A stretch of 64,000 nucleotides of DNA from Bernardetia sp. ABR2-2B (GTDB lineage: Bacteria; Bacteroidota; Bacteroidia; Cytophagales; Bernardetiaceae). This document shows positions 1 through 64,000 of this stretch, one piece after another (positions within the stretch are counted from its first letter, which is position 1; every line of letters starts with the position of its first letter). Both the position numbers and the translations under genes were made by a program. The stretch spans positions 1,015,001 to 1,079,000 of the forward strand of contig NZ_CP147020.1 in NCBI RefSeq assembly GCF_037126435.1, in the 5' to 3' direction. Under the pieces are notes generated by a model. It did not search any database. It had not been told where the DNA came from and saw only the letters and a list, made by a program, of their open reading frames with translations.

Positions 1-802
1 TAGTAACTATTTTATTTCTCACCTCAAAACTTCCCTCTGGGCGAGTAAGCGCAATTAATGCATTATCATTTTTTTGTTCCTCTTTATTTTTGGATAGTAT
101 TCCATAAACATACTGTGTACCAATATTTTGCTCTGAAAATGATTCTAGTTCATAGTTATTATTCAATTTTAGCAGTCCTTCTCTATCATATTTTACATAT
201 AGTTCATTATTTGCAAAAAAAGCAGTCCCAAATCCTTGTTCTGGTGTTATGATTTTTTTAAACTCTCCATATTTATAAATCAAAAGTTGTTCGGCTGTTC
301 GAAAATATACCTCTTGTTTTTCTTCTTGAATAAAAATCTGCCAGACATCATTAAAATTCCTTTTATCTTCAGGTATTTTGTCCACCAAAGAAATATAATG
401 TAACGTATTTGTCGAATCAGGCTTGAGCATTCCAAGTTCACCTTTTGCTCCAACAAATATTTCTCCTTTTGCTGTTATGGCTAATGATTTTATCGTTGAA
501 TTATTAGTTATTCTATATTTGCGCCAATTTTTACCATCAAACTCCAAAATACCTTCATTATTTCCGATATAAATAAGTCCATTTGGGCTTTGAGCAATTG
601 CCCAGTTTTGAGAAGAACCATTATATTCTTCTGGCAAGAAATTACGCACTAAAGGAAAACCTATTTCTGGAACAAGAGTAGAAAACGTTTGATTTTGATT
701 AGATTGAGCCATTACATTTCTTTCTATTGCAAAGAGATGAATTAGTAAAATAAAACAAAATAAAAAATTATTTTCTTTAAAAAGATAATAACCTTTTTTC
801 AT
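1..802 (-). CDS. Beta-propeller sensor protein, N-terminal part (cut by window edge)
   Basis: An open frame without stops runs from an ATG at 802 to the left edge, 267 codons. The start MKKGYYLFKENNFLF followed by a hydrophobic stretch and MAQSNQNQ looks like an export signal. After it come short repeats such as SPNGLIYIGNNEGILEFDG and AITAKGEIFVGAKGELGML, the blade pattern of two-component regulator propeller (Reg_prop) proteins. In Bacteroidota such proteins usually continue into a membrane helix and a histidine kinase, response regulator, adenylate cyclase or SpoIIE phosphatase. That output domain lies outside the window, so the signalling type is unknown. An overlapping plus-strand frame at 58-252 is a shadow. 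Confidence 0.75.
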   Translation of the reverse strand, partial: MKKGYYLFKENNFLFCFILLIHLFAIERNVMAQSNQNQTFSTLVPEIGFPLVRNFLPEEYNGSSQNWAIAQSPNGLIYIGNNEGILEFDGKNWRKYRITNNSTIKSLAITAKGEIFVGAKGELGMLKPDSTNTLHYISLVDKIPEDKRNFNDVWQIFIQEEKQEVYFRTAEQLLIYKYGEFKKIITPEQGFGTAFFANNELYVKYDREGLLKLNNNYELESFSEQNIGTQYVYGILSKNKEEQKNDNALIALTRPEGSFEVRNKIVT

Positions 803-914
803 AAAGAAATAAGTTAAACAATAAAAGATTTACAAACGAAATACAAAATAACTTAACGGTTACGTTGTATTTAATAAAAGAGTATTATACAATAATAACT
901 GAAAAAACTAAAAA

Positions 915-1703
915 CTAAAAACATTTCTTAAATTTTCTTTTCTCTTCCAATGCCTCTTTTATCCTTTTTTCAGTTTCGGCAATAAGCGAAGTAGAACTAT
1001 TTCCTTCTTCTAACCAAACTTTCATGTCAATTGGTTCTAATACTTTTAATTGAAAATTAATACCAAAAGGAATGGGTTTGAAATTGTAACGCTGCATTTT
1101 CCAAAAATTATCTATTACAACAGGCATAATAATAGGAGGATTTTTTGCCATAGCTTTAAACATCATCAAAAGACCTGCTGGTTTGAAGGGCAGCATATTG
1201 CCATCTTTTGAGCGTGTTCCTTCTGGAAAAATACAACCTGCATAATTATTTTCATTAATATAATTCGAAAATTTACTCATCGCAACAAGGGCTTGTCTTC
1301 TGTCTTTTCTATCAATCAGAACAGAACCTCCATGACGCAGATTATAAGAAATGGCAGGTGTTCCGTATTCTAATTCTTTTTTACTCACAAACTTTGGATG
1401 ATGTTTCCTAAATGTCCAAAGAATGGCAGGAACATCATAAATACTTTGATGATTCGAAACTACAATTATTGGTCTATCCGTTGGCAGATTGGGCTGTTTC
1501 ATCTTTGGAAGCCTTGCACCCAATGTATATAAGCCTTGCATGAGCCAAAAAGCCATATAATCTACACTTTTTTTATGTCCTTTGTATTTCCAAAGATTAA
1601 GTGAAACGACTTGTAAAACGTGAAAAATACAAAGTGTGCTATAAAAAACAACTATAAAAATAGGTGTAGTAAGCCAAGAGATAATTTTATGAAAAATATT
1701 CAT
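915..1703 (-). CDS. plsC: 1-acyl-sn-glycerol-3-phosphate acyltransferase (PlsC family)
   Basis: Membrane acyltransferase of phospholipid synthesis, probably converting lysophosphatidic acid to phosphatidic acid. The HX4D motif is seen in SNHQSIYD and the second block in FPEGTRSKDG, both in the expected order, with a hydrophobic N-terminal segment (ISWLTTPIFIVVF). The frame is open up to 1811, but the first 36 residues of that longer version are polar and unlike the family. The ATG at 1703 (MNIFHKIISW) gives a normal PlsC length of 262 residues; an ATG at 1769 is also possible. It lies downstream of the imelysin-like gene on the same strand. Substrate specificity cannot be read from the sequence. 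Confidence 0.88.
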   Translation of the reverse strand: MNIFHKIISWLTTPIFIVVFYSTLCIFHVLQVVSLNLWKYKGHKKSVDYMAFWLMQGLYTLGARLPKMKQPNLPTDRPIIVVSNHQSIYDVPAILWTFRKHHPKFVSKKELEYGTPAISYNLRHGGSVLIDRKDRRQALVAMSKFSNYINENNYAGCIFPEGTRSKDGNMLPFKPAGLLMMFKAMAKNPPIIMPVVIDNFWKMQRYNFKPIPFGINFQLKVLEPIDMKVWLEEGNSSTSLIAETEKRIKEALEEKRKFKKCF

Positions 1704-1867
1704 GATAAATAATTTGTGTTCTATATTGTGTGTTTTGGTATTTTTGATGCAAAGTTGCTTATTTTTCATTGAAAAACACACCTTTTTTGAACTAAAAAAA
1801 TGCCACCCCAAAAATTAATTTTGAAATAGCATTTTTAAATTATTGATTTTAATGTCTTTTTTTGTGA

Positions 1868-2971
1868 TTAATCTCCATCGCCACTATCGTAGGTAATCGT
1901 AATTCCTAAAAGAGAAATCATTTCACTTTTGAAGAAACGAGTAAGTTTTTGCATTTCTGTCAAGACATTATTTATTGCTGTCGGATTTGAGTTAATTTGA
2001 ACTTGTAAACTTTCGTTAGGTAAAAGGTTAATTGCTTTTCTTACTTCTTCCAACTGCGCTTTAGTTTCCAAAACTACAGCTTCCCCACCCTCTATACTTT
2101 CTAGGTACTCTTCAAAACCAACTTGGTCTTGTCCGTTTAAAGCTTTTCCATACCAAATGCGTTCAATATTTTCAAAGTGTGCTTTCAAAAAAGTAATTGA
2201 TTCTTTGCTGTAATATGCCTCTACCAACTTAGGCTCGGCTTGTGTTTGTCCTGCTCGTCTTCCAAGTGGCAAACCTAATTTAAAATTTTTGATACTCTCA
2301 AAACTCTTACTCCATTCATTAAATAAAATAGAAACTCCACTTCCTGCATCTGTTCCCGTGTTGCTCACAAAGGTCTCTTTGTAACCATTTTGCCACGAAT
2401 CATTTACCTTTTTTACTTCTGATTGAATATTTTGCACTACGGCAAGTAAATAATTCTTTCTATTTTGGTCTGTATATTTTTCTACTATGTTTGCTTTACT
2501 TTCTGTATCAAAAAGTAAATATTCTGCTCCTAAAAAACCTCTAGAATCTCTATCAAAATTGTTTAAGGAAGAATTATTTGTACTGATATAACTTTCAATT
2601 TTAGTCTCACTTACAGGGAAAGTTCCAACATTTTCCAATAGCGAACCAAGCGTTCCTTGTGCTGCCCCAAAATTATAAACATTGGCATCTTGAAAAGATA
2701 AATAAGCTGATTTCCAAGCATTTTGAGCAACTTCTAAATTAGCAATAGATGGATTTTGAGTAAAGTTTTGAGTTGCTTCTACAAATAAAGTTGTATTACT
2801 TTCTAGGTTTTGATAAGAAGGAATAATCAAATTAGTTGCTACATTATCTAATAATTCTTTTCTATCAAATTCCGTTTTTTTGGTCTCTGTTTCATTTCCA
2901 CACGAAGAAAGCCCAAAAAGTGATATAATTATAAAAAAGACAAAGTAAAATTTAAAAAAAATAGTTGCCAT
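1868..2971 (-). CDS. Imelysin-like (M75) lipoprotein
   Basis: A predicted lipoprotein: hydrophobic N-terminus ending in LSSC with the lipid-bearing Cys24, then a helical domain of about 330 residues. The pattern (NLIIPSYQNL near the start, a paired helical half, and a segment GFLGAEYLLFD) matches the imelysin/insulin-cleaving family, often linked to iron uptake. Classical members carry GxHxxE at this place; here it reads GFLGAE, so the His is replaced by Leu and the Glu is kept. That argues for a binding rather than an enzymatic role. The gene stands alone with no TonB receptor beside it, so an iron link is only inferred. Confidence 0.72.
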   Translation of the reverse strand: MATIFFKFYFVFFIIISLFGLSSCGNETETKKTEFDRKELLDNVATNLIIPSYQNLESNTTLFVEATQNFTQNPSIANLEVAQNAWKSAYLSFQDANVYNFGAAQGTLGSLLENVGTFPVSETKIESYISTNNSSLNNFDRDSRGFLGAEYLLFDTESKANIVEKYTDQNRKNYLLAVVQNIQSEVKKVNDSWQNGYKETFVSNTGTDAGSGVSILFNEWSKSFESIKNFKLGLPLGRRAGQTQAEPKLVEAYYSKESITFLKAHFENIERIWYGKALNGQDQVGFEEYLESIEGGEAVVLETKAQLEEVRKAINLLPNESLQVQINSNPTAINNVLTEMQKLTRFFKSEMISLLGITITYDSGDGD

Positions 2972-3207
2972 AGATTTAGTTGTATATAAAGGTAGTATAA
3001 GTTTTAAAAATCATTAAAACACAAACAACTCAAAAAGCTGTTTTTGCGTATATGATAGAATTAGCCTAACTCTGATTGATGTTAAAATAGAAATAAAATG
3101 ATTATTATTTTTGTTTAGACTAATTTTAAATAAGGTTTTAATTTTCGACAAAAGTACGTTCTACGTCTTTATTTTGCAAATCTGTTTCAATTTTTTCATT
3201 CCAAAGT

Positions 3208-4047
3208 ATGTCCTATCATTCTCATAAATTAAATTCTTCTACCCATTCTCATATTATAAATAGAACTGACCCAATTACAGGCGATTCTGTCAAGGAAAAT
3301 GATAATGTTGTTTTCTGTGCTGTCTGTAAATCTTGTTTTTTGGAAGATAGTTGGGTTTATATGAATGAGCAGCACTGTGAACAAAACAAAACGCTTGAAA
3401 ATGTTCCTCCTTTACCTGCTAGATTTTCAGCAAAAAAATCCGATAATCAATTGATAGCAAGTTTATTAAGTAGTGAAATGCGTTATGAAACTATTTTTGG
3501 TGTTGCTACTTTCTGTTTCTTTCTTAGCTTTTTCATAATGAGCGCATTAGAGCATAATTTTGGAATAAAAATGAACTTTAACCTTATATTTTCAATTGCT
3601 TTCTTGGGAGGACTCTTTGCTACAATTGTAACTTCTGCACCTCTATTTAGACCTCTAATTGGTAATCATCAAGACGATATACGCATTTTTAGAAAGCATA
3701 TAGAATTAGGTAAGAATTCTTATCCTATGCACGAGGTCAGACAAATTAAATATCAACGAGAAACGTATGTGGAATATGTAGATAGACAAGAGTTATATAG
3801 CTACATGAGTCCTGTTATATTAGTTTATTTTGCTAATGGAAATTATGTTCACCATACTTTACCCATCACAAGCTACAAAGATACATCTGGTTTTTTGAGG
3901 GAATTAGCAAAAATATCTCATTTTGTAGAGGTATTTTTTTATAGCGAGAATAGAAACGAATATGAAACTATGAAAAGTATTCAGTCAAATAGTAACGGAC
4001 ATATTGTACTGGGAGAACCTATCAGACTTCTTCATAACTTAAAATAA
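3208..4047 (+). CDS. Prok-RING-like/membrane/PH-like protein, array copy 1
   Basis: First of five tandem paralogues. Three parts are visible: a conserved head of about 58 residues with CAVCKSCF and a following HC pair, resembling a degenerate prokaryotic RING finger; two hydrophobic helices around residues 95-150; and a cytosolic C-terminal domain with DIRIFRKHIELGKNSY...VRQIKYQRE, which reads like a bacterial PH-type beta domain. The head begins MSYHSHKLNSSTHSH, slightly different from copies 2-5. The gene starts at an ATG with no Shine-Dalgarno, as usual in this phylum. Function is unknown; a membrane-bound protein-protein or lipid-contact role is an inference from the domain types. Confidence 0.8.
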   Translation: MSYHSHKLNSSTHSHIINRTDPITGDSVKENDNVVFCAVCKSCFLEDSWVYMNEQHCEQNKTLENVPPLPARFSAKKSDNQLIASLLSSEMRYETIFGVATFCFFLSFFIMSALEHNFGIKMNFNLIFSIAFLGGLFATIVTSAPLFRPLIGNHQDDIRIFRKHIELGKNSYPMHEVRQIKYQRETYVEYVDRQELYSYMSPVILVYFANGNYVHHTLPITSYKDTSGFLRELAKISHFVEVFFYSENRNEYETMKSIQSNSNGHIVLGEPIRLLHNLK

Positions 4048-4061
4048 AACCACAGAACTAA

Positions 4062-4892
4062 ATGCCTTACTACACCCACAAATTAAACTCAAATCACTCT
4101 CATATCATTGGCAGAACTGACCCAATTACAGGCGATTCTGTCAAAGAAAATGATACGGTTGTTTTTTGTGCAACTTGTCAGTCTTGTTTTTTGGAGGATA
4201 GCTGGATGTATATGAATGAAATTCATTGTGAGCAAAATCAAACACTTGATTCTATTCCTGTTTTGGCCTCTAAATTAGTTGCTAGGAAAACGAAGGAAGA
4301 GGTAATTGCTGTGCTACCAAAAAAAGTTAACACGCTTCTATTAGGACTTCTATTTACTTTAATTTCTTTACTTAGCTTTGGATTTTATTACAATGGTCAA
4401 AAAGCAACATTAGAGATTTTAATGGTAATGTTTTTAGGTTCTGCCTTTGTAGGTTTTACGTCAGGCTTCTTGCTTTCGACGAACTTATTCAGAAAAATTA
4501 TAGGATTTGACAAACAGGATATTTATCTTTTTAAAAACAGGCTAGAAATAGAGAAAGAGACCTTTTACTGGAAAGATATAAAACAAGTTAAGTTTCAGAG
4601 AGAAATGGAGTATGTTTGGGAAAGACCAGCATCTAAAACCCCCACTTTATTTCTTTATTTTCACGATGGCACAAGACAGATAAAAAACCTTCCTACTAGG
4701 GATTACAAAAATATAGAGAAATTTCTAAAAGGTTTAGCCAAAATATCAAAGTTTACAGAAGTCTATTTGTACAGCGAACAATCCCAAGAACATATAATTA
4801 TCAAAAGAATTAAAGAAAACACAAAAGGAAATATCATTGTAGGAGAACCTTTTAGATTATTAGCTGACTCTAACTATCCTAATCAATTTTAA
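4062..4892 (+). CDS. Prok-RING-like/membrane/PH-like protein, array copy 2
   Basis: Second paralogue, 14 bases after copy 1. The head (MPYYTHKLNSNHSH, then CATCQSCFLEDSW and IHCEQ) is nearly the same as in the other copies. The transmembrane pair (about residues 90-145) and the region after it differ from copies 1, 4 and 5. The last about 85 residues, from FLYFHDGTRQIKNLPTR to the end SNYPNQF, are almost identical to copy 3, which suggests recent duplication or gene conversion of that part. Spacer to copy 3 is only 4 bases, so the genes are probably co-transcribed and translated one after another. Confidence 0.8.
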   Translation: MPYYTHKLNSNHSHIIGRTDPITGDSVKENDTVVFCATCQSCFLEDSWMYMNEIHCEQNQTLDSIPVLASKLVARKTKEEVIAVLPKKVNTLLLGLLFTLISLLSFGFYYNGQKATLEILMVMFLGSAFVGFTSGFLLSTNLFRKIIGFDKQDIYLFKNRLEIEKETFYWKDIKQVKFQREMEYVWERPASKTPTLFLYFHDGTRQIKNLPTRDYKNIEKFLKGLAKISKFTEVYLYSEQSQEHIIIKRIKENTKGNIIVGEPFRLLADSNYPNQF

Positions 4893-4896
4893 AAAG

Positions 4897-5748
4897 ATGC
4901 CTTACCACACCCACAAATTAAATTCGTCTCACTCGCATATCATTGGCAGAACTGACCCAATTACAGGCGATTCTGTCAAAGAAAATGATAATGTTGTTTT
5001 CTGTGCTGTCTGTAAATCTTGCTTTTTGAAAGAGAGTTGGGTTTATATGAATGAAAATCACTGTGAGCAGAGTCAAACGCTTTATGCTGTTCCTGTTTTG
5101 GCTTCTAAATTAGTTGCTAGGAAAATAACACAAGAGGTAATTATAAAATTTAAGAAAGAAGTAAGTTTTATTTGGATAGGCTCTATGACTATATTACTAT
5201 CCTTCTTTTTTTTCTTATTTTTCTTTGCAAAAAGTAATTACGTTTCAGGAACAACTTTTACAAATTTAGCAAGTTTTATATGTAGTATTTTGCTAGGCTT
5301 GGGATTAAGTTTTATTACTTCTACCAATTCATTTAGAAAATTAATTGGGTTTGAGCAACAGGACTTATTTCTTTTCAAAGATAAAATAAAAATAGGAAAA
5401 GAAGTATTCTACTGGAAAGATATAAAACAAGTAAAGTTCCAAAGAGAAATGGACAGTTATATAGAAAAAGAGAATATACATACAGCATCTAAAACGCCTG
5501 TTCTTTTTCTTTATTTTCACGATGGCACAAGACAGATAAAAAACCTTCCTACTAGGAATTACAAAAATATAGAAAAATTTCTAAAAGGTTTAGCCCAAAT
5601 ATCCAAATTCACAGAAGTCTATTTGTATAGCGAACAATCCCAAGAATATATAATCATCAAACGAATCAAAGCAAACACAAAAGGAAATATCATTGTAGGA
5701 GAACCCTTTAGATTATTAGCTGACTCTAACTATCCTAATCAATTTTAA
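4897..5748 (+). CDS. Prok-RING-like/membrane/PH-like protein, array copy 3
   Basis: Third paralogue. Cys36, Cys39, Cys42, His55 and Cys56 form the zinc-type cluster of the head; the first Cys pair of a full RING is missing (the segment reads RTDPITGD). Two membrane helices lie near residues 88-140. The C-terminal half matches copy 2 while the region up to about residue 70 (NENHCEQSQTLYAVPVLAS) matches copy 4, so this copy is a mosaic of its two neighbours. The spacers before copy 3 and copy 4 are the same (TAAAAAGATG). Role unknown. Confidence 0.8.
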   Translation: MPYHTHKLNSSHSHIIGRTDPITGDSVKENDNVVFCAVCKSCFLKESWVYMNENHCEQSQTLYAVPVLASKLVARKITQEVIIKFKKEVSFIWIGSMTILLSFFFFLFFFAKSNYVSGTTFTNLASFICSILLGLGLSFITSTNSFRKLIGFEQQDLFLFKDKIKIGKEVFYWKDIKQVKFQREMDSYIEKENIHTASKTPVLFLYFHDGTRQIKNLPTRNYKNIEKFLKGLAQISKFTEVYLYSEQSQEYIIIKRIKANTKGNIIVGEPFRLLADSNYPNQF

Positions 5749-5752
5749 AAAG

Positions 5753-6601
5753 ATGCCTTACCACACCCACAAATTAAATTCATCTCACTCGCATATCATT
5801 GGTAGAACTGACCCAATTACAGGCGATTCTGTCAAAGAAAATGACAAGGTTGTATTTTGTGCTGTCTGTAAATCTTGCTTTTTAGAAGATAGTTGGGTTT
5901 ATATGAATGAAAATCACTGTGAGCAGAGTCAAACGCTTTATGCTGTTCCTGTTTTGGCTTCTAAACTGGTTGCTAGGAAAACAAAAGAAGAAGTTATTGC
6001 CGAATTAAAACATGACAAAATTGTTGTTCAAGCCGTGTTAGCTACTCTAACTTTATCTTTTTTGGCTGCATTTTCTGTCTTCAAACAAACGATTTATCAG
6101 CAAGATAGTGATACTACAATTGCTTTTGCTCTTTCTCCTATCATTAGTGTAATTTTGAGTTTTATAGTTGGTTCTCTAACGGCTACTGATATGTTTAATG
6201 AGTTTGTAGGATATACAAAAAATGATGTTCGCCTTTTCAAAAACAGAATAGAAATAGGAGCAGAAACTTTTCTATTAAATGATATAAAACAAATTAAATA
6301 TCAGCGAGAAATGTATATACAAAAAGGAAAAAATATGGATCAACACCTTTCTCATATTCCTTTTTTGCTGATTTATTTCAAAAACGATAATTTTTTAAAG
6401 CGAAATTTAGCTACTAAAAGTCATAAAAAAACTCAACAATTTTTAGTTGGATTAGAGAAAATATCTCATTTCAAAGACATCTTTTTTTATAGCGAAAACC
6501 CAAAAGAGTTACAAAAAATGCGAGATATAAAATACCGTAGTAAGGGAAGTATTCAAATAGGGCAGCCTAGAAAATTACTAAATGACAATAGCTTTTGGTA
6601 A
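5753..6601 (+). CDS. Prok-RING-like/membrane/PH-like protein, array copy 4
   Basis: Fourth paralogue, 4 bases after copy 3. The head shares almost every residue with copy 3 through LASKLVARK, then the sequence departs: helices near residues 88-150 are unrelated in detail, and the C-terminal domain (NDVRLFKNRIEIGAETF...IKQIKYQREM) resembles copy 1 more than copy 3. It ends in NDNSFW. The pattern of a constant head and a divergent membrane and tail region holds here too. No catalytic motif is seen. Confidence 0.8.
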   Translation: MPYHTHKLNSSHSHIIGRTDPITGDSVKENDKVVFCAVCKSCFLEDSWVYMNENHCEQSQTLYAVPVLASKLVARKTKEEVIAELKHDKIVVQAVLATLTLSFLAAFSVFKQTIYQQDSDTTIAFALSPIISVILSFIVGSLTATDMFNEFVGYTKNDVRLFKNRIEIGAETFLLNDIKQIKYQREMYIQKGKNMDQHLSHIPFLLIYFKNDNFLKRNLATKSHKKTQQFLVGLEKISHFKDIFFYSENPKELQKMRDIKYRSKGSIQIGQPRKLLNDNSFW

Positions 6602-6660
6602 ATCAATAAATTTTCATTCTTACTTCTAAAAAAAATAAATCTCCAACTAGAAATCTATAA

Positions 6661-7515
6661 ATGCCTTACCACACCCACAAATTAAACTCATCTCACTCTC
6701 ATATCATTGGCAGAACTGACCCAATTACAGGCGATTCTGTCAAGGAAAATGATAATGTTGTTTTCTGTGCTGTCTGTAAATCTTGTTTTTTGGAAGATAG
6801 TTGGGTTTATATGAATGAAAGGCATTGTGAACAAAGTTTTACGCTTGAAGTTGTTCCTGCTCTGGCTTCAAGGTTAATCGCTCAAAACAAAAATACAGAA
6901 GTAATCGCAGAATTGATTAAGGACAAAATAGACTTTCGTTTTTCTGCTGTTGTTACACTTTTATCTTTGGTAATGCTTTTGGTTTTCTTTACTACTAAAG
7001 GTACTAATTTGACTTATGGTGCAGATTTAATTTGGATAGCATCCGTTGTAAGTATTACATCTCTTATTTTTAGTTCGACAAAAACATTCAAAAAACTAAC
7101 TGGAAGCGATAGCAACGATATTCGAATTTTCAAAAATAGAATAGAAATTGGAAAAGATAGTTTTTCTTGGAGTAATGTAAAACAAATTAAATTTCAAAGA
7201 AGGATTGTAATATATAACACACAATTAGGAAACCAAATTGCTTCGAATTCATCTGTTTTATTGCTTTACTTTAGCAATGAAAAGTTTTTAAAGACAGAAT
7301 TATCTGTTATTAGTAACAAACAGGGCAAAAAATTATTAGAGGCATTGGAGGAAGTTTCACATTTTACAGAAGTGCTTTTTTATAGTGAAAGTTGGGAAGA
7401 ATTTCAAACTATGAAAGAAATCAAATCAAAAAGCAAAGGGAATATAAAAATCAGAAAGCCTAAAAAAGTATTTGACGCTAATGTAAGACCTGTATACCCA
7501 AGATTATACAGTTAA
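6661..7515 (+). CDS. Prok-RING-like/membrane/PH-like protein, array copy 5
   Basis: Fifth paralogue, separated from copy 4 by 59 bases of A/T-rich DNA. Head with CAVCKSCFLEDSW and RHCEQ, two helices near residues 92-140, then the PH-like segment SNDIRIFKNRIEIGKDSFSW and VKQIKFQRR. Its tail ends in VRPVYPRLYS, unlike the others. The nucleotide sequence of the head is nearly the same as in copies 1-4, which means the head is kept similar by selection or by gene conversion while the rest drifts. Function unknown. Confidence 0.8.
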   Translation: MPYHTHKLNSSHSHIIGRTDPITGDSVKENDNVVFCAVCKSCFLEDSWVYMNERHCEQSFTLEVVPALASRLIAQNKNTEVIAELIKDKIDFRFSAVVTLLSLVMLLVFFTTKGTNLTYGADLIWIASVVSITSLIFSSTKTFKKLTGSDSNDIRIFKNRIEIGKDSFSWSNVKQIKFQRRIVIYNTQLGNQIASNSSVLLLYFSNEKFLKTELSVISNKQGKKLLEALEEVSHFTEVLFYSESWEEFQTMKEIKSKSKGNIKIRKPKKVFDANVRPVYPRLYS

Positions 7516-7557
7516 TTTTCAGAACAAAACTATCTCACTTAAATTAAGAACTTAAAA

Positions 7558-7668
7558 ATGACCTATAATTCCCACAAATTAAACTTACCCATCCTCTACA
7601 GTTTGTATTTAGGTAGTTCAAGCATCTTGTCTGAACATAAAAAAGCAGTATTTTATCCTATTCAATAG
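7558..7668 (+). pseudogene. Remnant of a sixth array copy
   Basis: A 36-codon frame starts MTYNSHKLNLP, matching the first residues MSYHSHKLNSS of the array genes, after which the similarity stops. At the DNA level ACCCAT still aligns with the codons for TH in copy 1, but shifted out of frame, as if a few bases had been lost. The frame ends at 7668 without the Cys cluster. It sits right after copy 5 in the same orientation. The best reading is a broken sixth copy; expression as a small peptide cannot be excluded. Confidence 0.55.
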
Positions 7669-7781
7669 TTTAGAAGACTATTACACATAATAACCGTGAT
7701 AATCTTTATTGCAAAACGAAAGTTAGAAATGTATATTTGTCTTTAATTTTGATAGAATATAAAAAAACCAATAAAAATATA

Positions 7782-8999
7782 GTGAATTTTTCGCTTTTTA
7801 TAGCCAAACGCATCCGAAGTCAGAAAGGCAGTAGCTTTTCAAAAGTCATTACACGTATTGCTATCGGAAGTATTGCACTCGGCATTGCAGCTCTTATTGT
7901 TTCGATGGCAATTTTTGAAGGTTTTAAACAGACTATTTTGGATAAAATAGTGAGCCAGACAGGTCATATTCAGATTCTTAAATTTGATATGAATAATTCT
8001 TTCGAAACAAGTCCACTTTCTACACAGCGAGAATTTTACGAAAACTTGAAATCTCAAGACTATATTTCTCATATCCAACCCTACACTCAAAAACCTGTTT
8101 TGCTTCGTACGGATGAAGATTTGATGGGATTAGTTTTGAAAGGAGTGGATAAACAGTACGATACACTTGCGTTCAAAAAAAATCTAGTTGAAGGTCGTTT
8201 TATAGAATTTGATACAAGTAATTATTCAAAAGAGATTGTTGTTAGTCAGGAAATTAAAAACAAATTACGCCTTTCGGTAGGCGATAAGTTACTTGCTTTT
8301 TTCTTACAAGACCCACCACGACAACGAAAACTAGAAGTAGTAGGGATTTATCAAACAGGAATTGAAGATTTTGATGAGCGTTTGGTATATTGCGACCAAG
8401 GACTCTTGCAGCGTTTGAATGACTGGGGCGATACGCTTGTGGGTGGTTATGAAATTTTTTTAACTGATTTTGATGATATAAATATTCTCTACGATGAAAT
8501 AGAAGCCAATAGCGATTATGACATGTATCTTCAAAAAGTAACCAATACGTTTGCTCACTTTTTTGAGTGGTTTTCGATGGTCAATAAAAACGTTACTATT
8601 TTCTTGAGTGTTATTTTGTTTGTTGCTCTTTTCAATGTTGTTTCTGTTCTTCTGATTCTGATTACTGAGCGTGTTACGATGATTGGAATGCTCAAAGCAC
8701 TCGGCGCAACAAGCAGTCAGATTCTGAAAATATTTTTTCAAAATGGCTTAGTTATTCTTTGGAAAGGAATTTTGATAGGAAATGTAATTGGAGTTTTGTT
8801 TTGTCTTATTCAAGATACTTTCAAAATCATTCCTTTAGATATCGAAACGTATTATATGAACAGCGTTCCTATTTCGTGGAATATTCCTTTGATTTTGATG
8901 CTAAATATTGGAATCATTACTTTAGTTCTTTTTATTCTTTGGATTCCTTCTATTTTTATAAGTAGAATAAAACCAATTCGTGCTATACGGTTTGATTAA
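7782..8999 (+). CDS. LolE/LolC-type lipoprotein-releasing ABC permease
   Basis: Inner-membrane permease with the MacB/FtsX layout: N-terminal helix (VITRIAIGSIALGIAALIVSMAIF), a large periplasmic domain of about 220 residues, then three helices near the C-terminus (VTIFLSVILFVALFNVVSVL; GLVILWKGILIGNVIGVLF; IPLILMLNIGIITLVLFILW). In LolCDE the complex extracts mature lipoproteins from the inner membrane for transfer to LolA. No ATPase gene is adjacent, which is common in Bacteroidota. The frame opens with TTG at 7737; I prefer GTG at 7782 because it gives the usual family start NFSLFIAKRI. No ATG is available near the start. Confidence 0.82.
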   Translation: MNFSLFIAKRIRSQKGSSFSKVITRIAIGSIALGIAALIVSMAIFEGFKQTILDKIVSQTGHIQILKFDMNNSFETSPLSTQREFYENLKSQDYISHIQPYTQKPVLLRTDEDLMGLVLKGVDKQYDTLAFKKNLVEGRFIEFDTSNYSKEIVVSQEIKNKLRLSVGDKLLAFFLQDPPRQRKLEVVGIYQTGIEDFDERLVYCDQGLLQRLNDWGDTLVGGYEIFLTDFDDINILYDEIEANSDYDMYLQKVTNTFAHFFEWFSMVNKNVTIFLSVILFVALFNVVSVLLILITERVTMIGMLKALGATSSQILKIFFQNGLVILWKGILIGNVIGVLFCLIQDTFKIIPLDIETYYMNSVPISWNIPLILMLNIGIITLVLFILWIPSIFISRIKPIRAIRFD

Positions 9000-9156
9000 T
9001 TATGGTTTTTGGTGCTACACTAAAACACCAATAAATGATTAGCGAGTGATTTATATGATTACTATGATAATTACAGGATAATACAAAATCATATAACTGA
9101 TAGCTCGGCAAAGCCAAATCATTTACCAATAAGTTACAGTATCTTTAGTTATTTTT

Positions 9157-10680
9157 CTAAAAATCAGCTTTCCAGCCTAAGCGAAATCCAGAAATTCCTG
9201 TACTTGTAAATGAGTATTCTGCTCTAAAAACCATATTAAAATATAGTATTGTATCAATACCTACACCTGTTCCGTACATCCATTGATTGGGAAGTGAATT
9301 TGATTCATAAGGATTCATAAGTTGTGCATAACCTGCATCAAAATAAACCTTTGGATAAATAGCAACAGGAATTTTGGAAAACTGGGAAGGCATTTTATTA
9401 AATTGAAATGTATTTTCGAAGAGTTTAAAACGTAGCGTATTTTTCAAAACAAAATGTTGTTCTGATTCTGTAACATTATACTCAAAACCACGAATTACAT
9501 CACGCCCATAACCAATCCCACGCAGGTTTGCATAAGGCGTATTTTGTGCAAAAGTCATTTTTAAGGTAGCAGAAGTATGATAATAAAACTTCTTAGAAAG
9601 AGGAATAAACTTAGCAAATTCAGTACGAGCCGTAAACAAACTAAAATCATTCTTCTTAATTCCTAAACCTTGTTGATTGAGAGCAAACAAGAAATAATAT
9701 CCTTTTAATGGATAATTGGCTCTATCTCTCAAATCTCTAAAAAAATTATATTCTAGTTCTATGTATCGCTGATTTGTCTTACCTTCTCCAAAAAAATTTC
9801 CGTTCAATTGTGCAACCGTATCAGCAATATTTTGACTTTTATAACCTACAAAAAAAGTATGACGGTCGTAAAAGCGGCTACGAGCAGTCAGAGAAAGCCC
9901 ACTGTAAAAGCGTGTACTTAAAACTTCTCTATCAGGAGTTTCGATAAAACGAAGCGTATCTCTGTCTGTGATATAACCCAAATTTGTATTCTCAGCATAA
10001 CCTACTGAAATATTTAAGCCTAAAGTTTGAGCCTTATTTATGTAAGGAATAGAATAACGAAGGTCGTATTTATTGGTAAAACCTGTTTGAAAAAGTAAAG
10101 ATAGATTTTCATTTCTTCCTCTGAAGTTGTTGTGCTTTATCCTAATTCCATATTCCAAACGTCTTAAATCTCTTCCTTGCTGATTCCACCAAACATTAAA
10201 ATTTCGGTCTGCAAGTTCTATCAAAGGAATAGGATAAATATACCATTGTTCGGTTAGGCTAATCACAACATCTAATTCTCCTTTTGTAAACTCTTCATAA
10301 AAAATATCAACTGTAACAAAAAGACGAGTATTAAAAATCTTATTTGACTCTTGTTCTAAAACGTCTTCTATATCTTTTCTATGAATTTTATATCCTTCAT
10401 GTATTACAAGCTCTCTAAAAATAATTCTATCTTTTGTCTTTTTATGGCATTCTAAATGAATATGAGAAATCGTTACGCTATCACTAGAAAAATAGGTTAT
10501 TTCTTCTGTGGGAGAGCTTTCTATATTGTTTTTTATTATACTTTTTTTACCCTCTTTTTTTATAGAGTTTGCTTTATCAGAGGTATTCTTCGTTTTTTCT
10601 TGTGCTTTTAATGGAAAGCTTAGTCCAATAAAAGCTATCAAAGCAAAAAGCAAAAAAAATATACTTTTGTATCTAATCAT
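9157..10680 (-). CDS. BamA/TamA-like outer-membrane beta-barrel protein with one POTRA domain
   Basis: Signal peptide (MIRYKSIFFLLFALIAFIGLSF, cleaved after KAQ), a linker rich in Lys and Ser, one POTRA-like repeat (ISHIHLECHKKTKDRIIFREL to VVISLTEQWYIYP), then about 340 residues of alternating strands ending in aromatic SGFRLGWKADF, typical of a surface antigen D15 barrel. True BamA has five POTRAs and is longer, so this is one of the short Omp85 family members common in this phylum. Likely role: outer-membrane insertion or transport of a partner; the substrate is unknown. The gene is monocistronic. Confidence 0.82.
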   Translation of the reverse strand: MIRYKSIFFLLFALIAFIGLSFPLKAQEKTKNTSDKANSIKKEGKKSIIKNNIESSPTEEITYFSSDSVTISHIHLECHKKTKDRIIFRELVIHEGYKIHRKDIEDVLEQESNKIFNTRLFVTVDIFYEEFTKGELDVVISLTEQWYIYPIPLIELADRNFNVWWNQQGRDLRRLEYGIRIKHNNFRGRNENLSLLFQTGFTNKYDLRYSIPYINKAQTLGLNISVGYAENTNLGYITDRDTLRFIETPDREVLSTRFYSGLSLTARSRFYDRHTFFVGYKSQNIADTVAQLNGNFFGEGKTNQRYIELEYNFFRDLRDRANYPLKGYYFLFALNQQGLGIKKNDFSLFTARTEFAKFIPLSKKFYYHTSATLKMTFAQNTPYANLRGIGYGRDVIRGFEYNVTESEQHFVLKNTLRFKLFENTFQFNKMPSQFSKIPVAIYPKVYFDAGYAQLMNPYESNSLPNQWMYGTGVGIDTILYFNMVFRAEYSFTSTGISGFRLGWKADF

Positions 10681-10851
10681 CTATGTAATTCTATTTTATA
10701 ACCAATAATATGTCGATTATTGTAACGTGTCTCGCTGTATTTTAAAAGTCTTTATTACTATGACCCATCTAATATGGCATTTGGTTGCAACTATTCCAAA
10801 CCTTATCATAATTTTTTACGTTAAAAGATTTTTTTTAAGAAAAATTAGTGC

Positions 10852-10908
10852 AAAAAAAGTCCTATTCCAACAAAACATCTGATAGTTTTGGCTAAAATAG
10901 GATTTTTT
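10852..10908. terminator. Bidirectional-looking hairpin terminator
   Basis: The arms AAAAAGTCCTATT and AATAGGATTTTTT pair, with a second inner stem CCAACAAAAC/GTTTTGG. It lies just past the end of the small lipoprotein gene at 10932 and upstream of the barrel gene. Confidence 0.6.
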
Positions 10909-10931
10909 GGTCTTTAGAAAAAAAGCAAAAA

Positions 10932-11252
10932 TTACTCTGCTGTTGTTGTTTGTTCAGTCATAGTTTCTTCTTTCTCGCCTGTTACTTCAACAGGATAATC
11001 TTGTCTTGTGCTTTTTACATCTTGAGGAGCGTACATTTTAGCATAAATAGCCTTTGAACGGTCAGTTATTCCCTCTGGGTCTTCGTATTCATTAGGAAGT
11101 TGTTTTGGTTCTGCTTCTCTGCTTGTTCCGTAGATGCGTTCGCTCTCTAAGTTTTTCCCTTTGTTTGGTGCAGGTTGGTTATGTTCGCCACACGCTGTAA
11201 AGAAAACTAAAAGTGCAGCAAACGCCAAGATAGTTTTGAATTGTTTTAACAT
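10932..11252 (-). CDS. Small lipoprotein of unknown function
   Basis: A 106-residue predicted lipoprotein: hydrophobic start (FKTILAFAALLVFF) and lipobox TAC with Cys21, then a polar, acidic tail rich in Glu, Pro and Thr. No domain is recognised. It is a single gene with a clear hairpin after its stop. The low-complexity end (TGEKEETMTEQTTTAE) suggests a disordered periplasmic tail. The lipobox and the codon use support a real gene. Confidence 0.65.
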   Translation of the reverse strand: MLKQFKTILAFAALLVFFTACGEHNQPAPNKGKNLESERIYGTSREAEPKQLPNEYEDPEGITDRSKAIYAKMYAPQDVKSTRQDYPVEVTGEKEETMTEQTTTAE

Positions 11253-11620
11253 ATTTTTATAATGATTAATGTTTAATTATTAGTGGTTAATGAATTACCT
11301 ATACATACAATTTGTTGAATAGATAGTTTATTGATACACATTTAATTTTTAGATACTTCAAAATTACGCACCAAAACCCAAACTTAAAAATAAGAATTAC
11401 CTTTTATTACAAAAAATTAAGGGAAACTTAAAAATAATATATGTTTGGAGTATAGAACACACAACTGGAAGCTGAATACATATACTCATTCAACAGAGTT
11501 TAGGCTATTCTTGCTAAGGACAGTAGGATAAGAGCTTGTTTAAAAATTTTTCTTTCGGCTTCAAGTGAGTAATTTCATTTTCACTATCAAAATAAAAATT
11601 TAAACAAGCTCTAAAATGAT
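11253..11620. other. Gene-free stretch with an inverted repeat
   Basis: No coding frame is supported. An imperfect inverted repeat lies at 11532-11551 (GAGCTTGTTTAAAAATTTTT) and 11594-11611 (AAAAATTTAAACAAGCTC), 42 bases apart, just downstream of the YfhO-family gene. It may be a long terminator hairpin or a small mobile repeat. Confidence 0.5.
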
Positions 11621-14203
11621 TTAATCTTCAAACTGCTTTTTAATTCCCATTCCCAAGCTCACCAAAACAACAAGCAAGACAAGCCAAGAAGAAATTTGAG
11701 TAATCAGTGCGCCTGTTTTATAAGAATCAGATTCGAAAGTAAAGACAATTTTATGTTTTCCTTTCGGAATTTCTAAGCCACGCAGAACATAATTTACTGA
11801 AACAATACTTGCTTCTTTTCCATCAATAGTAGCACTCCAGCCTTTTGGATAATAGATTTCTGAAAAAACAGCAAAACCATCATTTAAATTATTACTTTCA
11901 TACTCTAAAAGTTTTGAATCATATTTTGTCAGCTTTATGGTTGCTGTGCTATCTTTTTGGAAATCTGTTTTTGTAATCGAAAATTTAGATTTATCTAAAA
12001 TAGCTGTTTCTTCCAAATTAATTGCTTTTTCTATACTTGCGCTCATCAAGGCAGCCATTTCCTCATCTGGATTATTTACTTGATTTACTTTAGAAACAAA
12101 CCAAGCACTTCCATACGTATTCAGATTGAAAAGCATTTGTTCTTTTTGCATTCCATACGTAATATAACGAGTATTGAGCATATTCAAAACAGGTGTTTGA
12201 GCAAAATCTGGTCGTTTTTGAGATTGAAGAGAAGACATAATAAAGCCTTGTTCTTGTCCTAAAGGTCTTTCTAATAAATCTTGATAACGTTGCATTTTGG
12301 CAGCAAAATACCCTCCAATGGAACGATGAAAATAAGAAGTATGTGTTTCTTGTTGGAAGTTTTGAAGCGACATTACTCTATAACCAAGCTCTTTATCTTT
12401 AAGAATTTCCACATCAACTGGCGCAGGATTCATAGTAGCTTGAGCTGCTCCTTTTTCAAACTTTGAAGAAGGTAAATAATTCTTTCCTATCAAAAATACA
12501 TCTCCAACAGCCAAAAGAGCAATAATAGCAAAGGCAGCCATCGCAGGAATTGTTTTTTTAATGTATAAATAAATTGCTCCTACTACCAAAACAATCAAAA
12601 ACAAAGAACGAAAAGCACTAGAACGAATCATTGATAAACGGTCTTGATGAACATAATCAACAAGTTGTCCTAATTGAGCATCCGAAGCTGCATTCAAATT
12701 TATACTTCCAGAGTAGAGTAAAATCAAAATGACTGTTCCTGCCGTAATTCCTGTTGCAATAAATAAGTTTTTAAGGAATGTTTTTTCTTTTGTTTCTATG
12801 TCTATTAATTTTGTTGATTCTGCATCTATTGATTTTATCGGCTCTGTTTGTATGGCTTTTTTATCAGAATTTGTATTAAAATAATTTTCTAATTTTTGAC
12901 TCAATGTTTCAAAAGCCAAAACGGTCATCAATAAAATAGTCAGAGCCAAAGCCATCGAAACCGAACGAAATTTATTAAACCCTGGTACGTAATCAAATAA
13001 GAAATAATTGAGAGAAGAAAAATTCTGCCCCCAAGCAAGCATTGCCATAAAAAGTGCTGCTGCCAAAATCCACCATTTCTCACGGTTATCAAGCACTACT
13101 AATCCCCACGCAAACAAGAAACACAAAACTGCACCTGCATAGATAGGAGCTGCCGTAAAAGGTTGGTCGCCATGATAAGTTGGAATAGGCAGTTCTTTGA
13201 GTTGTTTTTTAGAATATTGACCTGATTGTTTCAATACAGCGTATGTTTCAGAATCTTTATCCAAAATTTCAGAAGACGAACCACCATACAAATAAGGAAC
13301 AAGCAGAGTAAACGTTTCTCCAATTCCTTGACTCCAACTAAAGGCATAATCTTTACTCAATCCTTCATTACTTTGAGACTGACTATTTGGGTTTGTGTTT
13401 GTAGGGTTTACTGTAAGTTCTGTTCCTCCACGAGTGGAATAAGGGCTATATTCTAGTGTTGTTAGAATCTTTCCTGCATTTACGCCTATTCCCAAAACAA
13501 AAGCGACGACTAAAAAAGCTGCTTGTTTCAAGAAAACAGGAATTTGATTATTTTTAGCAGAAAAAATAAGCTCATTAATTCCAAAAATCAAACAAATAAA
13601 GCCTAAGTAATAAGTAATCTGATAATGACTTGCCTTGACTTCTAGTGCCATCCCTAAAGCTGTCAGCGCAAAACCTAACCAATATTTTTTATCAAAAGTG
13701 AGTTTCATTCCTCCCAAAATAAGTGCAGCATAAGCAATTGCCCAAAGTTTGGTAACATGTCCGACTTCTATCAAAATCAGATTATAAGTTGTAAAAGCAA
13801 ACACTGCCCCTCCCACAGCACTCCAAAGAGGTTTAGTACCAAAACACAAAAGCATAATGTAAGTACAAAACATAGTCAGAAACAATAGATGTGCTCCTGT
13901 CTGTTCGGCAAAACCACCACGCAAAACAGCTTCAAAAACAGGCAATGCGCCATAGGGGAAAATAGGATAGGTCATGTAGGCAGGCATTCCTGAAAACATA
14001 CGTCCGTTCCACATAGAAGGCTCGTCATGATTTTGAAGGTATTGCGAATTTTCTTGTACCATTCCTTTATATTGCATCATATCACTTTGTCTAAGTGATT
14101 TATCTTCCAATAATTCGGGAGCAAAATAAGCGAAAGTGAATAGATAAAAAGCTGCAATAGCAATCAAATGAGGCAAAAGACGAGCAAAAGAAAAGTTTTT
14201 CAT
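11621..14203 (-). CDS. YfhO-family multi-pass membrane protein
   Basis: An 860-residue protein with about a dozen hydrophobic helices and a large C-terminal soluble domain. The start (FARLLPHLIAIAAFYLFTFAYFAPELLEDKSLRQSDMMQYKGM) and the motif PSMWNGRMFSGMPAY are typical of the YfhO family. It ends with a soluble beta domain (YYPKGWSATIDGKEASIVSV) and one last helix. Family members resemble GT-C glycosyltransferases and are linked in Bacillus to lipoteichoic acid glycosylation; in Bacteroidota the substrate is not known. It stands alone on the minus strand. Confidence 0.82.
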   Translation of the reverse strand: MKNFSFARLLPHLIAIAAFYLFTFAYFAPELLEDKSLRQSDMMQYKGMVQENSQYLQNHDEPSMWNGRMFSGMPAYMTYPIFPYGALPVFEAVLRGGFAEQTGAHLLFLTMFCTYIMLLCFGTKPLWSAVGGAVFAFTTYNLILIEVGHVTKLWAIAYAALILGGMKLTFDKKYWLGFALTALGMALEVKASHYQITYYLGFICLIFGINELIFSAKNNQIPVFLKQAAFLVVAFVLGIGVNAGKILTTLEYSPYSTRGGTELTVNPTNTNPNSQSQSNEGLSKDYAFSWSQGIGETFTLLVPYLYGGSSSEILDKDSETYAVLKQSGQYSKKQLKELPIPTYHGDQPFTAAPIYAGAVLCFLFAWGLVVLDNREKWWILAAALFMAMLAWGQNFSSLNYFLFDYVPGFNKFRSVSMALALTILLMTVLAFETLSQKLENYFNTNSDKKAIQTEPIKSIDAESTKLIDIETKEKTFLKNLFIATGITAGTVILILLYSGSINLNAASDAQLGQLVDYVHQDRLSMIRSSAFRSLFLIVLVVGAIYLYIKKTIPAMAAFAIIALLAVGDVFLIGKNYLPSSKFEKGAAQATMNPAPVDVEILKDKELGYRVMSLQNFQQETHTSYFHRSIGGYFAAKMQRYQDLLERPLGQEQGFIMSSLQSQKRPDFAQTPVLNMLNTRYITYGMQKEQMLFNLNTYGSAWFVSKVNQVNNPDEEMAALMSASIEKAINLEETAILDKSKFSITKTDFQKDSTATIKLTKYDSKLLEYESNNLNDGFAVFSEIYYPKGWSATIDGKEASIVSVNYVLRGLEIPKGKHKIVFTFESDSYKTGALITQISSWLVLLVVLVSLGMGIKKQFED

Positions 14204-14555
14204 GAATTGAACTATATAAAATTCTGTTGTAGTTTTTTAGTGCTACAAATATAGGATATTTTTTTTAGGGCAATTCTAAATAATAGTTTATTTTTTATTT
14301 TAAGTTTGTAGATTTAGAAGAATAAAATTAGATTCTGTTCAATCACGCTTCTGAGAAAGTGTTTCGTTCACTTTTGAGAAAGCAAACGCATGACAGTATT
14401 GTACATTCAGTCCCTCAGAACTGAATGTTTCGCTTCTTTAGAGGTATGATTTATTTAACTCATATTTTTTCCTAACAAAAGTCATTTTTTCAGTTCAAAA
14501 AGTAGCCGTTCTTTGTAAAAATAAATTTATCTATCATTATAATTTACAGAATAAG
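14204..14555. other. Divergent promoter region between yfhO-like gene and hemN
   Basis: A 352-base gap between divergent genes. The only structure I see is a perfect 9-bp hairpin ACATTCAGT/ACTGAATGT at 14403-14428 with an 8-base loop, plus two copies of a GAGAAAG motif before it. No coding frame is supported. Confidence 0.4.
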
Positions 14556-15923
14556 ATGAACGATTTACTTCAAAAATACAATGTTGCTAGTCCACGTTAC
14601 ACCAGTTATCCGACTGTTCCGTATTGGGAAAACACAGAGCATAGCTTAGAAAATTGGCAAAACTCACTCAAAAACGCCTTTTGGACAAGTGGCAGAGAAG
14701 TAAGTATTTATGTTCATTTACCCTACTGTGAAAGTTTGTGTACCTATTGTGGTTGTACTACTCGCATCACAACCAACCACAATGTAGAAGAACCTTATAT
14801 CGAATTAATAGAAAGAGAATGGAACTTATATATAAAAACACTTCCACAAAAACCGATTTTGAGAGAAGTACATTTAGGAGGAGGAACGCCTACTTTTTTC
14901 TCTCCAAAAAACCTTACTCGTCTGATTACTATTTTCAAATCTTCTTGTGATGTTCCTGTTGATACGGAATGGGGTTTTGAAGGACATCCAAACAATACAA
15001 CGAGAGAACATTTACAGACCTTGAAAGAATTAGGTTTTAATAGAGTAAGTTTTGGAATACAAGATTTTGATGAAAATGTACAGAAAATTATTAATCGTAT
15101 TCAGCCCTATCAAAAAGTAGTTGAATGTGTAAAGAATGCTAGAGAATTAGGTTTTGAATCCATTAATTTTGATTTGGTATATGGTTTACCTTTGCAAAAT
15201 ATAGAAACTATCCAAAATACTCTTCAAAAAACATTAGAATTACGTCCTTCTCGTTTGGCTTTTTATGGTTATGCTCATATTCCTTGGCTCAAACCATCAC
15301 AAAAGAAATTAGAATCCTTTTTACCTGCTGCTGATGAAAAAGCAAATTTGTATGCTATTGGTAAAAAAATATTGACAGAACAAGGTTATGTTGATATTGG
15401 AATGGATCATTTTGCGCTACCTACAGATTCACTTTTGAAGGCTTCTAAAAACGGAACTTTACATCGTAACTTTATGGGTTATACCACTCAATCGACAAGT
15501 TTGTCTATTGGTTTGGGTGTAAGTGCCATCAGTGATACGTGGACGGCATTTAATCAAAATGAGAAAAACCTCAAAGTTTATAGAGAGAAAGTAGAAAATA
15601 ATGAATTTCCTTTTTTGAGAGGTCATTATCTAACAAAAGAAGATTTAGTAATTCGTCAGCATATCTTGGATTTGATGTGCAGATACGAAACTTCTTGGAA
15701 TGAAGAAGAGTTTTATGGATTTGGTTTGGGAATCAACTTTGACCTTTTGGAGTCTTTAAAACAAGATAGTTTGGTAGAATGGAAAGGCAATCATCTAAGA
15801 ATTACAGAAAAAGGAAAACCTTTTGTAAGAAATGTTTGTATGGCTTTTGATGTACGACTTTGGAATTCAAAATTAAATAAAGAAAATGCAGAAAATAAGC
15901 CGATGTTTAGCAAAAATGCGTAG
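14556..15923 (+). CDS. hemN: Oxygen-independent coproporphyrinogen III oxidase
   Basis: Radical-SAM enzyme of haem synthesis that decarboxylates coproporphyrinogen III to protoporphyrinogen IX without oxygen. The N-terminus has the HemN hallmark PRYTSYPT; the Fe-S site is Cys58, Cys62, Cys65 with Cys67 following, the CxxxCxxCxC form that separates true HemN from HemW-like proteins. GGGTPTF and GIQDFDENVQKIINR follow in order. The 455-residue length matches the family. No haem gene is adjacent, so it is probably transcribed alone. The assignment is firm. Confidence 0.95.
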   Translation: MNDLLQKYNVASPRYTSYPTVPYWENTEHSLENWQNSLKNAFWTSGREVSIYVHLPYCESLCTYCGCTTRITTNHNVEEPYIELIEREWNLYIKTLPQKPILREVHLGGGTPTFFSPKNLTRLITIFKSSCDVPVDTEWGFEGHPNNTTREHLQTLKELGFNRVSFGIQDFDENVQKIINRIQPYQKVVECVKNARELGFESINFDLVYGLPLQNIETIQNTLQKTLELRPSRLAFYGYAHIPWLKPSQKKLESFLPAADEKANLYAIGKKILTEQGYVDIGMDHFALPTDSLLKASKNGTLHRNFMGYTTQSTSLSIGLGVSAISDTWTAFNQNEKNLKVYREKVENNEFPFLRGHYLTKEDLVIRQHILDLMCRYETSWNEEEFYGFGLGINFDLLESLKQDSLVEWKGNHLRITEKGKPFVRNVCMAFDVRLWNSKLNKENAENKPMFSKNA

Positions 15924-16226
15924 AGTAGTATTGAACAGTAGATAATATTTGTATTTTGGTCACAACACCAAATTTTAATCTTCTAAATATCATTTTTTCA
16001 TAGTCTATAACTTATGCACCTAACACTATGAGAAAAAATAAACCAATTATTTGTCTAAATAACACTTTACTAAAGCCTTATTATTAAAATATATTTCATT
16101 TTTTTAAACAACATAGTTATAAAAAATCAGATATTCTATAATTTTGAACCTTTCTTTATATTGTTTGACGATTATTTTCGTTTTATACAAATATCTATTT
16201 TAATAAACTATGTTTTTAATAAAACT

Positions 16227-18128
16227 ATGAATTTGAAAAATAATTGGTTTTTATCGTTGCTATTCGTTCTGCCTTTTACTGTGTGCTTTCAGAATATTAC
16301 TTTTGCTCAACAACCTGCTTTCGGACTTGCTAGTAACCCTAAAGGTTGCGCTCCTCTTACTGTGGTGGTTGATGATGCCTCTGGAGCTGACCCAGACTTG
16401 ATTTTTTATATTTTTGGGGATAGTCCTCCTCAACAAGAAACTACTTTTACTTTTACAGAACCAGGGGTTTATTCTATAACACAGCTTATCAATACGGCAG
16501 GTACGGGAGGAGCTTCTGTGGTAAGAGAAAATATTATTGAGGTTTTTGCACCAAAAGTAGTAAATTTTGATGTCATTCGTTGTGCTGATAAAAAAGTGCG
16601 AGTTCAGATAAATGATGATTATTATGATTCTTACAAAATAGATTTTGGAGATAATCAGTCAGCTAGTGTAGGAGATAATGAATTTGCAGATCATACGTAT
16701 GCTTCTGAAGCTAATGCTACAATTACTGTAAGAGGAATTTTTGAAGATGGCGCAGAAAACTGTACTCCTAGTAGTAAAATAATAACGCCAGTAGGACAAC
16801 TTGTACCACCTACAATAAGTCGTGTTGAGTATCTTGAAGATGGAAATGCAAAAATAGAATATACATTAGAAACAGACTTGACACACAGACTAGAAATTAG
16901 TACAGCTAATGGATTTGATAAAGTAAGTGATATTTCGGTAGGCTCTACTACTTTTACTATTCAAGATGCCTTGCCTAATTCCGTTTATCGTATTTCTGTA
17001 CAGGATTCTTGTTCGAATAGAATAGAAAGCTCACAACTTTTTTATATTTCAGATATAAACCTGACTGGAGAAGAAAGGTATGTTGATGTTAGTTGGTCAA
17101 AACCGATTGGTATTGATGATTCAGAATTTGTAAAACATACACTTATTAAAGATGATAACGTGCTTGATGAATATACAGATATTGCTTCTGATGGTATTTT
17201 TGATGAAGAAGTTGTCTGTAAAATTACTTACTGTTACCAATTGGAAACTGAATTTGCCTCTGGTCTTAGAATAGTTACTCCTAGACGTTGTATTTTAGCT
17301 TCTTCTAATGCTATTCCACCTGCTGTGCTTGATGTCTATGCTAGTTTTACATCAAAGGGACGAGTTAATTTGTCTTGGAATTACCCTCTTGATGGCGCAG
17401 AAATACTAACTGCAACAGTTACTAGAAAAGATAAAGATGGAACGATAAATAATTATGAGATAAATCCTCTTGATTCTGTTTTTGAAGATGGACTTATTAA
17501 TATTGACCTTGCTCCTTATTGTTATTCTATTTCTTATACTAATGCTTGTGATTTGACTTCTCAATCAACTCCTTTTATTTGTCCTATTATAGTAGAAATG
17601 GATGGAAATACAGATGAAGAAGAAGGTGTTCTCTCTTTTGAATGGACTATTTTTGAAGGGATATCGACGGGTAATTACGTTATAGAACAAACAGATTCTT
17701 TAGAAAAAGAGCCATTCAATACGCAATCTGTTTCTAGGTCTGGAACATACACAATAGATATTGAAAATCAGGAAAACCAAACCAGCTACATTAGAGTTCG
17801 TGCAAATATGGGAGATACAACTACCTATTCAAATACAATTCGCATTGATTTTCCTTCTTTTGTTACTTTTCCAAATGCTTTTACCCCTAATGGCGATAAT
17901 TTGAACGATACTTATGGAGTAGAAAGTAAGTTTATAAAAGAATTTGAAATGATAATTTTTAACCGTTGGGGAGAAGGAATTTTTCAAACTAATGACGTAA
18001 ACGGGCGTTGGGACGGAAGATATAAAAATAGCCTTGCTCCTTCTGGAGAATATACGATGAAAATAGTAGCAACAGACCAACGAGGAAGAGAATATATTTT
18101 TACTGAAATGGTAAAATTGATGAGATAG
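16227..18128 (+). CDS. Secreted PKD/fibronectin-like protein with gliding-motility C-terminal (CHU_C) domain
   Basis: Signal peptide (LKNNWFLSLLFVLPFTVCFQNITFAQ) followed by a PKD-like domain (TFTEPGVYSITQLI), a second PKD-like segment (YKIDFGDNQSASVGDNEFADHTY), fibronectin-like strands, and a C-terminal block NAFTPNGDNLND...IFNRWGE...WDGRY...PSGEYTMKI, the conserved gliding-motility-associated/T9SS type B sorting domain. It should be exported by Sec and then by the type IX system and end up at the cell surface or in adhesive gel. The frame is open from a TTG at 16161, but the ATG at 16227 sits directly before the signal peptide and is the better start. Confidence 0.85.
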   Translation: MNLKNNWFLSLLFVLPFTVCFQNITFAQQPAFGLASNPKGCAPLTVVVDDASGADPDLIFYIFGDSPPQQETTFTFTEPGVYSITQLINTAGTGGASVVRENIIEVFAPKVVNFDVIRCADKKVRVQINDDYYDSYKIDFGDNQSASVGDNEFADHTYASEANATITVRGIFEDGAENCTPSSKIITPVGQLVPPTISRVEYLEDGNAKIEYTLETDLTHRLEISTANGFDKVSDISVGSTTFTIQDALPNSVYRISVQDSCSNRIESSQLFYISDINLTGEERYVDVSWSKPIGIDDSEFVKHTLIKDDNVLDEYTDIASDGIFDEEVVCKITYCYQLETEFASGLRIVTPRRCILASSNAIPPAVLDVYASFTSKGRVNLSWNYPLDGAEILTATVTRKDKDGTINNYEINPLDSVFEDGLINIDLAPYCYSISYTNACDLTSQSTPFICPIIVEMDGNTDEEEGVLSFEWTIFEGISTGNYVIEQTDSLEKEPFNTQSVSRSGTYTIDIENQENQTSYIRVRANMGDTTTYSNTIRIDFPSFVTFPNAFTPNGDNLNDTYGVESKFIKEFEMIIFNRWGEGIFQTNDVNGRWDGRYKNSLAPSGEYTMKIVATDQRGREYIFTEMVKLMR

Positions 18129-18157
18129 AAATTAGTAATTCTGATCCTTATTGAAAT

Positions 18158-18196
18158 AAAAAAGCTTTTCTAAAAATTAATTTAGAAAGGCTTTTT
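18158..18196. terminator. Hairpin terminator between convergent genes
   Basis: AAAAAAGCTTTTCTAAA pairs with TTTAGAAAGGCTTTTT across a short A/T loop. It separates the plus-strand CHU_C gene from the minus-strand AAA ATPase gene and can serve both. Confidence 0.8.
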
Positions 18197-18215
18197 GTAG
18201 AATGAATAGTTTGTG

Positions 18216-19439
18216 CTATTTCCCAAAACCAATTTTTTTCTGACGATTAACTGAAAAATCAGATAAATCTTCATTTAGAGGAACATTATAGATTTGTGCT
18301 AGTGTAGCAGGTTCTTTAAACTCTCTTTCAATTTTGTTTAGCTTTGCTATTTTATTGGCATTTTCGGCAGGAATGGCTTCAAAACGATGTATTCCTAACA
18401 AACGACCTTCACGCAATAGTGCTTTATCTAAATTTTTAATATCTGTATTGAATGTACAAATTATTTTGAGATTCAAGACATCAGACAAAAGACCATCTGA
18501 AACATTCAAAAGATTTGCAATCGAACTCTTGTCCGTATTAAACAAATCACGAGCCTGTACAGAATCTTCTGATTCTTCAATTATCAAAACGGCATCTTGG
18601 TAATCTGATAAAAAGGTAATCAAATCTGGACTTGTGATTTCTCTAAGAAGCGTAATTGGATAGAAAATAAATTCTATTTCTGGTTTGGCTTTACTAATTA
18701 GATAACGAATATAATTTGTCTTTCCACTTCCCGTAACACCATGAAAAATAAACAAACCCGAATTGTTTTTTTCGTTGATTTCTTTTACCAAAACATCGTG
18801 TTTTTCTTCAAATTTATCTCCATAATATAAATCCAAATCTGGAATTACAGGAGGCTTAATTTGATGTTTGCGAAGTGTAAGCCCTGTTCGTGGCGTACTT
18901 CCAACAATATTAATGTATCGTTTTTGGTCGTCTTTTGTTTCGATGATACATTTTGTAGCTAACTCAAATATTTTTTCTAATTTCTCTGTTGGCGTATCCT
19001 CAACAGCCGTTATCATATCAAATCTAAAAATAACATCGTCTAATTTTAAGACGGCATCATAATTCATATTTATGATAATTGATTCATCATCTAGCATCAA
19101 ATACCAATCTATCGAATAACGAGTTTCTTTTTTGTTATACGTTGTATTACGACGATAAATAGAAATTGGCGTATAATCATTTTCTTCTAAAAGCTTTAAG
19201 AATTGATTAAGCGAAACAAGTTGATTACTTTCGAAATAATCACGCACTCCAAAATCAATTAATTTTTGATTATAATTATTCAGTAAATAGTAGTCTTCAC
19301 TAAAATATCCATCTCCAAATACATTGTATTTTCCCAAATAAGGATTCCCTGTTTGATTCATTCCGTTGTTTTGTGATTCTTCTGATTTATTCTTTACCCT
19401 ACGATGATTTGAATTACTATTTCTGTTGGTGTTGTGCAT
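18216..19439 (-). CDS. AAA-family ATPase
   Basis: A 407-residue protein with a variable N-terminal region (residues 1-35 polar, Asn-rich) and a C-terminal AAA module: Walker A GVTGSGKT near residue 240, Walker B DAVLIIEESED, and an Arg-containing block LLREGRL that looks like the sensor/arginine-finger region. It resembles the BCS1/VPS4-like single-domain ATPases found as orphan genes in Bacteroidota. Substrate unknown. No partner gene is adjacent; it starts about 10 bases from a repeat element at 19450. Confidence 0.75.
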   Translation of the reverse strand: MHNTNRNSNSNHRRVKNKSEESQNNGMNQTGNPYLGKYNVFGDGYFSEDYYLLNNYNQKLIDFGVRDYFESNQLVSLNQFLKLLEENDYTPISIYRRNTTYNKKETRYSIDWYLMLDDESIIINMNYDAVLKLDDVIFRFDMITAVEDTPTEKLEKIFELATKCIIETKDDQKRYINIVGSTPRTGLTLRKHQIKPPVIPDLDLYYGDKFEEKHDVLVKEINEKNNSGLFIFHGVTGSGKTNYIRYLISKAKPEIEFIFYPITLLREITSPDLITFLSDYQDAVLIIEESEDSVQARDLFNTDKSSIANLLNVSDGLLSDVLNLKIICTFNTDIKNLDKALLREGRLLGIHRFEAIPAENANKIAKLNKIEREFKEPATLAQIYNVPLNEDLSDFSVNRQKKIGFGK

Positions 19440-19449
19440 AATAAATAAT

Positions 19450-19502
19450 TACGGATTACGAATTACGAATTACGACCTATAAAGGCAGTAATGCTAATTA
19501 CG
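19450..19502 (-). repeat. Degenerate inverted copy of a 39-bp repeat with three 7-bp units
   Basis: Contains ATTACGA repeated three times in tandem and then CCT, a variable part and GGCAGTAATGCTAATT. This is a degenerate reverse complement of the 39-bp repeat at 19609-19647. Together they bracket the spacer between two minus-strand genes. Confidence 0.5.
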
Positions 19503-19608
19503 ATTATACTATTTTAATTTAGTTAATTAGAAAAGAAGAACGTTTCAAAAGGCAAGAAAGTTGCAGGATAAAAAAGAATTACATGTATGTATTTCAATCG
19601 TAATTGAT

Positions 19609-19647
19609 AATTAGCTTCGCTGCTTTAACAGGTCGTAATTCGTAATT
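19609..19647 (+). repeat. 39-bp dispersed repeat, copy A
   Basis: Starts AATTAGCTTCGCTGCTTT and ends GGTCGTAATTCGTAATT. The same 39 bases occur at 36448-36486 with only two differences (AA against GG in the middle). Both copies lie at the 3' end of a minus-strand gene. Confidence 0.8.
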
Positions 19648-19652
19648 GATTT

Positions 19653-20699
19653 CTAAAGCTTTTTCATCAAATAAGCATATACGTCTGTCATTGCCTTAAT
19701 GTCATCTTTATGAACTTTTTCATCAGGCGAATGTACACCAGCTTCGGCAGCTCCAATAAAACACCAATCCATCGGATAAGCAGAAGATTGGATTTCTTTG
19801 GCATCACTTCCTCCATCATTTTCCACTTCTAGCTGATACTTTACACCTGATTCTTTTACTAAATCAATAATTTTGTTTAGATAACTTCTTCTCGGAATAT
19901 TTCTATCACGCATCGAAACGGCTACACCTTCTCCATGTTTTACGCCTTCAGTTATCCACGTAATATCAGAAATGAGACATTGTTTGATTCTATAATTTTC
20001 CCAAATCCATTTGAGCAAGAATGGCATTGTTCCTCCTCCAATTTCTTCATAACAAGAAAAAGCAAGGATTCCATCTTCTAGTGTTTCAGCAGTTTTGAGT
20101 AAATTCCAACAGCCCAAACGGTCGTCCATATAACAAGACTGAACGTACTCTTCTGTTTCTCTAAAATCTTGCTTGAATACAAATTCAGTTCCGACATCGA
20201 CAGTTCTATCAAACTCTAATTGTAGTTTTACTTCACCTAATGGCTTACGATGCTGCCTTGAGCCACGTTTTTTTTTCTTTTTACTTTTCTTCTTCTTTTT
20301 GTCTTTATCATTTTCATTTCCATACTTAACTTTTATCGTTCCTTCAATTTCTCCTTTTGAATCCTTTCCTATCAATTTGTATCCATCTTCATATTTTGGA
20401 GAGCCAATTCTGACCAAATGATTATCATAACGAGCCATAAACCCAATAGAATCAAAATGAGCAAAAGCAGCCGTTCGGGGTTTGCCAAAAACAAGTATCA
20501 AACAATCTTGAAAGTCATCTCCTTCTATAATTTGAGGTTGTACTTTCCAATGCTTTTGATTTTCTTTTACATAATTCAAAACAAATTCTTTCATAGGTGC
20601 TTCATTTCCTACTGGAGCAAAGACACCACACATTTTTTTCAGTAAGTCAAAATTTATATTGGATTTAGACATAGATTTAGGGGAAGAGATTGTATTCAA
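19653..20699 (-). CDS. M42/M20-like zinc aminopeptidase with a Lys-rich insertion
   Basis: Co-catalytic metallopeptidase. The metal ligands are seen in order: AHFDSIG (His81, Asp83), DDRLGCW, the Glu pair in CYEEIGGG, SDITW and a late His in GVHSPDEKVH. This matches the M42/glutamyl-aminopeptidase group, which trims N-terminal residues from peptides in the cytosol. Residues 128-152 form an inserted run with more than a dozen lysines, placed where the family has a beta domain; such an insert is unusual. An ATG ten codons in (MSKSNINFDLL) may be the true start. The 39-bp repeat follows the stop by 6 bases. Confidence 0.82.
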   Translation of the reverse strand: MNTISSPKSMSKSNINFDLLKKMCGVFAPVGNEAPMKEFVLNYVKENQKHWKVQPQIIEGDDFQDCLILVFGKPRTAAFAHFDSIGFMARYDNHLVRIGSPKYEDGYKLIGKDSKGEIEGTIKVKYGNENDKDKKKKKSKKKKKRGSRQHRKPLGEVKLQLEFDRTVDVGTEFVFKQDFRETEEYVQSCYMDDRLGCWNLLKTAETLEDGILAFSCYEEIGGGTMPFLLKWIWENYRIKQCLISDITWITEGVKHGEGVAVSMRDRNIPRRSYLNKIIDLVKESGVKYQLEVENDGGSDAKEIQSSAYPMDWCFIGAAEAGVHSPDEKVHKDDIKAMTDVYAYLMKKL

Positions 20700-20867
20700 A
20701 AGTTGAGGATTTTGTTTATTAAAATAAATTTAGAAATTATTGACTATCAGCCTATTGTAAGTTAAAACAGCAATTTATTTAATTTCTATTCCTAAGAGAA
20801 AAATAATTGAATAGACAAAAATAGAATTTTATTAACTGGTTATTGATAACTGTTTACTGGTAACTGA

Positions 20868-21872
20868 TTAATACGCCCATTTCAAATATACTGCGCCCCA
20901 TGTAAAACCACCACCAAAGGCAGCCAAGACTAGATTATCTCCTTTCTTGAATTTATCTTCGAAATCTCTTATACATAGTGGAATTGTTGCAGAGGTAGTA
21001 TTTCCATATTTTTCGATATTCACTAACACTTTTTCAGAATCTAAACCAAGTCGTTTTGCAGTTGCATCTATGATTCTCAAATTAGCTTGATGAGGAACAA
21101 GAAAATCAATACTATTACCATCAAGACCATTTTTTTCGGCTAGTTCAGCTGATGTATCTGCCATATTTTTTACAGCATGTTTGAAAACTACTGCGCCATG
21201 TTGGATTACATAATGCTCTTTATTCTCTACTGTTTCTTTAGTTGCTGGATAACGGCTACCTCCTGCTTTCATATAAAGCTCTGTTGCTCCTGCTCCATCA
21301 CTTCTCAAAATAGAATCTACAATGCCATTTCCTTCTGTATCTGCTTCTAAAAGCACAGCACCTGCACCATCTCCAAAAAGAATACACGTTTGGCGATCTT
21401 CATAATCTATAATAGAAGACATTTTATCTGCTCCAACAACAATAATTTTTTTATATTTTCCTGTTTCTATAAACTGACTTGCCGTAACAAGACTGTATAA
21501 AAAACCAGAACAAGCTGCCATTACATCATAACTCAAACAGTTTAGACCTGCCCCGTGTGCTACAATATTCCCTGTTGCTGGAAATACCATATCAGGCGTT
21601 GTGGTAGCACAAATTAAAAAATCAATTTCTTCAGCTTTTGTATTTGTTTTCTCTAAAAGTCCTTTTACAGCTTCAGTTGCCATATAAGAAGTTCCAATTC
21701 CTTCGCCTTTTAATATTCGTCTTTCTTCTATTCCTGTACGTGATTTTATCCATTCATCATTTGTATCAACCATCGTTTCGAGTTCCTTGTTTGTAAGAAC
21801 ATAATCAGGGACATAGCCAAAAACACCTGTAATGGCAGCTTGTATTTTATTTGTAGAAGGAGTAGAATTCAT
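20868..21872 (-). CDS. fabH: 3-oxoacyl-ACP synthase III (FabH)
   Basis: Starts fatty acid synthesis by condensing acetyl-CoA (or a branched acyl-CoA) with malonyl-ACP. The Cys-His-Asn triad is complete: Cys121 in [10 protein letters not shown], His in VPHQANLRI, Asn in [10 protein letters not shown]. The start [17 protein letters not shown] and TRTGIEERR-type block are standard, and the length of 334 is normal. There are no fab neighbours here; the fabG at 33486 is remote. Branched-chain priming is common in this phylum but not shown by the sequence. Confidence 0.94.
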
Positions 21873-22169
21873 AGAAAAATAATAGAAAAAAGTAATGAAT
21901 ATCGTTTATTGTATTGTGTTTTTTCGTAAATGCACAATTTGCAACAAGTAAATTGTAAATGATTTGCTAAGGTAATAAAGACTTAAAGAACTTGCAAGTA
22001 ATAGCATTACTTCTCTTTGGTATTTTATGATTCTCTTCAACTACTATGTTTTCTTTTGAATAAATTAAGATGATACCCTTTATCGTAAGTAACTTGAGCT
22101 GTTTAAATTGAAATAAGATTTTATTTTTTAGATAAAATAACCGTATTTTTGAGATTCAATCCTAATCTA

Positions 22170-24659
22170 ATGAACCCTTCTATTTTGAAAGCTATCTTGA
22201 AAAATCAATCTAAAATCTTAGAAAAAAGTGTTTTTGTATTCTATATTACAATTTTATTCTTTATTTCCTTATCCTCTTCTGCTCAAAATAAATCAGAGAT
22301 AATAATTGAAGGACAAGTTTTGGATTCGCTCAAAAATCCAGTCAAAAATGCTTCTGTTGGAATTTTGGAAGAAGGAAAAGCTGTTCAGACAGACTCATTA
22401 GGAAACTTTAGATTAGAATCTTCTTCTACTTTCTCAAAAGAATTTTTAGGAAAAGAAGTTACACTTGCAGCCCAACATCCAGAGTTTAGAACATTCAGAC
22501 AGAAAATAGTTTTAAAATCCTATCAAAAATATAGCATTCGTCTTTCAGAGTTTGAAGAATTAAAGGCTGTCGAAATTACAGCAAAATTGAATAATGATGA
22601 TAGAGAAACCAGTAAAATAATCCTTGACCCAAAAGGACTAGAAAATACACCCACAGGAACAGGCGAGTTTTCACAGATTTTGGTTACACTTGGTTTGGGA
22701 ATTGTCAGTAATAGTGAACTTTCATCTGCTTATTCGGTGCGTGGAGGAAATTATGAGGAAAATTTGATTTATGTAAATGGAATAGAAATTTACCGTCCTT
22801 TTTTGGTGCGTTCGGGTCAGCAGGAAGGACTTAGTTTTGTCAATCTTGACTTAGTAAAAAAAGTAGAGTTTTCGGCAGGTGGTTGGCAAGCAAAATGGGG
22901 CGACAAACTTTCTTCTGTCTTGAATGTAGATTATAAAAACCCTACTTCCTTTGCAGGTTCGGCTTCGGTAGGTCTTTTGGGAGGAAATGCACACATAGAA
23001 GGAGCAAACAAATCAAAACGCTTTTCTTATTTGGCAGGAATACGTCATAAAGATTTGAGTTATTTGTTGGGAACACTAGAAACTGACGGCGAATATCAAC
23101 CTCGTTTTTCTGATTTTCAGTCGCTTTTAGGTTATAAATTAGGAAAATTAGATAAAGACGGAAATTTCAAAAATCAAGATAAAAACACTACCCTTAGTCT
23201 TCTGATGGCATATTCTCAAAACCGTTATCGTGTTTTCCCTACTGGAAGAGAAACTACTTTTGGGACATTTGATGAGCAGGTTCGTTTTTTTGTAGATTAT
23301 ACAGGCGAGGAGCTAATGAATTATACAACCTATCAAACGGCATTGAGATTAACTCAAAAATTCTCTCAAAACTTTTCAATGGACTTTACGCTTTCAGGTG
23401 TGGATACTAGAGAAAGGGAATTTGTAGATACAGAAGGTGCATACCGTTTGTGTGATGTAAACAATGATATTACTTCTGACAATTTTAATAAATGTACATT
23501 GGTTCGTGGGGCAGCTTCAGAGTATTTTTATGCTCGTAATTCGCTTGATGCACAGATTTATTCCTTCAAAAATCGTTCTTCGCTTCGCTTAGGAAATCGA
23601 ACAATGGTGGAGTTTGGAGGAGAAATAAAAAGTGAAAATATAAATGACGAACTCTATGAATATAAAGTCTTGGATTCGGCAGGTTTTGCAGATATAAATT
23701 ACTTTGTAGATACAGAAACCACTCTTAATTCAATCCGAACACAGGGTTATGCTCAAATTTCGCATTTTTTTGGAACAGATACAGCCGAGTGGCACAATGT
23801 TACTTTCGGAGTGCGTGTTCATAATTGGTCATTGAATGGACAGACTTTTATCAGTCCACGCCTTCAATACAAATATCAACCAGACTGGAAAGCAGATATT
23901 CAGTTTGGACTGGCAGCAGGAATTTATCAACAATCGCCATTTTATAGAGAACTACGAAATTTTTCAGGACAGATAAATGAATCTCTTTTAGCACAGCGTT
24001 CTTTGCATATTATTGGAAGTATGGATTGGGATTTTAAATTCTCAAAACGCCCTTTTAAATTGATTGTAGAGAGTTATTACAAACAAATTGCAAATCTTAT
24101 TCCGTATGATGTAGATAATATGCGACTGCGTTATTATGCCACCAATGCAGCTAGAGGTTATGCGTGGGGAATTGATTCTCGTATTAGTGGCGAGTTTATT
24201 AGAGGAACAGAATCTTGGTTTAGTTTATCTTATTTACAGACTAAAGAAAATACAGATTTTGATGAGCGTGATTTTATTCGTCGTCCGTCTGACCAGCGAG
24301 TAACGGCTACCATATTTTTTGAAGACCATTTTCCAAACAATCCTACTTTTAGAGTGAATCTACGTCTTTTGTTTGGTTCTGGAGTTCCTTTTGGTGCGCC
24401 AAATAATCAAAATTACCGTTCATTTTTCAATAATCCTGCGTATCGTCGTGTAGATATTGGCTTTTCTAAATCTTTGGTTTTTGATGAAAATAAACGCATA
24501 AAATCGATTTGGTTAGGCTTGGAAGTTCTGAATATTTTGGGAGTAGAAAATATCATTTCTCATCAATGGATAAGTGATTATGTAAATGATGTTCAACTTG
24601 CCGTTCCAAACGGACTTTCTCAGCGTTTTTTAAATGTTCGTGGGGTTGTGAAGTTTTAA
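22170..24659 (+). CDS. TonB-dependent receptor with carboxypeptidase-like regulatory domain
   Basis: Outer-membrane gated channel. After an N-terminal hydrophobic export segment (SVFVFYITILFFISLSSSAQ) comes a carboxypeptidase-regulatory-like domain (IIEGQVLDSLKNPVKNASVGI), a plug (SSAYSVRGGNYEENLIYVNG) and a barrel to the C-terminal aromatic end VRGVVKF. The length is normal for a receptor without a SusD partner, and none is adjacent, so a small ligand such as a siderophore or a metal complex is as likely as a glycan. ATG at 22170 is preferred over TTG at 22149. Confidence 0.88.
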   Translation: MNPSILKAILKNQSKILEKSVFVFYITILFFISLSSSAQNKSEIIIEGQVLDSLKNPVKNASVGILEEGKAVQTDSLGNFRLESSSTFSKEFLGKEVTLAAQHPEFRTFRQKIVLKSYQKYSIRLSEFEELKAVEITAKLNNDDRETSKIILDPKGLENTPTGTGEFSQILVTLGLGIVSNSELSSAYSVRGGNYEENLIYVNGIEIYRPFLVRSGQQEGLSFVNLDLVKKVEFSAGGWQAKWGDKLSSVLNVDYKNPTSFAGSASVGLLGGNAHIEGANKSKRFSYLAGIRHKDLSYLLGTLETDGEYQPRFSDFQSLLGYKLGKLDKDGNFKNQDKNTTLSLLMAYSQNRYRVFPTGRETTFGTFDEQVRFFVDYTGEELMNYTTYQTALRLTQKFSQNFSMDFTLSGVDTREREFVDTEGAYRLCDVNNDITSDNFNKCTLVRGAASEYFYARNSLDAQIYSFKNRSSLRLGNRTMVEFGGEIKSENINDELYEYKVLDSAGFADINYFVDTETTLNSIRTQGYAQISHFFGTDTAEWHNVTFGVRVHNWSLNGQTFISPRLQYKYQPDWKADIQFGLAAGIYQQSPFYRELRNFSGQINESLLAQRSLHIIGSMDWDFKFSKRPFKLIVESYYKQIANLIPYDVDNMRLRYYATNAARGYAWGIDSRISGEFIRGTESWFSLSYLQTKENTDFDERDFIRRPSDQRVTATIFFEDHFPNNPTFRVNLRLLFGSGVPFGAPNNQNYRSFFNNPAYRRVDIGFSKSLVFDENKRIKSIWLGLEVLNILGVENIISHQWISDYVNDVQLAVPNGLSQRFLNVRGVVKF

Positions 24660-24718
24660 TTAAAATGTTGTCGTCGGTGGTATAACAGCAAAATATTTTT
24701 ACATTAAAAAATAAAAGA

Positions 24719-24949
24719 ATGGAAGAACAGAGAAAGAAATTTAACTCTACAGACTTTGTATTACGGATAATTGTCGACTTTATAATTCTATGTAGTGGTT
24801 CATTTTTGTTTTGTGCAGGGTTAGGAGCTGCAATTATTGGAGAAAGTAATGGGGTAACTGCTATGGCAATAGGAGGTGTGTTTATTGCTTTATTTATTTT
24901 AATTCGCCTTTGGAGAAAAGAATACAGAGAAAGAAATTCAGATAGATAA
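24719..24949 (+). CDS. Small two-helix membrane protein, paralogue 1
   Basis: 76 residues, polar start (MEEQRKKFNSTDF), two membrane helices (IIVDFIILCSGSFLFCAGL; AMAIGGVFIALFILI) and a basic tail with RLWRKEY. The next gene has the same plan and the same RLWRKEY motif, so the two are a tandem duplication. Function unknown. The tail on the inside is inferred from the positive charges. Confidence 0.65.
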   Translation: MEEQRKKFNSTDFVLRIIVDFIILCSGSFLFCAGLGAAIIGESNGVTAMAIGGVFIALFILIRLWRKEYRERNSDR

Positions 24950-24966
24950 ATTTAAAGTTTCTAAAA

Positions 24967-25194
24967 ATGCAAAATCAAAACAAAAAAAGCAACCTAAAAT
25001 ACTTCATCTTATTTATTGTAATTGATATAATTACGCTAGGGTTGGGAACTTATATATTTCTCTTTGGTGTGCGTTCTTTAATCAATCATCCGTCTTATGG
25101 TGGACAAGATATGCCTTTGGGAGCAGTTTTGATTATTCTATTTTTCTTAACTCGCCTTTGGAGAAAAGAGTATAAAACACAAAAAAACGAGTGA
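24967..25194 (+). CDS. Small two-helix membrane protein, paralogue 2
   Basis: 75 residues, same layout as the gene 17 bases upstream: polar start, helix (FILFIVIDIITLGLGTYIFLF), short outer loop, helix (LGAVLIILFFLT) and the tail RLWRKEYKTQKNE. The pair precedes an FNT-type channel gene on the same strand, with an 84-base spacer, so co-transcription is possible. Nothing ties it to a known family. Confidence 0.65.
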   Translation: MQNQNKKSNLKYFILFIVIDIITLGLGTYIFLFGVRSLINHPSYGGQDMPLGAVLIILFFLTRLWRKEYKTQKNE

Positions 25195-25278
25195 TTTTGA
25201 ACATAATTCTTAAATGCAAAGTTGGAAAAAGACTTCAAATTATCTTCACAATTTGAAACCACTTTTCGCCTACTTAAA

Positions 25279-26163
25279 ATGAAAGAAACAAACAAAAAAA
25301 TACAAGAAGTATTAGAGCAGAAAGAAAATCAACAAAAACAAGAATCTGAAATCCATTCTGACCAAGCTAAATCGGCAGATGAAATTTTAGAGGAAGAAAT
25401 ACAGATTGGTCTGCACGAACATAAACGCCCTCCGATAAGATTATTTTTTTCAGCATTTTCAGCTGGTTTGGAAGTGGGTTTCAGTGTTTTCTTATTAGGA
25501 ATTTTCCATCATTTATTTGCTGGTTCTGTTTCAGAATCTACATTGACCATTATTTTAGCTCTTGGCTATACAATAGGTTTTATTTTCATTGTGATTGGTC
25601 GTTCAGAGCTTTTTACCGAACATACGACGTTAGCTACATTACCTGTTTTAAACAAATTGGCTTCTGTCAAAAGTTTGGGTAAAGTATGGGGAGTTGTGTA
25701 TGCTGGGAATATTTTAGGAGGTTATTTATTTGCCTTGATGCTTATGTATATGGTGCAAGGAATGAATCTGATGGACATGAAAGATATGGAAGAAATAGCT
25801 CTCAAACTGACCAAACCTTCTTCTATACATATTTTTGTGAGTGCTATTATTGCTGGTTGGCTCATGGGACTTTTATCTTGGCTCGTTACGGCATCAAAAG
25901 AAACAATTAGTCGTATTTTTATTGTAACTCTAATCACTGCTGTTATCGGTATTGCCCACCTACATCATTCTATAGTGGGTTCTATTGAAGTTTTTGCAGG
26001 TTTTTTATTGAGTGATAAAATATCTTTTATGGACTATTTGAGAGTGCAGGGAATTTCTACTCTAGGAAATGCTATTGGGGGAGTTGTTTTTGTTGCCGTT
26101 TTGAAGTATGCTCATGTTAGACCCAACGAAAAAAATGAAGATAGATTTTCTTATTTTAATTAG
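25279..26163 (+). CDS. Formate/nitrite transporter (FNT) family channel
   Basis: Integral membrane channel of the FNT fold, of the YfdC-like branch. About six helices follow a polar, coiled-coil-like N-terminal part (KKIQEVLEQKENQQKQESE). Landmarks are FFSAFSAGLEVGFS, GRSELFTEHTTLA, YAGNILGGYLFA, AIIAGWLMGLLSWLV and the C-terminal GNAIGG. Family members pass small anions such as formate, nitrite or hydrosulfide; the substrate of the YfdC branch is not established. The frame is open from 25222, but the ATG at 25279 is a better start than the TTG-type start upstream. Confidence 0.82.
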   Translation: MKETNKKIQEVLEQKENQQKQESEIHSDQAKSADEILEEEIQIGLHEHKRPPIRLFFSAFSAGLEVGFSVFLLGIFHHLFAGSVSESTLTIILALGYTIGFIFIVIGRSELFTEHTTLATLPVLNKLASVKSLGKVWGVVYAGNILGGYLFALMLMYMVQGMNLMDMKDMEEIALKLTKPSSIHIFVSAIIAGWLMGLLSWLVTASKETISRIFIVTLITAVIGIAHLHHSIVGSIEVFAGFLLSDKISFMDYLRVQGISTLGNAIGGVVFVAVLKYAHVRPNEKNEDRFSYFN

Positions 26164-26260
26164 AGTTATTAAGTTTTTCCATAACTAAAATTATGGGTGT
26201 AGCTGAACTTTGATTTTATAATAAAGAAGCCGTTTTCCCTTATTTTTAATCAATAAAAGT

Positions 26261-26304
26261 AAAACCATTTCCTTTACTCTATGCAGAATAAAAGAAATGG
26301 TTTT
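26261..26304. terminator. Hairpin terminator between convergent genes
   Basis: AAAACCATTTC pairs perfectly with GAAATGGTTTT, with partial pairing CTTTA/TAAAAG inside. It lies between the plus-strand FNT gene and the minus-strand rhodopsin gene. Confidence 0.8.
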
Positions 26305-26391
26305 GTTTAAGTAAAATATGATTTTGTTTCACTCTAAATATTTTTTTTCAAAAGAAAAATAGTATTTTATTTAGATTACAATTTGATTAAT

Positions 26392-27150
26392 TTATGCTTT
26401 TGCACCTTTTAAGCCATCAGTATTCTGAACAGCCATACTATATACTACCAAACCAAATCCAATTTTGTTGATGGCATCGGCAATATTATAAAGTAAATCT
26501 ACATTAGAAGATTCCCAACCAAACCACACATTAAAAGGACCACCAGGCATACACATATAACCGATTGGATAAATAGCCCAACCTACCAATACAAACCAAG
26601 CTAGATAACGAACACCTTTAATAACTGCTGGGTCGCCTGATTTATCAGCCAATTGTTTAACTTCTCCAGCCCAAGCTGTATAAAGAATATATACATATCC
26701 CAATGTAGAAATTGTACCCCAAAGCACAGAATGAAACATTGTTCCGTCTGTGAAAGCTTCACCTATATAACCAGTAACGAGCATAAAAGCAGAAGCAGCA
26801 ATTAGTTTCCAAAGCAAAGAAAGTTTTGCACCAGCAGCCTTAGTTAATAAATAAAACTCTACACACATAAGAGGAACAGTAAGTGTCCAGTCTATATAAC
26901 GGAGAGCTGTTGGGTTTTCTCCTGTAATAGCATAGTAATCTCTCATATAATAATAGTGAACGGCTGCAATTCCTGTAATTAATCCAGAAACAAGTAACGA
27001 AGTTTTCCATTTGTCAGACACTCTACTTCTCTCAAAAAAGAAAAATATAGAAGCTGCAAACATTGCCATATAACCTGTAAAAAAAGTAAAGGCGACAGGA
27101 TCATCTTTTTGTATTTTGATGATATCAGCTAAGAGCATTAAAAAATCCAT
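26392..27150 (-). CDS. Proteorhodopsin-type light-driven proton pump
   Basis: Seven-helix retinal protein of 252 residues. Helix C reads RYIDWTLTVPLMCVEFYLL, giving the DTE triad Asp87, Thr91, Glu98 of proton pumps (acceptor Asp87, donor Glu98). His65 sits 22 residues before Asp87, as in marine proteorhodopsin, and the retinal lysine is Lys229 in DAINKIGFG with Asp225 four residues earlier. The spectral tuning site, eight residues after Asp87, is Met95, which points to green rather than blue absorption. No carotenoid-cleaving blh gene is in the window, so retinal supply is encoded elsewhere. It is a separate unit behind its own spacer. Confidence 0.95.
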   Translation of the reverse strand: MDFLMLLADIIKIQKDDPVAFTFFTGYMAMFAASIFFFFERSRVSDKWKTSLLVSGLITGIAAVHYYYMRDYYAITGENPTALRYIDWTLTVPLMCVEFYLLTKAAGAKLSLLWKLIAASAFMLVTGYIGEAFTDGTMFHSVLWGTISTLGYVYILYTAWAGEVKQLADKSGDPAVIKGVRYLAWFVLVGWAIYPIGYMCMPGGPFNVWFGWESSNVDLLYNIADAINKIGFGLVVYSMAVQNTDGLKGAKA

Positions 27151-27260
27151 AATAATGGTGGTTTAGTTTAAAAAATATTTTGTTTAATCTTTATATTTAA
27201 TTCCTAAACAGAGCTGTTCGTGATTTTGTTTGATTTTTTAGTGAAAAATCAAAAAACAAT

Positions 27261-28334
27261 TTACGTTATGAATTCTAGTAATGTCTCCAAACTCTCAACA
27301 ACTTTCTCCTCCAACATCCATTGCCAAGTATTTTCATTCTGCTTTTTCACTTTGATAATCAAATTATTTTCAATATTATTATTATTAAAATTTTCATTAA
27401 AAACTTCTGCGTAAACACCTCGTTTTTCTAGTGCTAGTTTTGTCCAATATGTTCCTATGGCATCGCCTTCAATGAAATAAGTAATTTTGTGTTCTTTATT
27501 CTGAATCTTAAAATTTCCCTTTTCTCTATCAAAATAAAGAGGAGGACGAATAAAAGCATTTGATAGTTCTCCATTCAAAACTAATTCTTCTGCCAAACCT
27601 ACAAGTAGTTTTCGGTTTTGTAATTTTCCTTTTCGATTTAATTTATTCGTATCAGAATTAGATGAAGAAATAAGCCACAAAGTATGGGCAATCTGTAAAA
27701 TAAGGTCTAATTCGTGTGTTGAGACTAAAATTGCTTTATTAAATTCTGTTGCAATCTGTGATAAAAGAAGCATTATTTCACTTCGGTTTACCAAATCTAA
27801 ATGTGCTGTTGGCTCATCTAAAAGCAAAATATCGCCTTCTTGTGCCAATGCTCGTCCAATCATAGTTTTTTGCCTAAGTCCATCACTCAACTCTCCTATC
27901 GGAATATCTGCATAATCATTCATCGAAACAGCTTCTAAAGCCCAATCAATCTTTTTTTGGTCTTCTTTATCAAGATTTCCACTCCACGAAGTATGAGGAT
28001 AACGCCCTAAAGCAATCAATTCTTTTACAGTTAGCCGAGTAGTAGCTGCTTGTTCTGTCAGAACGAGACTTATTTTTTTAGCAATTTCTTTTTTAGATAG
28101 TTTTTGAATTGACTTCTCAACTGTTTTTTCTGAATTATTATAATTTTCAAAGCTCAGAGAAACAGTTCCCAAAATTGGCTTCTGAACTCCTGCAATCGTT
28201 CGTAAAAGTGTTGATTTTCCTGCACCATTTATTCCCAATAAAGCCGTTAGTTTTCCTTTTTCTAAGTGAAGATTAAGATTTTCTAAAATTATTTTGGAAG
28301 GATAGCCAATGGTTAGGTTTTGAGTTTTGAGCAT
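27261..28334 (-). CDS. ABC transporter ATPase of the iron-siderophore/cobalamin type with a C-terminal extension
   Basis: Cytosolic ATPase subunit for importers such as FecE, FhuC or BtuD. Walker A is GINGAGKST, the signature is LSDGLRQK (a weak form of LSGGQ), Walker B is DILLLDEPTAHLDL and the switch His is in STHELDL. After residue about 230 the sequence continues for some 120 residues with no family match that I recognise (FDREKGNFKIQNKEHKITYF). No permease or binding protein is adjacent, so the partner lies elsewhere. The last portion may bind a ligand or regulate the ATPase; this is a guess. Confidence 0.8.
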   Translation of the reverse strand: MLKTQNLTIGYPSKIILENLNLHLEKGKLTALLGINGAGKSTLLRTIAGVQKPILGTVSLSFENYNNSEKTVEKSIQKLSKKEIAKKISLVLTEQAATTRLTVKELIALGRYPHTSWSGNLDKEDQKKIDWALEAVSMNDYADIPIGELSDGLRQKTMIGRALAQEGDILLLDEPTAHLDLVNRSEIMLLLSQIATEFNKAILVSTHELDLILQIAHTLWLISSSNSDTNKLNRKGKLQNRKLLVGLAEELVLNGELSNAFIRPPLYFDREKGNFKIQNKEHKITYFIEGDAIGTYWTKLALEKRGVYAEVFNENFNNNNIENNLIIKVKKQNENTWQWMLEEKVVESLETLLEFIT

Positions 28335-28365
28335 TTATTTTATATCCTATTTTTATTATTTATTT

Positions 28366-28388
28366 AAGCTGCGTAGCTGCAAAATATT
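28366..28388 (+). repeat. REP-like repeat, copy 1 beside the RAYT gene
   Basis: 23 bp beginning AAGCTGCGTAGCTGC and ending ATATT. Second direct copy at 28416-28438 and an inverted copy at 28969-28991. The core can fold as GCTGCGTAGC. Confidence 0.75.
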
Positions 28389-28415
28389 TGTAGAAATATA
28401 ACAAAACGAAACTTA

Positions 28416-28438
28416 AAGCTGCGTAGCTGCGAAATATT
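28416..28438 (+). repeat. REP-like repeat, copy 2
   Basis: Differs from copy 1 at one base (G for A after the GCTGC). It is 24 bases before the stop codon of the transposase gene. Confidence 0.75.
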
Positions 28439-28461
28439 GAAATTCTTATTTGATATTAAAA

Positions 28462-28929
28462 TCATTTGTCTTCAACCCATTCAAATAAATATTTCTCCTC
28501 ATAATCAATCTCAAACTTCTTTAATAATAAAATATATTCTTCTCTAAAAGTTCTTTTTCTATGATGTTTAGGCTGATTTAGAATATAATTTACAACATTA
28601 TCCAAAGCAGATTTCGAATAAGTAAATGCTCCATAACCTCTTTGCCATTCAAATTTTGTTTTTACAAACTTCTTCTCTTTTATAAATTTATTAGACGATG
28701 TTTTTATTTCACTTACTAAATCTGAAATAGTCAAATTAGGATTTAATCCAATAAGCAAATGTAAATGGTCAGGCATACAATAAATTGCCAAAGGCTTATG
28801 TCCTACTTGTTTCACAATCCCTGTAATGTACATTTGCAATTCATCTCTAAATGATTCTTTTATCAAACTATTTCTTCCCTTTACAGCAAAAACAAGCTGA
28901 ACATAAAGTTGTGTATAAGCATTTGGCAT
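28462..28929 (-). CDS. IS200/IS605-like Y1 transposase (RAYT type)
   Basis: HUH-class single-strand transposase of 155 residues. The metal-binding motif is in MPDHLHLLIGL, with the start MPNAYTQLYVQLVFAVKGR and a helix VVNYILNQPKHH that holds a Tyr as candidate nucleophile. It is bordered by REP-like repeats on both sides (two direct, one inverted), which is the layout of REP-associated tyrosine transposases: they move or spread short palindromes and are often kept by the host. ATG at 28929 is preferred over TTG at 28950. No TnpB gene is present. Confidence 0.85.
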   Translation of the reverse strand: MPNAYTQLYVQLVFAVKGRNSLIKESFRDELQMYITGIVKQVGHKPLAIYCMPDHLHLLIGLNPNLTISDLVSEIKTSSNKFIKEKKFVKTKFEWQRGYGAFTYSKSALDNVVNYILNQPKHHRKRTFREEYILLLKKFEIDYEEKYLFEWVEDK

Positions 28930-28968
28930 AATTATTTTTTTTAAAATCAAAATAAAATTTAATCTACA

Positions 28969-28991
28969 AATATTACGCAGCTACGCAGCTT
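28969..28991 (-). repeat. REP-like repeat, inverted copy 3
   Basis: Reverse complement of copies 1 and 2 with one or two changes (ends AATATTACGCAGC on the plus strand). It lies upstream of the transposase start, so the gene is enclosed by the pair of arms. Confidence 0.75.
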
Positions 28992-29006
28992 GATGGAACT
29001 AATAAT

Positions 29007-29852
29007 TTACAATTTATCATTCTTTTCATCTTCCTTCACATCTTGCATATACGGAACTGGCACAGACTCTCCTGTGGGAATAATATTTCTATGTTTTTGA
29101 GTTCCTTTACGAACACGCATATTTATAACTTCTACAATACAAGCAAATGCCATCGCTACATAAACATACGATTTTTCGACATGAACATCTAAGGATTCCA
29201 AAACTAAAAGAAAACCAATCAGAATCAAGAAAGAAAGCGCAAGCATCTTGAAAGTAGGATTATTATTTATAAAATCGCTAATCTTTCCAGCAAAAATCAT
29301 CATTACAATCATAGAAATAATAACAGCGACAATCATAACCGAAACTTCTTTTACAATTCCGACAGCCGTAAGAATAGAATCAAATGAAAATACAATATCT
29401 ACTAAAATAATTTGAAAAATAGCTGCTGCAACAGCATTACTACCTACCTTTGGAGTTTCTTCTTCTTCGGTAAGCTCCATTTTGTCATGAATTTCTGTTG
29501 TACTTTTATACACCAAAAACAAACCACCTAAAAGCAAAATAATATCTTTCCAAGAGAGTTTTCCTCCTTCCCCTAAGTCTTTCGTTATTCCTAACATATT
29601 TATAAATGCTGTTGCATCAAAAACTGTTGCTGTGAGTCCAATAAGCCACGTAATAGCAAATAAAAGACAAATACGAACTACTAAAGCCATCGCCAAACCT
29701 ATCAAACGAGTAGAGTTTTGTTTTTCTGGTGGAACTTTTCCTGCAATAATACTGATGAAAATAATATTGTCTATTCCTAAAACGATTTCTAAAAGAGCAA
29801 GAATAAAAAGGCTTGTAAGTCCTTGTGCAGTCAGTAAATACTCAAAATTCAT
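29007..29852 (-). CDS. TerC-family integral membrane protein
   Basis: About seven helices with the family motif LEIVLGIDNIIFISI near the N-terminus and DIVFSFDSILTAVGI in the second half; the acidic residues in these helices are thought to bind metal. TerC relatives are linked to tellurite resistance and to Mn efflux for exported enzymes. The 281-residue length fits. It is alone on the minus strand and about 15 bases from a REP-like repeat. Substrate is not shown by the sequence. Confidence 0.85.
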   Translation of the reverse strand: MNFEYLLTAQGLTSLFILALLEIVLGIDNIIFISIIAGKVPPEKQNSTRLIGLAMALVVRICLLFAITWLIGLTATVFDATAFINMLGITKDLGEGGKLSWKDIILLLGGLFLVYKSTTEIHDKMELTEEEETPKVGSNAVAAAIFQIILVDIVFSFDSILTAVGIVKEVSVMIVAVIISMIVMMIFAGKISDFINNNPTFKMLALSFLILIGFLLVLESLDVHVEKSYVYVAMAFACIVEVINMRVRKGTQKHRNIIPTGESVPVPYMQDVKEDEKNDKL

Positions 29853-30058
29853 AAAAAACAGGTAGTTTAGTTGATGTTATGCTAAAATCAAATATTTTGG
29901 CTTGATTTTGTTAATTGATTATAAATATAGTGCAAAGCTATACAGAAATCCTAAAAATAAAACCTTTGAGTTGATTTTTTACGTATAAATAGTATAACTT
30001 TGTTACACAAAATGAAAAAATAATTTAATTTAGTGATTTTATTATCTAAACCAAATAT

Positions 30059-30547
30059 TTGATTTTCCAAAAACTCCATATTACAATTACTTGCCTTTGG
30101 CTTTCTCTCCAACTCATTTTGGGTTCGGTGGGTCTGCCTATTATTGAGCATTATTGTCAAATGAGTGGAAAAACAAACACTTCTATTATTAAGGCTAAAA
30201 AATGCTGTTGTGAAATCTCTGCACAGAATTTAGCCAAACTAAGCAAAAATACAGAAACAGAAAAAAATCATCATTCTATTCAAACAGAAAATAAAAAAGA
30301 TGATTGTTGTGATACAGAAACTACTTTTGAAAAAGCAGATTTTGAAGCTATTTCTTTAGAGAAAACAACCTTTGATTTTAGTCATTTTGTGGCGACTATT
30401 ACTTCTGTTTCTCAAATTTATTTCAAAAACTTTATAGGAAAGTCATTTTTTGATACTTTTCAAATCCTTCAATTTGCTGACCTTCCTCCTCCCAACTGGA
30501 AGCTAGACAAACTTTTCATTGTTTTTATTCAAGTTTTTCGATTGTAA
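30059..30547 (+). CDS. HYC_CC_PP family protein
   Basis: A 162-residue secreted or membrane protein with the three motifs that name this Bacteroidota family: EHYCQMSG early on, Cys pairs (KKCCCE and DDCCDTE) and a Pro run (LPPPNWK) near the end. Upstream, LWLSLQLILGSVGLP is a hydrophobic segment. The start is a TTG at 30059; no ATG is near. It is followed by a metal-type TonB receptor and an HMA lipoprotein on the same strand, which fits a role in copper or related metal handling. Function beyond that is unknown. Confidence 0.75.
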   Translation: MIFQKLHITITCLWLSLQLILGSVGLPIIEHYCQMSGKTNTSIIKAKKCCCEISAQNLAKLSKNTETEKNHHSIQTENKKDDCCDTETTFEKADFEAISLEKTTFDFSHFVATITSVSQIYFKNFIGKSFFDTFQILQFADLPPPNWKLDKLFIVFIQVFRL

Positions 30548-30563
30548 GAATTACTTCATTATT

Positions 30564-30598
30564 AAATCCTAAAGGTCTTTGAAGACTCTTAGGGTTTT
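30564..30598 (+). terminator. Hairpin between the HYC_CC_PP gene and the receptor gene
   Basis: AAATCCTAAAGGTCTT and AAGACTCTTAGGGTTTT pair with two G-U pairs. As a terminator or attenuator it would cut or reduce read-through into the receptor gene. It also supports the later ATG at 30642 as that gene's start. Confidence 0.6.
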
Positions 30599-30641
30599 GG
30601 TGCGTTCTTATTTTCACAAAATCTTAATAAATTCAATAGCA

Positions 30642-32924
30642 ATGAAAAAATATAATTTTATCGGTTGTAATCTGTCTTTAGTAGTTTTGATATTTTTATC
30701 ATTTACTAATTCAGTTACTGCACAAACTGACTCTTTTATACAAGGACAAATTTCAGAAATTTCTCCTACAAACCCAGATTCTCTCTCCCCCTTACCTTTT
30801 GCCAATATCGTTTGGAAAGGAACAACAATAGGAACAACAACTGATGAGAACGGTAATTTCAAACTCAAAAAAATAGAAAAAACTGATGATTTAATTATCA
30901 GTTATACAGGCTATATATCAGATACCATTTGTACAGAAAATCAATCTTTTTTAGAAGTTACTTTGCATTCTTCTTCTTTAGCAACTGTTACGGTGGCATC
31001 TAGCATAGGCGATGTCATTGTAAATCAGAATGAAAAAATTACAAGTAGTGATTTAAAAAAAGCTGCTTGTTGTACGCTTTCAGAGAGTTTTGAAACTAAT
31101 GCTTCTGTCGATGCCACTACTGCTGATGCAGTTACTGGTTCTCGTCAGATAAAAATGTTGGGACTTGATGGTGTTTATTCACAGCTTTTGGTGGAGGGAA
31201 TGCCGATGATGAGAGGCTTAAATGTTCGCTCTGGGCTTCAATTTATTTCAGGAACTTGGGTTTCTGCAATTGACATCAATAAAGGTGCTGGTTCGGTTGT
31301 CAATGGTTATGAATCTATAACAGGACAAATAAATACACAGCTCATTTCACCTAGTAAAAAGAAAGAAAAAAATGAAAATCTTCTGAACCTTTATTTTAAT
31401 CCAAATGGAAGGTTAGAAGCTAATCTAAATCTTATTCATCATATCAATTCTAAATGGAGTTCGGCAACGCTTGTACACGCTAGTGGTGCAATGATGGAAA
31501 ATGATAGAAATAACGATGGCTTTTTAGATTTACCAAAATACAGACAAATCAATGCCTTAAATCGTTGGAAATATGAAGGTAAAAAATTCGAAACTCAATT
31601 TGGAATCCGTGTTTTAGATGAAAATCGTTTTGGTGGACAGCTTAATTATCAGACTACTAATTATGGAAAATCTAATGCCAAACCTATTGAAAATAATAAT
31701 GCTTACGGAGTTCAGATGAATACAAGTAGAATTGAAGGTTGGGCAAAATTAGGTTTTTTCTTGAGCGATAATGTTAGTTTTGGAAATCAAATAACAGCAA
31801 ATTATCATCAGTTAAATCAAGTTTGGGGAAGAAAGCTTTATAGTGGCGAAGAAGATTATTTTTTCTACAATGGAATTTTAGACTGGACAATTTCTAAAAA
31901 ACATTTACTTCGTAGTGGTGTAAGTATGGTTTTTAATCATACCTATCAAGATTATTTAGATTATAGTAATGAGCAAAACGAACAACTAAATTTTGTAAGA
32001 GAAGAATCTATCCCTGCCGTTTTTGCAGAATATACATTTAATAGAGATGGAGATTTTACGGCTGTGGCTGGTATTCGTTCAGATTTTCATAATTTGTATG
32101 GAACACAAGTTTCTCCTCGTCTAAACTTAAAATGGAATGCTGCCAAAAATACCGTTTTCCGTGCTTCTGCTGGACGTGGTTTTCGTGTAGCCAATCCGAT
32201 TGTAGAAAATAGTCGTTTCTTTGCTAGTTCAAGAAGATTAATTATAAACTCTGATTTACAGCCAGAAATTGCTTGGAACACAGGAGCTAGTTTTGTTCAA
32301 GGATTTAATATTGCAGGTAGAAAAGGTAAAGTAACGCTAGATTTTTATAGAACCGATTTCGAAAATCAAGTTGTTTTGAATGTAGAAAATCCATCTGAAA
32401 TTCGTTTTGATAATCTGAATGGAGAATCTTATGCAAATAGCTTTCAGATTCAAGCAGAATATGAAATTTTAAAAGGTTTAGAAGCTGTTTTTGCTTACAA
32501 ATACTATGATGTCAAGACGACAATTAATAATGAGTTGGTAACTGTTCCTTATACAGCCAAAAATCGCTTTTTCACAAACTTAGAATACCAAACTAAAAAT
32601 AAAAAATGGGCATTTGATTGGACTGGGCAATTTATTGGTTCGCAGCGTTTACCTGCTTCTTACGATGAAAATAATGATAATCAGCTTATTGAAAGCTCTC
32701 AAAGTCCTGCTTATTTTTTGATGAATGCACAAATTACTCGTAACTTTAAAGTCTCTAGTCATCCTTTAGAAATTTATATTGGAGGAGAAAACCTTACTAA
32801 TTATTCTCAACCAAATCCAATCATAAATGCTCAAAATCCGTTTGGAGAAAACTTTGACACGAGCAATGTCTATGCTCCAATTATGGGAACAATGGGATAT
32901 ATGGGACTTCGTTTTTACTTCTAA
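30642..32924 (+). CDS. TonB-dependent receptor, metal-type
   Basis: Outer-membrane receptor of 760 residues with signal peptide, an N-terminal carboxypeptidase-like regulatory domain (FANIVWKGTTIGTTTDENGNF), a plug and barrel ending in LRFYF. Just after the regulatory domain comes a Cys pair in KKAACCTLSESFETN, followed by AVTGSRQIKMLGLDG; this block is typical of receptors that travel with HMA proteins in Bacteroidota. The neighbours (HYC_CC_PP before, HMA after) fit uptake or export of copper-like metal. The frame opens at 30579; ATG at 30642 (MKKYNFIGCN) directly precedes the signal peptide. Confidence 0.85.
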   Translation: MKKYNFIGCNLSLVVLIFLSFTNSVTAQTDSFIQGQISEISPTNPDSLSPLPFANIVWKGTTIGTTTDENGNFKLKKIEKTDDLIISYTGYISDTICTENQSFLEVTLHSSSLATVTVASSIGDVIVNQNEKITSSDLKKAACCTLSESFETNASVDATTADAVTGSRQIKMLGLDGVYSQLLVEGMPMMRGLNVRSGLQFISGTWVSAIDINKGAGSVVNGYESITGQINTQLISPSKKKEKNENLLNLYFNPNGRLEANLNLIHHINSKWSSATLVHASGAMMENDRNNDGFLDLPKYRQINALNRWKYEGKKFETQFGIRVLDENRFGGQLNYQTTNYGKSNAKPIENNNAYGVQMNTSRIEGWAKLGFFLSDNVSFGNQITANYHQLNQVWGRKLYSGEEDYFFYNGILDWTISKKHLLRSGVSMVFNHTYQDYLDYSNEQNEQLNFVREESIPAVFAEYTFNRDGDFTAVAGIRSDFHNLYGTQVSPRLNLKWNAAKNTVFRASAGRGFRVANPIVENSRFFASSRRLIINSDLQPEIAWNTGASFVQGFNIAGRKGKVTLDFYRTDFENQVVLNVENPSEIRFDNLNGESYANSFQIQAEYEILKGLEAVFAYKYYDVKTTINNELVTVPYTAKNRFFTNLEYQTKNKKWAFDWTGQFIGSQRLPASYDENNDNQLIESSQSPAYFLMNAQITRNFKVSSHPLEIYIGGENLTNYSQPNPIINAQNPFGENFDTSNVYAPIMGTMGYMGLRFYF

Positions 32925-33009
32925 ATAATAACTATTGTCAAGGTAAAGACCATTGGCACAGTTAAAAATCTCTTTTCTTTAATTCAATTACTCTTTAAAT
33001 TTTAATACA

Positions 33010-33366
33010 ATGAAATCAATTATTTTAGTGCTTGTATCTTTAATTATGTCTTTTGCTTTTACTAGTTGTGCTTCCAGCTCGGCAGCCAATGCTTCTAGTG
33101 ATGAAGTAGTTATCAAAACTGAAACTATTCAATGTGGAATGTGTAAAGACAGAATCGAAACAAGCCTTTCAGAACAAAAAGGAATCAAATCTGTAACTGT
33201 TGATGTAGATAAAAAAGAAACAACAGTAGTTTTTAATCCTAAAAAAATTAATCCAGATGCTATCAAAAAAGCCATTGCAGCAGTAGGTTATGACGCTGAT
33301 GATGTAGAAGCTGAATCAGGAGCTTACAATGATTTACCTACTTGTTGTCAGAAAGGAGGACATTAA
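33010..33366 (+). CDS. Heavy-metal-associated (HMA) domain lipoprotein
   Basis: 118 residues. A lipobox FTSC (Cys20) marks it as a lipoprotein; then one ferredoxin-like HMA domain with QCGMCKDRIE (the Cys pair that binds a soft metal) and IKKAIAAVGYDADD at its end. An extra Cys pair sits at the C-terminus (LPTCCQKGGH). It most likely carries copper or a similar ion in the periplasm for the adjacent receptor. It follows the receptor by 85 bases on the same strand and is followed by a strong terminator. Confidence 0.85.
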   Translation: MKSIILVLVSLIMSFAFTSCASSSAANASSDEVVIKTETIQCGMCKDRIETSLSEQKGIKSVTVDVDKKETTVVFNPKKINPDAIKKAIAAVGYDADDVEAESGAYNDLPTCCQKGGH

Positions 33367-33385
33367 TTTTCGTCTCTGAAAAAGT

Positions 33386-33421
33386 AAAACCTCATTTAAT
33401 TGATTTTAAATGAGGTTTTTT
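33386..33421 (+). terminator. Strong intrinsic terminator
   Basis: AAAACCTCATTTAA pairs with TTAAATGAGGTTTT and runs into T residues, just after the HMA gene. Confidence 0.85.
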
Positions 33422-33485
33422 TAAGACTAAAATTATAGATGGTCTGCCCTTTGGGACTGACCTATTTATTGGAAAATCTCTATTA

Positions 33486-34232
33486 TCAAGTAAGCATTCC
33501 ACCATCTACTTGAAGAACCTGCCCTGTTACATATTTTGAATAATCTGAAGCTAAGAAAACCGTAACATCTGCTACTTCTTTTGAAGAACCTGCACGACGC
33601 AACGGAATTGCACTTTTCCATTCTGCTACCATTTTTTCATCTAATTGTTCTGTCATTTCAGTTTCAATAAAACCAGGGGCAATAGCATTACAACGAATAT
33701 TTCTAGAACCCAACTCTAAAGCAATTGATTTTGTAAAACCAATAATTCCAGCTTTTGACGCTGCATAATTTGCCTGTCCTGCATTTCCTTTAATTCCAAC
33801 AACAGAAGTTACATTGATGATTGAACCTTGTTTTTGCTTCAAAAATGTACGAGTAGAAGCTTTTACCAAATTAAAAACAGACTTCAAATTTACTCGCATT
33901 ACTTCGTCCCATTGGTCTTCGCTCATTCTCATCAGCAGATTATCTCTCGTTATTCCTGCATTATTGACAAGAACATCAAGCGAACCAAAATCTTTTGTAA
34001 AGTTTCCTATTAGTTCTTCAGCAGCCTTAAAATCAGAAGCGTCTGAACGGTAGCCTTTTATAGTTGTTCCTTTTTCTGAAAGTTCTTTTTGTAGTGCCTC
34101 GCCTTTTTCTACACTAGAAAGATAGGTAAAGCCAACATTTGCGCCTTCTTCTGCAAAACGCTCTGCCATTGCACGTCCGATGCCACGAGAAGCACCCGTA
34201 ATCAATACATTTTTTCCTGAAAGTAATCCCAT
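33486..34232 (-). CDS. fabG: 3-oxoacyl-ACP reductase (FabG)
   Basis: NADPH-dependent short-chain dehydrogenase reducing 3-oxoacyl-ACP in fatty acid synthesis. Seen in order: [14 protein letters not shown] (cofactor loop), [14 protein letters not shown], the catalytic Ser in VTSVVG and YAASKAG (Tyr and Lys), and the tail [10 protein letters not shown]. The length of 248 is standard. As with other SDRs the exact substrate is inferred from the NAGITRD and GFIETEMTE motifs, which are strong for FabG. Confidence 0.92.
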
Positions 34233-34315
34233 AAATAAGTTTAAGTTGTTTATTTTAAATTGTAGTAATTCTAATTTTCAAAAATACGATAAATATTATA
34301 ATGAGTAGTTAAAAA

Positions 34316-34849
34316 TTAGTCTTTATCTAAAACTTTAGAAGTTTCTGAATAAAAATTAACCTTTTTCCTTTCTCTCAGAAAAATAAACGCCATTACAACA
34401 AACTTTAAAATAGAAATAGAATAATAGACAAATAAAGACTCAACATAATTTTGACTTCTCATTTCGAAGTAAGGTGTTATTTCTCCATTATAATTATCTG
34501 AGATAAAAAAACCATAAAGCATTGGAGAGCCTGTAGCAATTACATACAAAACCACATATGAAATTATCGTAAAAATTAGTGTCCTCTGTAAGGAGTTACT
34601 TCTTTGTGAAATTACTTCCTTTATTTTTTGCAGAGAAAAATAAAGTAGAGATAAGACAATAGATAAAATAAGATATTGTGATAATGCAAATAGATAAAAA
34701 CTACCAATATTAAGAAAATTAGAAATCCAATTGAACAGAGTTTCTAATAAGTTATTTAGAATCGTCAAATTCAAACATAAAAAAACACCAACACCAATAA
34801 TTTGGTGAATTTGTTTTAAATCAATAGTTAACTTAGATTGATTTTTCAT
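34316..34849 (-). CDS. Four-helix membrane protein, paralogue B
   Basis: 177 residues, start with Gln/Lys-rich head then IIGVGVFLCLNLTIL, and about four helices. The upstream neighbour has the same start pattern (LKLIGVGVFMFWFLN) and the same helix order, so the two are paralogues; separation is 23 bases. They may be DUF2975-like proteins, which are small membrane proteins often paired with a regulator, but no regulator is here. Function unknown. Confidence 0.6.
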   Translation of the reverse strand: MKNQSKLTIDLKQIHQIIGVGVFLCLNLTILNNLLETLFNWISNFLNIGSFYLFALSQYLILSIVLSLLYFSLQKIKEVISQRSNSLQRTLIFTIISYVVLYVIATGSPMLYGFFISDNYNGEITPYFEMRSQNYVESLFVYYSISILKFVVMAFIFLRERKKVNFYSETSKVLDKD

Positions 34850-34872
34850 AAAGTTATTTTTTCAAATAAAAT

Positions 34873-35391
34873 TTATAATGACGTAGAAGAATTTTGAAAA
34901 TTAGTATTTTTGAGAAATACATAAGCTACAACAGTAAGCTTTATTATAGTAGTAATAGCATAAGTTCCAAGTCCTATATAGGGAACATAAGATTCTCCAT
35001 AGTTTTTATTTATATCAGAATCCAAAACCTCTATAAAAAAATAAGCTATAGCAGAAGGCGATACTGCCAAATATATTGCTAAAATAATAATTCCAATTAT
35101 GAATAAAACAATCATCTTCTTGTGATAATTTTCGTTTTCATAATTTTGCTTGATATTTTTCACAAGCATAAAGAACACAAATAATACAATACATAAAGTT
35201 GTAAAATCATTAATAGGATAAGCTATTAAGGCATTGAAGTTAAATTTAGCAGGAAGATACATGAAAATCGTTTTCAAAGTAGCACTAATGCTAGAATCCA
35301 AGTAGTTCAAAAACCAAAACATAAAAACACCTACTCCAATAAGTTTTAGGAGTTGTCTTGGTTGAATAGTAATTCTTTCTTGATTTATCAT
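34873..35391 (-). CDS. Four-helix membrane protein, paralogue A
   Basis: 172 residues; the start MINQERITIQPRQLLKLIGVGVF is followed by about four helices (for example MIVLFIIGIIILAIYLAV). Its ATG overlaps the stop codon of suhB by the four bases ATGA on the minus strand, so it is translationally coupled to suhB. The following paralogue (34316-34849) is probably in the same transcript. Function unknown; DUF2975-like by general look only. Confidence 0.6.
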   Translation of the reverse strand: MINQERITIQPRQLLKLIGVGVFMFWFLNYLDSSISATLKTIFMYLPAKFNFNALIAYPINDFTTLCIVLFVFFMLVKNIKQNYENENYHKKMIVLFIIGIIILAIYLAVSPSAIAYFFIEVLDSDINKNYGESYVPYIGLGTYAITTIIKLTVVAYVFLKNTNFQNSSTSL

Positions 35392-36248
35392 TTTTTCAAA
35401 AATACTTCCTTTACTAATTCTAAAATCTGTGAATGAACATTTGTAGCTGCAATTATTTGTTTTCCAAAAACATAATTATCAACAATTTCATTTCCTTCAA
35501 AATCGCTTACAATTCCTCCAGCTTCTTTTACTAATAGCGTACCTGCTGCAACGTCCCAAGCATTCAAATTATATTCAAAATAACCTTCAAAACGTCCTGC
35601 TGCCACAAAAGACAAATCTACTGCTGCCGAACCAAGTCTTCTAAGTCCGTGTGCTGCCTTCATCATTGTTCCCATCATAGAAAGGTAATCTTCTACTCGT
35701 TCGAAATCTTCGTAAGGAAAACCTGTTGCTATCAATGATTTTCCTAGTTCATTTTCTCCAGAAACAGTTATTTTTTTTCCATTTAGAGTTGCTCCTCCAT
35801 TTTGATGTGCTGCAAAACATTCTTTACGGTTTACTTCATAAACAATGCCTACCAAAAGCTCTGTTTTGTTGCTTTTTGTATAGGCAAGAGCAATACTGAT
35901 TGAATAGACAGGTATTCCATGAACAAAATTTGTTGTCCCGTCTAATGGGTCAATTATCCAATTGAAGCCTTCTTCTTTTGGTGTTCCTGTACCTTCTTCT
36001 GCAATAATCCCAGCTTGTGGTAAAAGTTCTCTGAGGGCTTCAACTATTTTTTTTTCTGCTTCTTTGTCCACATAAGAAACCAAACTATTAAAGCTTTTTA
36101 CTTCAATATCATCTTTATCAAAATCTTGTGCTTCTTTGTAAATAAACTCGGCTACTTTTTCAGCTAAATGGCTCACTTCTTCTCTTAGAAAAGGTAAATC
36201 AAGGTTAGTTTTGTCTATAAAGGTTGAATCTGATGGGTTAGTAGCCAT
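35388..36248 (-). CDS. suhB: Inositol monophosphatase family protein (SuhB-like)
   Basis: Mg-dependent phosphatase of the FIG superfamily. Metal ligands are in IAEEGTG, IDPLDGTTNFVHG and the late WDVAAGTLLVKEAGG. The substrate may be inositol-1-phosphate or another sugar phosphate; E. coli SuhB also binds the rRNA antitermination complex. The gene is preceded by a long 7-bp tandem repeat only 8 bases from its start codon, which is an unusual leader. It overlaps the next gene by 4 bases. Confidence 0.92.
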   Translation of the reverse strand: MATNPSDSTFIDKTNLDLPFLREEVSHLAEKVAEFIYKEAQDFDKDDIEVKSFNSLVSYVDKEAEKKIVEALRELLPQAGIIAEEGTGTPKEEGFNWIIDPLDGTTNFVHGIPVYSISIALAYTKSNKTELLVGIVYEVNRKECFAAHQNGGATLNGKKITVSGENELGKSLIATGFPYEDFERVEDYLSMMGTMMKAAHGLRRLGSAAVDLSFVAAGRFEGYFEYNLNAWDVAAGTLLVKEAGGIVSDFEGNEIVDNYVFGKQIIAATNVHSQILELVKEVFLKK

Positions 36249-36256
36249 ATTTTATC

Positions 36257-36388
36257 TAGTGATTAGTGATTAGTGATTAGTGATTAGTGATTAGTGATTA
36301 GTGATTAGTGATTAGTGATTAGTGATTAGTGATTAGTGATTAGTGATTAGTGATTAGTGATTAGTGATTAGTGATTAGTGATTAGTGA
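36257..36388. repeat. 7-bp tandem repeat (VNTR), about 19 copies
   Basis: A clean run of TAGTGAT repeated about 18.9 times, reading AATCACT on the suhB strand. It starts 8 bases before the suhB ATG, so it takes the place of the leader or ribosome-binding region. Its purity suggests recent slippage. Confidence 0.95.
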
Positions 36389-36447
36389 GAAATTGCATTT
36401 CTATACTCATTGTTTTGAATTTCTTGTCGTTAAAAAAATAAATTTGT

Positions 36448-36486
36448 AATTAGCTTCGCTGCTTTGGCAGGTCGTAATTCGTAATT
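36448..36486 (+). repeat. 39-bp dispersed repeat, copy B
   Basis: Same 39 bases as at 19609-19647, with GG for AA in the middle. It touches the stop codon of the triple-TIR gene on its right and has the 7-bp array on its left. Confidence 0.8.
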
Positions 36487-38993
36487 TATAAGGATTTGAG
36501 TAATACTTTTATGTCTTCTTCAATTTGCTTTTCTAAAGACTGTCTGACCGATGTACGAACAACTCCCAAACTCTCTAACTGCCGAGCATAATTGAGTAGT
36601 GATTTTTTAGTTTTCAAGATTTCATCACGCAACCTCATTCTATCTTCTACAAAGGTTCTTTCTTTTACAAAATCTTGTTTTTTGAATTTATTTTCTTTCA
36701 CAGCTAGTATTGATTCAGCTTTTATTCTTTGCTTAACAGCTACACTTTGCTTCTGTATAGCAGAATCTATTTGGGCTAGTGCATCTTCTAGTTGTCGGTT
36801 TTTGCTATTTAGGTTTTCAATAGCTTCTTGTGCTTCAATTTTACTTTTAATAGCTTCATCTTCGCTTTGTTTGGCTAACCGTTCATTTTCCATAGCTCTT
36901 TTTTCACTCTTCTCTGCACTTGTTTTTTCTATGAAGGCATACACACCAGCAACCATTGAGACAAGAAGCGCAAAGGAGGCTATAACAAGAAATAATTTTT
37001 GGCGTTCGATTCTTTTCTTTGCCTCTTCATTTCTAGCTTTCTCTAAATTAAGTAGTTGTTCTTCTACTTCTTTCTTTTCATTCTCTTTTGCTTCAATAGA
37101 TTGCTTACAGGCTTCCAAATATTCGGCTTGTAGGGCATTTGGCGATGGTTTTTTCTTTTTCAGAATTGCTTCTTCGTACCACGATTGTGCTAAAAAATAT
37201 TCTGTTCCAAAAAGCAAAAAGTCATCATTTTTTTCTTGTCTTTGCCATTGAAGTGCTTCTTGATACCAATGATTGTGTGCTTTTACATGCTCTCTGTCTG
37301 TATCTAATGTACGAATCATTTCAGCAAATGCATCGTGGAAAGTTGCTTGATTGGGAATAAAATTTATCCATTGTATATCTGATAATTCCATTGGAATATC
37401 AAATGTTTCGGTTGCTCTATACAGAATGGTAATAATTCTTTTTCCTAATTTAGCAGCAAATTTTACCTCTCCCTCACAATAAGGAGACTTAACAGAATCA
37501 GGAGAAATAATAAAGACAAAATTCTCACAAGCTTCAATTCCATTATAAATTTCTTGCTGAAAGTTTGCGCCAGAAGCTATACTTTCTTGGTCAAACCAAG
37601 TTGTTTTTCCATTTTCTTGTAGCTCGTCATTGAGCCTCCTTGCATAATCTCCATCAGCTCTTGAATAAGAAATAAATACTTCTGTACTTAGCTGACCACT
37701 TTTAGCTTCACTTTCTCTAACAAACTCTTCGTGAAGACGGGTAGGTAAATGTGTCTCTCTTTGAAGTCCTATTTTTAACCAAATTTTTGCCTCATCAAGA
37801 TTATGACCTCTAAGCAAAATACTGGCATTATGGTTTTGTTCCTTCCAACGAATTGCTTTATTAAGAATAATTTTATGTTTATGATAATAGTCTCTGTCTT
37901 TGTTTATCTCGTTTAGTAGTTCGTCTATATCTTTTTCATAATCTGTTTTTTCATTCTTTGAACGTGGAATAAAATCGTAATTATTATCTGTAAAATCAAT
38001 AAACTGTAAATTTCTAATCTCTACTGGAAAATCATGAACAGGAACACTATCCATTCGCAAAGGAATAATTCTTTTATTATATTTTACGGCGTGTGCAAGT
38101 TCTTTTTTACAATATTCAGATTTGATAGATTCGTGCGTAATGAAGAAAATAAAATTATCAGCCTGTTCTATTCCATTTTCTACTTCTTTATCAAAATCTC
38201 CTCCTGCCTGAATGTCTATTTGATGCGTCCAAGTAGTAATAAGGTACTGCGACAAAGAACGCAAAACTCTATTTCTAATCTCTTCGTCCTCTTCTGCATA
38301 AGAGATAAAAGCATCTGTCATTCTATTTTCAGAGTTTTTACGAGCTTCTGAAATAAATTCGCAATGAATAGAAGAAGGCAAACAAGGGGGTTGTCCATCA
38401 TTAAAAGCAGTAAGTAACCATTGTTCGGATTCTGTTTGTCTGTCTCCAAAGGGCAAATAACGAGTATTACGGTACTGTTTTTCCCATTCTAAAGCCGTAT
38501 GCAAAAGTTCTGTATGACGTCGTACATATTCTTTGTGGCTTTCCAAAATAGAAAGTAGCCCTTCTTCTCCTTGTTTTTTATCATCAATATCTAACCACTC
38601 GTGCTGTCCTTTTCCTTCTATCATATTTTCCCTCATATAAATCCAATTTCTTTTTTTTATGGCAGGATTCATAAATTCTTCTATCATATCTCCAGAAGGC
38701 TCAATATGAAGAATAGGAATAATTCGTTTGCTATACTTGACAGCTAATTCAATTTCCTTTTTACAATAAGGAGAGCGAATAGAATGAGGAGCAATCACAA
38801 AAATAAAATTATCAGATTTTTCTATTCCCTCATCTATTTGGTCTTGAAAATCGACAGCTAGAGGAATATCATTTTGGTCGAACCACACTTTATATCCTTT
38901 TTCAGTCAATAAATCGTATAATTGAGAAGCAAAATACTTGCTTTCAGCTCTTCCATAAGAAATAAAAATATCTTTATAATTAGGATTGGACAT
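36486..38993 (-). CDS. Triple-TIR membrane protein with coiled coil
   Basis: 835 residues with three TIR modules at about 6-140, 225-345 and 437-560, each starting DIFISYGR/DAFISYAE/EVFISYSR. The candidate catalytic Glu is kept in all three: YCKKEI (Glu80), YCKKEL (Glu298), YCEGEV (Glu509). Each TIR is followed by a helical linker with a conserved pattern (W..Q..N, L..G, WL or WY, then an EF or EY helix). Residues 668-687 form a membrane helix (LFLVIASFALLVSMVAGVY) within a long coiled coil (635-835). TIR domains of this kind act as NADases or as NAD-derived signal makers in defence; this role is inferred. No partner gene is adjacent. Confidence 0.82.
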   Translation of the reverse strand: MSNPNYKDIFISYGRAESKYFASQLYDLLTEKGYKVWFDQNDIPLAVDFQDQIDEGIEKSDNFIFVIAPHSIRSPYCKKEIELAVKYSKRIIPILHIEPSGDMIEEFMNPAIKKRNWIYMRENMIEGKGQHEWLDIDDKKQGEEGLLSILESHKEYVRRHTELLHTALEWEKQYRNTRYLPFGDRQTESEQWLLTAFNDGQPPCLPSSIHCEFISEARKNSENRMTDAFISYAEEDEEIRNRVLRSLSQYLITTWTHQIDIQAGGDFDKEVENGIEQADNFIFFITHESIKSEYCKKELAHAVKYNKRIIPLRMDSVPVHDFPVEIRNLQFIDFTDNNYDFIPRSKNEKTDYEKDIDELLNEINKDRDYYHKHKIILNKAIRWKEQNHNASILLRGHNLDEAKIWLKIGLQRETHLPTRLHEEFVRESEAKSGQLSTEVFISYSRADGDYARRLNDELQENGKTTWFDQESIASGANFQQEIYNGIEACENFVFIISPDSVKSPYCEGEVKFAAKLGKRIITILYRATETFDIPMELSDIQWINFIPNQATFHDAFAEMIRTLDTDREHVKAHNHWYQEALQWQRQEKNDDFLLFGTEYFLAQSWYEEAILKKKKPSPNALQAEYLEACKQSIEAKENEKKEVEEQLLNLEKARNEEAKKRIERQKLFLVIASFALLVSMVAGVYAFIEKTSAEKSEKRAMENERLAKQSEDEAIKSKIEAQEAIENLNSKNRQLEDALAQIDSAIQKQSVAVKQRIKAESILAVKENKFKKQDFVKERTFVEDRMRLRDEILKTKKSLLNYARQLESLGVVRTSVRQSLEKQIEEDIKVLLKSL

Positions 38994-39446
38994 AATGAGA
39001 TTTCAATGTATTGTAATATAAGAATGAAGGATGTTATTGAAGTAGTCGTTTTTTAATGTTCTTTTAGCAAGATAGAAAAACTTTTTCAGATACTAAACTT
39101 GCTTGATTTTACACTTAAAAATAATGCTTTTTTGGGTCAAAATAAAAACTCAGTTACTTTTTTTTGAAGAATAGAATATTTAATGAACTTTTTTTACTTT
39201 ATGAAAGTTGAGTTTATGAATCTAAAAAGTAAAAGACATCTTAAACTTATACATTGATAATGAAAGAGTTATCTAGATATAGCACTCAAGCTCTATTTTC
39301 ACTTTGAAGTTTGAGAGAAAATTTTCACAAAAAAATCAGAAAAAGTTAATTCAATCTCTTGCAAACTTCAGATAAACCTTTTACCTTTGCATTCACAATT
39401 ACGGAACGAATAAGCAAAACAAACTTCAAATTCTGTAATTTTATAT
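38994..39446. other. Gene-free stretch before tRNA-His
   Basis: A 453-base A/T-rich stretch with no supported frame. It should contain the promoters of the TIR gene (minus) and of tRNA-His (plus). No repeat or palindrome stands out. Confidence 0.5.
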
Positions 39447-39521
39447 GGCGATCATAGCTCAGTTGGTTAGAGTATCGGTTTGTGGTACCGAGGGTCGTGG
39501 GTTCGAACCCCACTGTTCGCC
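39447..39521 (+). tRNA. tRNA-His (GTG anticodon)
   Basis: Cloverleaf with acceptor GCGATCA/TGTTCGC (one T-T mismatch), D-stem GCTC, an anticodon stem around TTGTGGT with anticodon GTG, and T-arm GTGGGTTCGAACCCCAC. G39447 serves as the extra G at position -1 opposite C73, which is specific to tRNA-His. CCA is not encoded. The 3' end is part of the att core of an integrated element. Confidence 0.95.
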
Positions 39522-39523
39522 CA
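39508..39523 (+). repeat. Attachment site attL (tRNA-His 3' end)
   Basis: CCCCACTGTTCGCCCA, identical at 47903-47918; after one mismatch both continue with AGTTTC. The core is the 3' T-arm strand and acceptor end of tRNA-His. It marks the left end of the integrative element. Confidence 0.9.
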
Positions 39524-39563
39524 AAGTTTCTTTTTAGAATGAAATTTTTTAAAGGAAAAATAC

Positions 39564-39599
39564 AAAAGGCAATTTCTAAAATTTAGAAATTGCCTTTTT
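39564..39599. terminator. Hairpin terminator after tRNA-His
   Basis: AAAAGGCAATTTCTAAA pairs with TTTAGAAATTGCCTTTT. It lies just inside the element and ends the tRNA transcript now that the original one is at the far end. Confidence 0.85.
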
Positions 39600-39750
39600 T
39601 TATTTTATATATTTTTTATTGTTTTTTTTGTACAGATTCTAAACCTTTGAGGTTTTAAAATTTAGACACAAAAAAAAGCATAGAATAAAACTCTATACTT
39701 AATTTGTTTTTAGATTATGGCAAGTCTAAAAAAACCGTCTTACATATTTT

Positions 39751-40011
39751 CTAGTCCTCAAAAGAATCATCGGAGTAGGTTACCTCACGGAGTAGCTCCC
39801 ATTCGGTTTTTTCGCCTATTACTTTGATAGCTCCGTAAAGTTTCAAGCTGAAACCTTCCTCTTTTTTTATCAATGCTCTTTCACGTTTTTCGAACTCTTT
39901 TTGGGCATCTTCTAAATTCATATATTGCCCTCTTTTTCCTCCTCCTGTTACTCTGAAAAGGTTAAATACTCCATCTTCTGGGTTTACTGTTTGCGCTTTC
40001 TTTTTCGCCAT
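39751..40011 (-). CDS. Small element protein of unknown function
   Basis: 86 residues, mixed charged, with a Lys/Glu-rich helix (DAQKEFEKRERALIKKEEGF) and an acidic end (SYSDDSFED). No domain is recognised. It is the last minus-strand gene before attL, 12 bases after the zinc-finger gene, and probably in one transcript with it. Such small basic-helical proteins in integrative elements are often regulators or excision helpers, but nothing here shows that. Confidence 0.6.
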   Translation of the reverse strand: MAKKKAQTVNPEDGVFNLFRVTGGGKRGQYMNLEDAQKEFEKRERALIKKEEGFSLKLYGAIKVIGEKTEWELLREVTYSDDSFED

Positions 40012-40023
40012 TTTGTATTAAAA

Positions 40024-40470
40024 TTATTGGTTTTTGTTTGGATATAAATTATTGTCTCTGTCGTCTAAGTCGTCTAAAATATCGGTAAGTTGTGAAATAT
40101 TTATTGTTTTCAAAACCTCATTACTCAAACCTTTGAGGTTGTAGATTAGCCTTTCTATGGCATCAACTGTGTAGTTTTTGAATAATTCTTTATAGTTTTC
40201 TGATGTGGTGTTTTCTGTGGTATCTGTTACTAAAACTAACCATTGTATATGCCTTAATGATTCTATTTTATTTTCAATATCATTAAAAAGCTCCTTGGCT
40301 TCTTTTGACACTTCACTTTTGCGATAATCTGTATTACCTACCTTGGCAATTATACTAAGCTTTTTTCTACAATAAGCCGAACATGTTTTTTTATCTTTCC
40401 TTGATTTTCTTGGTAAAATCTCTCCACATGATAAACACTTTCTTTCCTTTACTACTTCCTTTTTTGACAT
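40024..40470 (-). CDS. Zinc-finger protein of the element
   Basis: 148 residues. The N-terminus has a C-x2-C then C-x3-C finger (KCLSCGEILPRK and KTCSAYCRKK), similar to the finger at the C-terminus of the element's membrane protein, including the YC and CR. The rest is helical with no match I know. The shared finger suggests a common partner or nucleic-acid target for the two proteins. Downstream is the 86-residue gene; upstream is the AAACCTT iteron array. Confidence 0.65.
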   Translation of the reverse strand: MSKKEVVKERKCLSCGEILPRKSRKDKKTCSAYCRKKLSIIAKVGNTDYRKSEVSKEAKELFNDIENKIESLRHIQWLVLVTDTTENTTSENYKELFKNYTVDAIERLIYNLKGLSNEVLKTINISQLTDILDDLDDRDNNLYPNKNQ

Positions 40471-41162
40471 ACCTTTTTAATTATTCTATACTACTAATTT
40501 ACGGATTATTTGACTTTAAGATACTGTTTTTCAATCCTTTGTTCACACTTACCAATTTTCAACACTTTCAACAATGCCCAAAAAATACGTTCCAATAGCC
40601 ATAAAAGGTATTTTATAGAGTTGCATATTTTCACACTTAGCACACTTATTAATTTTTTTGGGTGAGATGGTTTGCTTTTTTATCAAACCTTCAAAAAACC
40701 TTATTAAATCCTTATATACGGCTTGTATAAGGCGTTTTTCTATTATTTTTTAGTTTCATTTTGTCCGTTTTTATCAGAATGGCTCAAAAACCTTGTCAAA
40801 ACCTTCAAAAAACCTTCTAACAGTACCGTAAAGGCACTTTTTAAAAACAAATAGCCTTTTCTAGCTTGTGAGGAGCATTTTTGATTTTCAATTTTGCAAA
40901 AAAATACCAAAAACCTTAAAAAAACCTTGTTTTGATAAATTTTTAGGTTTTGGCTGTTTTTGTCCTGTTAGTCAGTTGTTTTATGGCTTAATAGACTGTA
41001 AACGCACTTTTTGAGCTAATTTTACAAAAAAACAAACCTTAGTGAAACCTTGAAAAAACCTTATTTAAACCTATACATATACCTTTAATGTAGTAGGTAT
41101 ATGTATAGGCTATTAGTAGGTTTTTATCTCAACATATCCTACAAAATTATTTTTCTAAGAAG
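40471..41162. repeat. AAACCTT iteron-like array, region with no gene
   Basis: A 692-base gap without a supported frame. It has ten direct AAACCTT repeats, all in one orientation, in four clusters starting at 40685, 40788, 40911 and 41034. The last three clusters are spaced 123 bases apart. The region ends in a 15-bp palindrome pair (41070-41109). This is the pattern of a replication origin or of a partition or control site. Confidence 0.65.
41070..41109. promoter_or_regulatory. 15-bp perfect inverted repeat
   Basis: CCTATACATATACCT at 41070-41084 and AGGTATATGTATAGG at 41095-41109, with a 10-base loop. It lies directly after the last AAACCTT cluster and downstream of the membrane protein gene. 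It may be a terminator-like hairpin or a binding site at the origin. Confidence 0.7.
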
Positions 41163-42416
41163 TTATTTTTTTGTCTTTCTGAATGTCTTACCTGTTTTTG
41201 CTTCCCAAGCTGTGATACGGCATTTTTCGGAGCAATAAGTATGATTCCACGTTTTATATATGAATGGTTCTTTACAGTTCAAACATTCTCTATTTCCTTC
41301 GTCTAACGGCTTGCGTTTAACGGCTTGCGTTGTGTCCTTTTTTCCAAATTGAAAACCGATACTTTTTTGAGGTTGTACCGTTGGTATTGTGTATGGCTGT
41401 ACGGCTTGCGTTACGTCTGTCGTTACGCTTTGCGTTTGTGATAGAAACGTTTTGAGTATTTCGGCTATTTCTGTCAATGGTTCGCTTTTCGGTTGGTCTG
41501 CTGTGGGATTTTCCTTTTTTGGCAGAATATCAAAATTTACTCCTTCACGTTCTGTATTTCTCAAATAGATAAATCTAAAACGATAACAGATAATACAAAT
41601 AATTTCTAAGCACAAAACAATAAAAGAAACTATGTAAGCCGTGTTAGCTCCTTCTTTGGCATTTTCTAAGGTGTTTTTTACGGCTTTATTGCTTTCTAAT
41701 GTTATTCTATTATCTAATTTGTCTAAAAGGTTGTTTTTGGCTTCTGTGGCTTCTTTCAAGTCTTTACGTGCATTGTTTGCCCTCCAACCTTTAGAGTATT
41801 TTTTTAGAGTTTCTTTTGAACTATTGATACTCATTTCATAGCCTTCTAATTGGGAGCTGTACATATTTTTCAAACTGTCGGTTTGTATGGCTAGTTCTGT
41901 TTGAATGATTGTACTTTTATCATTCATTTCTACGGTAAGGAATGCGCCCCCAATGGCAGAAAATAAAACAGATAATACAAAAGTAAATCCTAAGCCTAAT
42001 TTTGCGCCTGTTGGTGCGTTTTCTCCTTTTGAAGTGGCTATAAATAGGTTTATTGCTGACTGGCTTTTGAGCATTTCCAAACCTACCAATAAACCAATAA
42101 GTAAAAGTCCTATCAAACTAGAAATAATAACTTTTAGGGCTGTTAATTCTCCTGTATGAAAGGCTTTTGCTATCAAATAGACACTTGCAATACCTAACAG
42201 AAAGCTAACGATATGATAAACACTTGTAAATCCATTAGAAAATTGATACAAATTCCTGTTTTTTTGTGCGTATGGTTTGGGTGTGAGTTCTTTTTGTGCT
42301 TCCAAATAATATCCTTTTTTGGCTGTTTCCTGTAACGTATCTGTAAATACGTCGTTTTGGTGTGTTTCCTGTGGCGTTTTAGCCTGTGGAGTGGTGTTTT
42401 TGCTTAATTTTTGCAT
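41163..42416 (-). CDS. Four-helix membrane protein with coiled coil and C-terminal zinc finger
   Basis: 417 residues. After a polar head come helices VYHIVSFLLGIASVYLIA, VIISSLIGLLLIGLLVGLEM and FTFVLSVLFSAIGGAFL, a helical coiled region outside the membrane (about 190-260), a fourth helix (AYIVSFIVLCLEIICIICY), then a cytosolic tail rich in Gln, Thr and Pro that ends in a zinc finger (CLNCKEPF then YCSEKCR). I recognise no family. An AGTGGGAAAA box lies about 25 bases before the start. Its place in a small replicating element hints at a role in membrane anchoring, immunity or host takeover; none is proven. Confidence 0.65.
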   Translation of the reverse strand: MQKLSKNTTPQAKTPQETHQNDVFTDTLQETAKKGYYLEAQKELTPKPYAQKNRNLYQFSNGFTSVYHIVSFLLGIASVYLIAKAFHTGELTALKVIISSLIGLLLIGLLVGLEMLKSQSAINLFIATSKGENAPTGAKLGLGFTFVLSVLFSAIGGAFLTVEMNDKSTIIQTELAIQTDSLKNMYSSQLEGYEMSINSSKETLKKYSKGWRANNARKDLKEATEAKNNLLDKLDNRITLESNKAVKNTLENAKEGANTAYIVSFIVLCLEIICIICYRFRFIYLRNTEREGVNFDILPKKENPTADQPKSEPLTEIAEILKTFLSQTQSVTTDVTQAVQPYTIPTVQPQKSIGFQFGKKDTTQAVKRKPLDEGNRECLNCKEPFIYKTWNHTYCSEKCRITAWEAKTGKTFRKTKK

Positions 42417-42440
42417 AACTTTGTATATGGTTTTTTAAAA

Positions 42441-42460
42441 AGTGGGAAAACTTTGTTTTA
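42441..42460 (-). promoter_or_regulatory. AGTGGGAAAA box 1 (upstream of the membrane protein gene)
   Basis: AGTGGGAAAACTTTGTTTTA on the plus strand, about 25 bases before the ATG at 42416. The same box occurs at 45988, 46012 and 46977, three of the four just before start codons. Confidence 0.55.
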
Positions 42461-42481
42461 AGACCAAACTAACGCCTTTGC

Positions 42482-43390
42482 TTATGCTTGGGCGTTTTTT
42501 GTTTGGCTACTGGTTAGAAATTGATTAAAGTCGTTATAATCCTTGTATGTATCGGATTTGTCAAACAATGGAATAGCTAATTTTTTTAGTTCGTTTGTGG
42601 CTTCTTTTCCTGCTGTATCATTGTCTAGGAAAGTGAAAATTTTAGTAGCTGCTAATGATTTTAGTATCTGTTTTGCTTTTTCTGTGTGGCTAGTAGAATT
42701 CAGAATTAAAATATTTGCTTTAAAATTCTTTTTGTAGTAAGTGATTGCAGAAAGAAAGTCGATAAAACCTTCAAATATTATCCACGTTGTAGAATTTTTG
42801 TATAAAATGGTTCTTATATCAGCTTTTCCAAAATTGCCTTTAAAACTCTTATTTCTGACTGCATAACCTTCTGAATCATTTGAGAAAAACAAACCGTAAT
42901 ACCATTTATTTTTTAGTTCGTATTGTTGGTATTTTATGTATTCTTTGGCAAGTGATGGACTAATACCACGTTCTTTTTTTAGATAGTAGTTTAGATTGTT
43001 TTTTTGTTTGTCGGTTGCTTCTTTGTGGTTTGGTAATGGCTGATTGAAATGAGGTTTTGAAAGAAAAAAGTTATCATCTTTTGGTTGTTGTACAAACTCC
43101 TTATTGAATGCCAAAAGAAAATACATGGCTTCTACAAATGATTTTCTTTTGTATTCCATTGTGAGCGTCATGACGTTCCAAATTCTCCCACTACTCAAAT
43201 CTTTTGCAATCCAAATATTTTGAGTTTGATGTTTGAATACTGAAAAGCTGTTACTACTTTTTTCTGTTCGAAAAGGATTTTCAAAAAGTGAGTTTGAAAG
43301 TTTGACAAATCCAAATTCTACTAATAAAGCTCTCAAATCTGTTTTATTAGCTTTCTCTATTTGCTGGGGTGTAAATCTGTTATTTTGCAT
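42482..43390 (-). CDS. Toprim DNA primase-like protein
   Basis: 302 residues. An N-terminal part resembles the CHC2-type primase head without its cysteines (NPFRTEKSSNSFSVFKHQ, WNVMTLTMEYKRKSF), and the C-terminal half is a toprim domain: the Glu in IIFEGFIDFLSAI and the acidic pair in FLDNDTAGKEA. Such proteins make primers for plasmid or satellite replication. The gene faces the helicase gene across a 626-base spacer full of repeats, as expected for a replicon. ATG at 43390 is chosen over GTG at 43432. Confidence 0.8.
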   Translation of the reverse strand: MQNNRFTPQQIEKANKTDLRALLVEFGFVKLSNSLFENPFRTEKSSNSFSVFKHQTQNIWIAKDLSSGRIWNVMTLTMEYKRKSFVEAMYFLLAFNKEFVQQPKDDNFFLSKPHFNQPLPNHKEATDKQKNNLNYYLKKERGISPSLAKEYIKYQQYELKNKWYYGLFFSNDSEGYAVRNKSFKGNFGKADIRTILYKNSTTWIIFEGFIDFLSAITYYKKNFKANILILNSTSHTEKAKQILKSLAATKIFTFLDNDTAGKEATNELKKLAIPLFDKSDTYKDYNDFNQFLTSSQTKNAQA

Positions 43391-44016
43391 AATTATATAA
43401 AATTTGTGTTTTTTATTACTTCTGAAAAACACGTTTTTAAAAGTCTTGAAAAGTGCTGTAACACTGTAACACTGTAAACATTTACTAAAAAGTTGATTTT
43501 TGATAGTGTAAGAGTAGTTTTTGTGTTTACAGTATAATTTTAAGGTACTGTAAACTATCTTTTTGTAAAAACACTCTTTAACTATGTTTAAAAGCCTATT
43601 TAGTTGTAAAACGTTAATTTAATAGCCTAAATGTTAATATTTTGATGATTGATTTTAACTAAAAAAATTACATTGAAATTTTAGAGTTTTAAAATTGAAT
43701 GATTTTTTTGAGTAAGTTTTTATGCTTTTTTCTTTCAAAACCTTATTATTTAAAGATTATAGTTTTTGACGAATGAAGTATAATTTTAAACCACCTTTTC
43801 ACAAAAACACTCTCAAACTCTTTAAATAAACTTTGCTTTCTAAACTGTTTACAGTGTTTACAGTACACTAATTTTTCTACTGTAAACAAAAAACTATCTT
43901 TAAGCTATCAATAAGCCTTATTTTAGAGAATGTTTACAGTGTTACAGTGTTTACAGTAGTTTTTAAAACTTTATGTTTTTTTTACTTGTAAGGTTTTGGT
44001 ATTGAATAGTGCTTTT
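43391..44016. repeat. ACTGTAAAC iteron-like array, no gene
   Basis: Between primase and helicase genes, eight copies of ACTGTAAAC in either orientation lie at 43471, 43525, 43547, 43847, 43856, 43879, 43932 and 43949, with several shorter forms (GTAACACTGTAAC). A second smaller block repeats ACAAAAACACTCT-like DNA at 43566 and 43801. The tandem and inverted layout fits a Rep-type origin or an operator array. Confidence 0.7.
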
Positions 44017-45435
44017 TTAATCGCCTTTTTTCTTAATTACTGAATAAAAGCGTTTTGTAGTCCTTCCGATGCGTTCGTGTTTTTGACAAAAACCGAAATT
44101 TTGAAGGCGTTGCCCTAATTGAGTTGGATAAATTTTAGTAGGTGCGTAAAAGTCTAAAAACTTGGCTAGTTCTGTGGCTGTCATATCCACGATTTTATCT
44201 TTATTGTCTTCTGTTGGTAACTCCAAACATTCCTCGATAACTTCCATTATAGAATCCGTAATTTGAAATTTGTAGCTATAACGGTTTAGTAATTCTTTAT
44301 CTTCTGAGTTTAACTCGTGCGTTTCTCCATTCTTAAAACAGTGATAGGCTTCCATTAATAAATCCGTTTTGTCTATTGCGTTATATTCTTTGTGTTCAAT
44401 GCTACTCACTTCAATAGGCAATAAACGCCTATTTCCTGTTAAATCCCCTAACAATTCATAATCATTACTAGTACCTGCAAACGATGCAATTCGCTTGATA
44501 GATTGCATCAAACGACCATAAGGCAAACGAACTCTAAAAGTGTCTTTATCAGATAACGCCTTTAATAGCTTCCAATCACTTTTATTTTTACCTCCCATTT
44601 CATCATCTAAAATGATTAAAGCCGAACCCATTTTTTGAGCTAAATCACTTTCTTTTTCATTATCCAATTTAGTTTCAATCAAATAATTTTTCAATTCACT
44701 TGGGAGCATTCTCAAAAAGAACTGACTTTTTCCTGTTCCTTGCCCTCCTACTAAAATCAAAAATAAATTACTTTTACCTCCGTAAACACTGGCTATAAGA
44801 CCTATTAACCATTTTTTGATAAATCTATAATTATAGTCTTCATTGCTTAATCCGTTGCTACTCACTTCAATAGGACTAATAATAGAATCTGAAAAAGCCT
44901 TTATTACTCCTGTTGGTTTTCGCTTTTTATTCTTTTCGAAAAAGTCAATAAAAGGATTATATTTTGTAATGAAATTACTGTTTAGGATAGTAAAAAACGT
45001 ATTACTGGAACATTTTTTAATACCAAAATTTTGCGCTTCTATTAAAATAGTATTCAAGTCTGCATCATTCAAAATACGTCCTTTGTTATCAAATTCATTA
45101 GTTATTAAATTAAGCCTTAATCCTTTTTCATAGTGGCGTAAATAGGTCAAGATTTGGTCATTTTTGTTTAGAGAATAGAAATGAAAAAATACTTCATTCT
45201 CCTTATACATTCTTTCAATTATGTTTTTTGCTGTTGTCGGATTGATAGTAGAAAATTTGGGTATCAATTCAGCTTTTGACAATTCTATATCCTGTCCTTT
45301 TTTTATACACTCTAATATTTGAGCTTCAAAAATCTTTTTAAAATCATTACTAACTACTTCATTTTGAGGCTTTTGAGTAGTTATATTTGTTCCATTATTT
45401 GAAACAATATTTGTGTTTTCTGCGTTTAATTCCAT
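44017..45435 (-). CDS. VirE/VapE-family helicase-like ATPase
   Basis: 472 residues. An N-terminal region of about 200 residues is unassigned; then the P-loop VGGQGTGKS (230-237), Walker B ALIILDDEMGG and the block FAGTSNDYELLGDLTGNRRLLPIEV-type motif that marks the VirE family, followed by a C-terminal winged-helix-like end (TQLGQRLQNFGFCQKHERI). These act as superfamily 3-like helicases in phage satellites and plasmids. With the neighbouring primase it forms the replication core of the element. Confidence 0.85.
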   Translation of the reverse strand: MELNAENTNIVSNNGTNITTQKPQNEVVSNDFKKIFEAQILECIKKGQDIELSKAELIPKFSTINPTTAKNIIERMYKENEVFFHFYSLNKNDQILTYLRHYEKGLRLNLITNEFDNKGRILNDADLNTILIEAQNFGIKKCSSNTFFTILNSNFITKYNPFIDFFEKNKKRKPTGVIKAFSDSIISPIEVSSNGLSNEDYNYRFIKKWLIGLIASVYGGKSNLFLILVGGQGTGKSQFFLRMLPSELKNYLIETKLDNEKESDLAQKMGSALIILDDEMGGKNKSDWKLLKALSDKDTFRVRLPYGRLMQSIKRIASFAGTSNDYELLGDLTGNRRLLPIEVSSIEHKEYNAIDKTDLLMEAYHCFKNGETHELNSEDKELLNRYSYKFQITDSIMEVIEECLELPTEDNKDKIVDMTATELAKFLDFYAPTKIYPTQLGQRLQNFGFCQKHERIGRTTKRFYSVIKKKGD

Positions 45436-45516
45436 ATATTTACTGTTGTTTAGATTTAATTATTTATTTGCGTATAAGTCATTCTGAACAATCAAAAGAC
45501 AGTATAAAACCGTTTA

Positions 45517-45541
45517 GATTCGCTTCTAAACGGTTTTTTTG
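45517..45541. terminator. Hairpin terminator
   Basis: AAAACCGTTTAGA pairs with TCTAAACGGTTTT and is followed by T residues. It lies between the 137-residue gene and the helicase gene, so the transcript may be partly stopped there. Confidence 0.75.
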
Positions 45542-45555
45542 TGTTCTATTGGCTC

Positions 45556-45969
45556 TTATGCTACTGCCTTTCGTTTTTTATTTGTCTTTGCTTCTACTTC
45601 TGAAAGACAAACCAAAAAAGCGCACTTCTTTTGCAGAATGTTGTACCACACTAAAGAGTATTCAAAAGGCTTACAAGCTGTTTCTAAGGCATCACTACAC
45701 ACGAAATCAAAAAACATAGGCAAGTATATTTTTGCTTGTGTGGCTACTAACATTATATCTTGTCCTTGTTTTAGATGATAGATTGTACTAACACAATCGT
45801 AAAAATTAATAATTACTTCTTGCTCCTTTGGGCTGCCCTGTGTTTGGCTCTTAGTGCATAGCTCATAAACTTGGGCCACAAATCCATATAAATTTTTATC
45901 TGTCAATAGACTTACATAGACTGGAGCAGTAGCGTTTTTTTGTTCGGTTGTCAATTCTGAAAACGTCAT
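45556..45969 (-). CDS. Element protein of unknown function
   Basis: 137 residues, mostly helical, with several Cys and an acidic-to-basic gradient ending in KTNKKRKAVA. No family is recognised. An AGTGGGAAAA box lies 19 bases before the ATG and a second one 24 bases further on. It sits between the integrase and the helicase genes, in a place often taken by regulators or excisionases, but no HTH is visible. Confidence 0.55.
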   Translation of the reverse strand: MTFSELTTEQKNATAPVYVSLLTDKNLYGFVAQVYELCTKSQTQGSPKEQEVIINFYDCVSTIYHLKQGQDIMLVATQAKIYLPMFFDFVCSDALETACKPFEYSLVWYNILQKKCAFLVCLSEVEAKTNKKRKAVA

Positions 45970-45987
45970 GATAATTGGTTATTAAAA

Positions 45988-45997
45988 AGTGGGAAAA
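45988..45997 (-). promoter_or_regulatory. AGTGGGAAAA box 2
   Basis: AGTGGGAAAA followed by TTGATTTA, 19 bases before the ATG at 45969. Confidence 0.5.
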
Positions 45998-46011
45998 TTG
46001 ATTTACTGAAT

Positions 46012-46022
46012 AGTGGGAAAAC
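46012..46022 (-). promoter_or_regulatory. AGTGGGAAAA box 3
   Basis: AGTGGGAAAAC followed by TATTTTTTAAAA. It lies between box 2 and the integrase stop, so it may form a pair with box 2 for the same gene. Confidence 0.45.
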
Positions 46023-46028
46023 TATTTT

Positions 46029-46976
46029 TTAAAATCGTTTGAGAATAGGGAATACAAAATTTCTTTTTCTCAAAACTCGTGCATCTGGACGGCTCAAATA
46101 ATTATAAGTAGATTCTCCATTTGTGTGTCCTAAATAATCCTGTACGCATTGAGGATTATAATTATTCTCTTTATATACATCTAATGCTGTTGTAGCTCTG
46201 AAACTATATAGCGTTTGAAACTTATCAAGCTCTAGGGCATCTTTTACCTTTTTGAATGCATGACAAAAAGTGTTTTTACTGGCTATCTTTTTTCCTATGC
46301 CCTTTGACTGGTTAGAAAACAAATAATAAGAACTTGGAAACTTATCAATATTCCATTTTTTGAGTTCCTTAATAAATTCAATAGGAATTTCAATCGTTCT
46401 TTCTATGCGTGTCTTTATAGTTAGACTTTCGGGACGTATGAGCCAATTTTGAGTATCAATATTACCTACTCTTAGCTGTCTAATTTCATTCGGTCTTAAT
46501 CCTGTGTATCTGAAAAACTCAATAAAACGCAATAGAAAAACATTGTTTTCTCTTAGATAATCATATATTTTTTTGATTTCCTTGTCATTGTACGGCTTAT
46601 GATATTGCGTACTTTCTTTGCGTAACCTTGGGATTGATAAAGCATTGTTTCTGTTTATCCATTCCTTTTCATAGAAATAATGAAAGGCATTTTGTAAGAA
46701 GTTTCTATAGTCATTATAACGATTATTACTCACACCCCTATCCTTTTTCATAGCTGCCAAAAGTTCGTATAAAACGCCTGTGGTTGCGTTCTCTATTGGT
46801 AGAGTGTCAATACCTAATTTTTGCAAAGTAAGAAGCATAATATTAGAAATTGACTTAATACGCTCATCTGTTCGGTTGCCGTTTAGATTTGTTTTGTAAG
46901 CCAAATACACCTCAATACCTTCATATAAATTTGAAGGTTTATGAAATGCTACGACTGGTTTAATTGGTTTTAACAT
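46029..46976 (-). CDS. Tyrosine recombinase (element integrase)
   Basis: 315 residues with an N-terminal SAM-like core-binding part (MLTLQKLGIDTLPI) and a C-terminal catalytic domain. The conserved Arg is in YTGLRPNEIRQL, the second Arg in LYSFRATTALDVY (the usual His before it is changed), the Gly-His in QDYLGHTNGESTY and the nucleophile Tyr close to NYLSR. It should catalyse integration and excision at the tRNA-His att site. It lies about 0.9 kb from attR. AGTGGGAAAAC touches its ATG. Confidence 0.9.
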   Translation of the reverse strand: MLKPIKPVVAFHKPSNLYEGIEVYLAYKTNLNGNRTDERIKSISNIMLLTLQKLGIDTLPIENATTGVLYELLAAMKKDRGVSNNRYNDYRNFLQNAFHYFYEKEWINRNNALSIPRLRKESTQYHKPYNDKEIKKIYDYLRENNVFLLRFIEFFRYTGLRPNEIRQLRVGNIDTQNWLIRPESLTIKTRIERTIEIPIEFIKELKKWNIDKFPSSYYLFSNQSKGIGKKIASKNTFCHAFKKVKDALELDKFQTLYSFRATTALDVYKENNYNPQCVQDYLGHTNGESTYNYLSRPDARVLRKRNFVFPILKRF

Positions 46977-46995
46977 AGTGGGAAAACTTTGTTTA
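46977..46995 (-). promoter_or_regulatory. AGTGGGAAAA box 4 at the integrase start
   Basis: AGTGGGAAAACTTTGTTTA directly precedes the integrase ATG (46976). It has the longest match with box 1. Confidence 0.55.
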
Positions 46996-47247
46996 ATTGG
47001 TTACTGATTCCTTTGGTAAAAATTTAATGGTACTCTCGTGGAGCTCCAAAATGTGTACATCGAAATATTCTGAAAGCCTTTGCATTTCGTCGAACATTAA
47101 TGGTTTTTCATTTCGGATTAATTGATAAAAACGTCTTGAACCTATACCGATATGAGAAAAAAACGCCCTGTTAGGTTTAAAAGTCATTTTTCTATCATTC
47201 TCATAGGCTTTAAGTATCGTTTTTAGCCTGTTATTTGATTGTTTCAT
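46993..47247 (-). CDS. Small Cro-like DNA-binding protein
   Basis: 84 residues from the ATG at 47247 (the longer GTG version is open to 47286). It has a helix-turn-helix-like segment (NRAFFSHIGIGSRRFYQLIRNEKPLMFDEMQRLSEYFDV in outline). It overlaps box 4 by a few bases at its end and is divergent from the XRE gene, so the two regulators probably share the palindromic operators at 47376-47416. Element switches of this form usually control integrase and replication. Confidence 0.65.
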   Translation of the reverse strand: MKQSNNRLKTILKAYENDRKMTFKPNRAFFSHIGIGSRRFYQLIRNEKPLMFDEMQRLSEYFDVHILELHESTIKFLPKESVTN

Positions 47248-47375
47248 AGTCTTAAAAATTGTTTTTGAATACTCAAATATACGCACTCAAAAGAATAAAA
47301 TATAATTTAAAAGCCCAAAAGCTATATAAATTAACATTTATTATACTTTCAAAATCTAAATGGTTTAGGGTTATG

Positions 47376-47385
47376 AACTATAGTT
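47376..47385. promoter_or_regulatory. Palindromic operator O1
   Basis: AACTATAGTT, a perfect 10-bp palindrome, repeated at 47407-47416 at a centre distance of 31 bases. Confidence 0.7.
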
Positions 47386-47388
47386 ATA

Positions 47389-47396
47389 TATTTTTG
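47389..47396 (+). promoter_or_regulatory. Bacteroidota -7 promoter box
   Basis: TATTTTTG fits the consensus TAnnTTTG and lies between the two operators, 24 bases before the XRE start codon. The -33 box is not clear. Confidence 0.6.
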
Positions 47397-47406
47397 TATA
47401 AAAAAT

Positions 47407-47416
47407 AACTATAGTT
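47407..47416. promoter_or_regulatory. Palindromic operator O2
   Basis: AACTATAGTT, ending 3 bases before the XRE start codon. With O1 it flanks the promoter, so the XRE protein probably represses itself. Confidence 0.7.
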
Positions 47417-47419
47417 AAT

Positions 47420-47836
47420 ATGAAATTTACTACAGGAATAAAAATAAACGAGGCTATCAAGTCAGAAAGAATTTTAAGAGGTTTATCTCAGTCCGATATG
47501 TCTGAAAGTTTGGGGATTACACAAAACGCCTACAGTAAGATAGAGAGGGGAATTAGCTCAATTTCTTTAGAAAGATTTATTGAAATTTGTAAAATACTGG
47601 AGATACCTTCTTATGGATTTCTAGAGTATTGCAAATTTGCAATAAACAAAGAAAATTACAGTAAATTCGTTAAACGTATGACAATTACTCCTGAAGAGAT
47701 TGAAGAAGAAGCTATATATAAAAAAAAACTAGAAGACAAAGTAAAAACATTGAGTAGTACAATAGATGAAAAAGATAGGTTAATATCTATACTTGTGGAA
47801 AAAATAAAAGGTTTGGAACAAGAACTAGAAAAATAG
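47420..47836 (+). CDS. XRE-family transcriptional regulator
   Basis: 138 residues. The N-terminal HTH (LSQSDMSESLGITQNAYSKIERG) is a standard XRE domain; the C-terminal half is a coiled coil (residues about 95-138) likely for dimers. It is the only plus-strand gene of the element and starts right after the AACTATAGTT pair. Divergence from the Cro-like gene makes it a candidate master repressor of the element. Confidence 0.85.
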   Translation: MKFTTGIKINEAIKSERILRGLSQSDMSESLGITQNAYSKIERGISSISLERFIEICKILEIPSYGFLEYCKFAINKENYSKFVKRMTITPEEIEEEAIYKKKLEDKVKTLSSTIDEKDRLISILVEKIKGLEQELEK

Positions 47837-47902
47837 CATTTTTGAGCTACTTAGCAATAACAAAAGGCATTAAAAAAGAGCAAAAATTAGGGTTTAAAAA
47901 TC

Positions 47903-47918
47903 CCCCACTGTTCGCCCA
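47903..47918 (+). repeat. Attachment site attR
   Basis: CCCCACTGTTCGCCCA, identical to the tRNA-His 3' end at 39508-39523. The tRNA body is missing here. It is followed by the original terminator of the tRNA gene. Confidence 0.9.
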
Positions 47919-47925
47919 TAGTTTC

Positions 47926-47966
47926 AAAAGGCTTTTAAACTTACATAGTTTGAAAGCCTTTTTTTT
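47926..47966. terminator. Displaced tRNA-His terminator
   Basis: AAAAGGCTTTTAAAC pairs with GTTTGAAAGCCTTTT, followed by a T run. In the uninserted chromosome it would directly follow tRNA-His. Confidence 0.75.
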
Positions 47967-48102
47967 ATGTCCTTTTATTTGTATTTCGTTGAAATAATAA
48001 TTCTTTTTGCTCTAAGAGTAAGGTTTATTGAAATTCTCAATTATATTTCCGTATTTAGATTTCCGTTATTTTCTTTGATGAAATAGGTAATAAATACAAA
48101 AA

Positions 48103-51100
48103 ATGATTTTAGAAGAATACATCAGCAAAATCAATCAGCGTTTTCAATTAGGAAACTCTACTGAGCATACATTTAGAGGAGATTTACAAACACTTTTAGA
48201 AAGTATTGTTCCTAAAGTATCAGCTACCAATGAGCCGAAACGTATTGCTTGTGGTGCGCCTGACTATGTTCTGACTAAAAAGGATATTCCTGTCGGATTT
48301 ATTGAAGCCAAAGATATTGGAGATAAAGACCTTGAAGGAAAAAAGAAAACTGGCAATAAATCCCAATTTGATAGATATAAAAACTCCCTTGATAATCTTG
48401 CTTTTACAGATTATTTGGATTTCCATTTTTATCAAGAAAAAAAGTTTGTCAAAAGCATTGCTATTGGTAAAATAGAAAATGGACAGATAGAACCCATTAG
48501 AGAGAATTTTGAGAGTTTCGAAAGGCATATCAACGATTTTTGTATCTATGAAGGACAAACTATAAAAAGTCCGAAAAAATTAGCCGAAATGATGGCTGCA
48601 AAGGCGCAACTATTAGCTGAAGTAATAGAAAGCTCACTCAATTCAGATGAAAAAGAACGTCAAAACTCTTCTTTAAACGAGCAATTTGAAGCCTTCAAAC
48701 AAATCTTGATAAAAGGTATCTCACACAAAGCCTTTGCTGATGTGTATGCTCAAACAATAGCCTACGGAATGTTTGCAGCACGACTGCACGATGATTCGCC
48801 TACTTCTTTTACTCGTCAGAGAGCTGCTGTACTGATTCCAAAATCAAATCCTTTTTTGCGTAAATTATTCCAGTACATAGCAGGGTATGATTTAGATGAA
48901 CGTTTGGTTTGGATTGTAGATAGTTTGGCAGATATTTTTTCACATGCAAATGTAGAAGCTGCATTGGAAGAGTACGGAAGAGAAACACAAACAGAAGATG
49001 CCCTCATTCACTTTTACGAAACTTTTTTGGCAGAATACGACCCAAAACTAAGAAAATCAAGAGGGGTTTGGTACACGCCGAAACCAGTAGTTAATTTTAT
49101 AGTTCGTGCCGTTGATGATATACTCAAAACTGAATTTAATCTATCTAAGGGACTAACAGACAGCAGTAAGACCAAAATTAAAGTAAGTGAAAAAGGCGAT
49201 TTAGTAGAAAAAGAAGTACATAAAGTACAGATTCTTGACCCAGCAACAGGAACAGGAACATTTTTAGCCGAAACAGTAGAACACATTTACAAACAATTCC
49301 AAAATCAAAAAGGAGTTTGGAATAGCTATGTAGAAAATGACCTTTTACCTCGTTTGAATGGTTTTGAGCTGCTGATGGCTTCGTATGCAATGGCTCATCT
49401 AAAACTAGATTTTCTACTCAAAGAAACAGGCTTTAAACCTACCTCAGAGTCAAACAAACAGGAGCGTTTTAGAATTTTTCTAACAAATTCATTAGAAGAA
49501 GGTAGTACAGAGCTAGAAAGCAGTTTTGCAAATTGGCTTAGTACAGAAGCAAATGAAGCCAATAAAATCAAAAAAGATACGCCTGTAATGGTTATTTTGG
49601 GTAATCCTCCGTATAGTGGCGAAAGTCAGAATAAAGGAAAATGGATTATGGAATTGATGGAAGATTATAAGAAAGAACCCGAAGGAAAAGTAAAATTAAA
49701 GGAAAGAAATCCAAAATGGATAAATGATGATTATGTCAAGTTTTTGCGTTATGGTCAGCACTTTATAGAAAAAAATGAAAGTGGTATCCTTGCTTTTATT
49801 AATCCACATGGCTTTTTAGATAATCCTACTTTTAGAGGAATGCGTTGGAATTTGCTTAAGACATACGATAAAATTTACACCATAGATTTACATGGTAATT
49901 CTAAGAAAAAAGAAGTTTCGCCTGATGGAAGCATAGACCAAAACGTCTTTGATATTCAGCAAGGTGTCAGTATCAATATTTTTGTCAAAACTGGAAAAAA
50001 GAAAAAAGACGAACTAGGACAAGTTTTTCACTATGATTTGTATGGAAGAAGGGAACATAAGTATGATTTTTTAGATAATCATTCTCTTAAAGATATATCT
50101 TTCACAAAACTTCCAAATGTTGCACCTAATTATTTTATGGTGCAAAAGGATTTTGAAGCACAAGCAGAATATGATAAAGGGTTTTCTGTCAATGAATTAT
50201 TTGTAATTAATTCAGTAGGAATTGTGAGTGGTAAAGACGCTGTTTTAATAAATTATAATCATAAAGATTTAACTACAAACATAGAATCAGTTTATCACTC
50301 TAGTCCAGAACATGAATTGATAAGAAACATTGATTATCGTCCCTTTGATACAAGAAGTATTTATTATGATACCGATTTGATAGAAAGGGCAAGAGAGAAA
50401 GTAATGCAACATTTTATCAATGATAAAAATATTGGATTAACATTACCTAAGATAAATAAGGAAAATGACGAGATTGGTTACACTAATTCATTTATTACCA
50501 AAAATATAATTGACGCAAGAATTTCCGATAGATTCATAACTTCAATATTCCCTCTTTACCTCTATCCAGAAAAAGAAAAACCAAAAAAACTATCAGAAGA
50601 AAGAAGAACTATTTTATATCTTCAATGGGAAGAAAAAAGAGCAAGTTTAGAAACTATGAAAAAGGCGTTTGCAGCCCTTACACAGATGTATGAAATCAAA
50701 AATGGAAATCATAAAGAAGCTCAAAAAATATATAAAAAACAGAAGAAGGAATATGACAAACTAAAAGAAGAGGTAGAAAAGCTAACAAATGCCTTAGAAA
50801 TGAAAGAAGCAACAAATGGAACACTCTATGAAGCACAAGAAGAACCAAGAAAGCCGAATCTAAAAAAAGAAATAGTAGCTCAAATCGCTCAAAAATTAGG
50901 TTTAGTTTTTACGGTGGAGAAAACAAAAAAGAAAGGAACGTTTGCGCCTATTGATATTTTGGATTATATCTATGCTGTTCTTCATTCACCAAAATATAGA
51001 GAAAAGTATAAGGAGTTTTTGAAGATAGATTTTCCTAGAGTTCCTTATCCTACTGATGCAAAAACGTTTTGGAAATTGGTTGATTTAGGAGGTCAGATAA

Positions 51101-51447
51101 GACAAATTCATTTATTGGAAAGTGATGTAGTAGATAATTTTATTACTTCTTATCCTATTAGCTCAAATGAGGGAGGCGAAAACGAAGTAGAACAACGTCC
51201 AAAATATGCTCTCAATAAAAAAACTGATTTAGGAAAAGTCTATATCAATGAAACTCAATATTTTGATAATGTACCAAAAATAGCTTGGGAGTTTTATATT
51301 GGAGGTTATCAACCTGCCCAAAAGTGGCTCAAAGATAGGAAAGGTAGAAAGCTCACTTTTGAGGACATCAATCACTATCAAAAAATCATCGTTGCTTTAT
51401 CTGAAACAGATAGATTGATGAAGGAAATTGATACTATTTTGTTTTAA
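48103..51447 (+). CDS. Single-polypeptide restriction-modification enzyme (type IIG/ISP-like)
   Basis: 1114 residues. The N-terminus has a PD-(D/E)xK-type nuclease pattern: Pro53-Asp54 in GAPDYV and Glu68-Ala-Lys70 in GFIEAKDI. The N6-adenine methylase motifs follow: motif I LDPATGTGTFLAE at 378-390 and the catalytic NPPY at 501-504. The C-terminal half should be the target recognition domain. A helicase, as in LlaGI-type ISP enzymes, is not seen and the size is about 450 residues smaller. Phage defence is the expected role. It stands alone just to the right of attR. Confidence 0.85.
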   Translation: MILEEYISKINQRFQLGNSTEHTFRGDLQTLLESIVPKVSATNEPKRIACGAPDYVLTKKDIPVGFIEAKDIGDKDLEGKKKTGNKSQFDRYKNSLDNLAFTDYLDFHFYQEKKFVKSIAIGKIENGQIEPIRENFESFERHINDFCIYEGQTIKSPKKLAEMMAAKAQLLAEVIESSLNSDEKERQNSSLNEQFEAFKQILIKGISHKAFADVYAQTIAYGMFAARLHDDSPTSFTRQRAAVLIPKSNPFLRKLFQYIAGYDLDERLVWIVDSLADIFSHANVEAALEEYGRETQTEDALIHFYETFLAEYDPKLRKSRGVWYTPKPVVNFIVRAVDDILKTEFNLSKGLTDSSKTKIKVSEKGDLVEKEVHKVQILDPATGTGTFLAETVEHIYKQFQNQKGVWNSYVENDLLPRLNGFELLMASYAMAHLKLDFLLKETGFKPTSESNKQERFRIFLTNSLEEGSTELESSFANWLSTEANEANKIKKDTPVMVILGNPPYSGESQNKGKWIMELMEDYKKEPEGKVKLKERNPKWINDDYVKFLRYGQHFIEKNESGILAFINPHGFLDNPTFRGMRWNLLKTYDKIYTIDLHGNSKKKEVSPDGSIDQNVFDIQQGVSINIFVKTGKKKKDELGQVFHYDLYGRREHKYDFLDNHSLKDISFTKLPNVAPNYFMVQKDFEAQAEYDKGFSVNELFVINSVGIVSGKDAVLINYNHKDLTTNIESVYHSSPEHELIRNIDYRPFDTRSIYYDTDLIERAREKVMQHFINDKNIGLTLPKINKENDEIGYTNSFITKNIIDARISDRFITSIFPLYLYPEKEKPKKLSEERRTILYLQWEEKRASLETMKKAFAALTQMYEIKNGNHKEAQKIYKKQKKEYDKLKEEVEKLTNALEMKEATNGTLYEAQEEPRKPNLKKEIVAQIAQKLGLVFTVEKTKKKGTFAPIDILDYIYAVLHSPKYREKYKEFLKIDFPRVPYPTDAKTFWKLVDLGGQIRQIHLLESDVVDNFITSYPISSNEGGENEVEQRPKYALNKKTDLGKVYINETQYFDNVPKIAWEFYIGGYQPAQKWLKDRKGRKLTFEDINHYQKIIVALSETDRLMKEIDTILF

Positions 51448-51576
51448 ATGGTAAATCAAGTTTTATAAAAATTTTATCAAACAATTCAGTTTTATTGAAG
51501 TTGGTAATCTATAATTCATTCTATTTTTTTGAATTTATTTTTAAACTCATTTTTAACCCTAAACTATTTTTTACTT

Positions 51577-52188
51577 ATGGCATTCGAACTTCCTAAGTTG
51601 CCTTACGACTACAACGCTCTTGAACCAAATATCGATGAGCAAACAATGACAATTCACCATACAAAACACCATCAAGGCTATACTGACAAGCTAAATGCAG
51701 CTATCAAAGGTACAGATATGGAAGGAAAAAGCATTGAAGAAATTCTAAAAAGTGTTAGTTCTTCATCTAATAAAGCTGTTCGAAATAATGGTGGTGGATA
51801 TTACAATCACGACCTTTTTTGGAAAGTAATGTCACCAAACGGTGGGGGAGAACCTTCTGGAGAACTTGCAGAAGCAATCAATAAAGCATTCGGTTCTTAT
51901 GCAGATTTCAAGACCAAATTTGAAGAAGCTGCCAAAACACAATTCGGTTCGGGTTGGGCGTGGCTTATCGTAAAAGCTGATGGCTCATTAGCTGTTACAG
52001 GAACGCCAAACCAAGATAATCCATTGATGGAAGTAGCTTCTGAAAAAGGTACTCCTGTTTTGGGAATTGATGTTTGGGAACACGCATACTATCTGAAATA
52101 CCAAAACAAACGTCCTGATTATGTAGGTGCATTTTGGAATGTTGTAGATTGGAGCAAAGTAGCAGAAAACTATACAAATGCTAAATAA
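51577..52188 (+). CDS. sodA: Superoxide dismutase (Fe/Mn family, Mn-type residues)
   Basis: 203 residues from the ATG at 51577, which gives the normal start [16 protein letters not shown]. Metal ligands: His27, a His in YYNHDLFW, and Asp and His in [11 protein letters not shown]. The NQDNPLM segment puts Gln where Mn enzymes have it, so Mn or cambialistic use is more likely than Fe only. It removes superoxide in the cytosol. A strong terminator follows. Confidence 0.93.
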
Positions 52189-52217
52189 TTTGTTTCAGCA
52201 GACTTAGAAAATTATAC

Positions 52218-52257
52218 AAAAGCGTTTTATCTTAAATTGGATAAAACGCTTTTTTTA
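52218..52257. terminator. Hairpin terminator after sod
   Basis: AAAAGCGTTTTATC pairs with an ATAAAACGCTTTT arm and is followed by T residues. Confidence 0.85.
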
Positions 52258-52387
52258 GTATATTGATTTTTATAAATACTATAAATCCAAATTTTGAATA
52301 ACTTTAAAGCATTTTTAATCGTATAAAATATTTTAAAACAAAACCATTTATACCTATTTTTTTAATCACCTAACTTAATTAATTTTT

Positions 52388-53053
52388 ATGTTCAAAAAAA
52401 TGGCTTCCGAAGCTCTCGGACTTAGTGATATTGGAAAAATTATTTCACCAGAAAACTATAACAAAGTAGAATCTGATGATTATATTTTGCACGAAGACAA
52501 TGAAAAAATATTCTTCTTAATAAAATCAAAACAGGACGAATACTGTTTTACTAATCGTGCCTTAATTCACGTAGATGGAACAAGTGCCATGAGCAAAAAA
52601 CGAACACTAAAAAGATATGAATATTATAAATATCCAATCTCTTCTGTTTTGTTAGAAACAGCAGGAACAATAGATTTAGATGTTGAAATAAAATTCAAAT
52701 TAGGCGTAAGAAATAGTGCCTCTTCTATTTCAAAATCAAGCTCGTCTTCTTCTGGAGGAGTTTCTTTTTCTATCGATGTAGATAAGAATCAATTAGAGCA
52801 ACTCAAAGATTTATATAAAGCTCTTTATACAATGTCTCTAATCGAAAGTAGTAATTATTCAGATTACAATGGAGCTTATGATGCCATCAATAAGGCTATT
52901 CAAGTAGTAGCAAATAATAGAACAAACGAAGCAAATCAAGCCGAAGAATTAGAGAGAGTAACTAAATATATTTCTCATTTTTTAGATGATGCAAAAGAAA
53001 AATATGTTAAAAAAGATTACTCTGATGTATTTTTGAAATATATCAATAATTAA
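52388..53053 (+). CDS. YvbH-like bacterial PH-domain protein
   Basis: 221 residues. The start MFKKMASEALGLSDIGKIISPENYNKVESDDYIL and the beta strands up to residue 140 (EYCFTNRALIHVDGTSAMSKKRTLKRYEYYKYP) match the bacterial PH domain; a helical C-terminal region (residues 145-221) resembles the YvbH extension that mediates oligomers. It has a Ser-rich linker (SISKSSSSSSGG). It is cytosolic with no signal peptide. Function unknown; related proteins have been seen in many bacteria without a defined role. Confidence 0.8.
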   Translation: MFKKMASEALGLSDIGKIISPENYNKVESDDYILHEDNEKIFFLIKSKQDEYCFTNRALIHVDGTSAMSKKRTLKRYEYYKYPISSVLLETAGTIDLDVEIKFKLGVRNSASSISKSSSSSSGGVSFSIDVDKNQLEQLKDLYKALYTMSLIESSNYSDYNGAYDAINKAIQVVANNRTNEANQAEELERVTKYISHFLDDAKEKYVKKDYSDVFLKYINN

Positions 53054-53067
53054 TTTTTCATAAAACC

Positions 53068-53109
53068 AAAAATACCTCTTAATCAAATTATTAATTAAGA
53101 GGTATTTTT
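53068..53109. terminator. Hairpin terminator
   Basis: AAAATACCTCTTAAT pairs with ATTAAGAGGTATTTTT. It separates the YvbH-like gene from the convergent VOC gene. Confidence 0.85.
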
Positions 53110-53129
53110 ATGAATAGGCTTTTCAATTC

Positions 53130-53639
53130 TTATTTGGTATATGCACCCGACGAATAGGTAAGCTCATAACTATGCGTATATATTTCGAAAACAATTCCAA
53201 AAGGGTCTTCTACATAACACATTTTATAAGGTTTATCGTTTGGATAATATTCTCTAATTGGCATTCTTTTTTTGCCACCATAAGATATGATTTTATCAAT
53301 CAATTCTTCAATATTTGGGTCTTGTATGCAAAAATGAAAAAGTCCTGTATTGAATGGATTAAATTCAGGAGCTTCTTTAACTCCATGAGGAAATGAAAAT
53401 AGCTCTACTCCAATTCCATCAGAAGTAGCTAAATGTGCAATTTCAAACTCTTCCCAATCTTCTCCAAAAACATCAATACACATCTGCCCAATAGCAGTTT
53501 CTTTTTCTTTTTTAATTTGAGAAGGCTCCATAATAATATACCAGCCCATTACCTCTGAATAAAACTTTACAGCTTCTTTAATATTTGGCACTGTCATTCC
53601 GATATGAGAAAATGATTTTGGATAATCTTGATTTTTCAT
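53130..53639 (-). CDS. VOC-family (glyoxalase/bleomycin-resistance-like) protein
   Basis: 169 residues with the VOC start FSHIGMTVPNIKEAVKFYSEVMGW, a His in LFHFCIQDPN and the C-terminal YVEDPFGIVFEIYTHS. The His and Glu of the repeats are kept and could bind a metal. It is divergent from an HxlR-type regulator, a common pairing for electrophile or thiol stress genes. The exact substrate is unknown. Confidence 0.85.
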   Translation of the reverse strand: MKNQDYPKSFSHIGMTVPNIKEAVKFYSEVMGWYIIMEPSQIKKEKETAIGQMCIDVFGEDWEEFEIAHLATSDGIGVELFSFPHGVKEAPEFNPFNTGLFHFCIQDPNIEELIDKIISYGGKKRMPIREYYPNDKPYKMCYVEDPFGIVFEIYTHSYELTYSSGAYTK

Positions 53640-53754
53640 AATCTATTTTTTAGTTATTGTCTATAATTAGATAACAAAGTTGAGCTATATTTGTCAAAAT
53701 AACAATAAGTTACCAAAATGTGTAAAATACAGACTATCAATTATTTATATTTTT

Positions 53755-54081
53755 ATGATTAACAAAAAACAACATTGTCCTCTTAATTATACAATGAATC
53801 TTATTGGAACAAAATGGAAACCTTTAATTTTATTTCATCTATTAGAAGGAGAATTACGTTCAGGAGAGTTACAAAAACAAATTCCAAGTATTTCAAATAA
53901 AATGTTTACTCAAACAGTTAGAGAATTAGAAAAAGATGGGCTTATTTGTAGAACAGTTTTTCCTGTATCTCCTCCTAAAGTAGAATATAAATTGAGTAAA
54001 AGAGGAAAGTCCTTAGAAAGTATTTTGAGAAGTTTAGATAAATGGGGATTGGAAGATAATAAAAATACTGCAACTGATTAG
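53755..54081 (+). CDS. HxlR-family transcriptional regulator
   Basis: 108 residues from ATG 53755. Winged helix with CPLNYTMNLIGTKWKPLILFHL, then ELQKQIPSISNKMFTQTVREL and LICRTVFPVSPPKVEYKLSKRG, the standard HxlR pattern. The Cys at the start of the fold can act as a redox sensor as in HypR. It probably controls the divergent VOC gene; the spacer has an imperfect palindrome around 53653-53676 (TTATTGTCTATAATTAGATAA). Confidence 0.88.
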   Translation: MINKKQHCPLNYTMNLIGTKWKPLILFHLLEGELRSGELQKQIPSISNKMFTQTVRELEKDGLICRTVFPVSPPKVEYKLSKRGKSLESILRSLDKWGLEDNKNTATD

Positions 54082-54106
54082 TGAATAGCTTCAATAAAAA
54101 TAACCT

Positions 54107-54964
54107 ATGTTCAAAAAAATAGCTTCTTTTATTTTACAAATTTTTCTTATTGTTTTATTGACTGTTTTTACTCAAATTGGAGGAGCAATCTGGTTAGTCA
54201 TGTGGCTACAAGCAAATTTTTTATGTTTTAAAATAAAGAAAAAATCGTACTCTACTTATCTCAAAATAAAACTATCTCTATTTTTTGGGTTTTATCTTTT
54301 CGCTACATTTATCGTTGTTCCACTTGCAGCAGAGAAGTATAGCAATAGAGTAGCACTTCCAATTTTTGCAGAAAATAATATTCAACCTACTACTATTTGG
54401 ACATGTATTTTGAATAGACATTATGTAAAACCAAAACTCAGAGAGGCTTTATTTAGAATAGGAAATAATTTTGATAAAAAATATCCTAACTCAAAAGTGA
54501 GTTATTTGGATGCTAATTTTCCATTTTCTCTTGCCTTATATAAAAACAAAGGCTTTCCACTTTTACCTCACCTTAGCCATAATGACGGAAAAAAAATAGA
54601 TTTGAGCTTTTTCTATTTGGATAAGGAAACTCAAGAACCTACTGACGAAAAACCTTCTTTTTCTGGTTATGGAATTTATGAAGAACCCAAAAAGGGAGAG
54701 TTTAATCAAGCAGAAGTCTGTTTGAAACAAAGTTGGTACTACGAAATAGGAAAATATGCCAAAGTATATAGCAACGAGGACAATTATTCTTTTGATAAAA
54801 AAAGAACAAGTTATTTAATGACTTTGATTATAAAAGAACAATCTATAAAGAAGTTTTTTTTAGAACCTCATCTCAAAAATCGTTTTAAAATTACTTCTCC
54901 AAAATGGCATTTTCATGGTTGTAAGGCTTCTAGGCATGATGACCATGTTCATATTCAGTTGTAG
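54107..54964 (+). CDS. Membrane-anchored LAS-type zinc peptidase candidate
   Basis: 285 residues. The first 75 contain two hydrophobic segments (IFLIVLLTVFTQIGGAIWLV and LFFGFYLFATFIVVPLA). In the periplasmic part the motif SHNDGKKIDLSF gives His158 and Asp165 (H-x6-D) and the C-terminus gives DDHVHIQL with His280 and His282 (H-x-H). This is the zinc-binding layout of LAS enzymes such as MepA, VanY and VanX. A murein peptidase role is therefore a fair inference. Overall similarity to known families is too weak to name one. It follows the HxlR gene by 25 bases, so they may share a transcript. Confidence 0.55.
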   Translation: MFKKIASFILQIFLIVLLTVFTQIGGAIWLVMWLQANFLCFKIKKKSYSTYLKIKLSLFFGFYLFATFIVVPLAAEKYSNRVALPIFAENNIQPTTIWTCILNRHYVKPKLREALFRIGNNFDKKYPNSKVSYLDANFPFSLALYKNKGFPLLPHLSHNDGKKIDLSFFYLDKETQEPTDEKPSFSGYGIYEEPKKGEFNQAEVCLKQSWYYEIGKYAKVYSNEDNYSFDKKRTSYLMTLIIKEQSIKKFFLEPHLKNRFKITSPKWHFHGCKASRHDDHVHIQL

Positions 54965-55053
54965 AATAAAATGGTGGTATTCGACAAAGTATGATTTCCC
55001 TACCGTTGTGAGTGCTTTAGCGTAGCAACAACAAAATAATAGATATAGATTTT

Positions 55054-55091
55054 AAAATACGTTCGAAACTTAGGTTTTGAACGTATTTTTT
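55054..55091. terminator. Hairpin terminator
   Basis: AAAATACGTTC pairs perfectly with GAACGTATTTT. It ends the transcript of the LAS-type gene before the ABC ATPase gene. Confidence 0.8.
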
Positions 55092-55131
55092 GTCGAAATT
55101 TGTTGTTTTCCATTTGACAACTCAAATAGTT

Positions 55132-56103
55132 ATGCTACAAATAAAAAACCTTTATAAAAAATTTCCTCTAATGGAGAGTTTTGCTGTCGATGATATTTCT
55201 TTCACACTCAAAAAAGGAGAAACATTAGCTCTTTTGGGAGAAAGTGGAAGTGGCAAAACTACTCTTTTGAGAATGATAGCAGGGTTAGAAAAAGCTTCAA
55301 ATGGCATCATGACTTTGCAAGACAAATTAGTTTATGACAGTAATAAATCTATTTTTATTAAGCCTGAAAAGAGAAATGTAGGACTTTTTTTTCAGCATTA
55401 TGCGCTCTTTCCTCATCTGACTGTTTTTGAAAATATTGCCTATGGATTAAGTGGCAAAACTCATAATAAATCGCAGAAAAAAGAAAGAGTAAATGAAATG
55501 CTTTCTCTAGTAGAGCTTCCCAATTATGAAAAACGGTTTCCTCATGAGCTTTCGGGAGGACAACAACAACGAGTGGCTTTGGCTCGTGCTCTTGCTCCAA
55601 AACCCAAGCTTTTACTCTTAGATGAGCCTTTTTCTAATCTTGATGAGCAGCTTAAAGCAGAAGTAAGAGAACAAATAAAACATATTCTCAAAAAATCAGA
55701 AACTACGACAATTCTTGTTACTCATGACCTTCAAGATGCTCTTTCACTGGCTCAAAACCTCGCTGTAATGCGAAACGGGAAAATAGAACAGTTTGGTAGT
55801 CATCAAGAATTGTATCAACACCCAAAAACAAAATATGTAGCTACGCTTTTTGGGGAAATACAACAAGTTTCTGAATCAGAATATACACGTCCAGAATGGA
55901 TAGAAATTCTTGATAAAAACAACCCCTCTACTTCTTCAGAAAGTATTACAATAGAACAGAAAGTTTTTTATGGGAATAGTTACACTTTAATTGGTAAAAA
56001 CTCTTCTAATAAAGCTTTCAAAATCCAAAGTAATACTTATCAAGAATTTGAAAAAGGAGATACTTTACAGGTTGATATAAAAAAGACATTTTCTTTCACT
56101 TAA
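55132..56103 (+). CDS. FbpC/PotA-type ABC transporter ATPase
   Basis: 323 residues from the ATG at 55132. Walker A GESGSGKT, the signature LSGGQQQR, Walker B LLLLDEPFSNLD and the switch His in VTHDLQDAL are all seen. The C-terminal part has a TOBE-like domain (residues about 235-323), as in FbpC for iron(III) and PotA for polyamines. No permease or binding-protein gene is beside it, so the substrate is open. Confidence 0.85.
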   Translation: MLQIKNLYKKFPLMESFAVDDISFTLKKGETLALLGESGSGKTTLLRMIAGLEKASNGIMTLQDKLVYDSNKSIFIKPEKRNVGLFFQHYALFPHLTVFENIAYGLSGKTHNKSQKKERVNEMLSLVELPNYEKRFPHELSGGQQQRVALARALAPKPKLLLLDEPFSNLDEQLKAEVREQIKHILKKSETTTILVTHDLQDALSLAQNLAVMRNGKIEQFGSHQELYQHPKTKYVATLFGEIQQVSESEYTRPEWIEILDKNNPSTSSESITIEQKVFYGNSYTLIGKNSSNKAFKIQSNTYQEFEKGDTLQVDIKKTFSFT

Positions 56104-56156
56104 TTCTGAAAAGTATTTTGTATTTTGATAAAAATAACCTCTCACAACTCTCTACA

Positions 56157-57389
56157 ATGAATAAAATTTATAGTTCTCTATTTTTATTTCTTTTTATATT
56201 TTCTTGTCAGACAGCTAAAAAAGTAGAAGACATTGAAGACGATAAAGCTCAACAACTTGCTCAAAGACTACAACAGCAAAAACAAGATTCTTTGCAACAG
56301 ACTTTTTGTGAATGTTTGGTAGAGGATAGTATCAGTAATGAAAAGCTACTAAAAAACATTGATAATTACCTTGCTCAAGAAGTAGATATAAATATTCCTT
56401 GTGATTTTGAGGAAGTAGGAGGTTCGAATTCAGCAGAAACTGCACTCGTCAATCTAGGAGTTTCTATAAGTAATAAGTTATTTCGTACAAAATTTAGAAA
56501 AAGACAGACTAAGATTAAGATGGTTACGAAGTCTTATCCTGTTTTATTACTTTTTAGTGAAGATACAATGATGGTTCGGCAGCTTGTCGGTCGTGGAGCA
56601 AATGTAAATAAAAAGACGAAAGATAATTTTTCTCTGGTTGAATATTACATTAATCAAGATGACTTTCAAAAAACTCAATTTGTTTTTGACTTGGGAGCAA
56701 AAACTGACCGACTAAGAATTTTTTCTTCTAATGAAAAAATCCTTGATTTTTTGGTAGAAAAAGGAGCTGATACACAAAAATTTGACAAAACCACTTTATT
56801 TAAAGGAGATAATTACAAGAAATTAGCAGAAAAATATGAGATTGATTTGAGTAAGACTAACTGTGAGGAGTTCGGAGAGATTGTAGAAGTTAGCAACTTT
56901 AGAAAACTTAATTTCGAACGTACTAAATGGCTGTTAGAAAATAGTGTGTCTTCATCTTGTATGAAAGGCGATTTCTTAGAGAAAGTAATTAGCGAAAATG
57001 TTGATGGTAAAGTATATAGTTCTAACAGAAAGAAAAAACCAAATCAGCATACGAGAAAAGAATGGATTGATTTGATAAATAAATATGATGTAAATTGGAA
57101 TCAATGTACAAATTTTGGAAAAACACCTCTCCTACTTGCCGTAGAAAAACGAGATATTGAACTTGTAAAAACATTATTGAGTAAAAATGCAGACCCAAAT
57201 TTTGCCTGTCTTTTCGCAGGAAAAAAAATAAATGCAAAAGAATCCTTAGCAAAAACTATTAAATACGCAGCAGACAATGAAATGCGAAAAAAAGAAAGAG
57301 AAAAAGAAGACTACAGCAAAAAAGATGAAGACAGACACACAGCGTATATGAAAAAGCTAGATGAAATTAAAATCTTATTAGAGCAATAA
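56157..57389 (+). CDS. Ankyrin-repeat lipoprotein
   Basis: 410 residues from the ATG at 56157, with a signal of type II: MNKIYSSLFLFLFIFSCQT, Cys17 as the lipid site. Ankyrin units are seen as MVRQLVGRGANVNKKTKDN and NFGKTPLLLAVEKRDIELVKTLLSKNADPNF. A Gln-rich coil (QQLAQRLQQQKQD) follows the lipid site. It is likely a periplasmic binding lipoprotein; the partner is unknown. The end is a highly charged helix. Confidence 0.75.
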   Translation: MNKIYSSLFLFLFIFSCQTAKKVEDIEDDKAQQLAQRLQQQKQDSLQQTFCECLVEDSISNEKLLKNIDNYLAQEVDINIPCDFEEVGGSNSAETALVNLGVSISNKLFRTKFRKRQTKIKMVTKSYPVLLLFSEDTMMVRQLVGRGANVNKKTKDNFSLVEYYINQDDFQKTQFVFDLGAKTDRLRIFSSNEKILDFLVEKGADTQKFDKTTLFKGDNYKKLAEKYEIDLSKTNCEEFGEIVEVSNFRKLNFERTKWLLENSVSSSCMKGDFLEKVISENVDGKVYSSNRKKKPNQHTRKEWIDLINKYDVNWNQCTNFGKTPLLLAVEKRDIELVKTLLSKNADPNFACLFAGKKINAKESLAKTIKYAADNEMRKKEREKEDYSKKDEDRHTAYMKKLDEIKILLEQ

Positions 57390-57403
57390 TTAGTATCTAT
57401 AAG

Positions 57404-58195
57404 TTATAATAGATTTCTAAAAAATTCGTTCAGAGGTTCAATGTTTTTAGTTTCTCGTTTCAGATTACTAGCATAAATACCACACTCCGAAATTTTGTTT
57501 TCTATAAAGGAATGAATAAAAATAGGGATTTCTATTTTATCGCCTTCTTTTGCAATTAGTTTTTCTTGCCAAAGTTTTTTGATGGCAGTTTTTATTCCTT
57601 TTTCTTCTTTGTTTTGTAGGTTATTTACCAAAAACTTAAATTCCATTGGCGCAGCTTCATTTCTTGTTTTGATATAGTAGGCAGCCAACACAGGACGCAA
57701 AATATAAAAATATTTTTTAATGGAAATTTGATTATCTTCTATCTTTGAAAGCATTCCTTTTGCAATTCCTAGATAATGAAAAATGAGTGTTTTTGCAGAA
57801 AAGTATTGCTTTGAAAGCTCCCACAACTCGTTTCTGAACTCTTCATTTTTTCTATAAATAATTGGAGATTGTAGCCACTCAAAAGGAGTAGCATTTGATT
57901 TTACCAATAGTGATAGTGCTTTTTTTATTTCCCAAGCTGATAAATCTACATCGTTATCGTAAAACTTATCAATAGAATCTAAAGGATAATTGACAGACAG
58001 ATATTTATCTTTTTTGTGGATAAATAAAAATCGAACATCGTAATCACTGTCAGGCGAACCAAAACCCCATGCACGGCTTCCACTCTCACAAGCATACAAT
58101 ATTTTGATGTTGTTTTCTTTTTCTACTTTTTCCAGACACTCCTCTATATAAATTTGAATCTCTTTCGGAATAGAATTTTTTAGATTTGTTTGCAT
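57404..58195 (-). CDS. Nucleotidyltransferase (RlaP-like, PF10127 type)
   Basis: 263 residues. The pol-beta core is in CESGSRAWGFGSPDSDYDVR, with Asp in SDYD and later a further Asp in DVDLSAWEI. The middle and C-terminal parts match the RlaP-like family, which in phage T4 relatives acts on RNA or on nucleotides. Substrate and role in this cell are unknown. It precedes the STAS-like genes in a minus-strand run but is spaced only 9 bases from the first. Confidence 0.8.
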   Translation of the reverse strand: MQTNLKNSIPKEIQIYIEECLEKVEKENNIKILYACESGSRAWGFGSPDSDYDVRFLFIHKKDKYLSVNYPLDSIDKFYDNDVDLSAWEIKKALSLLVKSNATPFEWLQSPIIYRKNEEFRNELWELSKQYFSAKTLIFHYLGIAKGMLSKIEDNQISIKKYFYILRPVLAAYYIKTRNEAAPMEFKFLVNNLQNKEEKGIKTAIKKLWQEKLIAKEGDKIEIPIFIHSFIENKISECGIYASNLKRETKNIEPLNEFFRNLL

Positions 58196-58204
58196 CTTTT
58201 CTTC

Positions 58205-58621
58205 TTATTTTCTTTGAGACAATTCTTCTACAATTCTATCCAAATATTTTTCAGCTTCTTCCACATCATAAAAATCATTATTTGGCATAGAAGAGCGTTT
58301 TACAATCCTTCCAAATTGTAAATTAACAATATCATTGTTAGGAATAACTCTAGCTATTCTCAAAAGTCCATTTTCAGCTACATAACGTTGCGCCTCTTCA
58401 TGTATTTTGTCTGAAGTAGGAGATTGAATTTGTAAATTTCTAATGTCTGATAAGATTGTAAAGTTATTTTGAACTTGAGCCACAACTTCTTTCCAGTCAG
58501 ATAACAAATAATTTATATCCTCTTGTTCCCACTTTCCTTGATGAAGCATAAAATAAATACGATTCTTTACTATGTCAATAGAAATCGTATATTTTTTCCT
58601 ATCAATGCATCTTGTTATCAT
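58205..58621 (-). CDS. STAS-like protein, paralogue B
   Basis: 138 residues with an alternating strand-helix pattern (YTISIDIVKNRIYFMLHQGKW, then TILSDIRNLQ, then a helix and a strand IARVIPNND), resembling the STAS/SpoIIAA fold. The neighbour upstream has the same length and layout. No classic phosphorylatable Ser in a conserved DSSG block is visible. Next to a SpoIIE-type phosphatase a signalling role is plausible but not shown. Confidence 0.6.
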   Translation of the reverse strand: MITRCIDRKKYTISIDIVKNRIYFMLHQGKWEQEDINYLLSDWKEVVAQVQNNFTILSDIRNLQIQSPTSDKIHEEAQRYVAENGLLRIARVIPNNDIVNLQFGRIVKRSSMPNNDFYDVEEAEKYLDRIVEELSQRK

Positions 58622-58742
58622 CTCTGTAAAAGTAAATTATAATCAATATTAGTTATTTGATAGTAGTTTATGAATTTTATATTAAAAATTCTTATTCCGA
58701 ATCATTTGTTCATTTTTTTCTCAAAACAAATATAAACATACA

Positions 58743-59159
58743 CTATATACACTCTTCTAAAAATTTATCTAAGTATTTATCAGCCAACTCATAGCTCTGA
58801 AACCTACTCAAAGGAATACCAGACCGTTCAGAAATACGAGCCATTTGTAGATTAGGAATATCATCTTCTGCAACAATTTCAGCTAAATGGCAAAGACCAT
58901 TTTTGGTAACATACTCTTGCATATTTTCAAAAACTTCTACCATTTGGCGAGACAAAACAGGCATTAAGCGAACATCACAGATGATAGTAAAATCTACAGT
59001 TATTTTACTAATAATTGTTTGCCACTCTAAAGAAAAATCAGAAAACTCTTTATTACCATCCTCTGCACTCCACTTTTTAAGTATAGTAAGATAAACTCTA
59101 TTTTTTGTATAATCTACCTCTAAGTCATAACAAGAGCTTTGGGAGACTTTGGTTTTCAT
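58743..59159 (-). CDS. STAS-like protein, paralogue A
   Basis: 138 residues from the ATG at 59159 (a GTG at 59195 would add 12). Same layout as the next gene: a strand pair (YDLEVDYTKNRVYLTILKKW), TIICDVRLMPV at the place of TILSDIRNLQ, and a similar C-terminus (ELADKYLDKF). It lies just after a SpoIIE-type phosphatase gene on the same strand. Equal length with its paralogue supports this start. Confidence 0.6.
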   Translation of the reverse strand: MKTKVSQSSCYDLEVDYTKNRVYLTILKKWSAEDGNKEFSDFSLEWQTIISKITVDFTIICDVRLMPVLSRQMVEVFENMQEYVTKNGLCHLAEIVAEDDIPNLQMARISERSGIPLSRFQSYELADKYLDKFLEECI

Positions 59160-59265
59160 AAATAATTTATTTTTAAGTAGTTTGTAAGTAAGCACAAAGA
59201 TAAAAGTTATTTATATTATTTTCACAAATTTGTATAAATAAATAACTCCTTATCTCCATAGAAAA

Positions 59266-61467
59266 TTACTCTACATAAATTCCCATTACCAAAATATCAT
59301 CTGTTTGCTTTTCTGTTTGTTTCCAACCTTCTAAGATAGTGTCTAGTGTATTTTCTTGTTCTGCAATAGGCAGTTTACTGATTTCTAATAAAAGCTCTCT
59401 AAAACGTTTTTTCATAAACTTTCTTGTCTCACTCTCTTCATTTTCAGGCTTTCCAAACTGGTCTTGATAGCCATCACTTGCCATATAAAGTGTCGTTTGA
59501 TTGGGAAGAATAAACGTGGAAGTTTCAAAACTTTTTTCCTTACGATTTTTATATTTTGATTTTCCTCCTCCAATAGCGTGTTTTGAGCCTTTTATTTCTT
59601 TTATTGTTCCGTGTTCTACTAAATAGAGTGGGTTTTTTGCACCTGCAAACTTCAATGTTCTGCTAGAATGACAATAATTTATGATGGCTACGTCCATTCC
59701 ATCTCTTGTATTCTGGTTTCTAAAGGTTGCTTCTATTTTCTCATCAAGGAGTTTTAATATTTCACTTGGCTCAGTTATTTTTTTATTGATTACAATTTCA
59801 GTCAATAAATCATTTCCCATCACTGTCATAAATGCCCCCGGTACGCCGTGCCCCGTACAATCAGCACAAACAACAATAGAGTGCATTTTCTTATCAATAA
59901 TTACTTGCGAGAACCAATAAAAATCACCACTTACAATATCACGAGGCTTAAATAAAACAAAGCTATCATAAAATAAATCTCCTAATAGGTTTTTATCTCC
60001 CAAAATAGACTTCTGAATCCGTGCAGCATAACGAATGGAATCCGTAATATGCTGATTCTTTTCTTCCAAAACCTCACTCTGTTGTTGCAATTCTACATTT
60101 CTTTCATTTACCTCAATAGTCCTTTCTGTTACTTTGCGTTCCAAATTGACTGTTAAATCTTCTACTCTATTAAATGCTTTCGAAAAGCGTTTTGCCAAAA
60201 CTCCCATTTGAAGAAGAATAAAAGCACCAAAACCAAATTGAATCAAATCAAAATAACCTGTCAGTGAAATTCCAACCGTATTTAATCCATCATGTATTCC
60301 TGTCAAGAGCAAAAAAGCAATTCCTAAGCTTTGCCAAAGTGTTTCATCTCGTTTTTTATAAATGGCTGTCCCTAGAATAGTAAGTCCCAAAAGAATTGCA
60401 ATAATCATCTGAACCACTTGTAGAGGCTGAATAAATTGAAGAAAAATATAAGTAGGTAAAAATAGAAATAACATACCCACGGCAGCCAACCCTCCAGAAA
60501 CAGGAAACATAAATCGTTTGGCTTCCTTTGGATAAAGGGATTGTAAATATAAAATTGCCGTAGGAAAAAGCAAGAAAAACGAACCGTAATAAACTCTAAA
60601 CTGAATAGAAGTATCAAACCCTGTATGCAGATATAGGTATTCATAAAAGTAATGGTCTGCAAAAACAAGATGAATCATTCCTAAAAAGAACGTCAGAAGA
60701 CCAAAGTAAAGCGTAGATTTTTGCTTTGGACGAAATACAAAAAGCACAAAATGATAAATTGCAATAAAAAATAAAAGTCCAAGCCATACTCCACTCCAAT
60801 TTTGTTTGACTTCCTTTGCTTGTAGAAGGTTTTTATATGCCCCAACTTCAAAGTTTTCAAGGATTCCTCCGATAAAAAAATCAGGGTTTGCTACCTGTAC
60901 GACAATATCTAGCTCAGAGGCTTCTTCTAACATTATCAAATCTCCTAAAAAAACATCATCAGCTTCTTCTGCATTTGTTGTTAGTTTACCTGCTTCATAA
61001 ACTGGTTTTTCATTGACAAATACTTTGTTAGCAGCCCATACTTTAGGGATTTTGAGAGCTACATTTTTACGAAGGTTTTTAGGTAATTTTACTTGAATTC
61101 TATATGTTGCAGCACCTTTTGAGGGATAGTTTTCGTCTGTTTTTGGGTCTTTATATGTATTCCAAGAAGTTGGTACTGGTACATATTGAAAATCTTTTTG
61201 CTCGTCTATATTTTTAGGCAGAATCCATTTGTCCCAAAAAAACTGCCACTCTCCTTTTAGTACGATTACTTCTTCTGGTTCTATTATTTTATCAGATAAA
61301 TCTATAACTCCTTTTTCTACTTCAACGGAAAGTTCTTTCTTATCAGCACAAGAAGAAAAAGCAAGAAACAAAGCTATAAAACCTAACAAATAAATTTTTG
61401 AAATTATTCGATTAGATAAAAATTTGAATAAATATGGATATATATATTTTAATGTATAGTTTTGCAT
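59266..61467 (-). CDS. 7TMR-DISM receptor with SpoIIE-type (PP2C) phosphatase
   Basis: 733 residues from the ATG at 61467. An N-terminal hydrophobic segment ends with SSC (lipobox-like), then a periplasmic 7TMR-DISMED2-like domain (KGEWQFFWDKWI, VPVPTSWN), seven helices around residues 225-430, a coiled coil (about 440-490) and a SpoIIE phosphatase with DGxxDxxxL-like CADCTGHGVPGAFMTVMGNDLL and ASDGYQDQFG. It dephosphorylates serine or threonine on a partner in response to an external ligand. The STAS-like genes just downstream are likely targets. Confidence 0.85.
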   Translation of the reverse strand: MQNYTLKYIYPYLFKFLSNRIISKIYLLGFIALFLAFSSCADKKELSVEVEKGVIDLSDKIIEPEEVIVLKGEWQFFWDKWILPKNIDEQKDFQYVPVPTSWNTYKDPKTDENYPSKGAATYRIQVKLPKNLRKNVALKIPKVWAANKVFVNEKPVYEAGKLTTNAEEADDVFLGDLIMLEEASELDIVVQVANPDFFIGGILENFEVGAYKNLLQAKEVKQNWSGVWLGLLFFIAIYHFVLFVFRPKQKSTLYFGLLTFFLGMIHLVFADHYFYEYLYLHTGFDTSIQFRVYYGSFFLLFPTAILYLQSLYPKEAKRFMFPVSGGLAAVGMLFLFLPTYIFLQFIQPLQVVQMIIAILLGLTILGTAIYKKRDETLWQSLGIAFLLLTGIHDGLNTVGISLTGYFDLIQFGFGAFILLQMGVLAKRFSKAFNRVEDLTVNLERKVTERTIEVNERNVELQQQSEVLEEKNQHITDSIRYAARIQKSILGDKNLLGDLFYDSFVLFKPRDIVSGDFYWFSQVIIDKKMHSIVVCADCTGHGVPGAFMTVMGNDLLTEIVINKKITEPSEILKLLDEKIEATFRNQNTRDGMDVAIINYCHSSRTLKFAGAKNPLYLVEHGTIKEIKGSKHAIGGGKSKYKNRKEKSFETSTFILPNQTTLYMASDGYQDQFGKPENEESETRKFMKKRFRELLLEISKLPIAEQENTLDTILEGWKQTEKQTDDILVMGIYVE

Positions 61468-61628
61468 TGTGAAAAGCAGACAGATGCACAAGTGAAACAG
61501 TTTTATAAGTCTAAATTACAATAAAAATAAGAAAAGGTAATACATATTCGAATTTTGAAGATGTTAAAAACTTTTTCACATAAAATAATACTATAAAAAA
61601 TAGATAAAATTCAATATTTTTATAAGAT

Positions 61629-63212
61629 ATGATAGAATTTGAAAGGTTAATAAATCACATTCTGAATCAATTTTTAGTTTATAGCCAAAACTCTCCTCTG
61701 CTTTTTAATAGTGGTGTTTTTTTGGTGCTTTTTCTTTTATTCTATGGTGGCTATATTTTTTTTTACAAAAATGATTTATTGAGAATTATTTATGTAATCG
61801 CTTTCAGCTTTTTTTTCTATTACAAATCTAGTGGTGGCTTTGTTTTTTTATTGGCTTTTTCATCTCTATTTAATTATTTAAGTGGTTTCTTTATAGATTC
61901 CTTTCCACTAAAAAGAAATAGAAAATTTGTACTTTGGATTAGTATTTTAGTAAACGTAAGTTTGCTTTTTTATTTTAAATACACCTTTTTCTTTCTCAAA
62001 AACTGGAATATAATTACTTCTCAAAATATTCAGTTAGAGTCTATTTTTCTTCCTATCGGAATTTCGTTTTTTACGTTTCAAGCGATTAGCTATGTTGTTG
62101 ATGTTTATAAAAAGGAAATTCCTGTTTGTAGAAACTTATTTGATTTTACTTTTTACCTTAGTTTTTTTCCACAGCTTGTAGCAGGTCCTATTGTAAGAGC
62201 AAAAGATTTTTTACCACAAATACGGAAAAGGTTAGAATTTAACTCGGTTACTTTAGGCTGGGGACTTTTTTGGATTCTGAAAGGTTTATTCAAAAAGGCT
62301 GTTTTGGCTGATTATATTGCTCAATATGTAGATTTAATTTATTCAAATATAGATGGCTACACAGGTTTTGAGCATCTTTTGGCAATGTATGGCTATACGA
62401 TTCAGATTTACTGTGATTTTTCGGGCTATTCAGATATGGCAATTGGCTTGGCTATGCTGATGGGTTATGAGCTTTGCCTTAATTTTGACCGTCCGTATTT
62501 GGCTACTTCTATTACAGACTTTTGGAGACGTTGGCATATTTCGCTCTCTACGTGGCTGCGTGATTATATTTATATTCCTTTGGGTGGAAATCGTCACGGA
62601 ATTTTGAGAATGTATCTGGCTCTTATGGCTACGATGCTTATTGGAGGTTTTTGGCATGGTGCAGACTGGAAATTTGTTTTTTGGGGAGGAATGCACGGAA
62701 TTGGCTTAGTGATTCATAAAATTTACTTGACTTTGATAGCAAATTTTAGAAAAAATAATTTGAATGATATAGATAAAGACAGTTCTGATATACATCTAAA
62801 AAATAAAGAAATAGGCTTTTTGAAAAAAACAGCTTTTTCTATTTCTGATAACTTGATTAATTTTATAAAAAACAGTTTGGGTTGGCTGGTTACTTTTCAT
62901 TTTGTGGCATTTTTGTGGGTATTTTTCCGTGCTGAGAGTTTTGAGAAGGCGTGGTTTTCTATCAAAAAAATCTTGATAGCAACAGAGTTTGATTACGCAC
63001 TTCCATTTTGGGAAACTCGTCCTTTGTTTGTTGTGATGCTTTTTGTAGGTTTATTTTTACATTTTAGCTCAAAAATATCGTATAATAATTTAGGAAATTA
63101 TTTTGCTTCACTTCCCTTTTGGGCAAAAGCTGTTTGTTACCTTATTGTGATTCAAATTATTTTACAAGTACAGTCGGAAGGAGTTCAGCCGTTTATTTAT
63201 TTTCAGTTTTAA
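61629..63212 (+). CDS. MBOAT-family O-acyltransferase (AlgI/DltB-like)
   Basis: 527 residues, about ten or more helices. The family blocks are FPQLVAGPIVRAKDFLPQI, DFWRRWHISLSTWLRDYIYIPLGGN and HGADWKFVFWGGMHG with the catalytic His. Such enzymes transfer an acyl group to alginate, teichoic acid or another envelope polymer. No algJ- or dltD-like partner is seen in the window, although the next gene runs off the edge. Substrate unknown. Confidence 0.9.
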   Translation: MIEFERLINHILNQFLVYSQNSPLLFNSGVFLVLFLLFYGGYIFFYKNDLLRIIYVIAFSFFFYYKSSGGFVFLLAFSSLFNYLSGFFIDSFPLKRNRKFVLWISILVNVSLLFYFKYTFFFLKNWNIITSQNIQLESIFLPIGISFFTFQAISYVVDVYKKEIPVCRNLFDFTFYLSFFPQLVAGPIVRAKDFLPQIRKRLEFNSVTLGWGLFWILKGLFKKAVLADYIAQYVDLIYSNIDGYTGFEHLLAMYGYTIQIYCDFSGYSDMAIGLAMLMGYELCLNFDRPYLATSITDFWRRWHISLSTWLRDYIYIPLGGNRHGILRMYLALMATMLIGGFWHGADWKFVFWGGMHGIGLVIHKIYLTLIANFRKNNLNDIDKDSSDIHLKNKEIGFLKKTAFSISDNLINFIKNSLGWLVTFHFVAFLWVFFRAESFEKAWFSIKKILIATEFDYALPFWETRPLFVVMLFVGLFLHFSSKISYNNLGNYFASLPFWAKAVCYLIVIQIILQVQSEGVQPFIYFQF

Positions 63213-63242
63213 AAAACATAACCTCAAGTTATTTTCAAGTAA

Positions 63243-64000
63243 ATGAATATCTTTATTACAGTTGTTGGAGTTATTTTATTTCTAATTATTACCATTCTTT
63301 TTATTGGTTTTTTAAATCAAATAGGAAGAGCATTAATAGGGGGTTTGTTTACAACTGAAAATATTGAGCTTTATTTTGGCTCATGTCCAAATGATAATGA
63401 TGATAGTTTTAAAATGAAGATAGGACGGTTTAGGTTATTTTTCTCAAAAAATTATTCTTGGTTTCAAGGTTCTTCTAGGTTTTTGGATACTCTTTTTCTA
63501 TCCATTCAAAAAAAGATTATTAATATAGCAGGTACTTTTCTATCTCTCTTGTTAGCAGTAGCAATTTACTATGTTACTATGAAATTTGATGTGTATGATT
63601 TTGTAAGAGCAGCAAGTGTGATATTTATTGTTTGCACTATTTTTAATTTAATCATACCCTTTGTATCAACAAGTGATTTTATAGAAGAGCCTATCGGAAC
63701 AACATTGGATAATTATATGTATGATAGAAATGGAAATCATAGTGATATAGATATAGAATTAACCAACCTTTTACAAGAAGGAGTAAAATCTTTTAGTAAT
63801 CAAGAGTACGAGAAAGCAATTTCCCCTTTAAAAGAGTTGAGAAGTCATACCAATAAAATTTTACTTACTAATGACCTTTTATTTCAGTCTTATTTAATGA
63901 CCAAACAATATATAGAGGCAGAAAAGTTTGTAGATTATTTAGAAAAGAAAATTAGTTTAGATTCTAATAGATATTGTCAGTTTGCTTTAGCAAAAGCTCA
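63243..64000 (+). CDS. Membrane protein with TPR-like C-terminal part (cut by window edge)
   Basis: ATG at 63243 opens a frame that reaches the end without a stop, 252 codons. An N-terminal helix (TVVGVILFLIITILFIGFLNQ) is followed by a small soluble segment (ENIELYFGSCPNDNDDSFKMKIGRFRLFF) and two more helices (IINIAGTFLSLLLAVAIYYV; AASVIFIVCTIFNLIIPFV). After that come helical pairs (LLQEGVKSFSNQEYEKAISPL, LLFQSYLMTKQYIEAEKFV) that look like TPRs. The first part resembles the region after the active site of M50-type proteases, but no HExxH is seen. Function unknown. Confidence 0.65.
   Translation, partial: MNIFITVVGVILFLIITILFIGFLNQIGRALIGGLFTTENIELYFGSCPNDNDDSFKMKIGRFRLFFSKNYSWFQGSSRFLDTLFLSIQKKIINIAGTFLSLLLAVAIYYVTMKFDVYDFVRAASVIFIVCTIFNLIIPFVSTSDFIEEPIGTTLDNYMYDRNGNHSDIDIELTNLLQEGVKSFSNQEYEKAISPLKELRSHTNKILLTNDLLFQSYLMTKQYIEAEKFVDYLEKKISLDSNRYCQFALAKA

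Follow-up and report, generated by a model that had tools for sequence, protein, structure and literature searches.

SaPI/PICI satellites have a layout of integrase gene, divergent regulators, their own primase-helicase, a repeat-bearing origin, cargo and direct repeats. The NBU/IME elements of Bacteroidota are small and integrated and combine an integrase and a primase with a mob/relaxase gene. The lifestyle and movement of genomic islands without transfer genes are mostly obscure. The replication proteins of P4 and SaPI are described as having primase and helicase activity, and the PLE satellites as integrated elements with an iteron origin, their own RepA_N initiator and a large serine recombinase (PMC7145576). 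A review (PMC11389934) describes satellites that seem to rely on nothing but a DNA motif, and defence islands of the I55 class, at tmRNA/tRNA sites, are described as moved by a jumbo phage (PMC12595487).

We analysed a stretch of 64,000 nucleotides from Bernardetia sp. ABR2-2B (the window). It contains a unit of 8,395 bp in tRNA-His that is probably a small integrative island which replicates itself and does not transfer itself. The best label is a non-autonomous, self-replicating 'hitcher' island. The following features mark its ends.

39448..39522, + strand: tRNA-His (GTG; ARAGORN), the intact integration target
39508..39523, + strand: left 16-bp core repeat (attL) at the tRNA-His 3' end
39564..39598, + strand: terminator-like hairpin shortly after attL; a like sequence lies 3' of tRNA-His in two other genomes (G002, G003)
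47903..47918, + strand: right 16-bp core repeat (attR)
47926..47962, + strand: terminator-like hairpin right of attR, where another genome (G001) has its tRNA-His terminator

The initial annotation had set the ends at a perfect 16-bp repeat of the tRNA-His end, with a displaced terminator on the right, and both points were borne out. The 16-mer CCCCACTGTTCGCCCA was exact at 39508-39523 and 47903-47918, and the repeat extended to 22/23 bases. With ≤2 mismatches, no further copy was found in the window (0.00 expected, 100 shuffles); the 5.38-Mb genome held two forward copies and no reverse copy, and both controls gave 0. Terminator-like sites numbered six in the stretch (shuffle mean: 3.0), with one after each copy of the 16-mer.

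A comparison with related genomes for an empty tRNA-His site, also proposed in the initial annotation, led to an empty-site-like locus in G001. The left-flank gene, the tRNA-His and the right-flank genes were arranged as in the window, the element was absent, and this genome lacked matches to Int, VapE and C. Similarity began again at 47960, ~40 bp to the right of the 16-mer and not at the 16-mer itself. G001 was also without the TIR gene that lies to the left of the tRNA. A related element of 13.6 kb (G006C15) occupied the same tRNA gene and had the same 16-mer. Because of the att repeats, the G001 locus and the G006 element, the interpretation of the unit as an integrated mobile element is well supported at the sequence level. 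All four members of the Int315 family at E < 1e-80 (11 genomes, window included) adjoined the 16-mer. In the Int315 relative on C50, which lies at a contig end, 15/16 letters matched. Of the elements without a close Int315 relative, one in the same genome lay between 17-bp repeats of tRNA-Met and another adjoined tRNA-Arg. The Int alignment recovered one relative from IMG/VR (25% identity).

The genes in and beside the element are listed below.

39751..40011, - strand: A86, cargo position; in this genome only, among seven of the genus
40024..40470, - strand: B148, cargo position, N-terminal CxxC...CxxxC; in this genome only, among the seven
41163..42416, - strand: C417, predicted membrane protein with a long helical hairpin and a C-terminal four-cysteine motif
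42482..43393, - strand: D303, Toprim primase-like protein (PF13155, Toprim_2, 1.4e-15; motifs EG..D and DxD)
44017..45435, - strand: E472, VapE-like helicase, probable initiator (PF05272, 2.3e-32; Walker A GGQGTGKS, Walker B ILDDE)
45556..45969, - strand: F137, unassigned; takes the position that a family of 128-140 aa has in relatives
46029..46976, - strand: Int315, tyrosine recombinase (PF00589, 2.3e-20; R/R/H/Y motif)
46993..47286, - strand: H97, small conserved regulator with a weak HTH; its position is Cro/Xis-like
47420..47836, + strand: I138, divergent, XRE-type HTH repressor-like (PF01381, HTH_3, 3.4e-14; phrog_3, 1.3e-11)
48103..51447, + strand: Type IIG/ISP restriction-modification protein, beyond the right repeat in the window; the gene is part of the element in G006C15

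The integrase, Toprim primase, VapE-like (VirE-type) helicase and divergent regulators of the initial annotation were all present; the HTH match of H97 was sub-threshold (0.044), and this protein had relatives in eight other elements. The genes were open, and the motifs of integrase, primase and helicase were kept. F137 had no blastp match to the F140 family, so its kinship is claimed by position only. The coiled end of I138 gave a chance-level, sub-threshold match to a 'virion structural' PHROG (0.061). The ISP gene, absent from the initial annotation, starts 185 bp past the right repeat. Membership in the window element is not supported for this gene, given its place beyond the repeats and its presence in G001, where the element is absent.

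Eight elements of Bernardetia shared the order C, primase, helicase, (F), (recombinase), H and, divergently, I. Defence-type genes were present in 6/7 relatives with a visible cargo end; in the window, the two small unassigned genes A86 and B148 take their place. The anti-phage-type cargo is probably why hosts keep these elements.

With SaPI/PICI satellites, the element shares the integrase, which adjoins the divergent regulators and the primase/helicase-origin module, as well as the repeat-bearing origin, cargo and direct repeats. In contrast to them, it has no recognised packaging or interference genes and no known helper. It resembles PLE satellites in being integrated with its own initiator and an iteron origin, but neither RepA_N nor a large serine recombinase was found in the Pfam scan here (PMC7145576 for PLE). 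Like the I55 islands described in PMC12595487, the element has a tyrosine integrase, lies between short direct repeats from the 3' end of a tRNA/tmRNA gene and lacks recognised autonomous-transfer genes; defence cargo is present in most of its relatives seen here. Those islands differ in their AlpA regulator and their Pseudomonas host, and the word 'primase' is absent from the main text of that paper; swappable initiator/origin cassettes and a membrane protein shared with plasmids set the present family apart. Small size, integration and the pairing of integrase and primase are shared with NBU/IME elements, whereas a mob/relaxase gene is lacking. Unlike a prophage, the element had no structural or packaging gene matches above cut-off. 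That structural, packaging and mating genes are missing had been stated in the initial annotation, and no such family, nor a relaxase, was found above cut-off in the element.

Relatives of the Toprim primase were spread over 30 Bacteroidota plasmid records, 28 typed as non-mobilizable and 2 as mobilizable. The spread would suit a mobilizable NBU/IME-like element, conjugated via an oriT that a helper relaxase recognises, but the typing argues against it. The integrase-primase pairing and a sub-threshold match of Int315 to the mobilization domain BfmA (0.0078; 16.4 bits, cut-off 24) point the same way as the spread. However, no relaxase was found in the element (Pfam), and PF03432, a profile of limited sensitivity (positive in 1/14 controls), had no match in this genome and was found in 1/7 genomes of the genus. 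We regard mobilization of this kind as improbable. No route out of the cell was recognised in the element. Since no transfer genes were recognised, the hitcher island would depend on a helper or on DNA uptake for its passage between cells.

Two repeat regions bear on replication and maintenance.

40685..41073, + strand: array of 11 AAACCT(T/A) units in four clusters, centromere-like in form
43397..44016, no strand: probable replication origin, two iteron groups around AT-rich DNA, TGTAAAC x8

The two iteron-like arrays of the initial annotation proved real. TGTAAAC occurred eight times between primase and helicase (0.42 expected; reached in 0/500 exact shuffles), and AAACCTT ten times (starts 40685-41056; 0.6 expected; highest shuffle value 4). 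A cruder score of all repeated 7-mers was not significant for the primase-helicase stretch (z 1.8); for the three VapE elements, z was 1.8, 0.9 and 0.3. The origin has inverted arms of 63 nt (43460-43522 and 43889-43951) that are 79% complementary.

Three kinds of helicase were found in the family, and the adjoining repeats tracked the helicase, not the primase. All three VapE elements shared TGTAAAC (8, 8 and 4 copies). The three DUF5906 elements shared GAACAAA (9, 7 and 6 copies), with a primase of either Toprim (C8) or RepB type (G000b, G003C94). In the two elements with a 541-aa helicase, the helicases were 52% identical and the repeat words differed (GTGCATA x12 and ACAACAT x7). An enriched array was present in 8/9 elements. 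G006C88, with a divergent VapE, had none of the four words. The iteron test left out G006C67, in which the contig end cuts the helicase. The motif-free control with the commonest 7-mer was weak (G006C90: 116/500; G006C88: 35/500; G003C94: 11/500).

Compared with the element at 3.05 Mb, DNA identity was 87% at 40798-42527 and 94% at 45351-45446. Between these blocks, primase, origin and most of the helicase had no detectable similarity. The borders of an apparent cassette swap are visible in this comparison. The family looks like one that swaps its replication initiator together with the matching origin, as a plug-in cassette with a seemingly SaPI-like way of working. That the VapE and DUF5906 helicases are unrelated was rejected: the window VapE has an above-cut-off Pfam match to DUF5906 (2.5e-7), so the two are distant kin. 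A profile comparison of the three helicase alignments (three rows each) aligned only the first residues.

The description of the element as replicating is strongly supported by inference from the intact primase and helicase motifs and from the neighbouring repeats, which differ among relatives according to their helicase. E472 would bind the TGTAAAC repeats between D303 and E472 and open the AT-rich origin, and D303 would prime; the helicase-dependent change of the repeats is itself observed.

Regulation may run through an operator-like motif, GTTTTCCCACT, with these copies in the element.

42428..42461, - strand: one copy, upstream of C417
45972..46032, - strand: two copies, 24 bp apart, upstream of F137; one differs by a letter
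46964..46997, - strand: one copy, upstream of the integrase gene

Genome-wide, eight copies of the motif were counted (reversed control: 0), six of them within the window element and the element at 3.05 Mb. The 24-bp spacing of the pair upstream of F recurred in the latter. I138 would silence the divergent H-int-F-E-D-C block, probably via the sites before int, F and C. Once repression is lifted, H97 and Int315 would excise the circle. Int315, the presumed catalyst, would carry out recombination between the 16-bp core and the 3' end of tRNA-His, with the tRNA preserved.

The C417 family was found in elements and circular plasmids of the genus and is nearly confined to the genus. A search of 50,697 phage records (E ≤ 0.01) gave no match, nor did a single-protein scan of IMG/VR, a method that reaches close relatives only. 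Compared with the PDB, the C417 model (pLDDT 67, pTM 0.45) gave no match at E ≤ 0.001; among the 50 matches listed, the query TM-score did not exceed 0.21, so no fold is claimed.

Small Bernardetia plasmids that share the family include NZ_CP147016.1 (MNP-M8 plasm4), declared circular in its record, and G006 C69 and C72. In a test of the first and last 30 bases of 11 contigs, which covered 20,000 bases of G002C5 (20,323) and G006C30 (20,388), only G006 C69 and C72 were positive. Along with G000:C4 and G004:C21, C69 and C72 are small contigs with replication proteins of ~1,100 aa carrying helicase and/or Toprim domains; of the four, C69 and C72 are circular by the end test. No Int315 relative was found in the stretches of these four or in G002C5. 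G004C21 had two C genes in 5.3-kb tandem copies (94% identical) and is not a simple dimer. A megablast search of G000:C4 against plasmids gave no match.

In the array near C417, units are 11 bp apart within clusters and clusters ~100 bp apart; this geometry is the one resemblance to the parC of a ParMRC-like partition locus. No ParM-like ATPase or ParR adaptor was found in the element (Pfam). An array beside every C gene was rejected: it was present at 6/24 C loci with enough 3' DNA, some of them near-copies (G003C145 on the 3' side and G003C126 and G003C143 on the 5' side had too little DNA and were left out). Speculatively, C417, as a predicted membrane/zinc-finger protein, would probably serve to tether or segregate the circle, perhaps by way of the 11-bp-phased array. 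A less likely idea is that C417 and the helically phased array form an undescribed single-gene maintenance system, common to otherwise unrelated plasmids and tRNA islands of one genus, with the anchor kept while initiator/origin, integrase and cargo swap ('integrating plasmids').

The presence of C417 on plasmids would also fit an integrated small plasmid that is now an immobile relic in slow decay. In G002, ~225 bp resemble the left end without integrase or helicase, a remnant of past loss or exchange, and the primase gene is split in G006C90. Both agree with decay, but the window genes are open, the three enzymes have kept their motifs and the att pair is perfect. Moreover, purifying selection acts on C417 (dN/dS 0.18-0.19), and E gave 0.14 with a near-saturated dS (2.13; not computable for a second pair). 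We consider a relic unlikely.

The element had been called satellite-like in the initial annotation, and the analysis did not establish this label: no packaging gene was recognised and no helper identified, and C417, the protein most typical of the element, is on circular plasmids, with no match in the phage records examined. As a phage satellite, the element would be derepressed by a helper, and its excised, replicated DNA would be packaged in helper capsids via a cos/pac-like site alone. Packaging by a DNA motif alone seemingly exists among satellites (PMC11389934), and the layout of integrase, divergent regulators and primase-helicase-origin as well as the defence cargo of relatives are in line with it. 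Among the matches listed, the highest-identity VapE relatives were phage helicases (35-37%; plasmids at most 30%), and IMG/VR held relatives at 29-36% identity; with VapE as query against the genome contigs, 0 of 170 stretches were confirmed. Set against this, packaging and capsid-interference families in the element were all below cut-off: the nine element proteins had no Pfam/PHROG match to terS, ppi or cpm-type packaging/capsid-hijack genes, and the PHROGs scan gave no P4/cfPICI-type capsid gene. The one terminase family tried in the genome (PF04466) gave one sub-cut-off match, and the kinship of C417, absent from the phage records, points to plasmids. This plasmid kinship fits equally well as the satellite reading, which is possible but rather less likely than a self-replicating hitcher island.

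Among the papers listed in literature searches, no described satellite family for this host group was found, a weak negative. Should the elements travel on phages, they would form a satellite family where those searches found none. The family is modular and lies within Bernardetia. As a compact family of one genus, it offers natural initiator-origin replacement in which the sequence itself reveals the repeats and the borders of exchange; hence, initiator specificity and compatibility are directly testable. C417, common to both, is a handle on the maintenance of the plasmids and islands of the genus.

The ends of the element had been attributed to a 16-bp repeat of the tRNA-His 3' end. This repeat, the tRNA-His gene, the displaced terminator, the gene set and both repeat arrays were all found in the sequence as described in the initial annotation. 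The 16-mer occurs at only two sites in the whole 5.38-Mb genome, and both are ends of the element (8,395 bp apart, start to start). The G+C content of the element (29–32% in 2-kb steps) does not differ from that of the flanks. Directly upstream of tRNA-His lies a gene (36486–38993) for a protein of 835 aa, three stretches of which match TIR. A TIR-protein gene adjoins tRNA-His in six of the seven genomes of the genus and is absent from the stretch examined in the seventh, G001.

A locus resembling an empty tRNA-His site, which had been proposed as a check, was found in a relative. All seven genomes carry tRNA-His (99–100% identity). G001 lacks both the element and the TIR gene that precedes tRNA-His, and has these in the same order: the left-flank gene (window 35388–36248, 88%), tRNA-His, the ISP restriction-modification gene (71%) and five more right-flank genes (86–97%). 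DNA similarity to the right flank restarts at 47960, ~40 bp beyond the repeat, at a terminator matching the displaced terminator of the window in position. In G006, a 13.6-kb relative of the element follows tRNA-His and is bounded by the same 16-mer. An element on contig C67 also has the 16-mer at its corresponding end, and contig C50 ends inside the 16-mer, 15 of 16 letters in. These 16-mer ends suggest that several elements are stacked or alternate at one tRNA in G006, which is metagenome-assembled and possibly a mixture of strains. In G002, ~225 bp resembling the left end of the window element are followed by other DNA; this stretch is a scar or a shared end.

The element belongs to a modular family with the order [cargo] – (HTH271 – second recombinase) – C – primase – helicase – (F) – (Int) – H / I, the slash marking the divergent boundary. 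Elements arranged in this way lie in the window and at 3.05 Mb of its genome, on G006 contigs C15, C50, C8 and C17 and on G003 contig C94. In a variant on G006 C90, a relative of the second recombinase is placed between helicase and H. Int315 has four matches with E < 1e-80 in 11 genomes, itself included, all tied to the tRNA-His 16-mer. Other elements carry weaker Int315 relatives. The 3.05-Mb element is bounded by 17-bp repeats of the tRNA-Met 3' end, and the C90 element adjoins tRNA-Arg. The right end of the C90 element (L024:12788–13093) holds a tandem pair of tRNA-Arg (ACG) genes; an ORF close to the left end resembles the first of the pair, a possible att duplication.

The helicase slot is filled by three kinds of protein.

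Helicase kinds by element
VapE: window, C50, C90
DUF5906: 3.05 Mb, C8, G003 C94
541-aa kind (Walker-A motif; no Pfam match in the C15 member): C15, C17, C67

The window VapE also passes the cut-off of the DUF5906 profile, and these two kinds are therefore distant kin; in direct profile comparison, just the first residues align. The intergenic repeat type changes with the helicase kind. The three VapE elements contain TGTAAAC 8, 8 and 4 times, and the three DUF5906 elements contain GAACAAA 9, 7 and 6 times. C15 has 12 copies of GTGCATA and C17 has seven of ACAACAT; the helicases of these two are 52% identical. Each count was reached in none of 500 exact dinucleotide shuffles per element, the words having been picked from one member per type, so that only the other members are an independent test. 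Across types the four words are absent, save one GAACAAA each in C90 and C17. None of the four occurs in G006 C88, whose VapE is more distant. Toprim and RepB primases are both found with GAACAAA repeats; hence the repeat type is not dictated by the primase. In a motif-free control, the commonest 7-mer was matched by 0–1 of 500 shuffles in six elements; the control was weaker in G003 C94 (11/500), C88 (35/500) and C90 (116/500). The all-7-mer score against Markov shuffles gave z values of 1.8 (window), 0.9 (C50) and 0.3 (C90). The window repeats form two inverted 63-nt arms flanking 366 bp.

Comparison with the 3.05-Mb element shows sharp cassette borders: DNA identity is 87% over 40798–42527 (gene C and its array) and 94% over 45351–45446 (the start of the helicase gene), with no DNA match between these blocks.

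Six aligned C417 members share invariant C378, C381, C395, C399 and W404, among others. The predicted model, of low overall confidence, has long helices in a membrane-like stretch and a long hairpin. C417 matches were found in five of the seven genus genomes. In a sample of 395 genomes of the phylum, full-length matches were limited to the source genome, and three more matched the C-terminal part only. Confirmed loci on GTDB genome contigs came from Bernardetia sp. MAG-102 (nine) and an "uncultured Bacteroidetes bacterium" (one, 28% identical). By these searches C417 appears nearly confined to the genus, "nearly" because the bacterium with the 28% locus carries no genus assignment. The one match among 72,556 plasmid records is circular (NZ_CP147016.1, 20,323 bp, Bernardetia sp. 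MNP-M8). Two G006 contigs with a C gene have terminal overlaps of 34 and 46 bp, implying circles of 7,893 and 7,481 bp.

The array beside the 3' end of C417 consists of eleven AAACCT(T/A) units in the window, arranged as four clusters with 11-bp steps; in the 3.05-Mb element there are twelve units, in five groups. At each of four more distant C genes, five to eight AACGGNTA units are present, mostly within ~110 bp of the stop. A significant array lies 3' of C in 6 of the 24 loci with enough 3' DNA, and 5' of C in 1 of 23. R1 parC is a plasmid centromere, and because the 11-bp phased array resembles such a centromere, a tethering or segregation role is conceivable, an idea for which the array is not general enough among C loci to be asserted.

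C417 relatives also occur in other settings. A second group of islands with many small genes carries them (L111:8000–9300, L071:9900–11200, L112:8500–9800, L113:11100–12400), with type I restriction genes in L111 and L113; AACGGNTA repeats follow these C genes, then an inverted CCGTT copy. A 12,893-bp contig of the source genome (G000:C4, L070:4861–7344) has a gene content that is unusual for a plasmid: besides a C417 relative it encodes a Toprim protein of 1,131 aa and a phage tape-measure protein of 827 aa (PF10145, 2.7e-37; phrog_1533, 8.8e-68). The 15.4-kb contig G004:C21 (L101) carries a C417 relative in each of two tandem copies of 5.3 kb, which are 94% identical.

The genome contains eight copies of the word GTTTTCCCACT and none of the reversed word. 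Three copies precede int, F and C in the window element, three are in the 3.05-Mb element (two preceding F, one preceding C) and two lie outside both. In both elements the pair preceding F is spaced by 24 bp, one window copy differing by one letter. We regard GTTTTCCCACT as a good operator candidate, with I138 or H97 as the inferred binder.

The cargo end differs between elements.

Cargo by element
C15: ISP (Type IIG restriction-modification gene), by similarity
C50: ISP
C17: ISP and AAA ATPase
C90: NACHT-like (1.6e-5, just under the cut-off) and PPR
G003 C94: Mrr-NACHT
3.05-Mb element: type I R-M methylase and HsdR; middle gene without Pfam match
C8: one 421-aa protein, no assignment

Judged by domain, six of seven relatives with a visible cargo end would carry defence-type cargo. 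The window has A86 and B148 in place of such genes; these have no counterpart in the other genomes of the seven and no PADLOC match. The ISP gene lies outside the repeats in the window (48103–51447) and in G001, and inside the element in C15; just its two ends remain in C67, beside DNA common to G002. It may be a remnant of former cargo or else a chromosomal gene acquired by elements.

The window element was not classed as a PICI because the packaging feature tested for was not found. It was not classed as an IME either, as the search for a relaxase gave none. Judged by titles and abstract openings, none of the papers listed for Bernardetia deals with its mobile elements. The element fits the "hitcher" class described in the review PMC11389934, and its layout is like that of the tmRNA islands moved by a jumbo phage in PMC12595487. 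By analogy, it would function as a tRNA-site island chassis with the equivalent of the replication half of a SaPI-type satellite.
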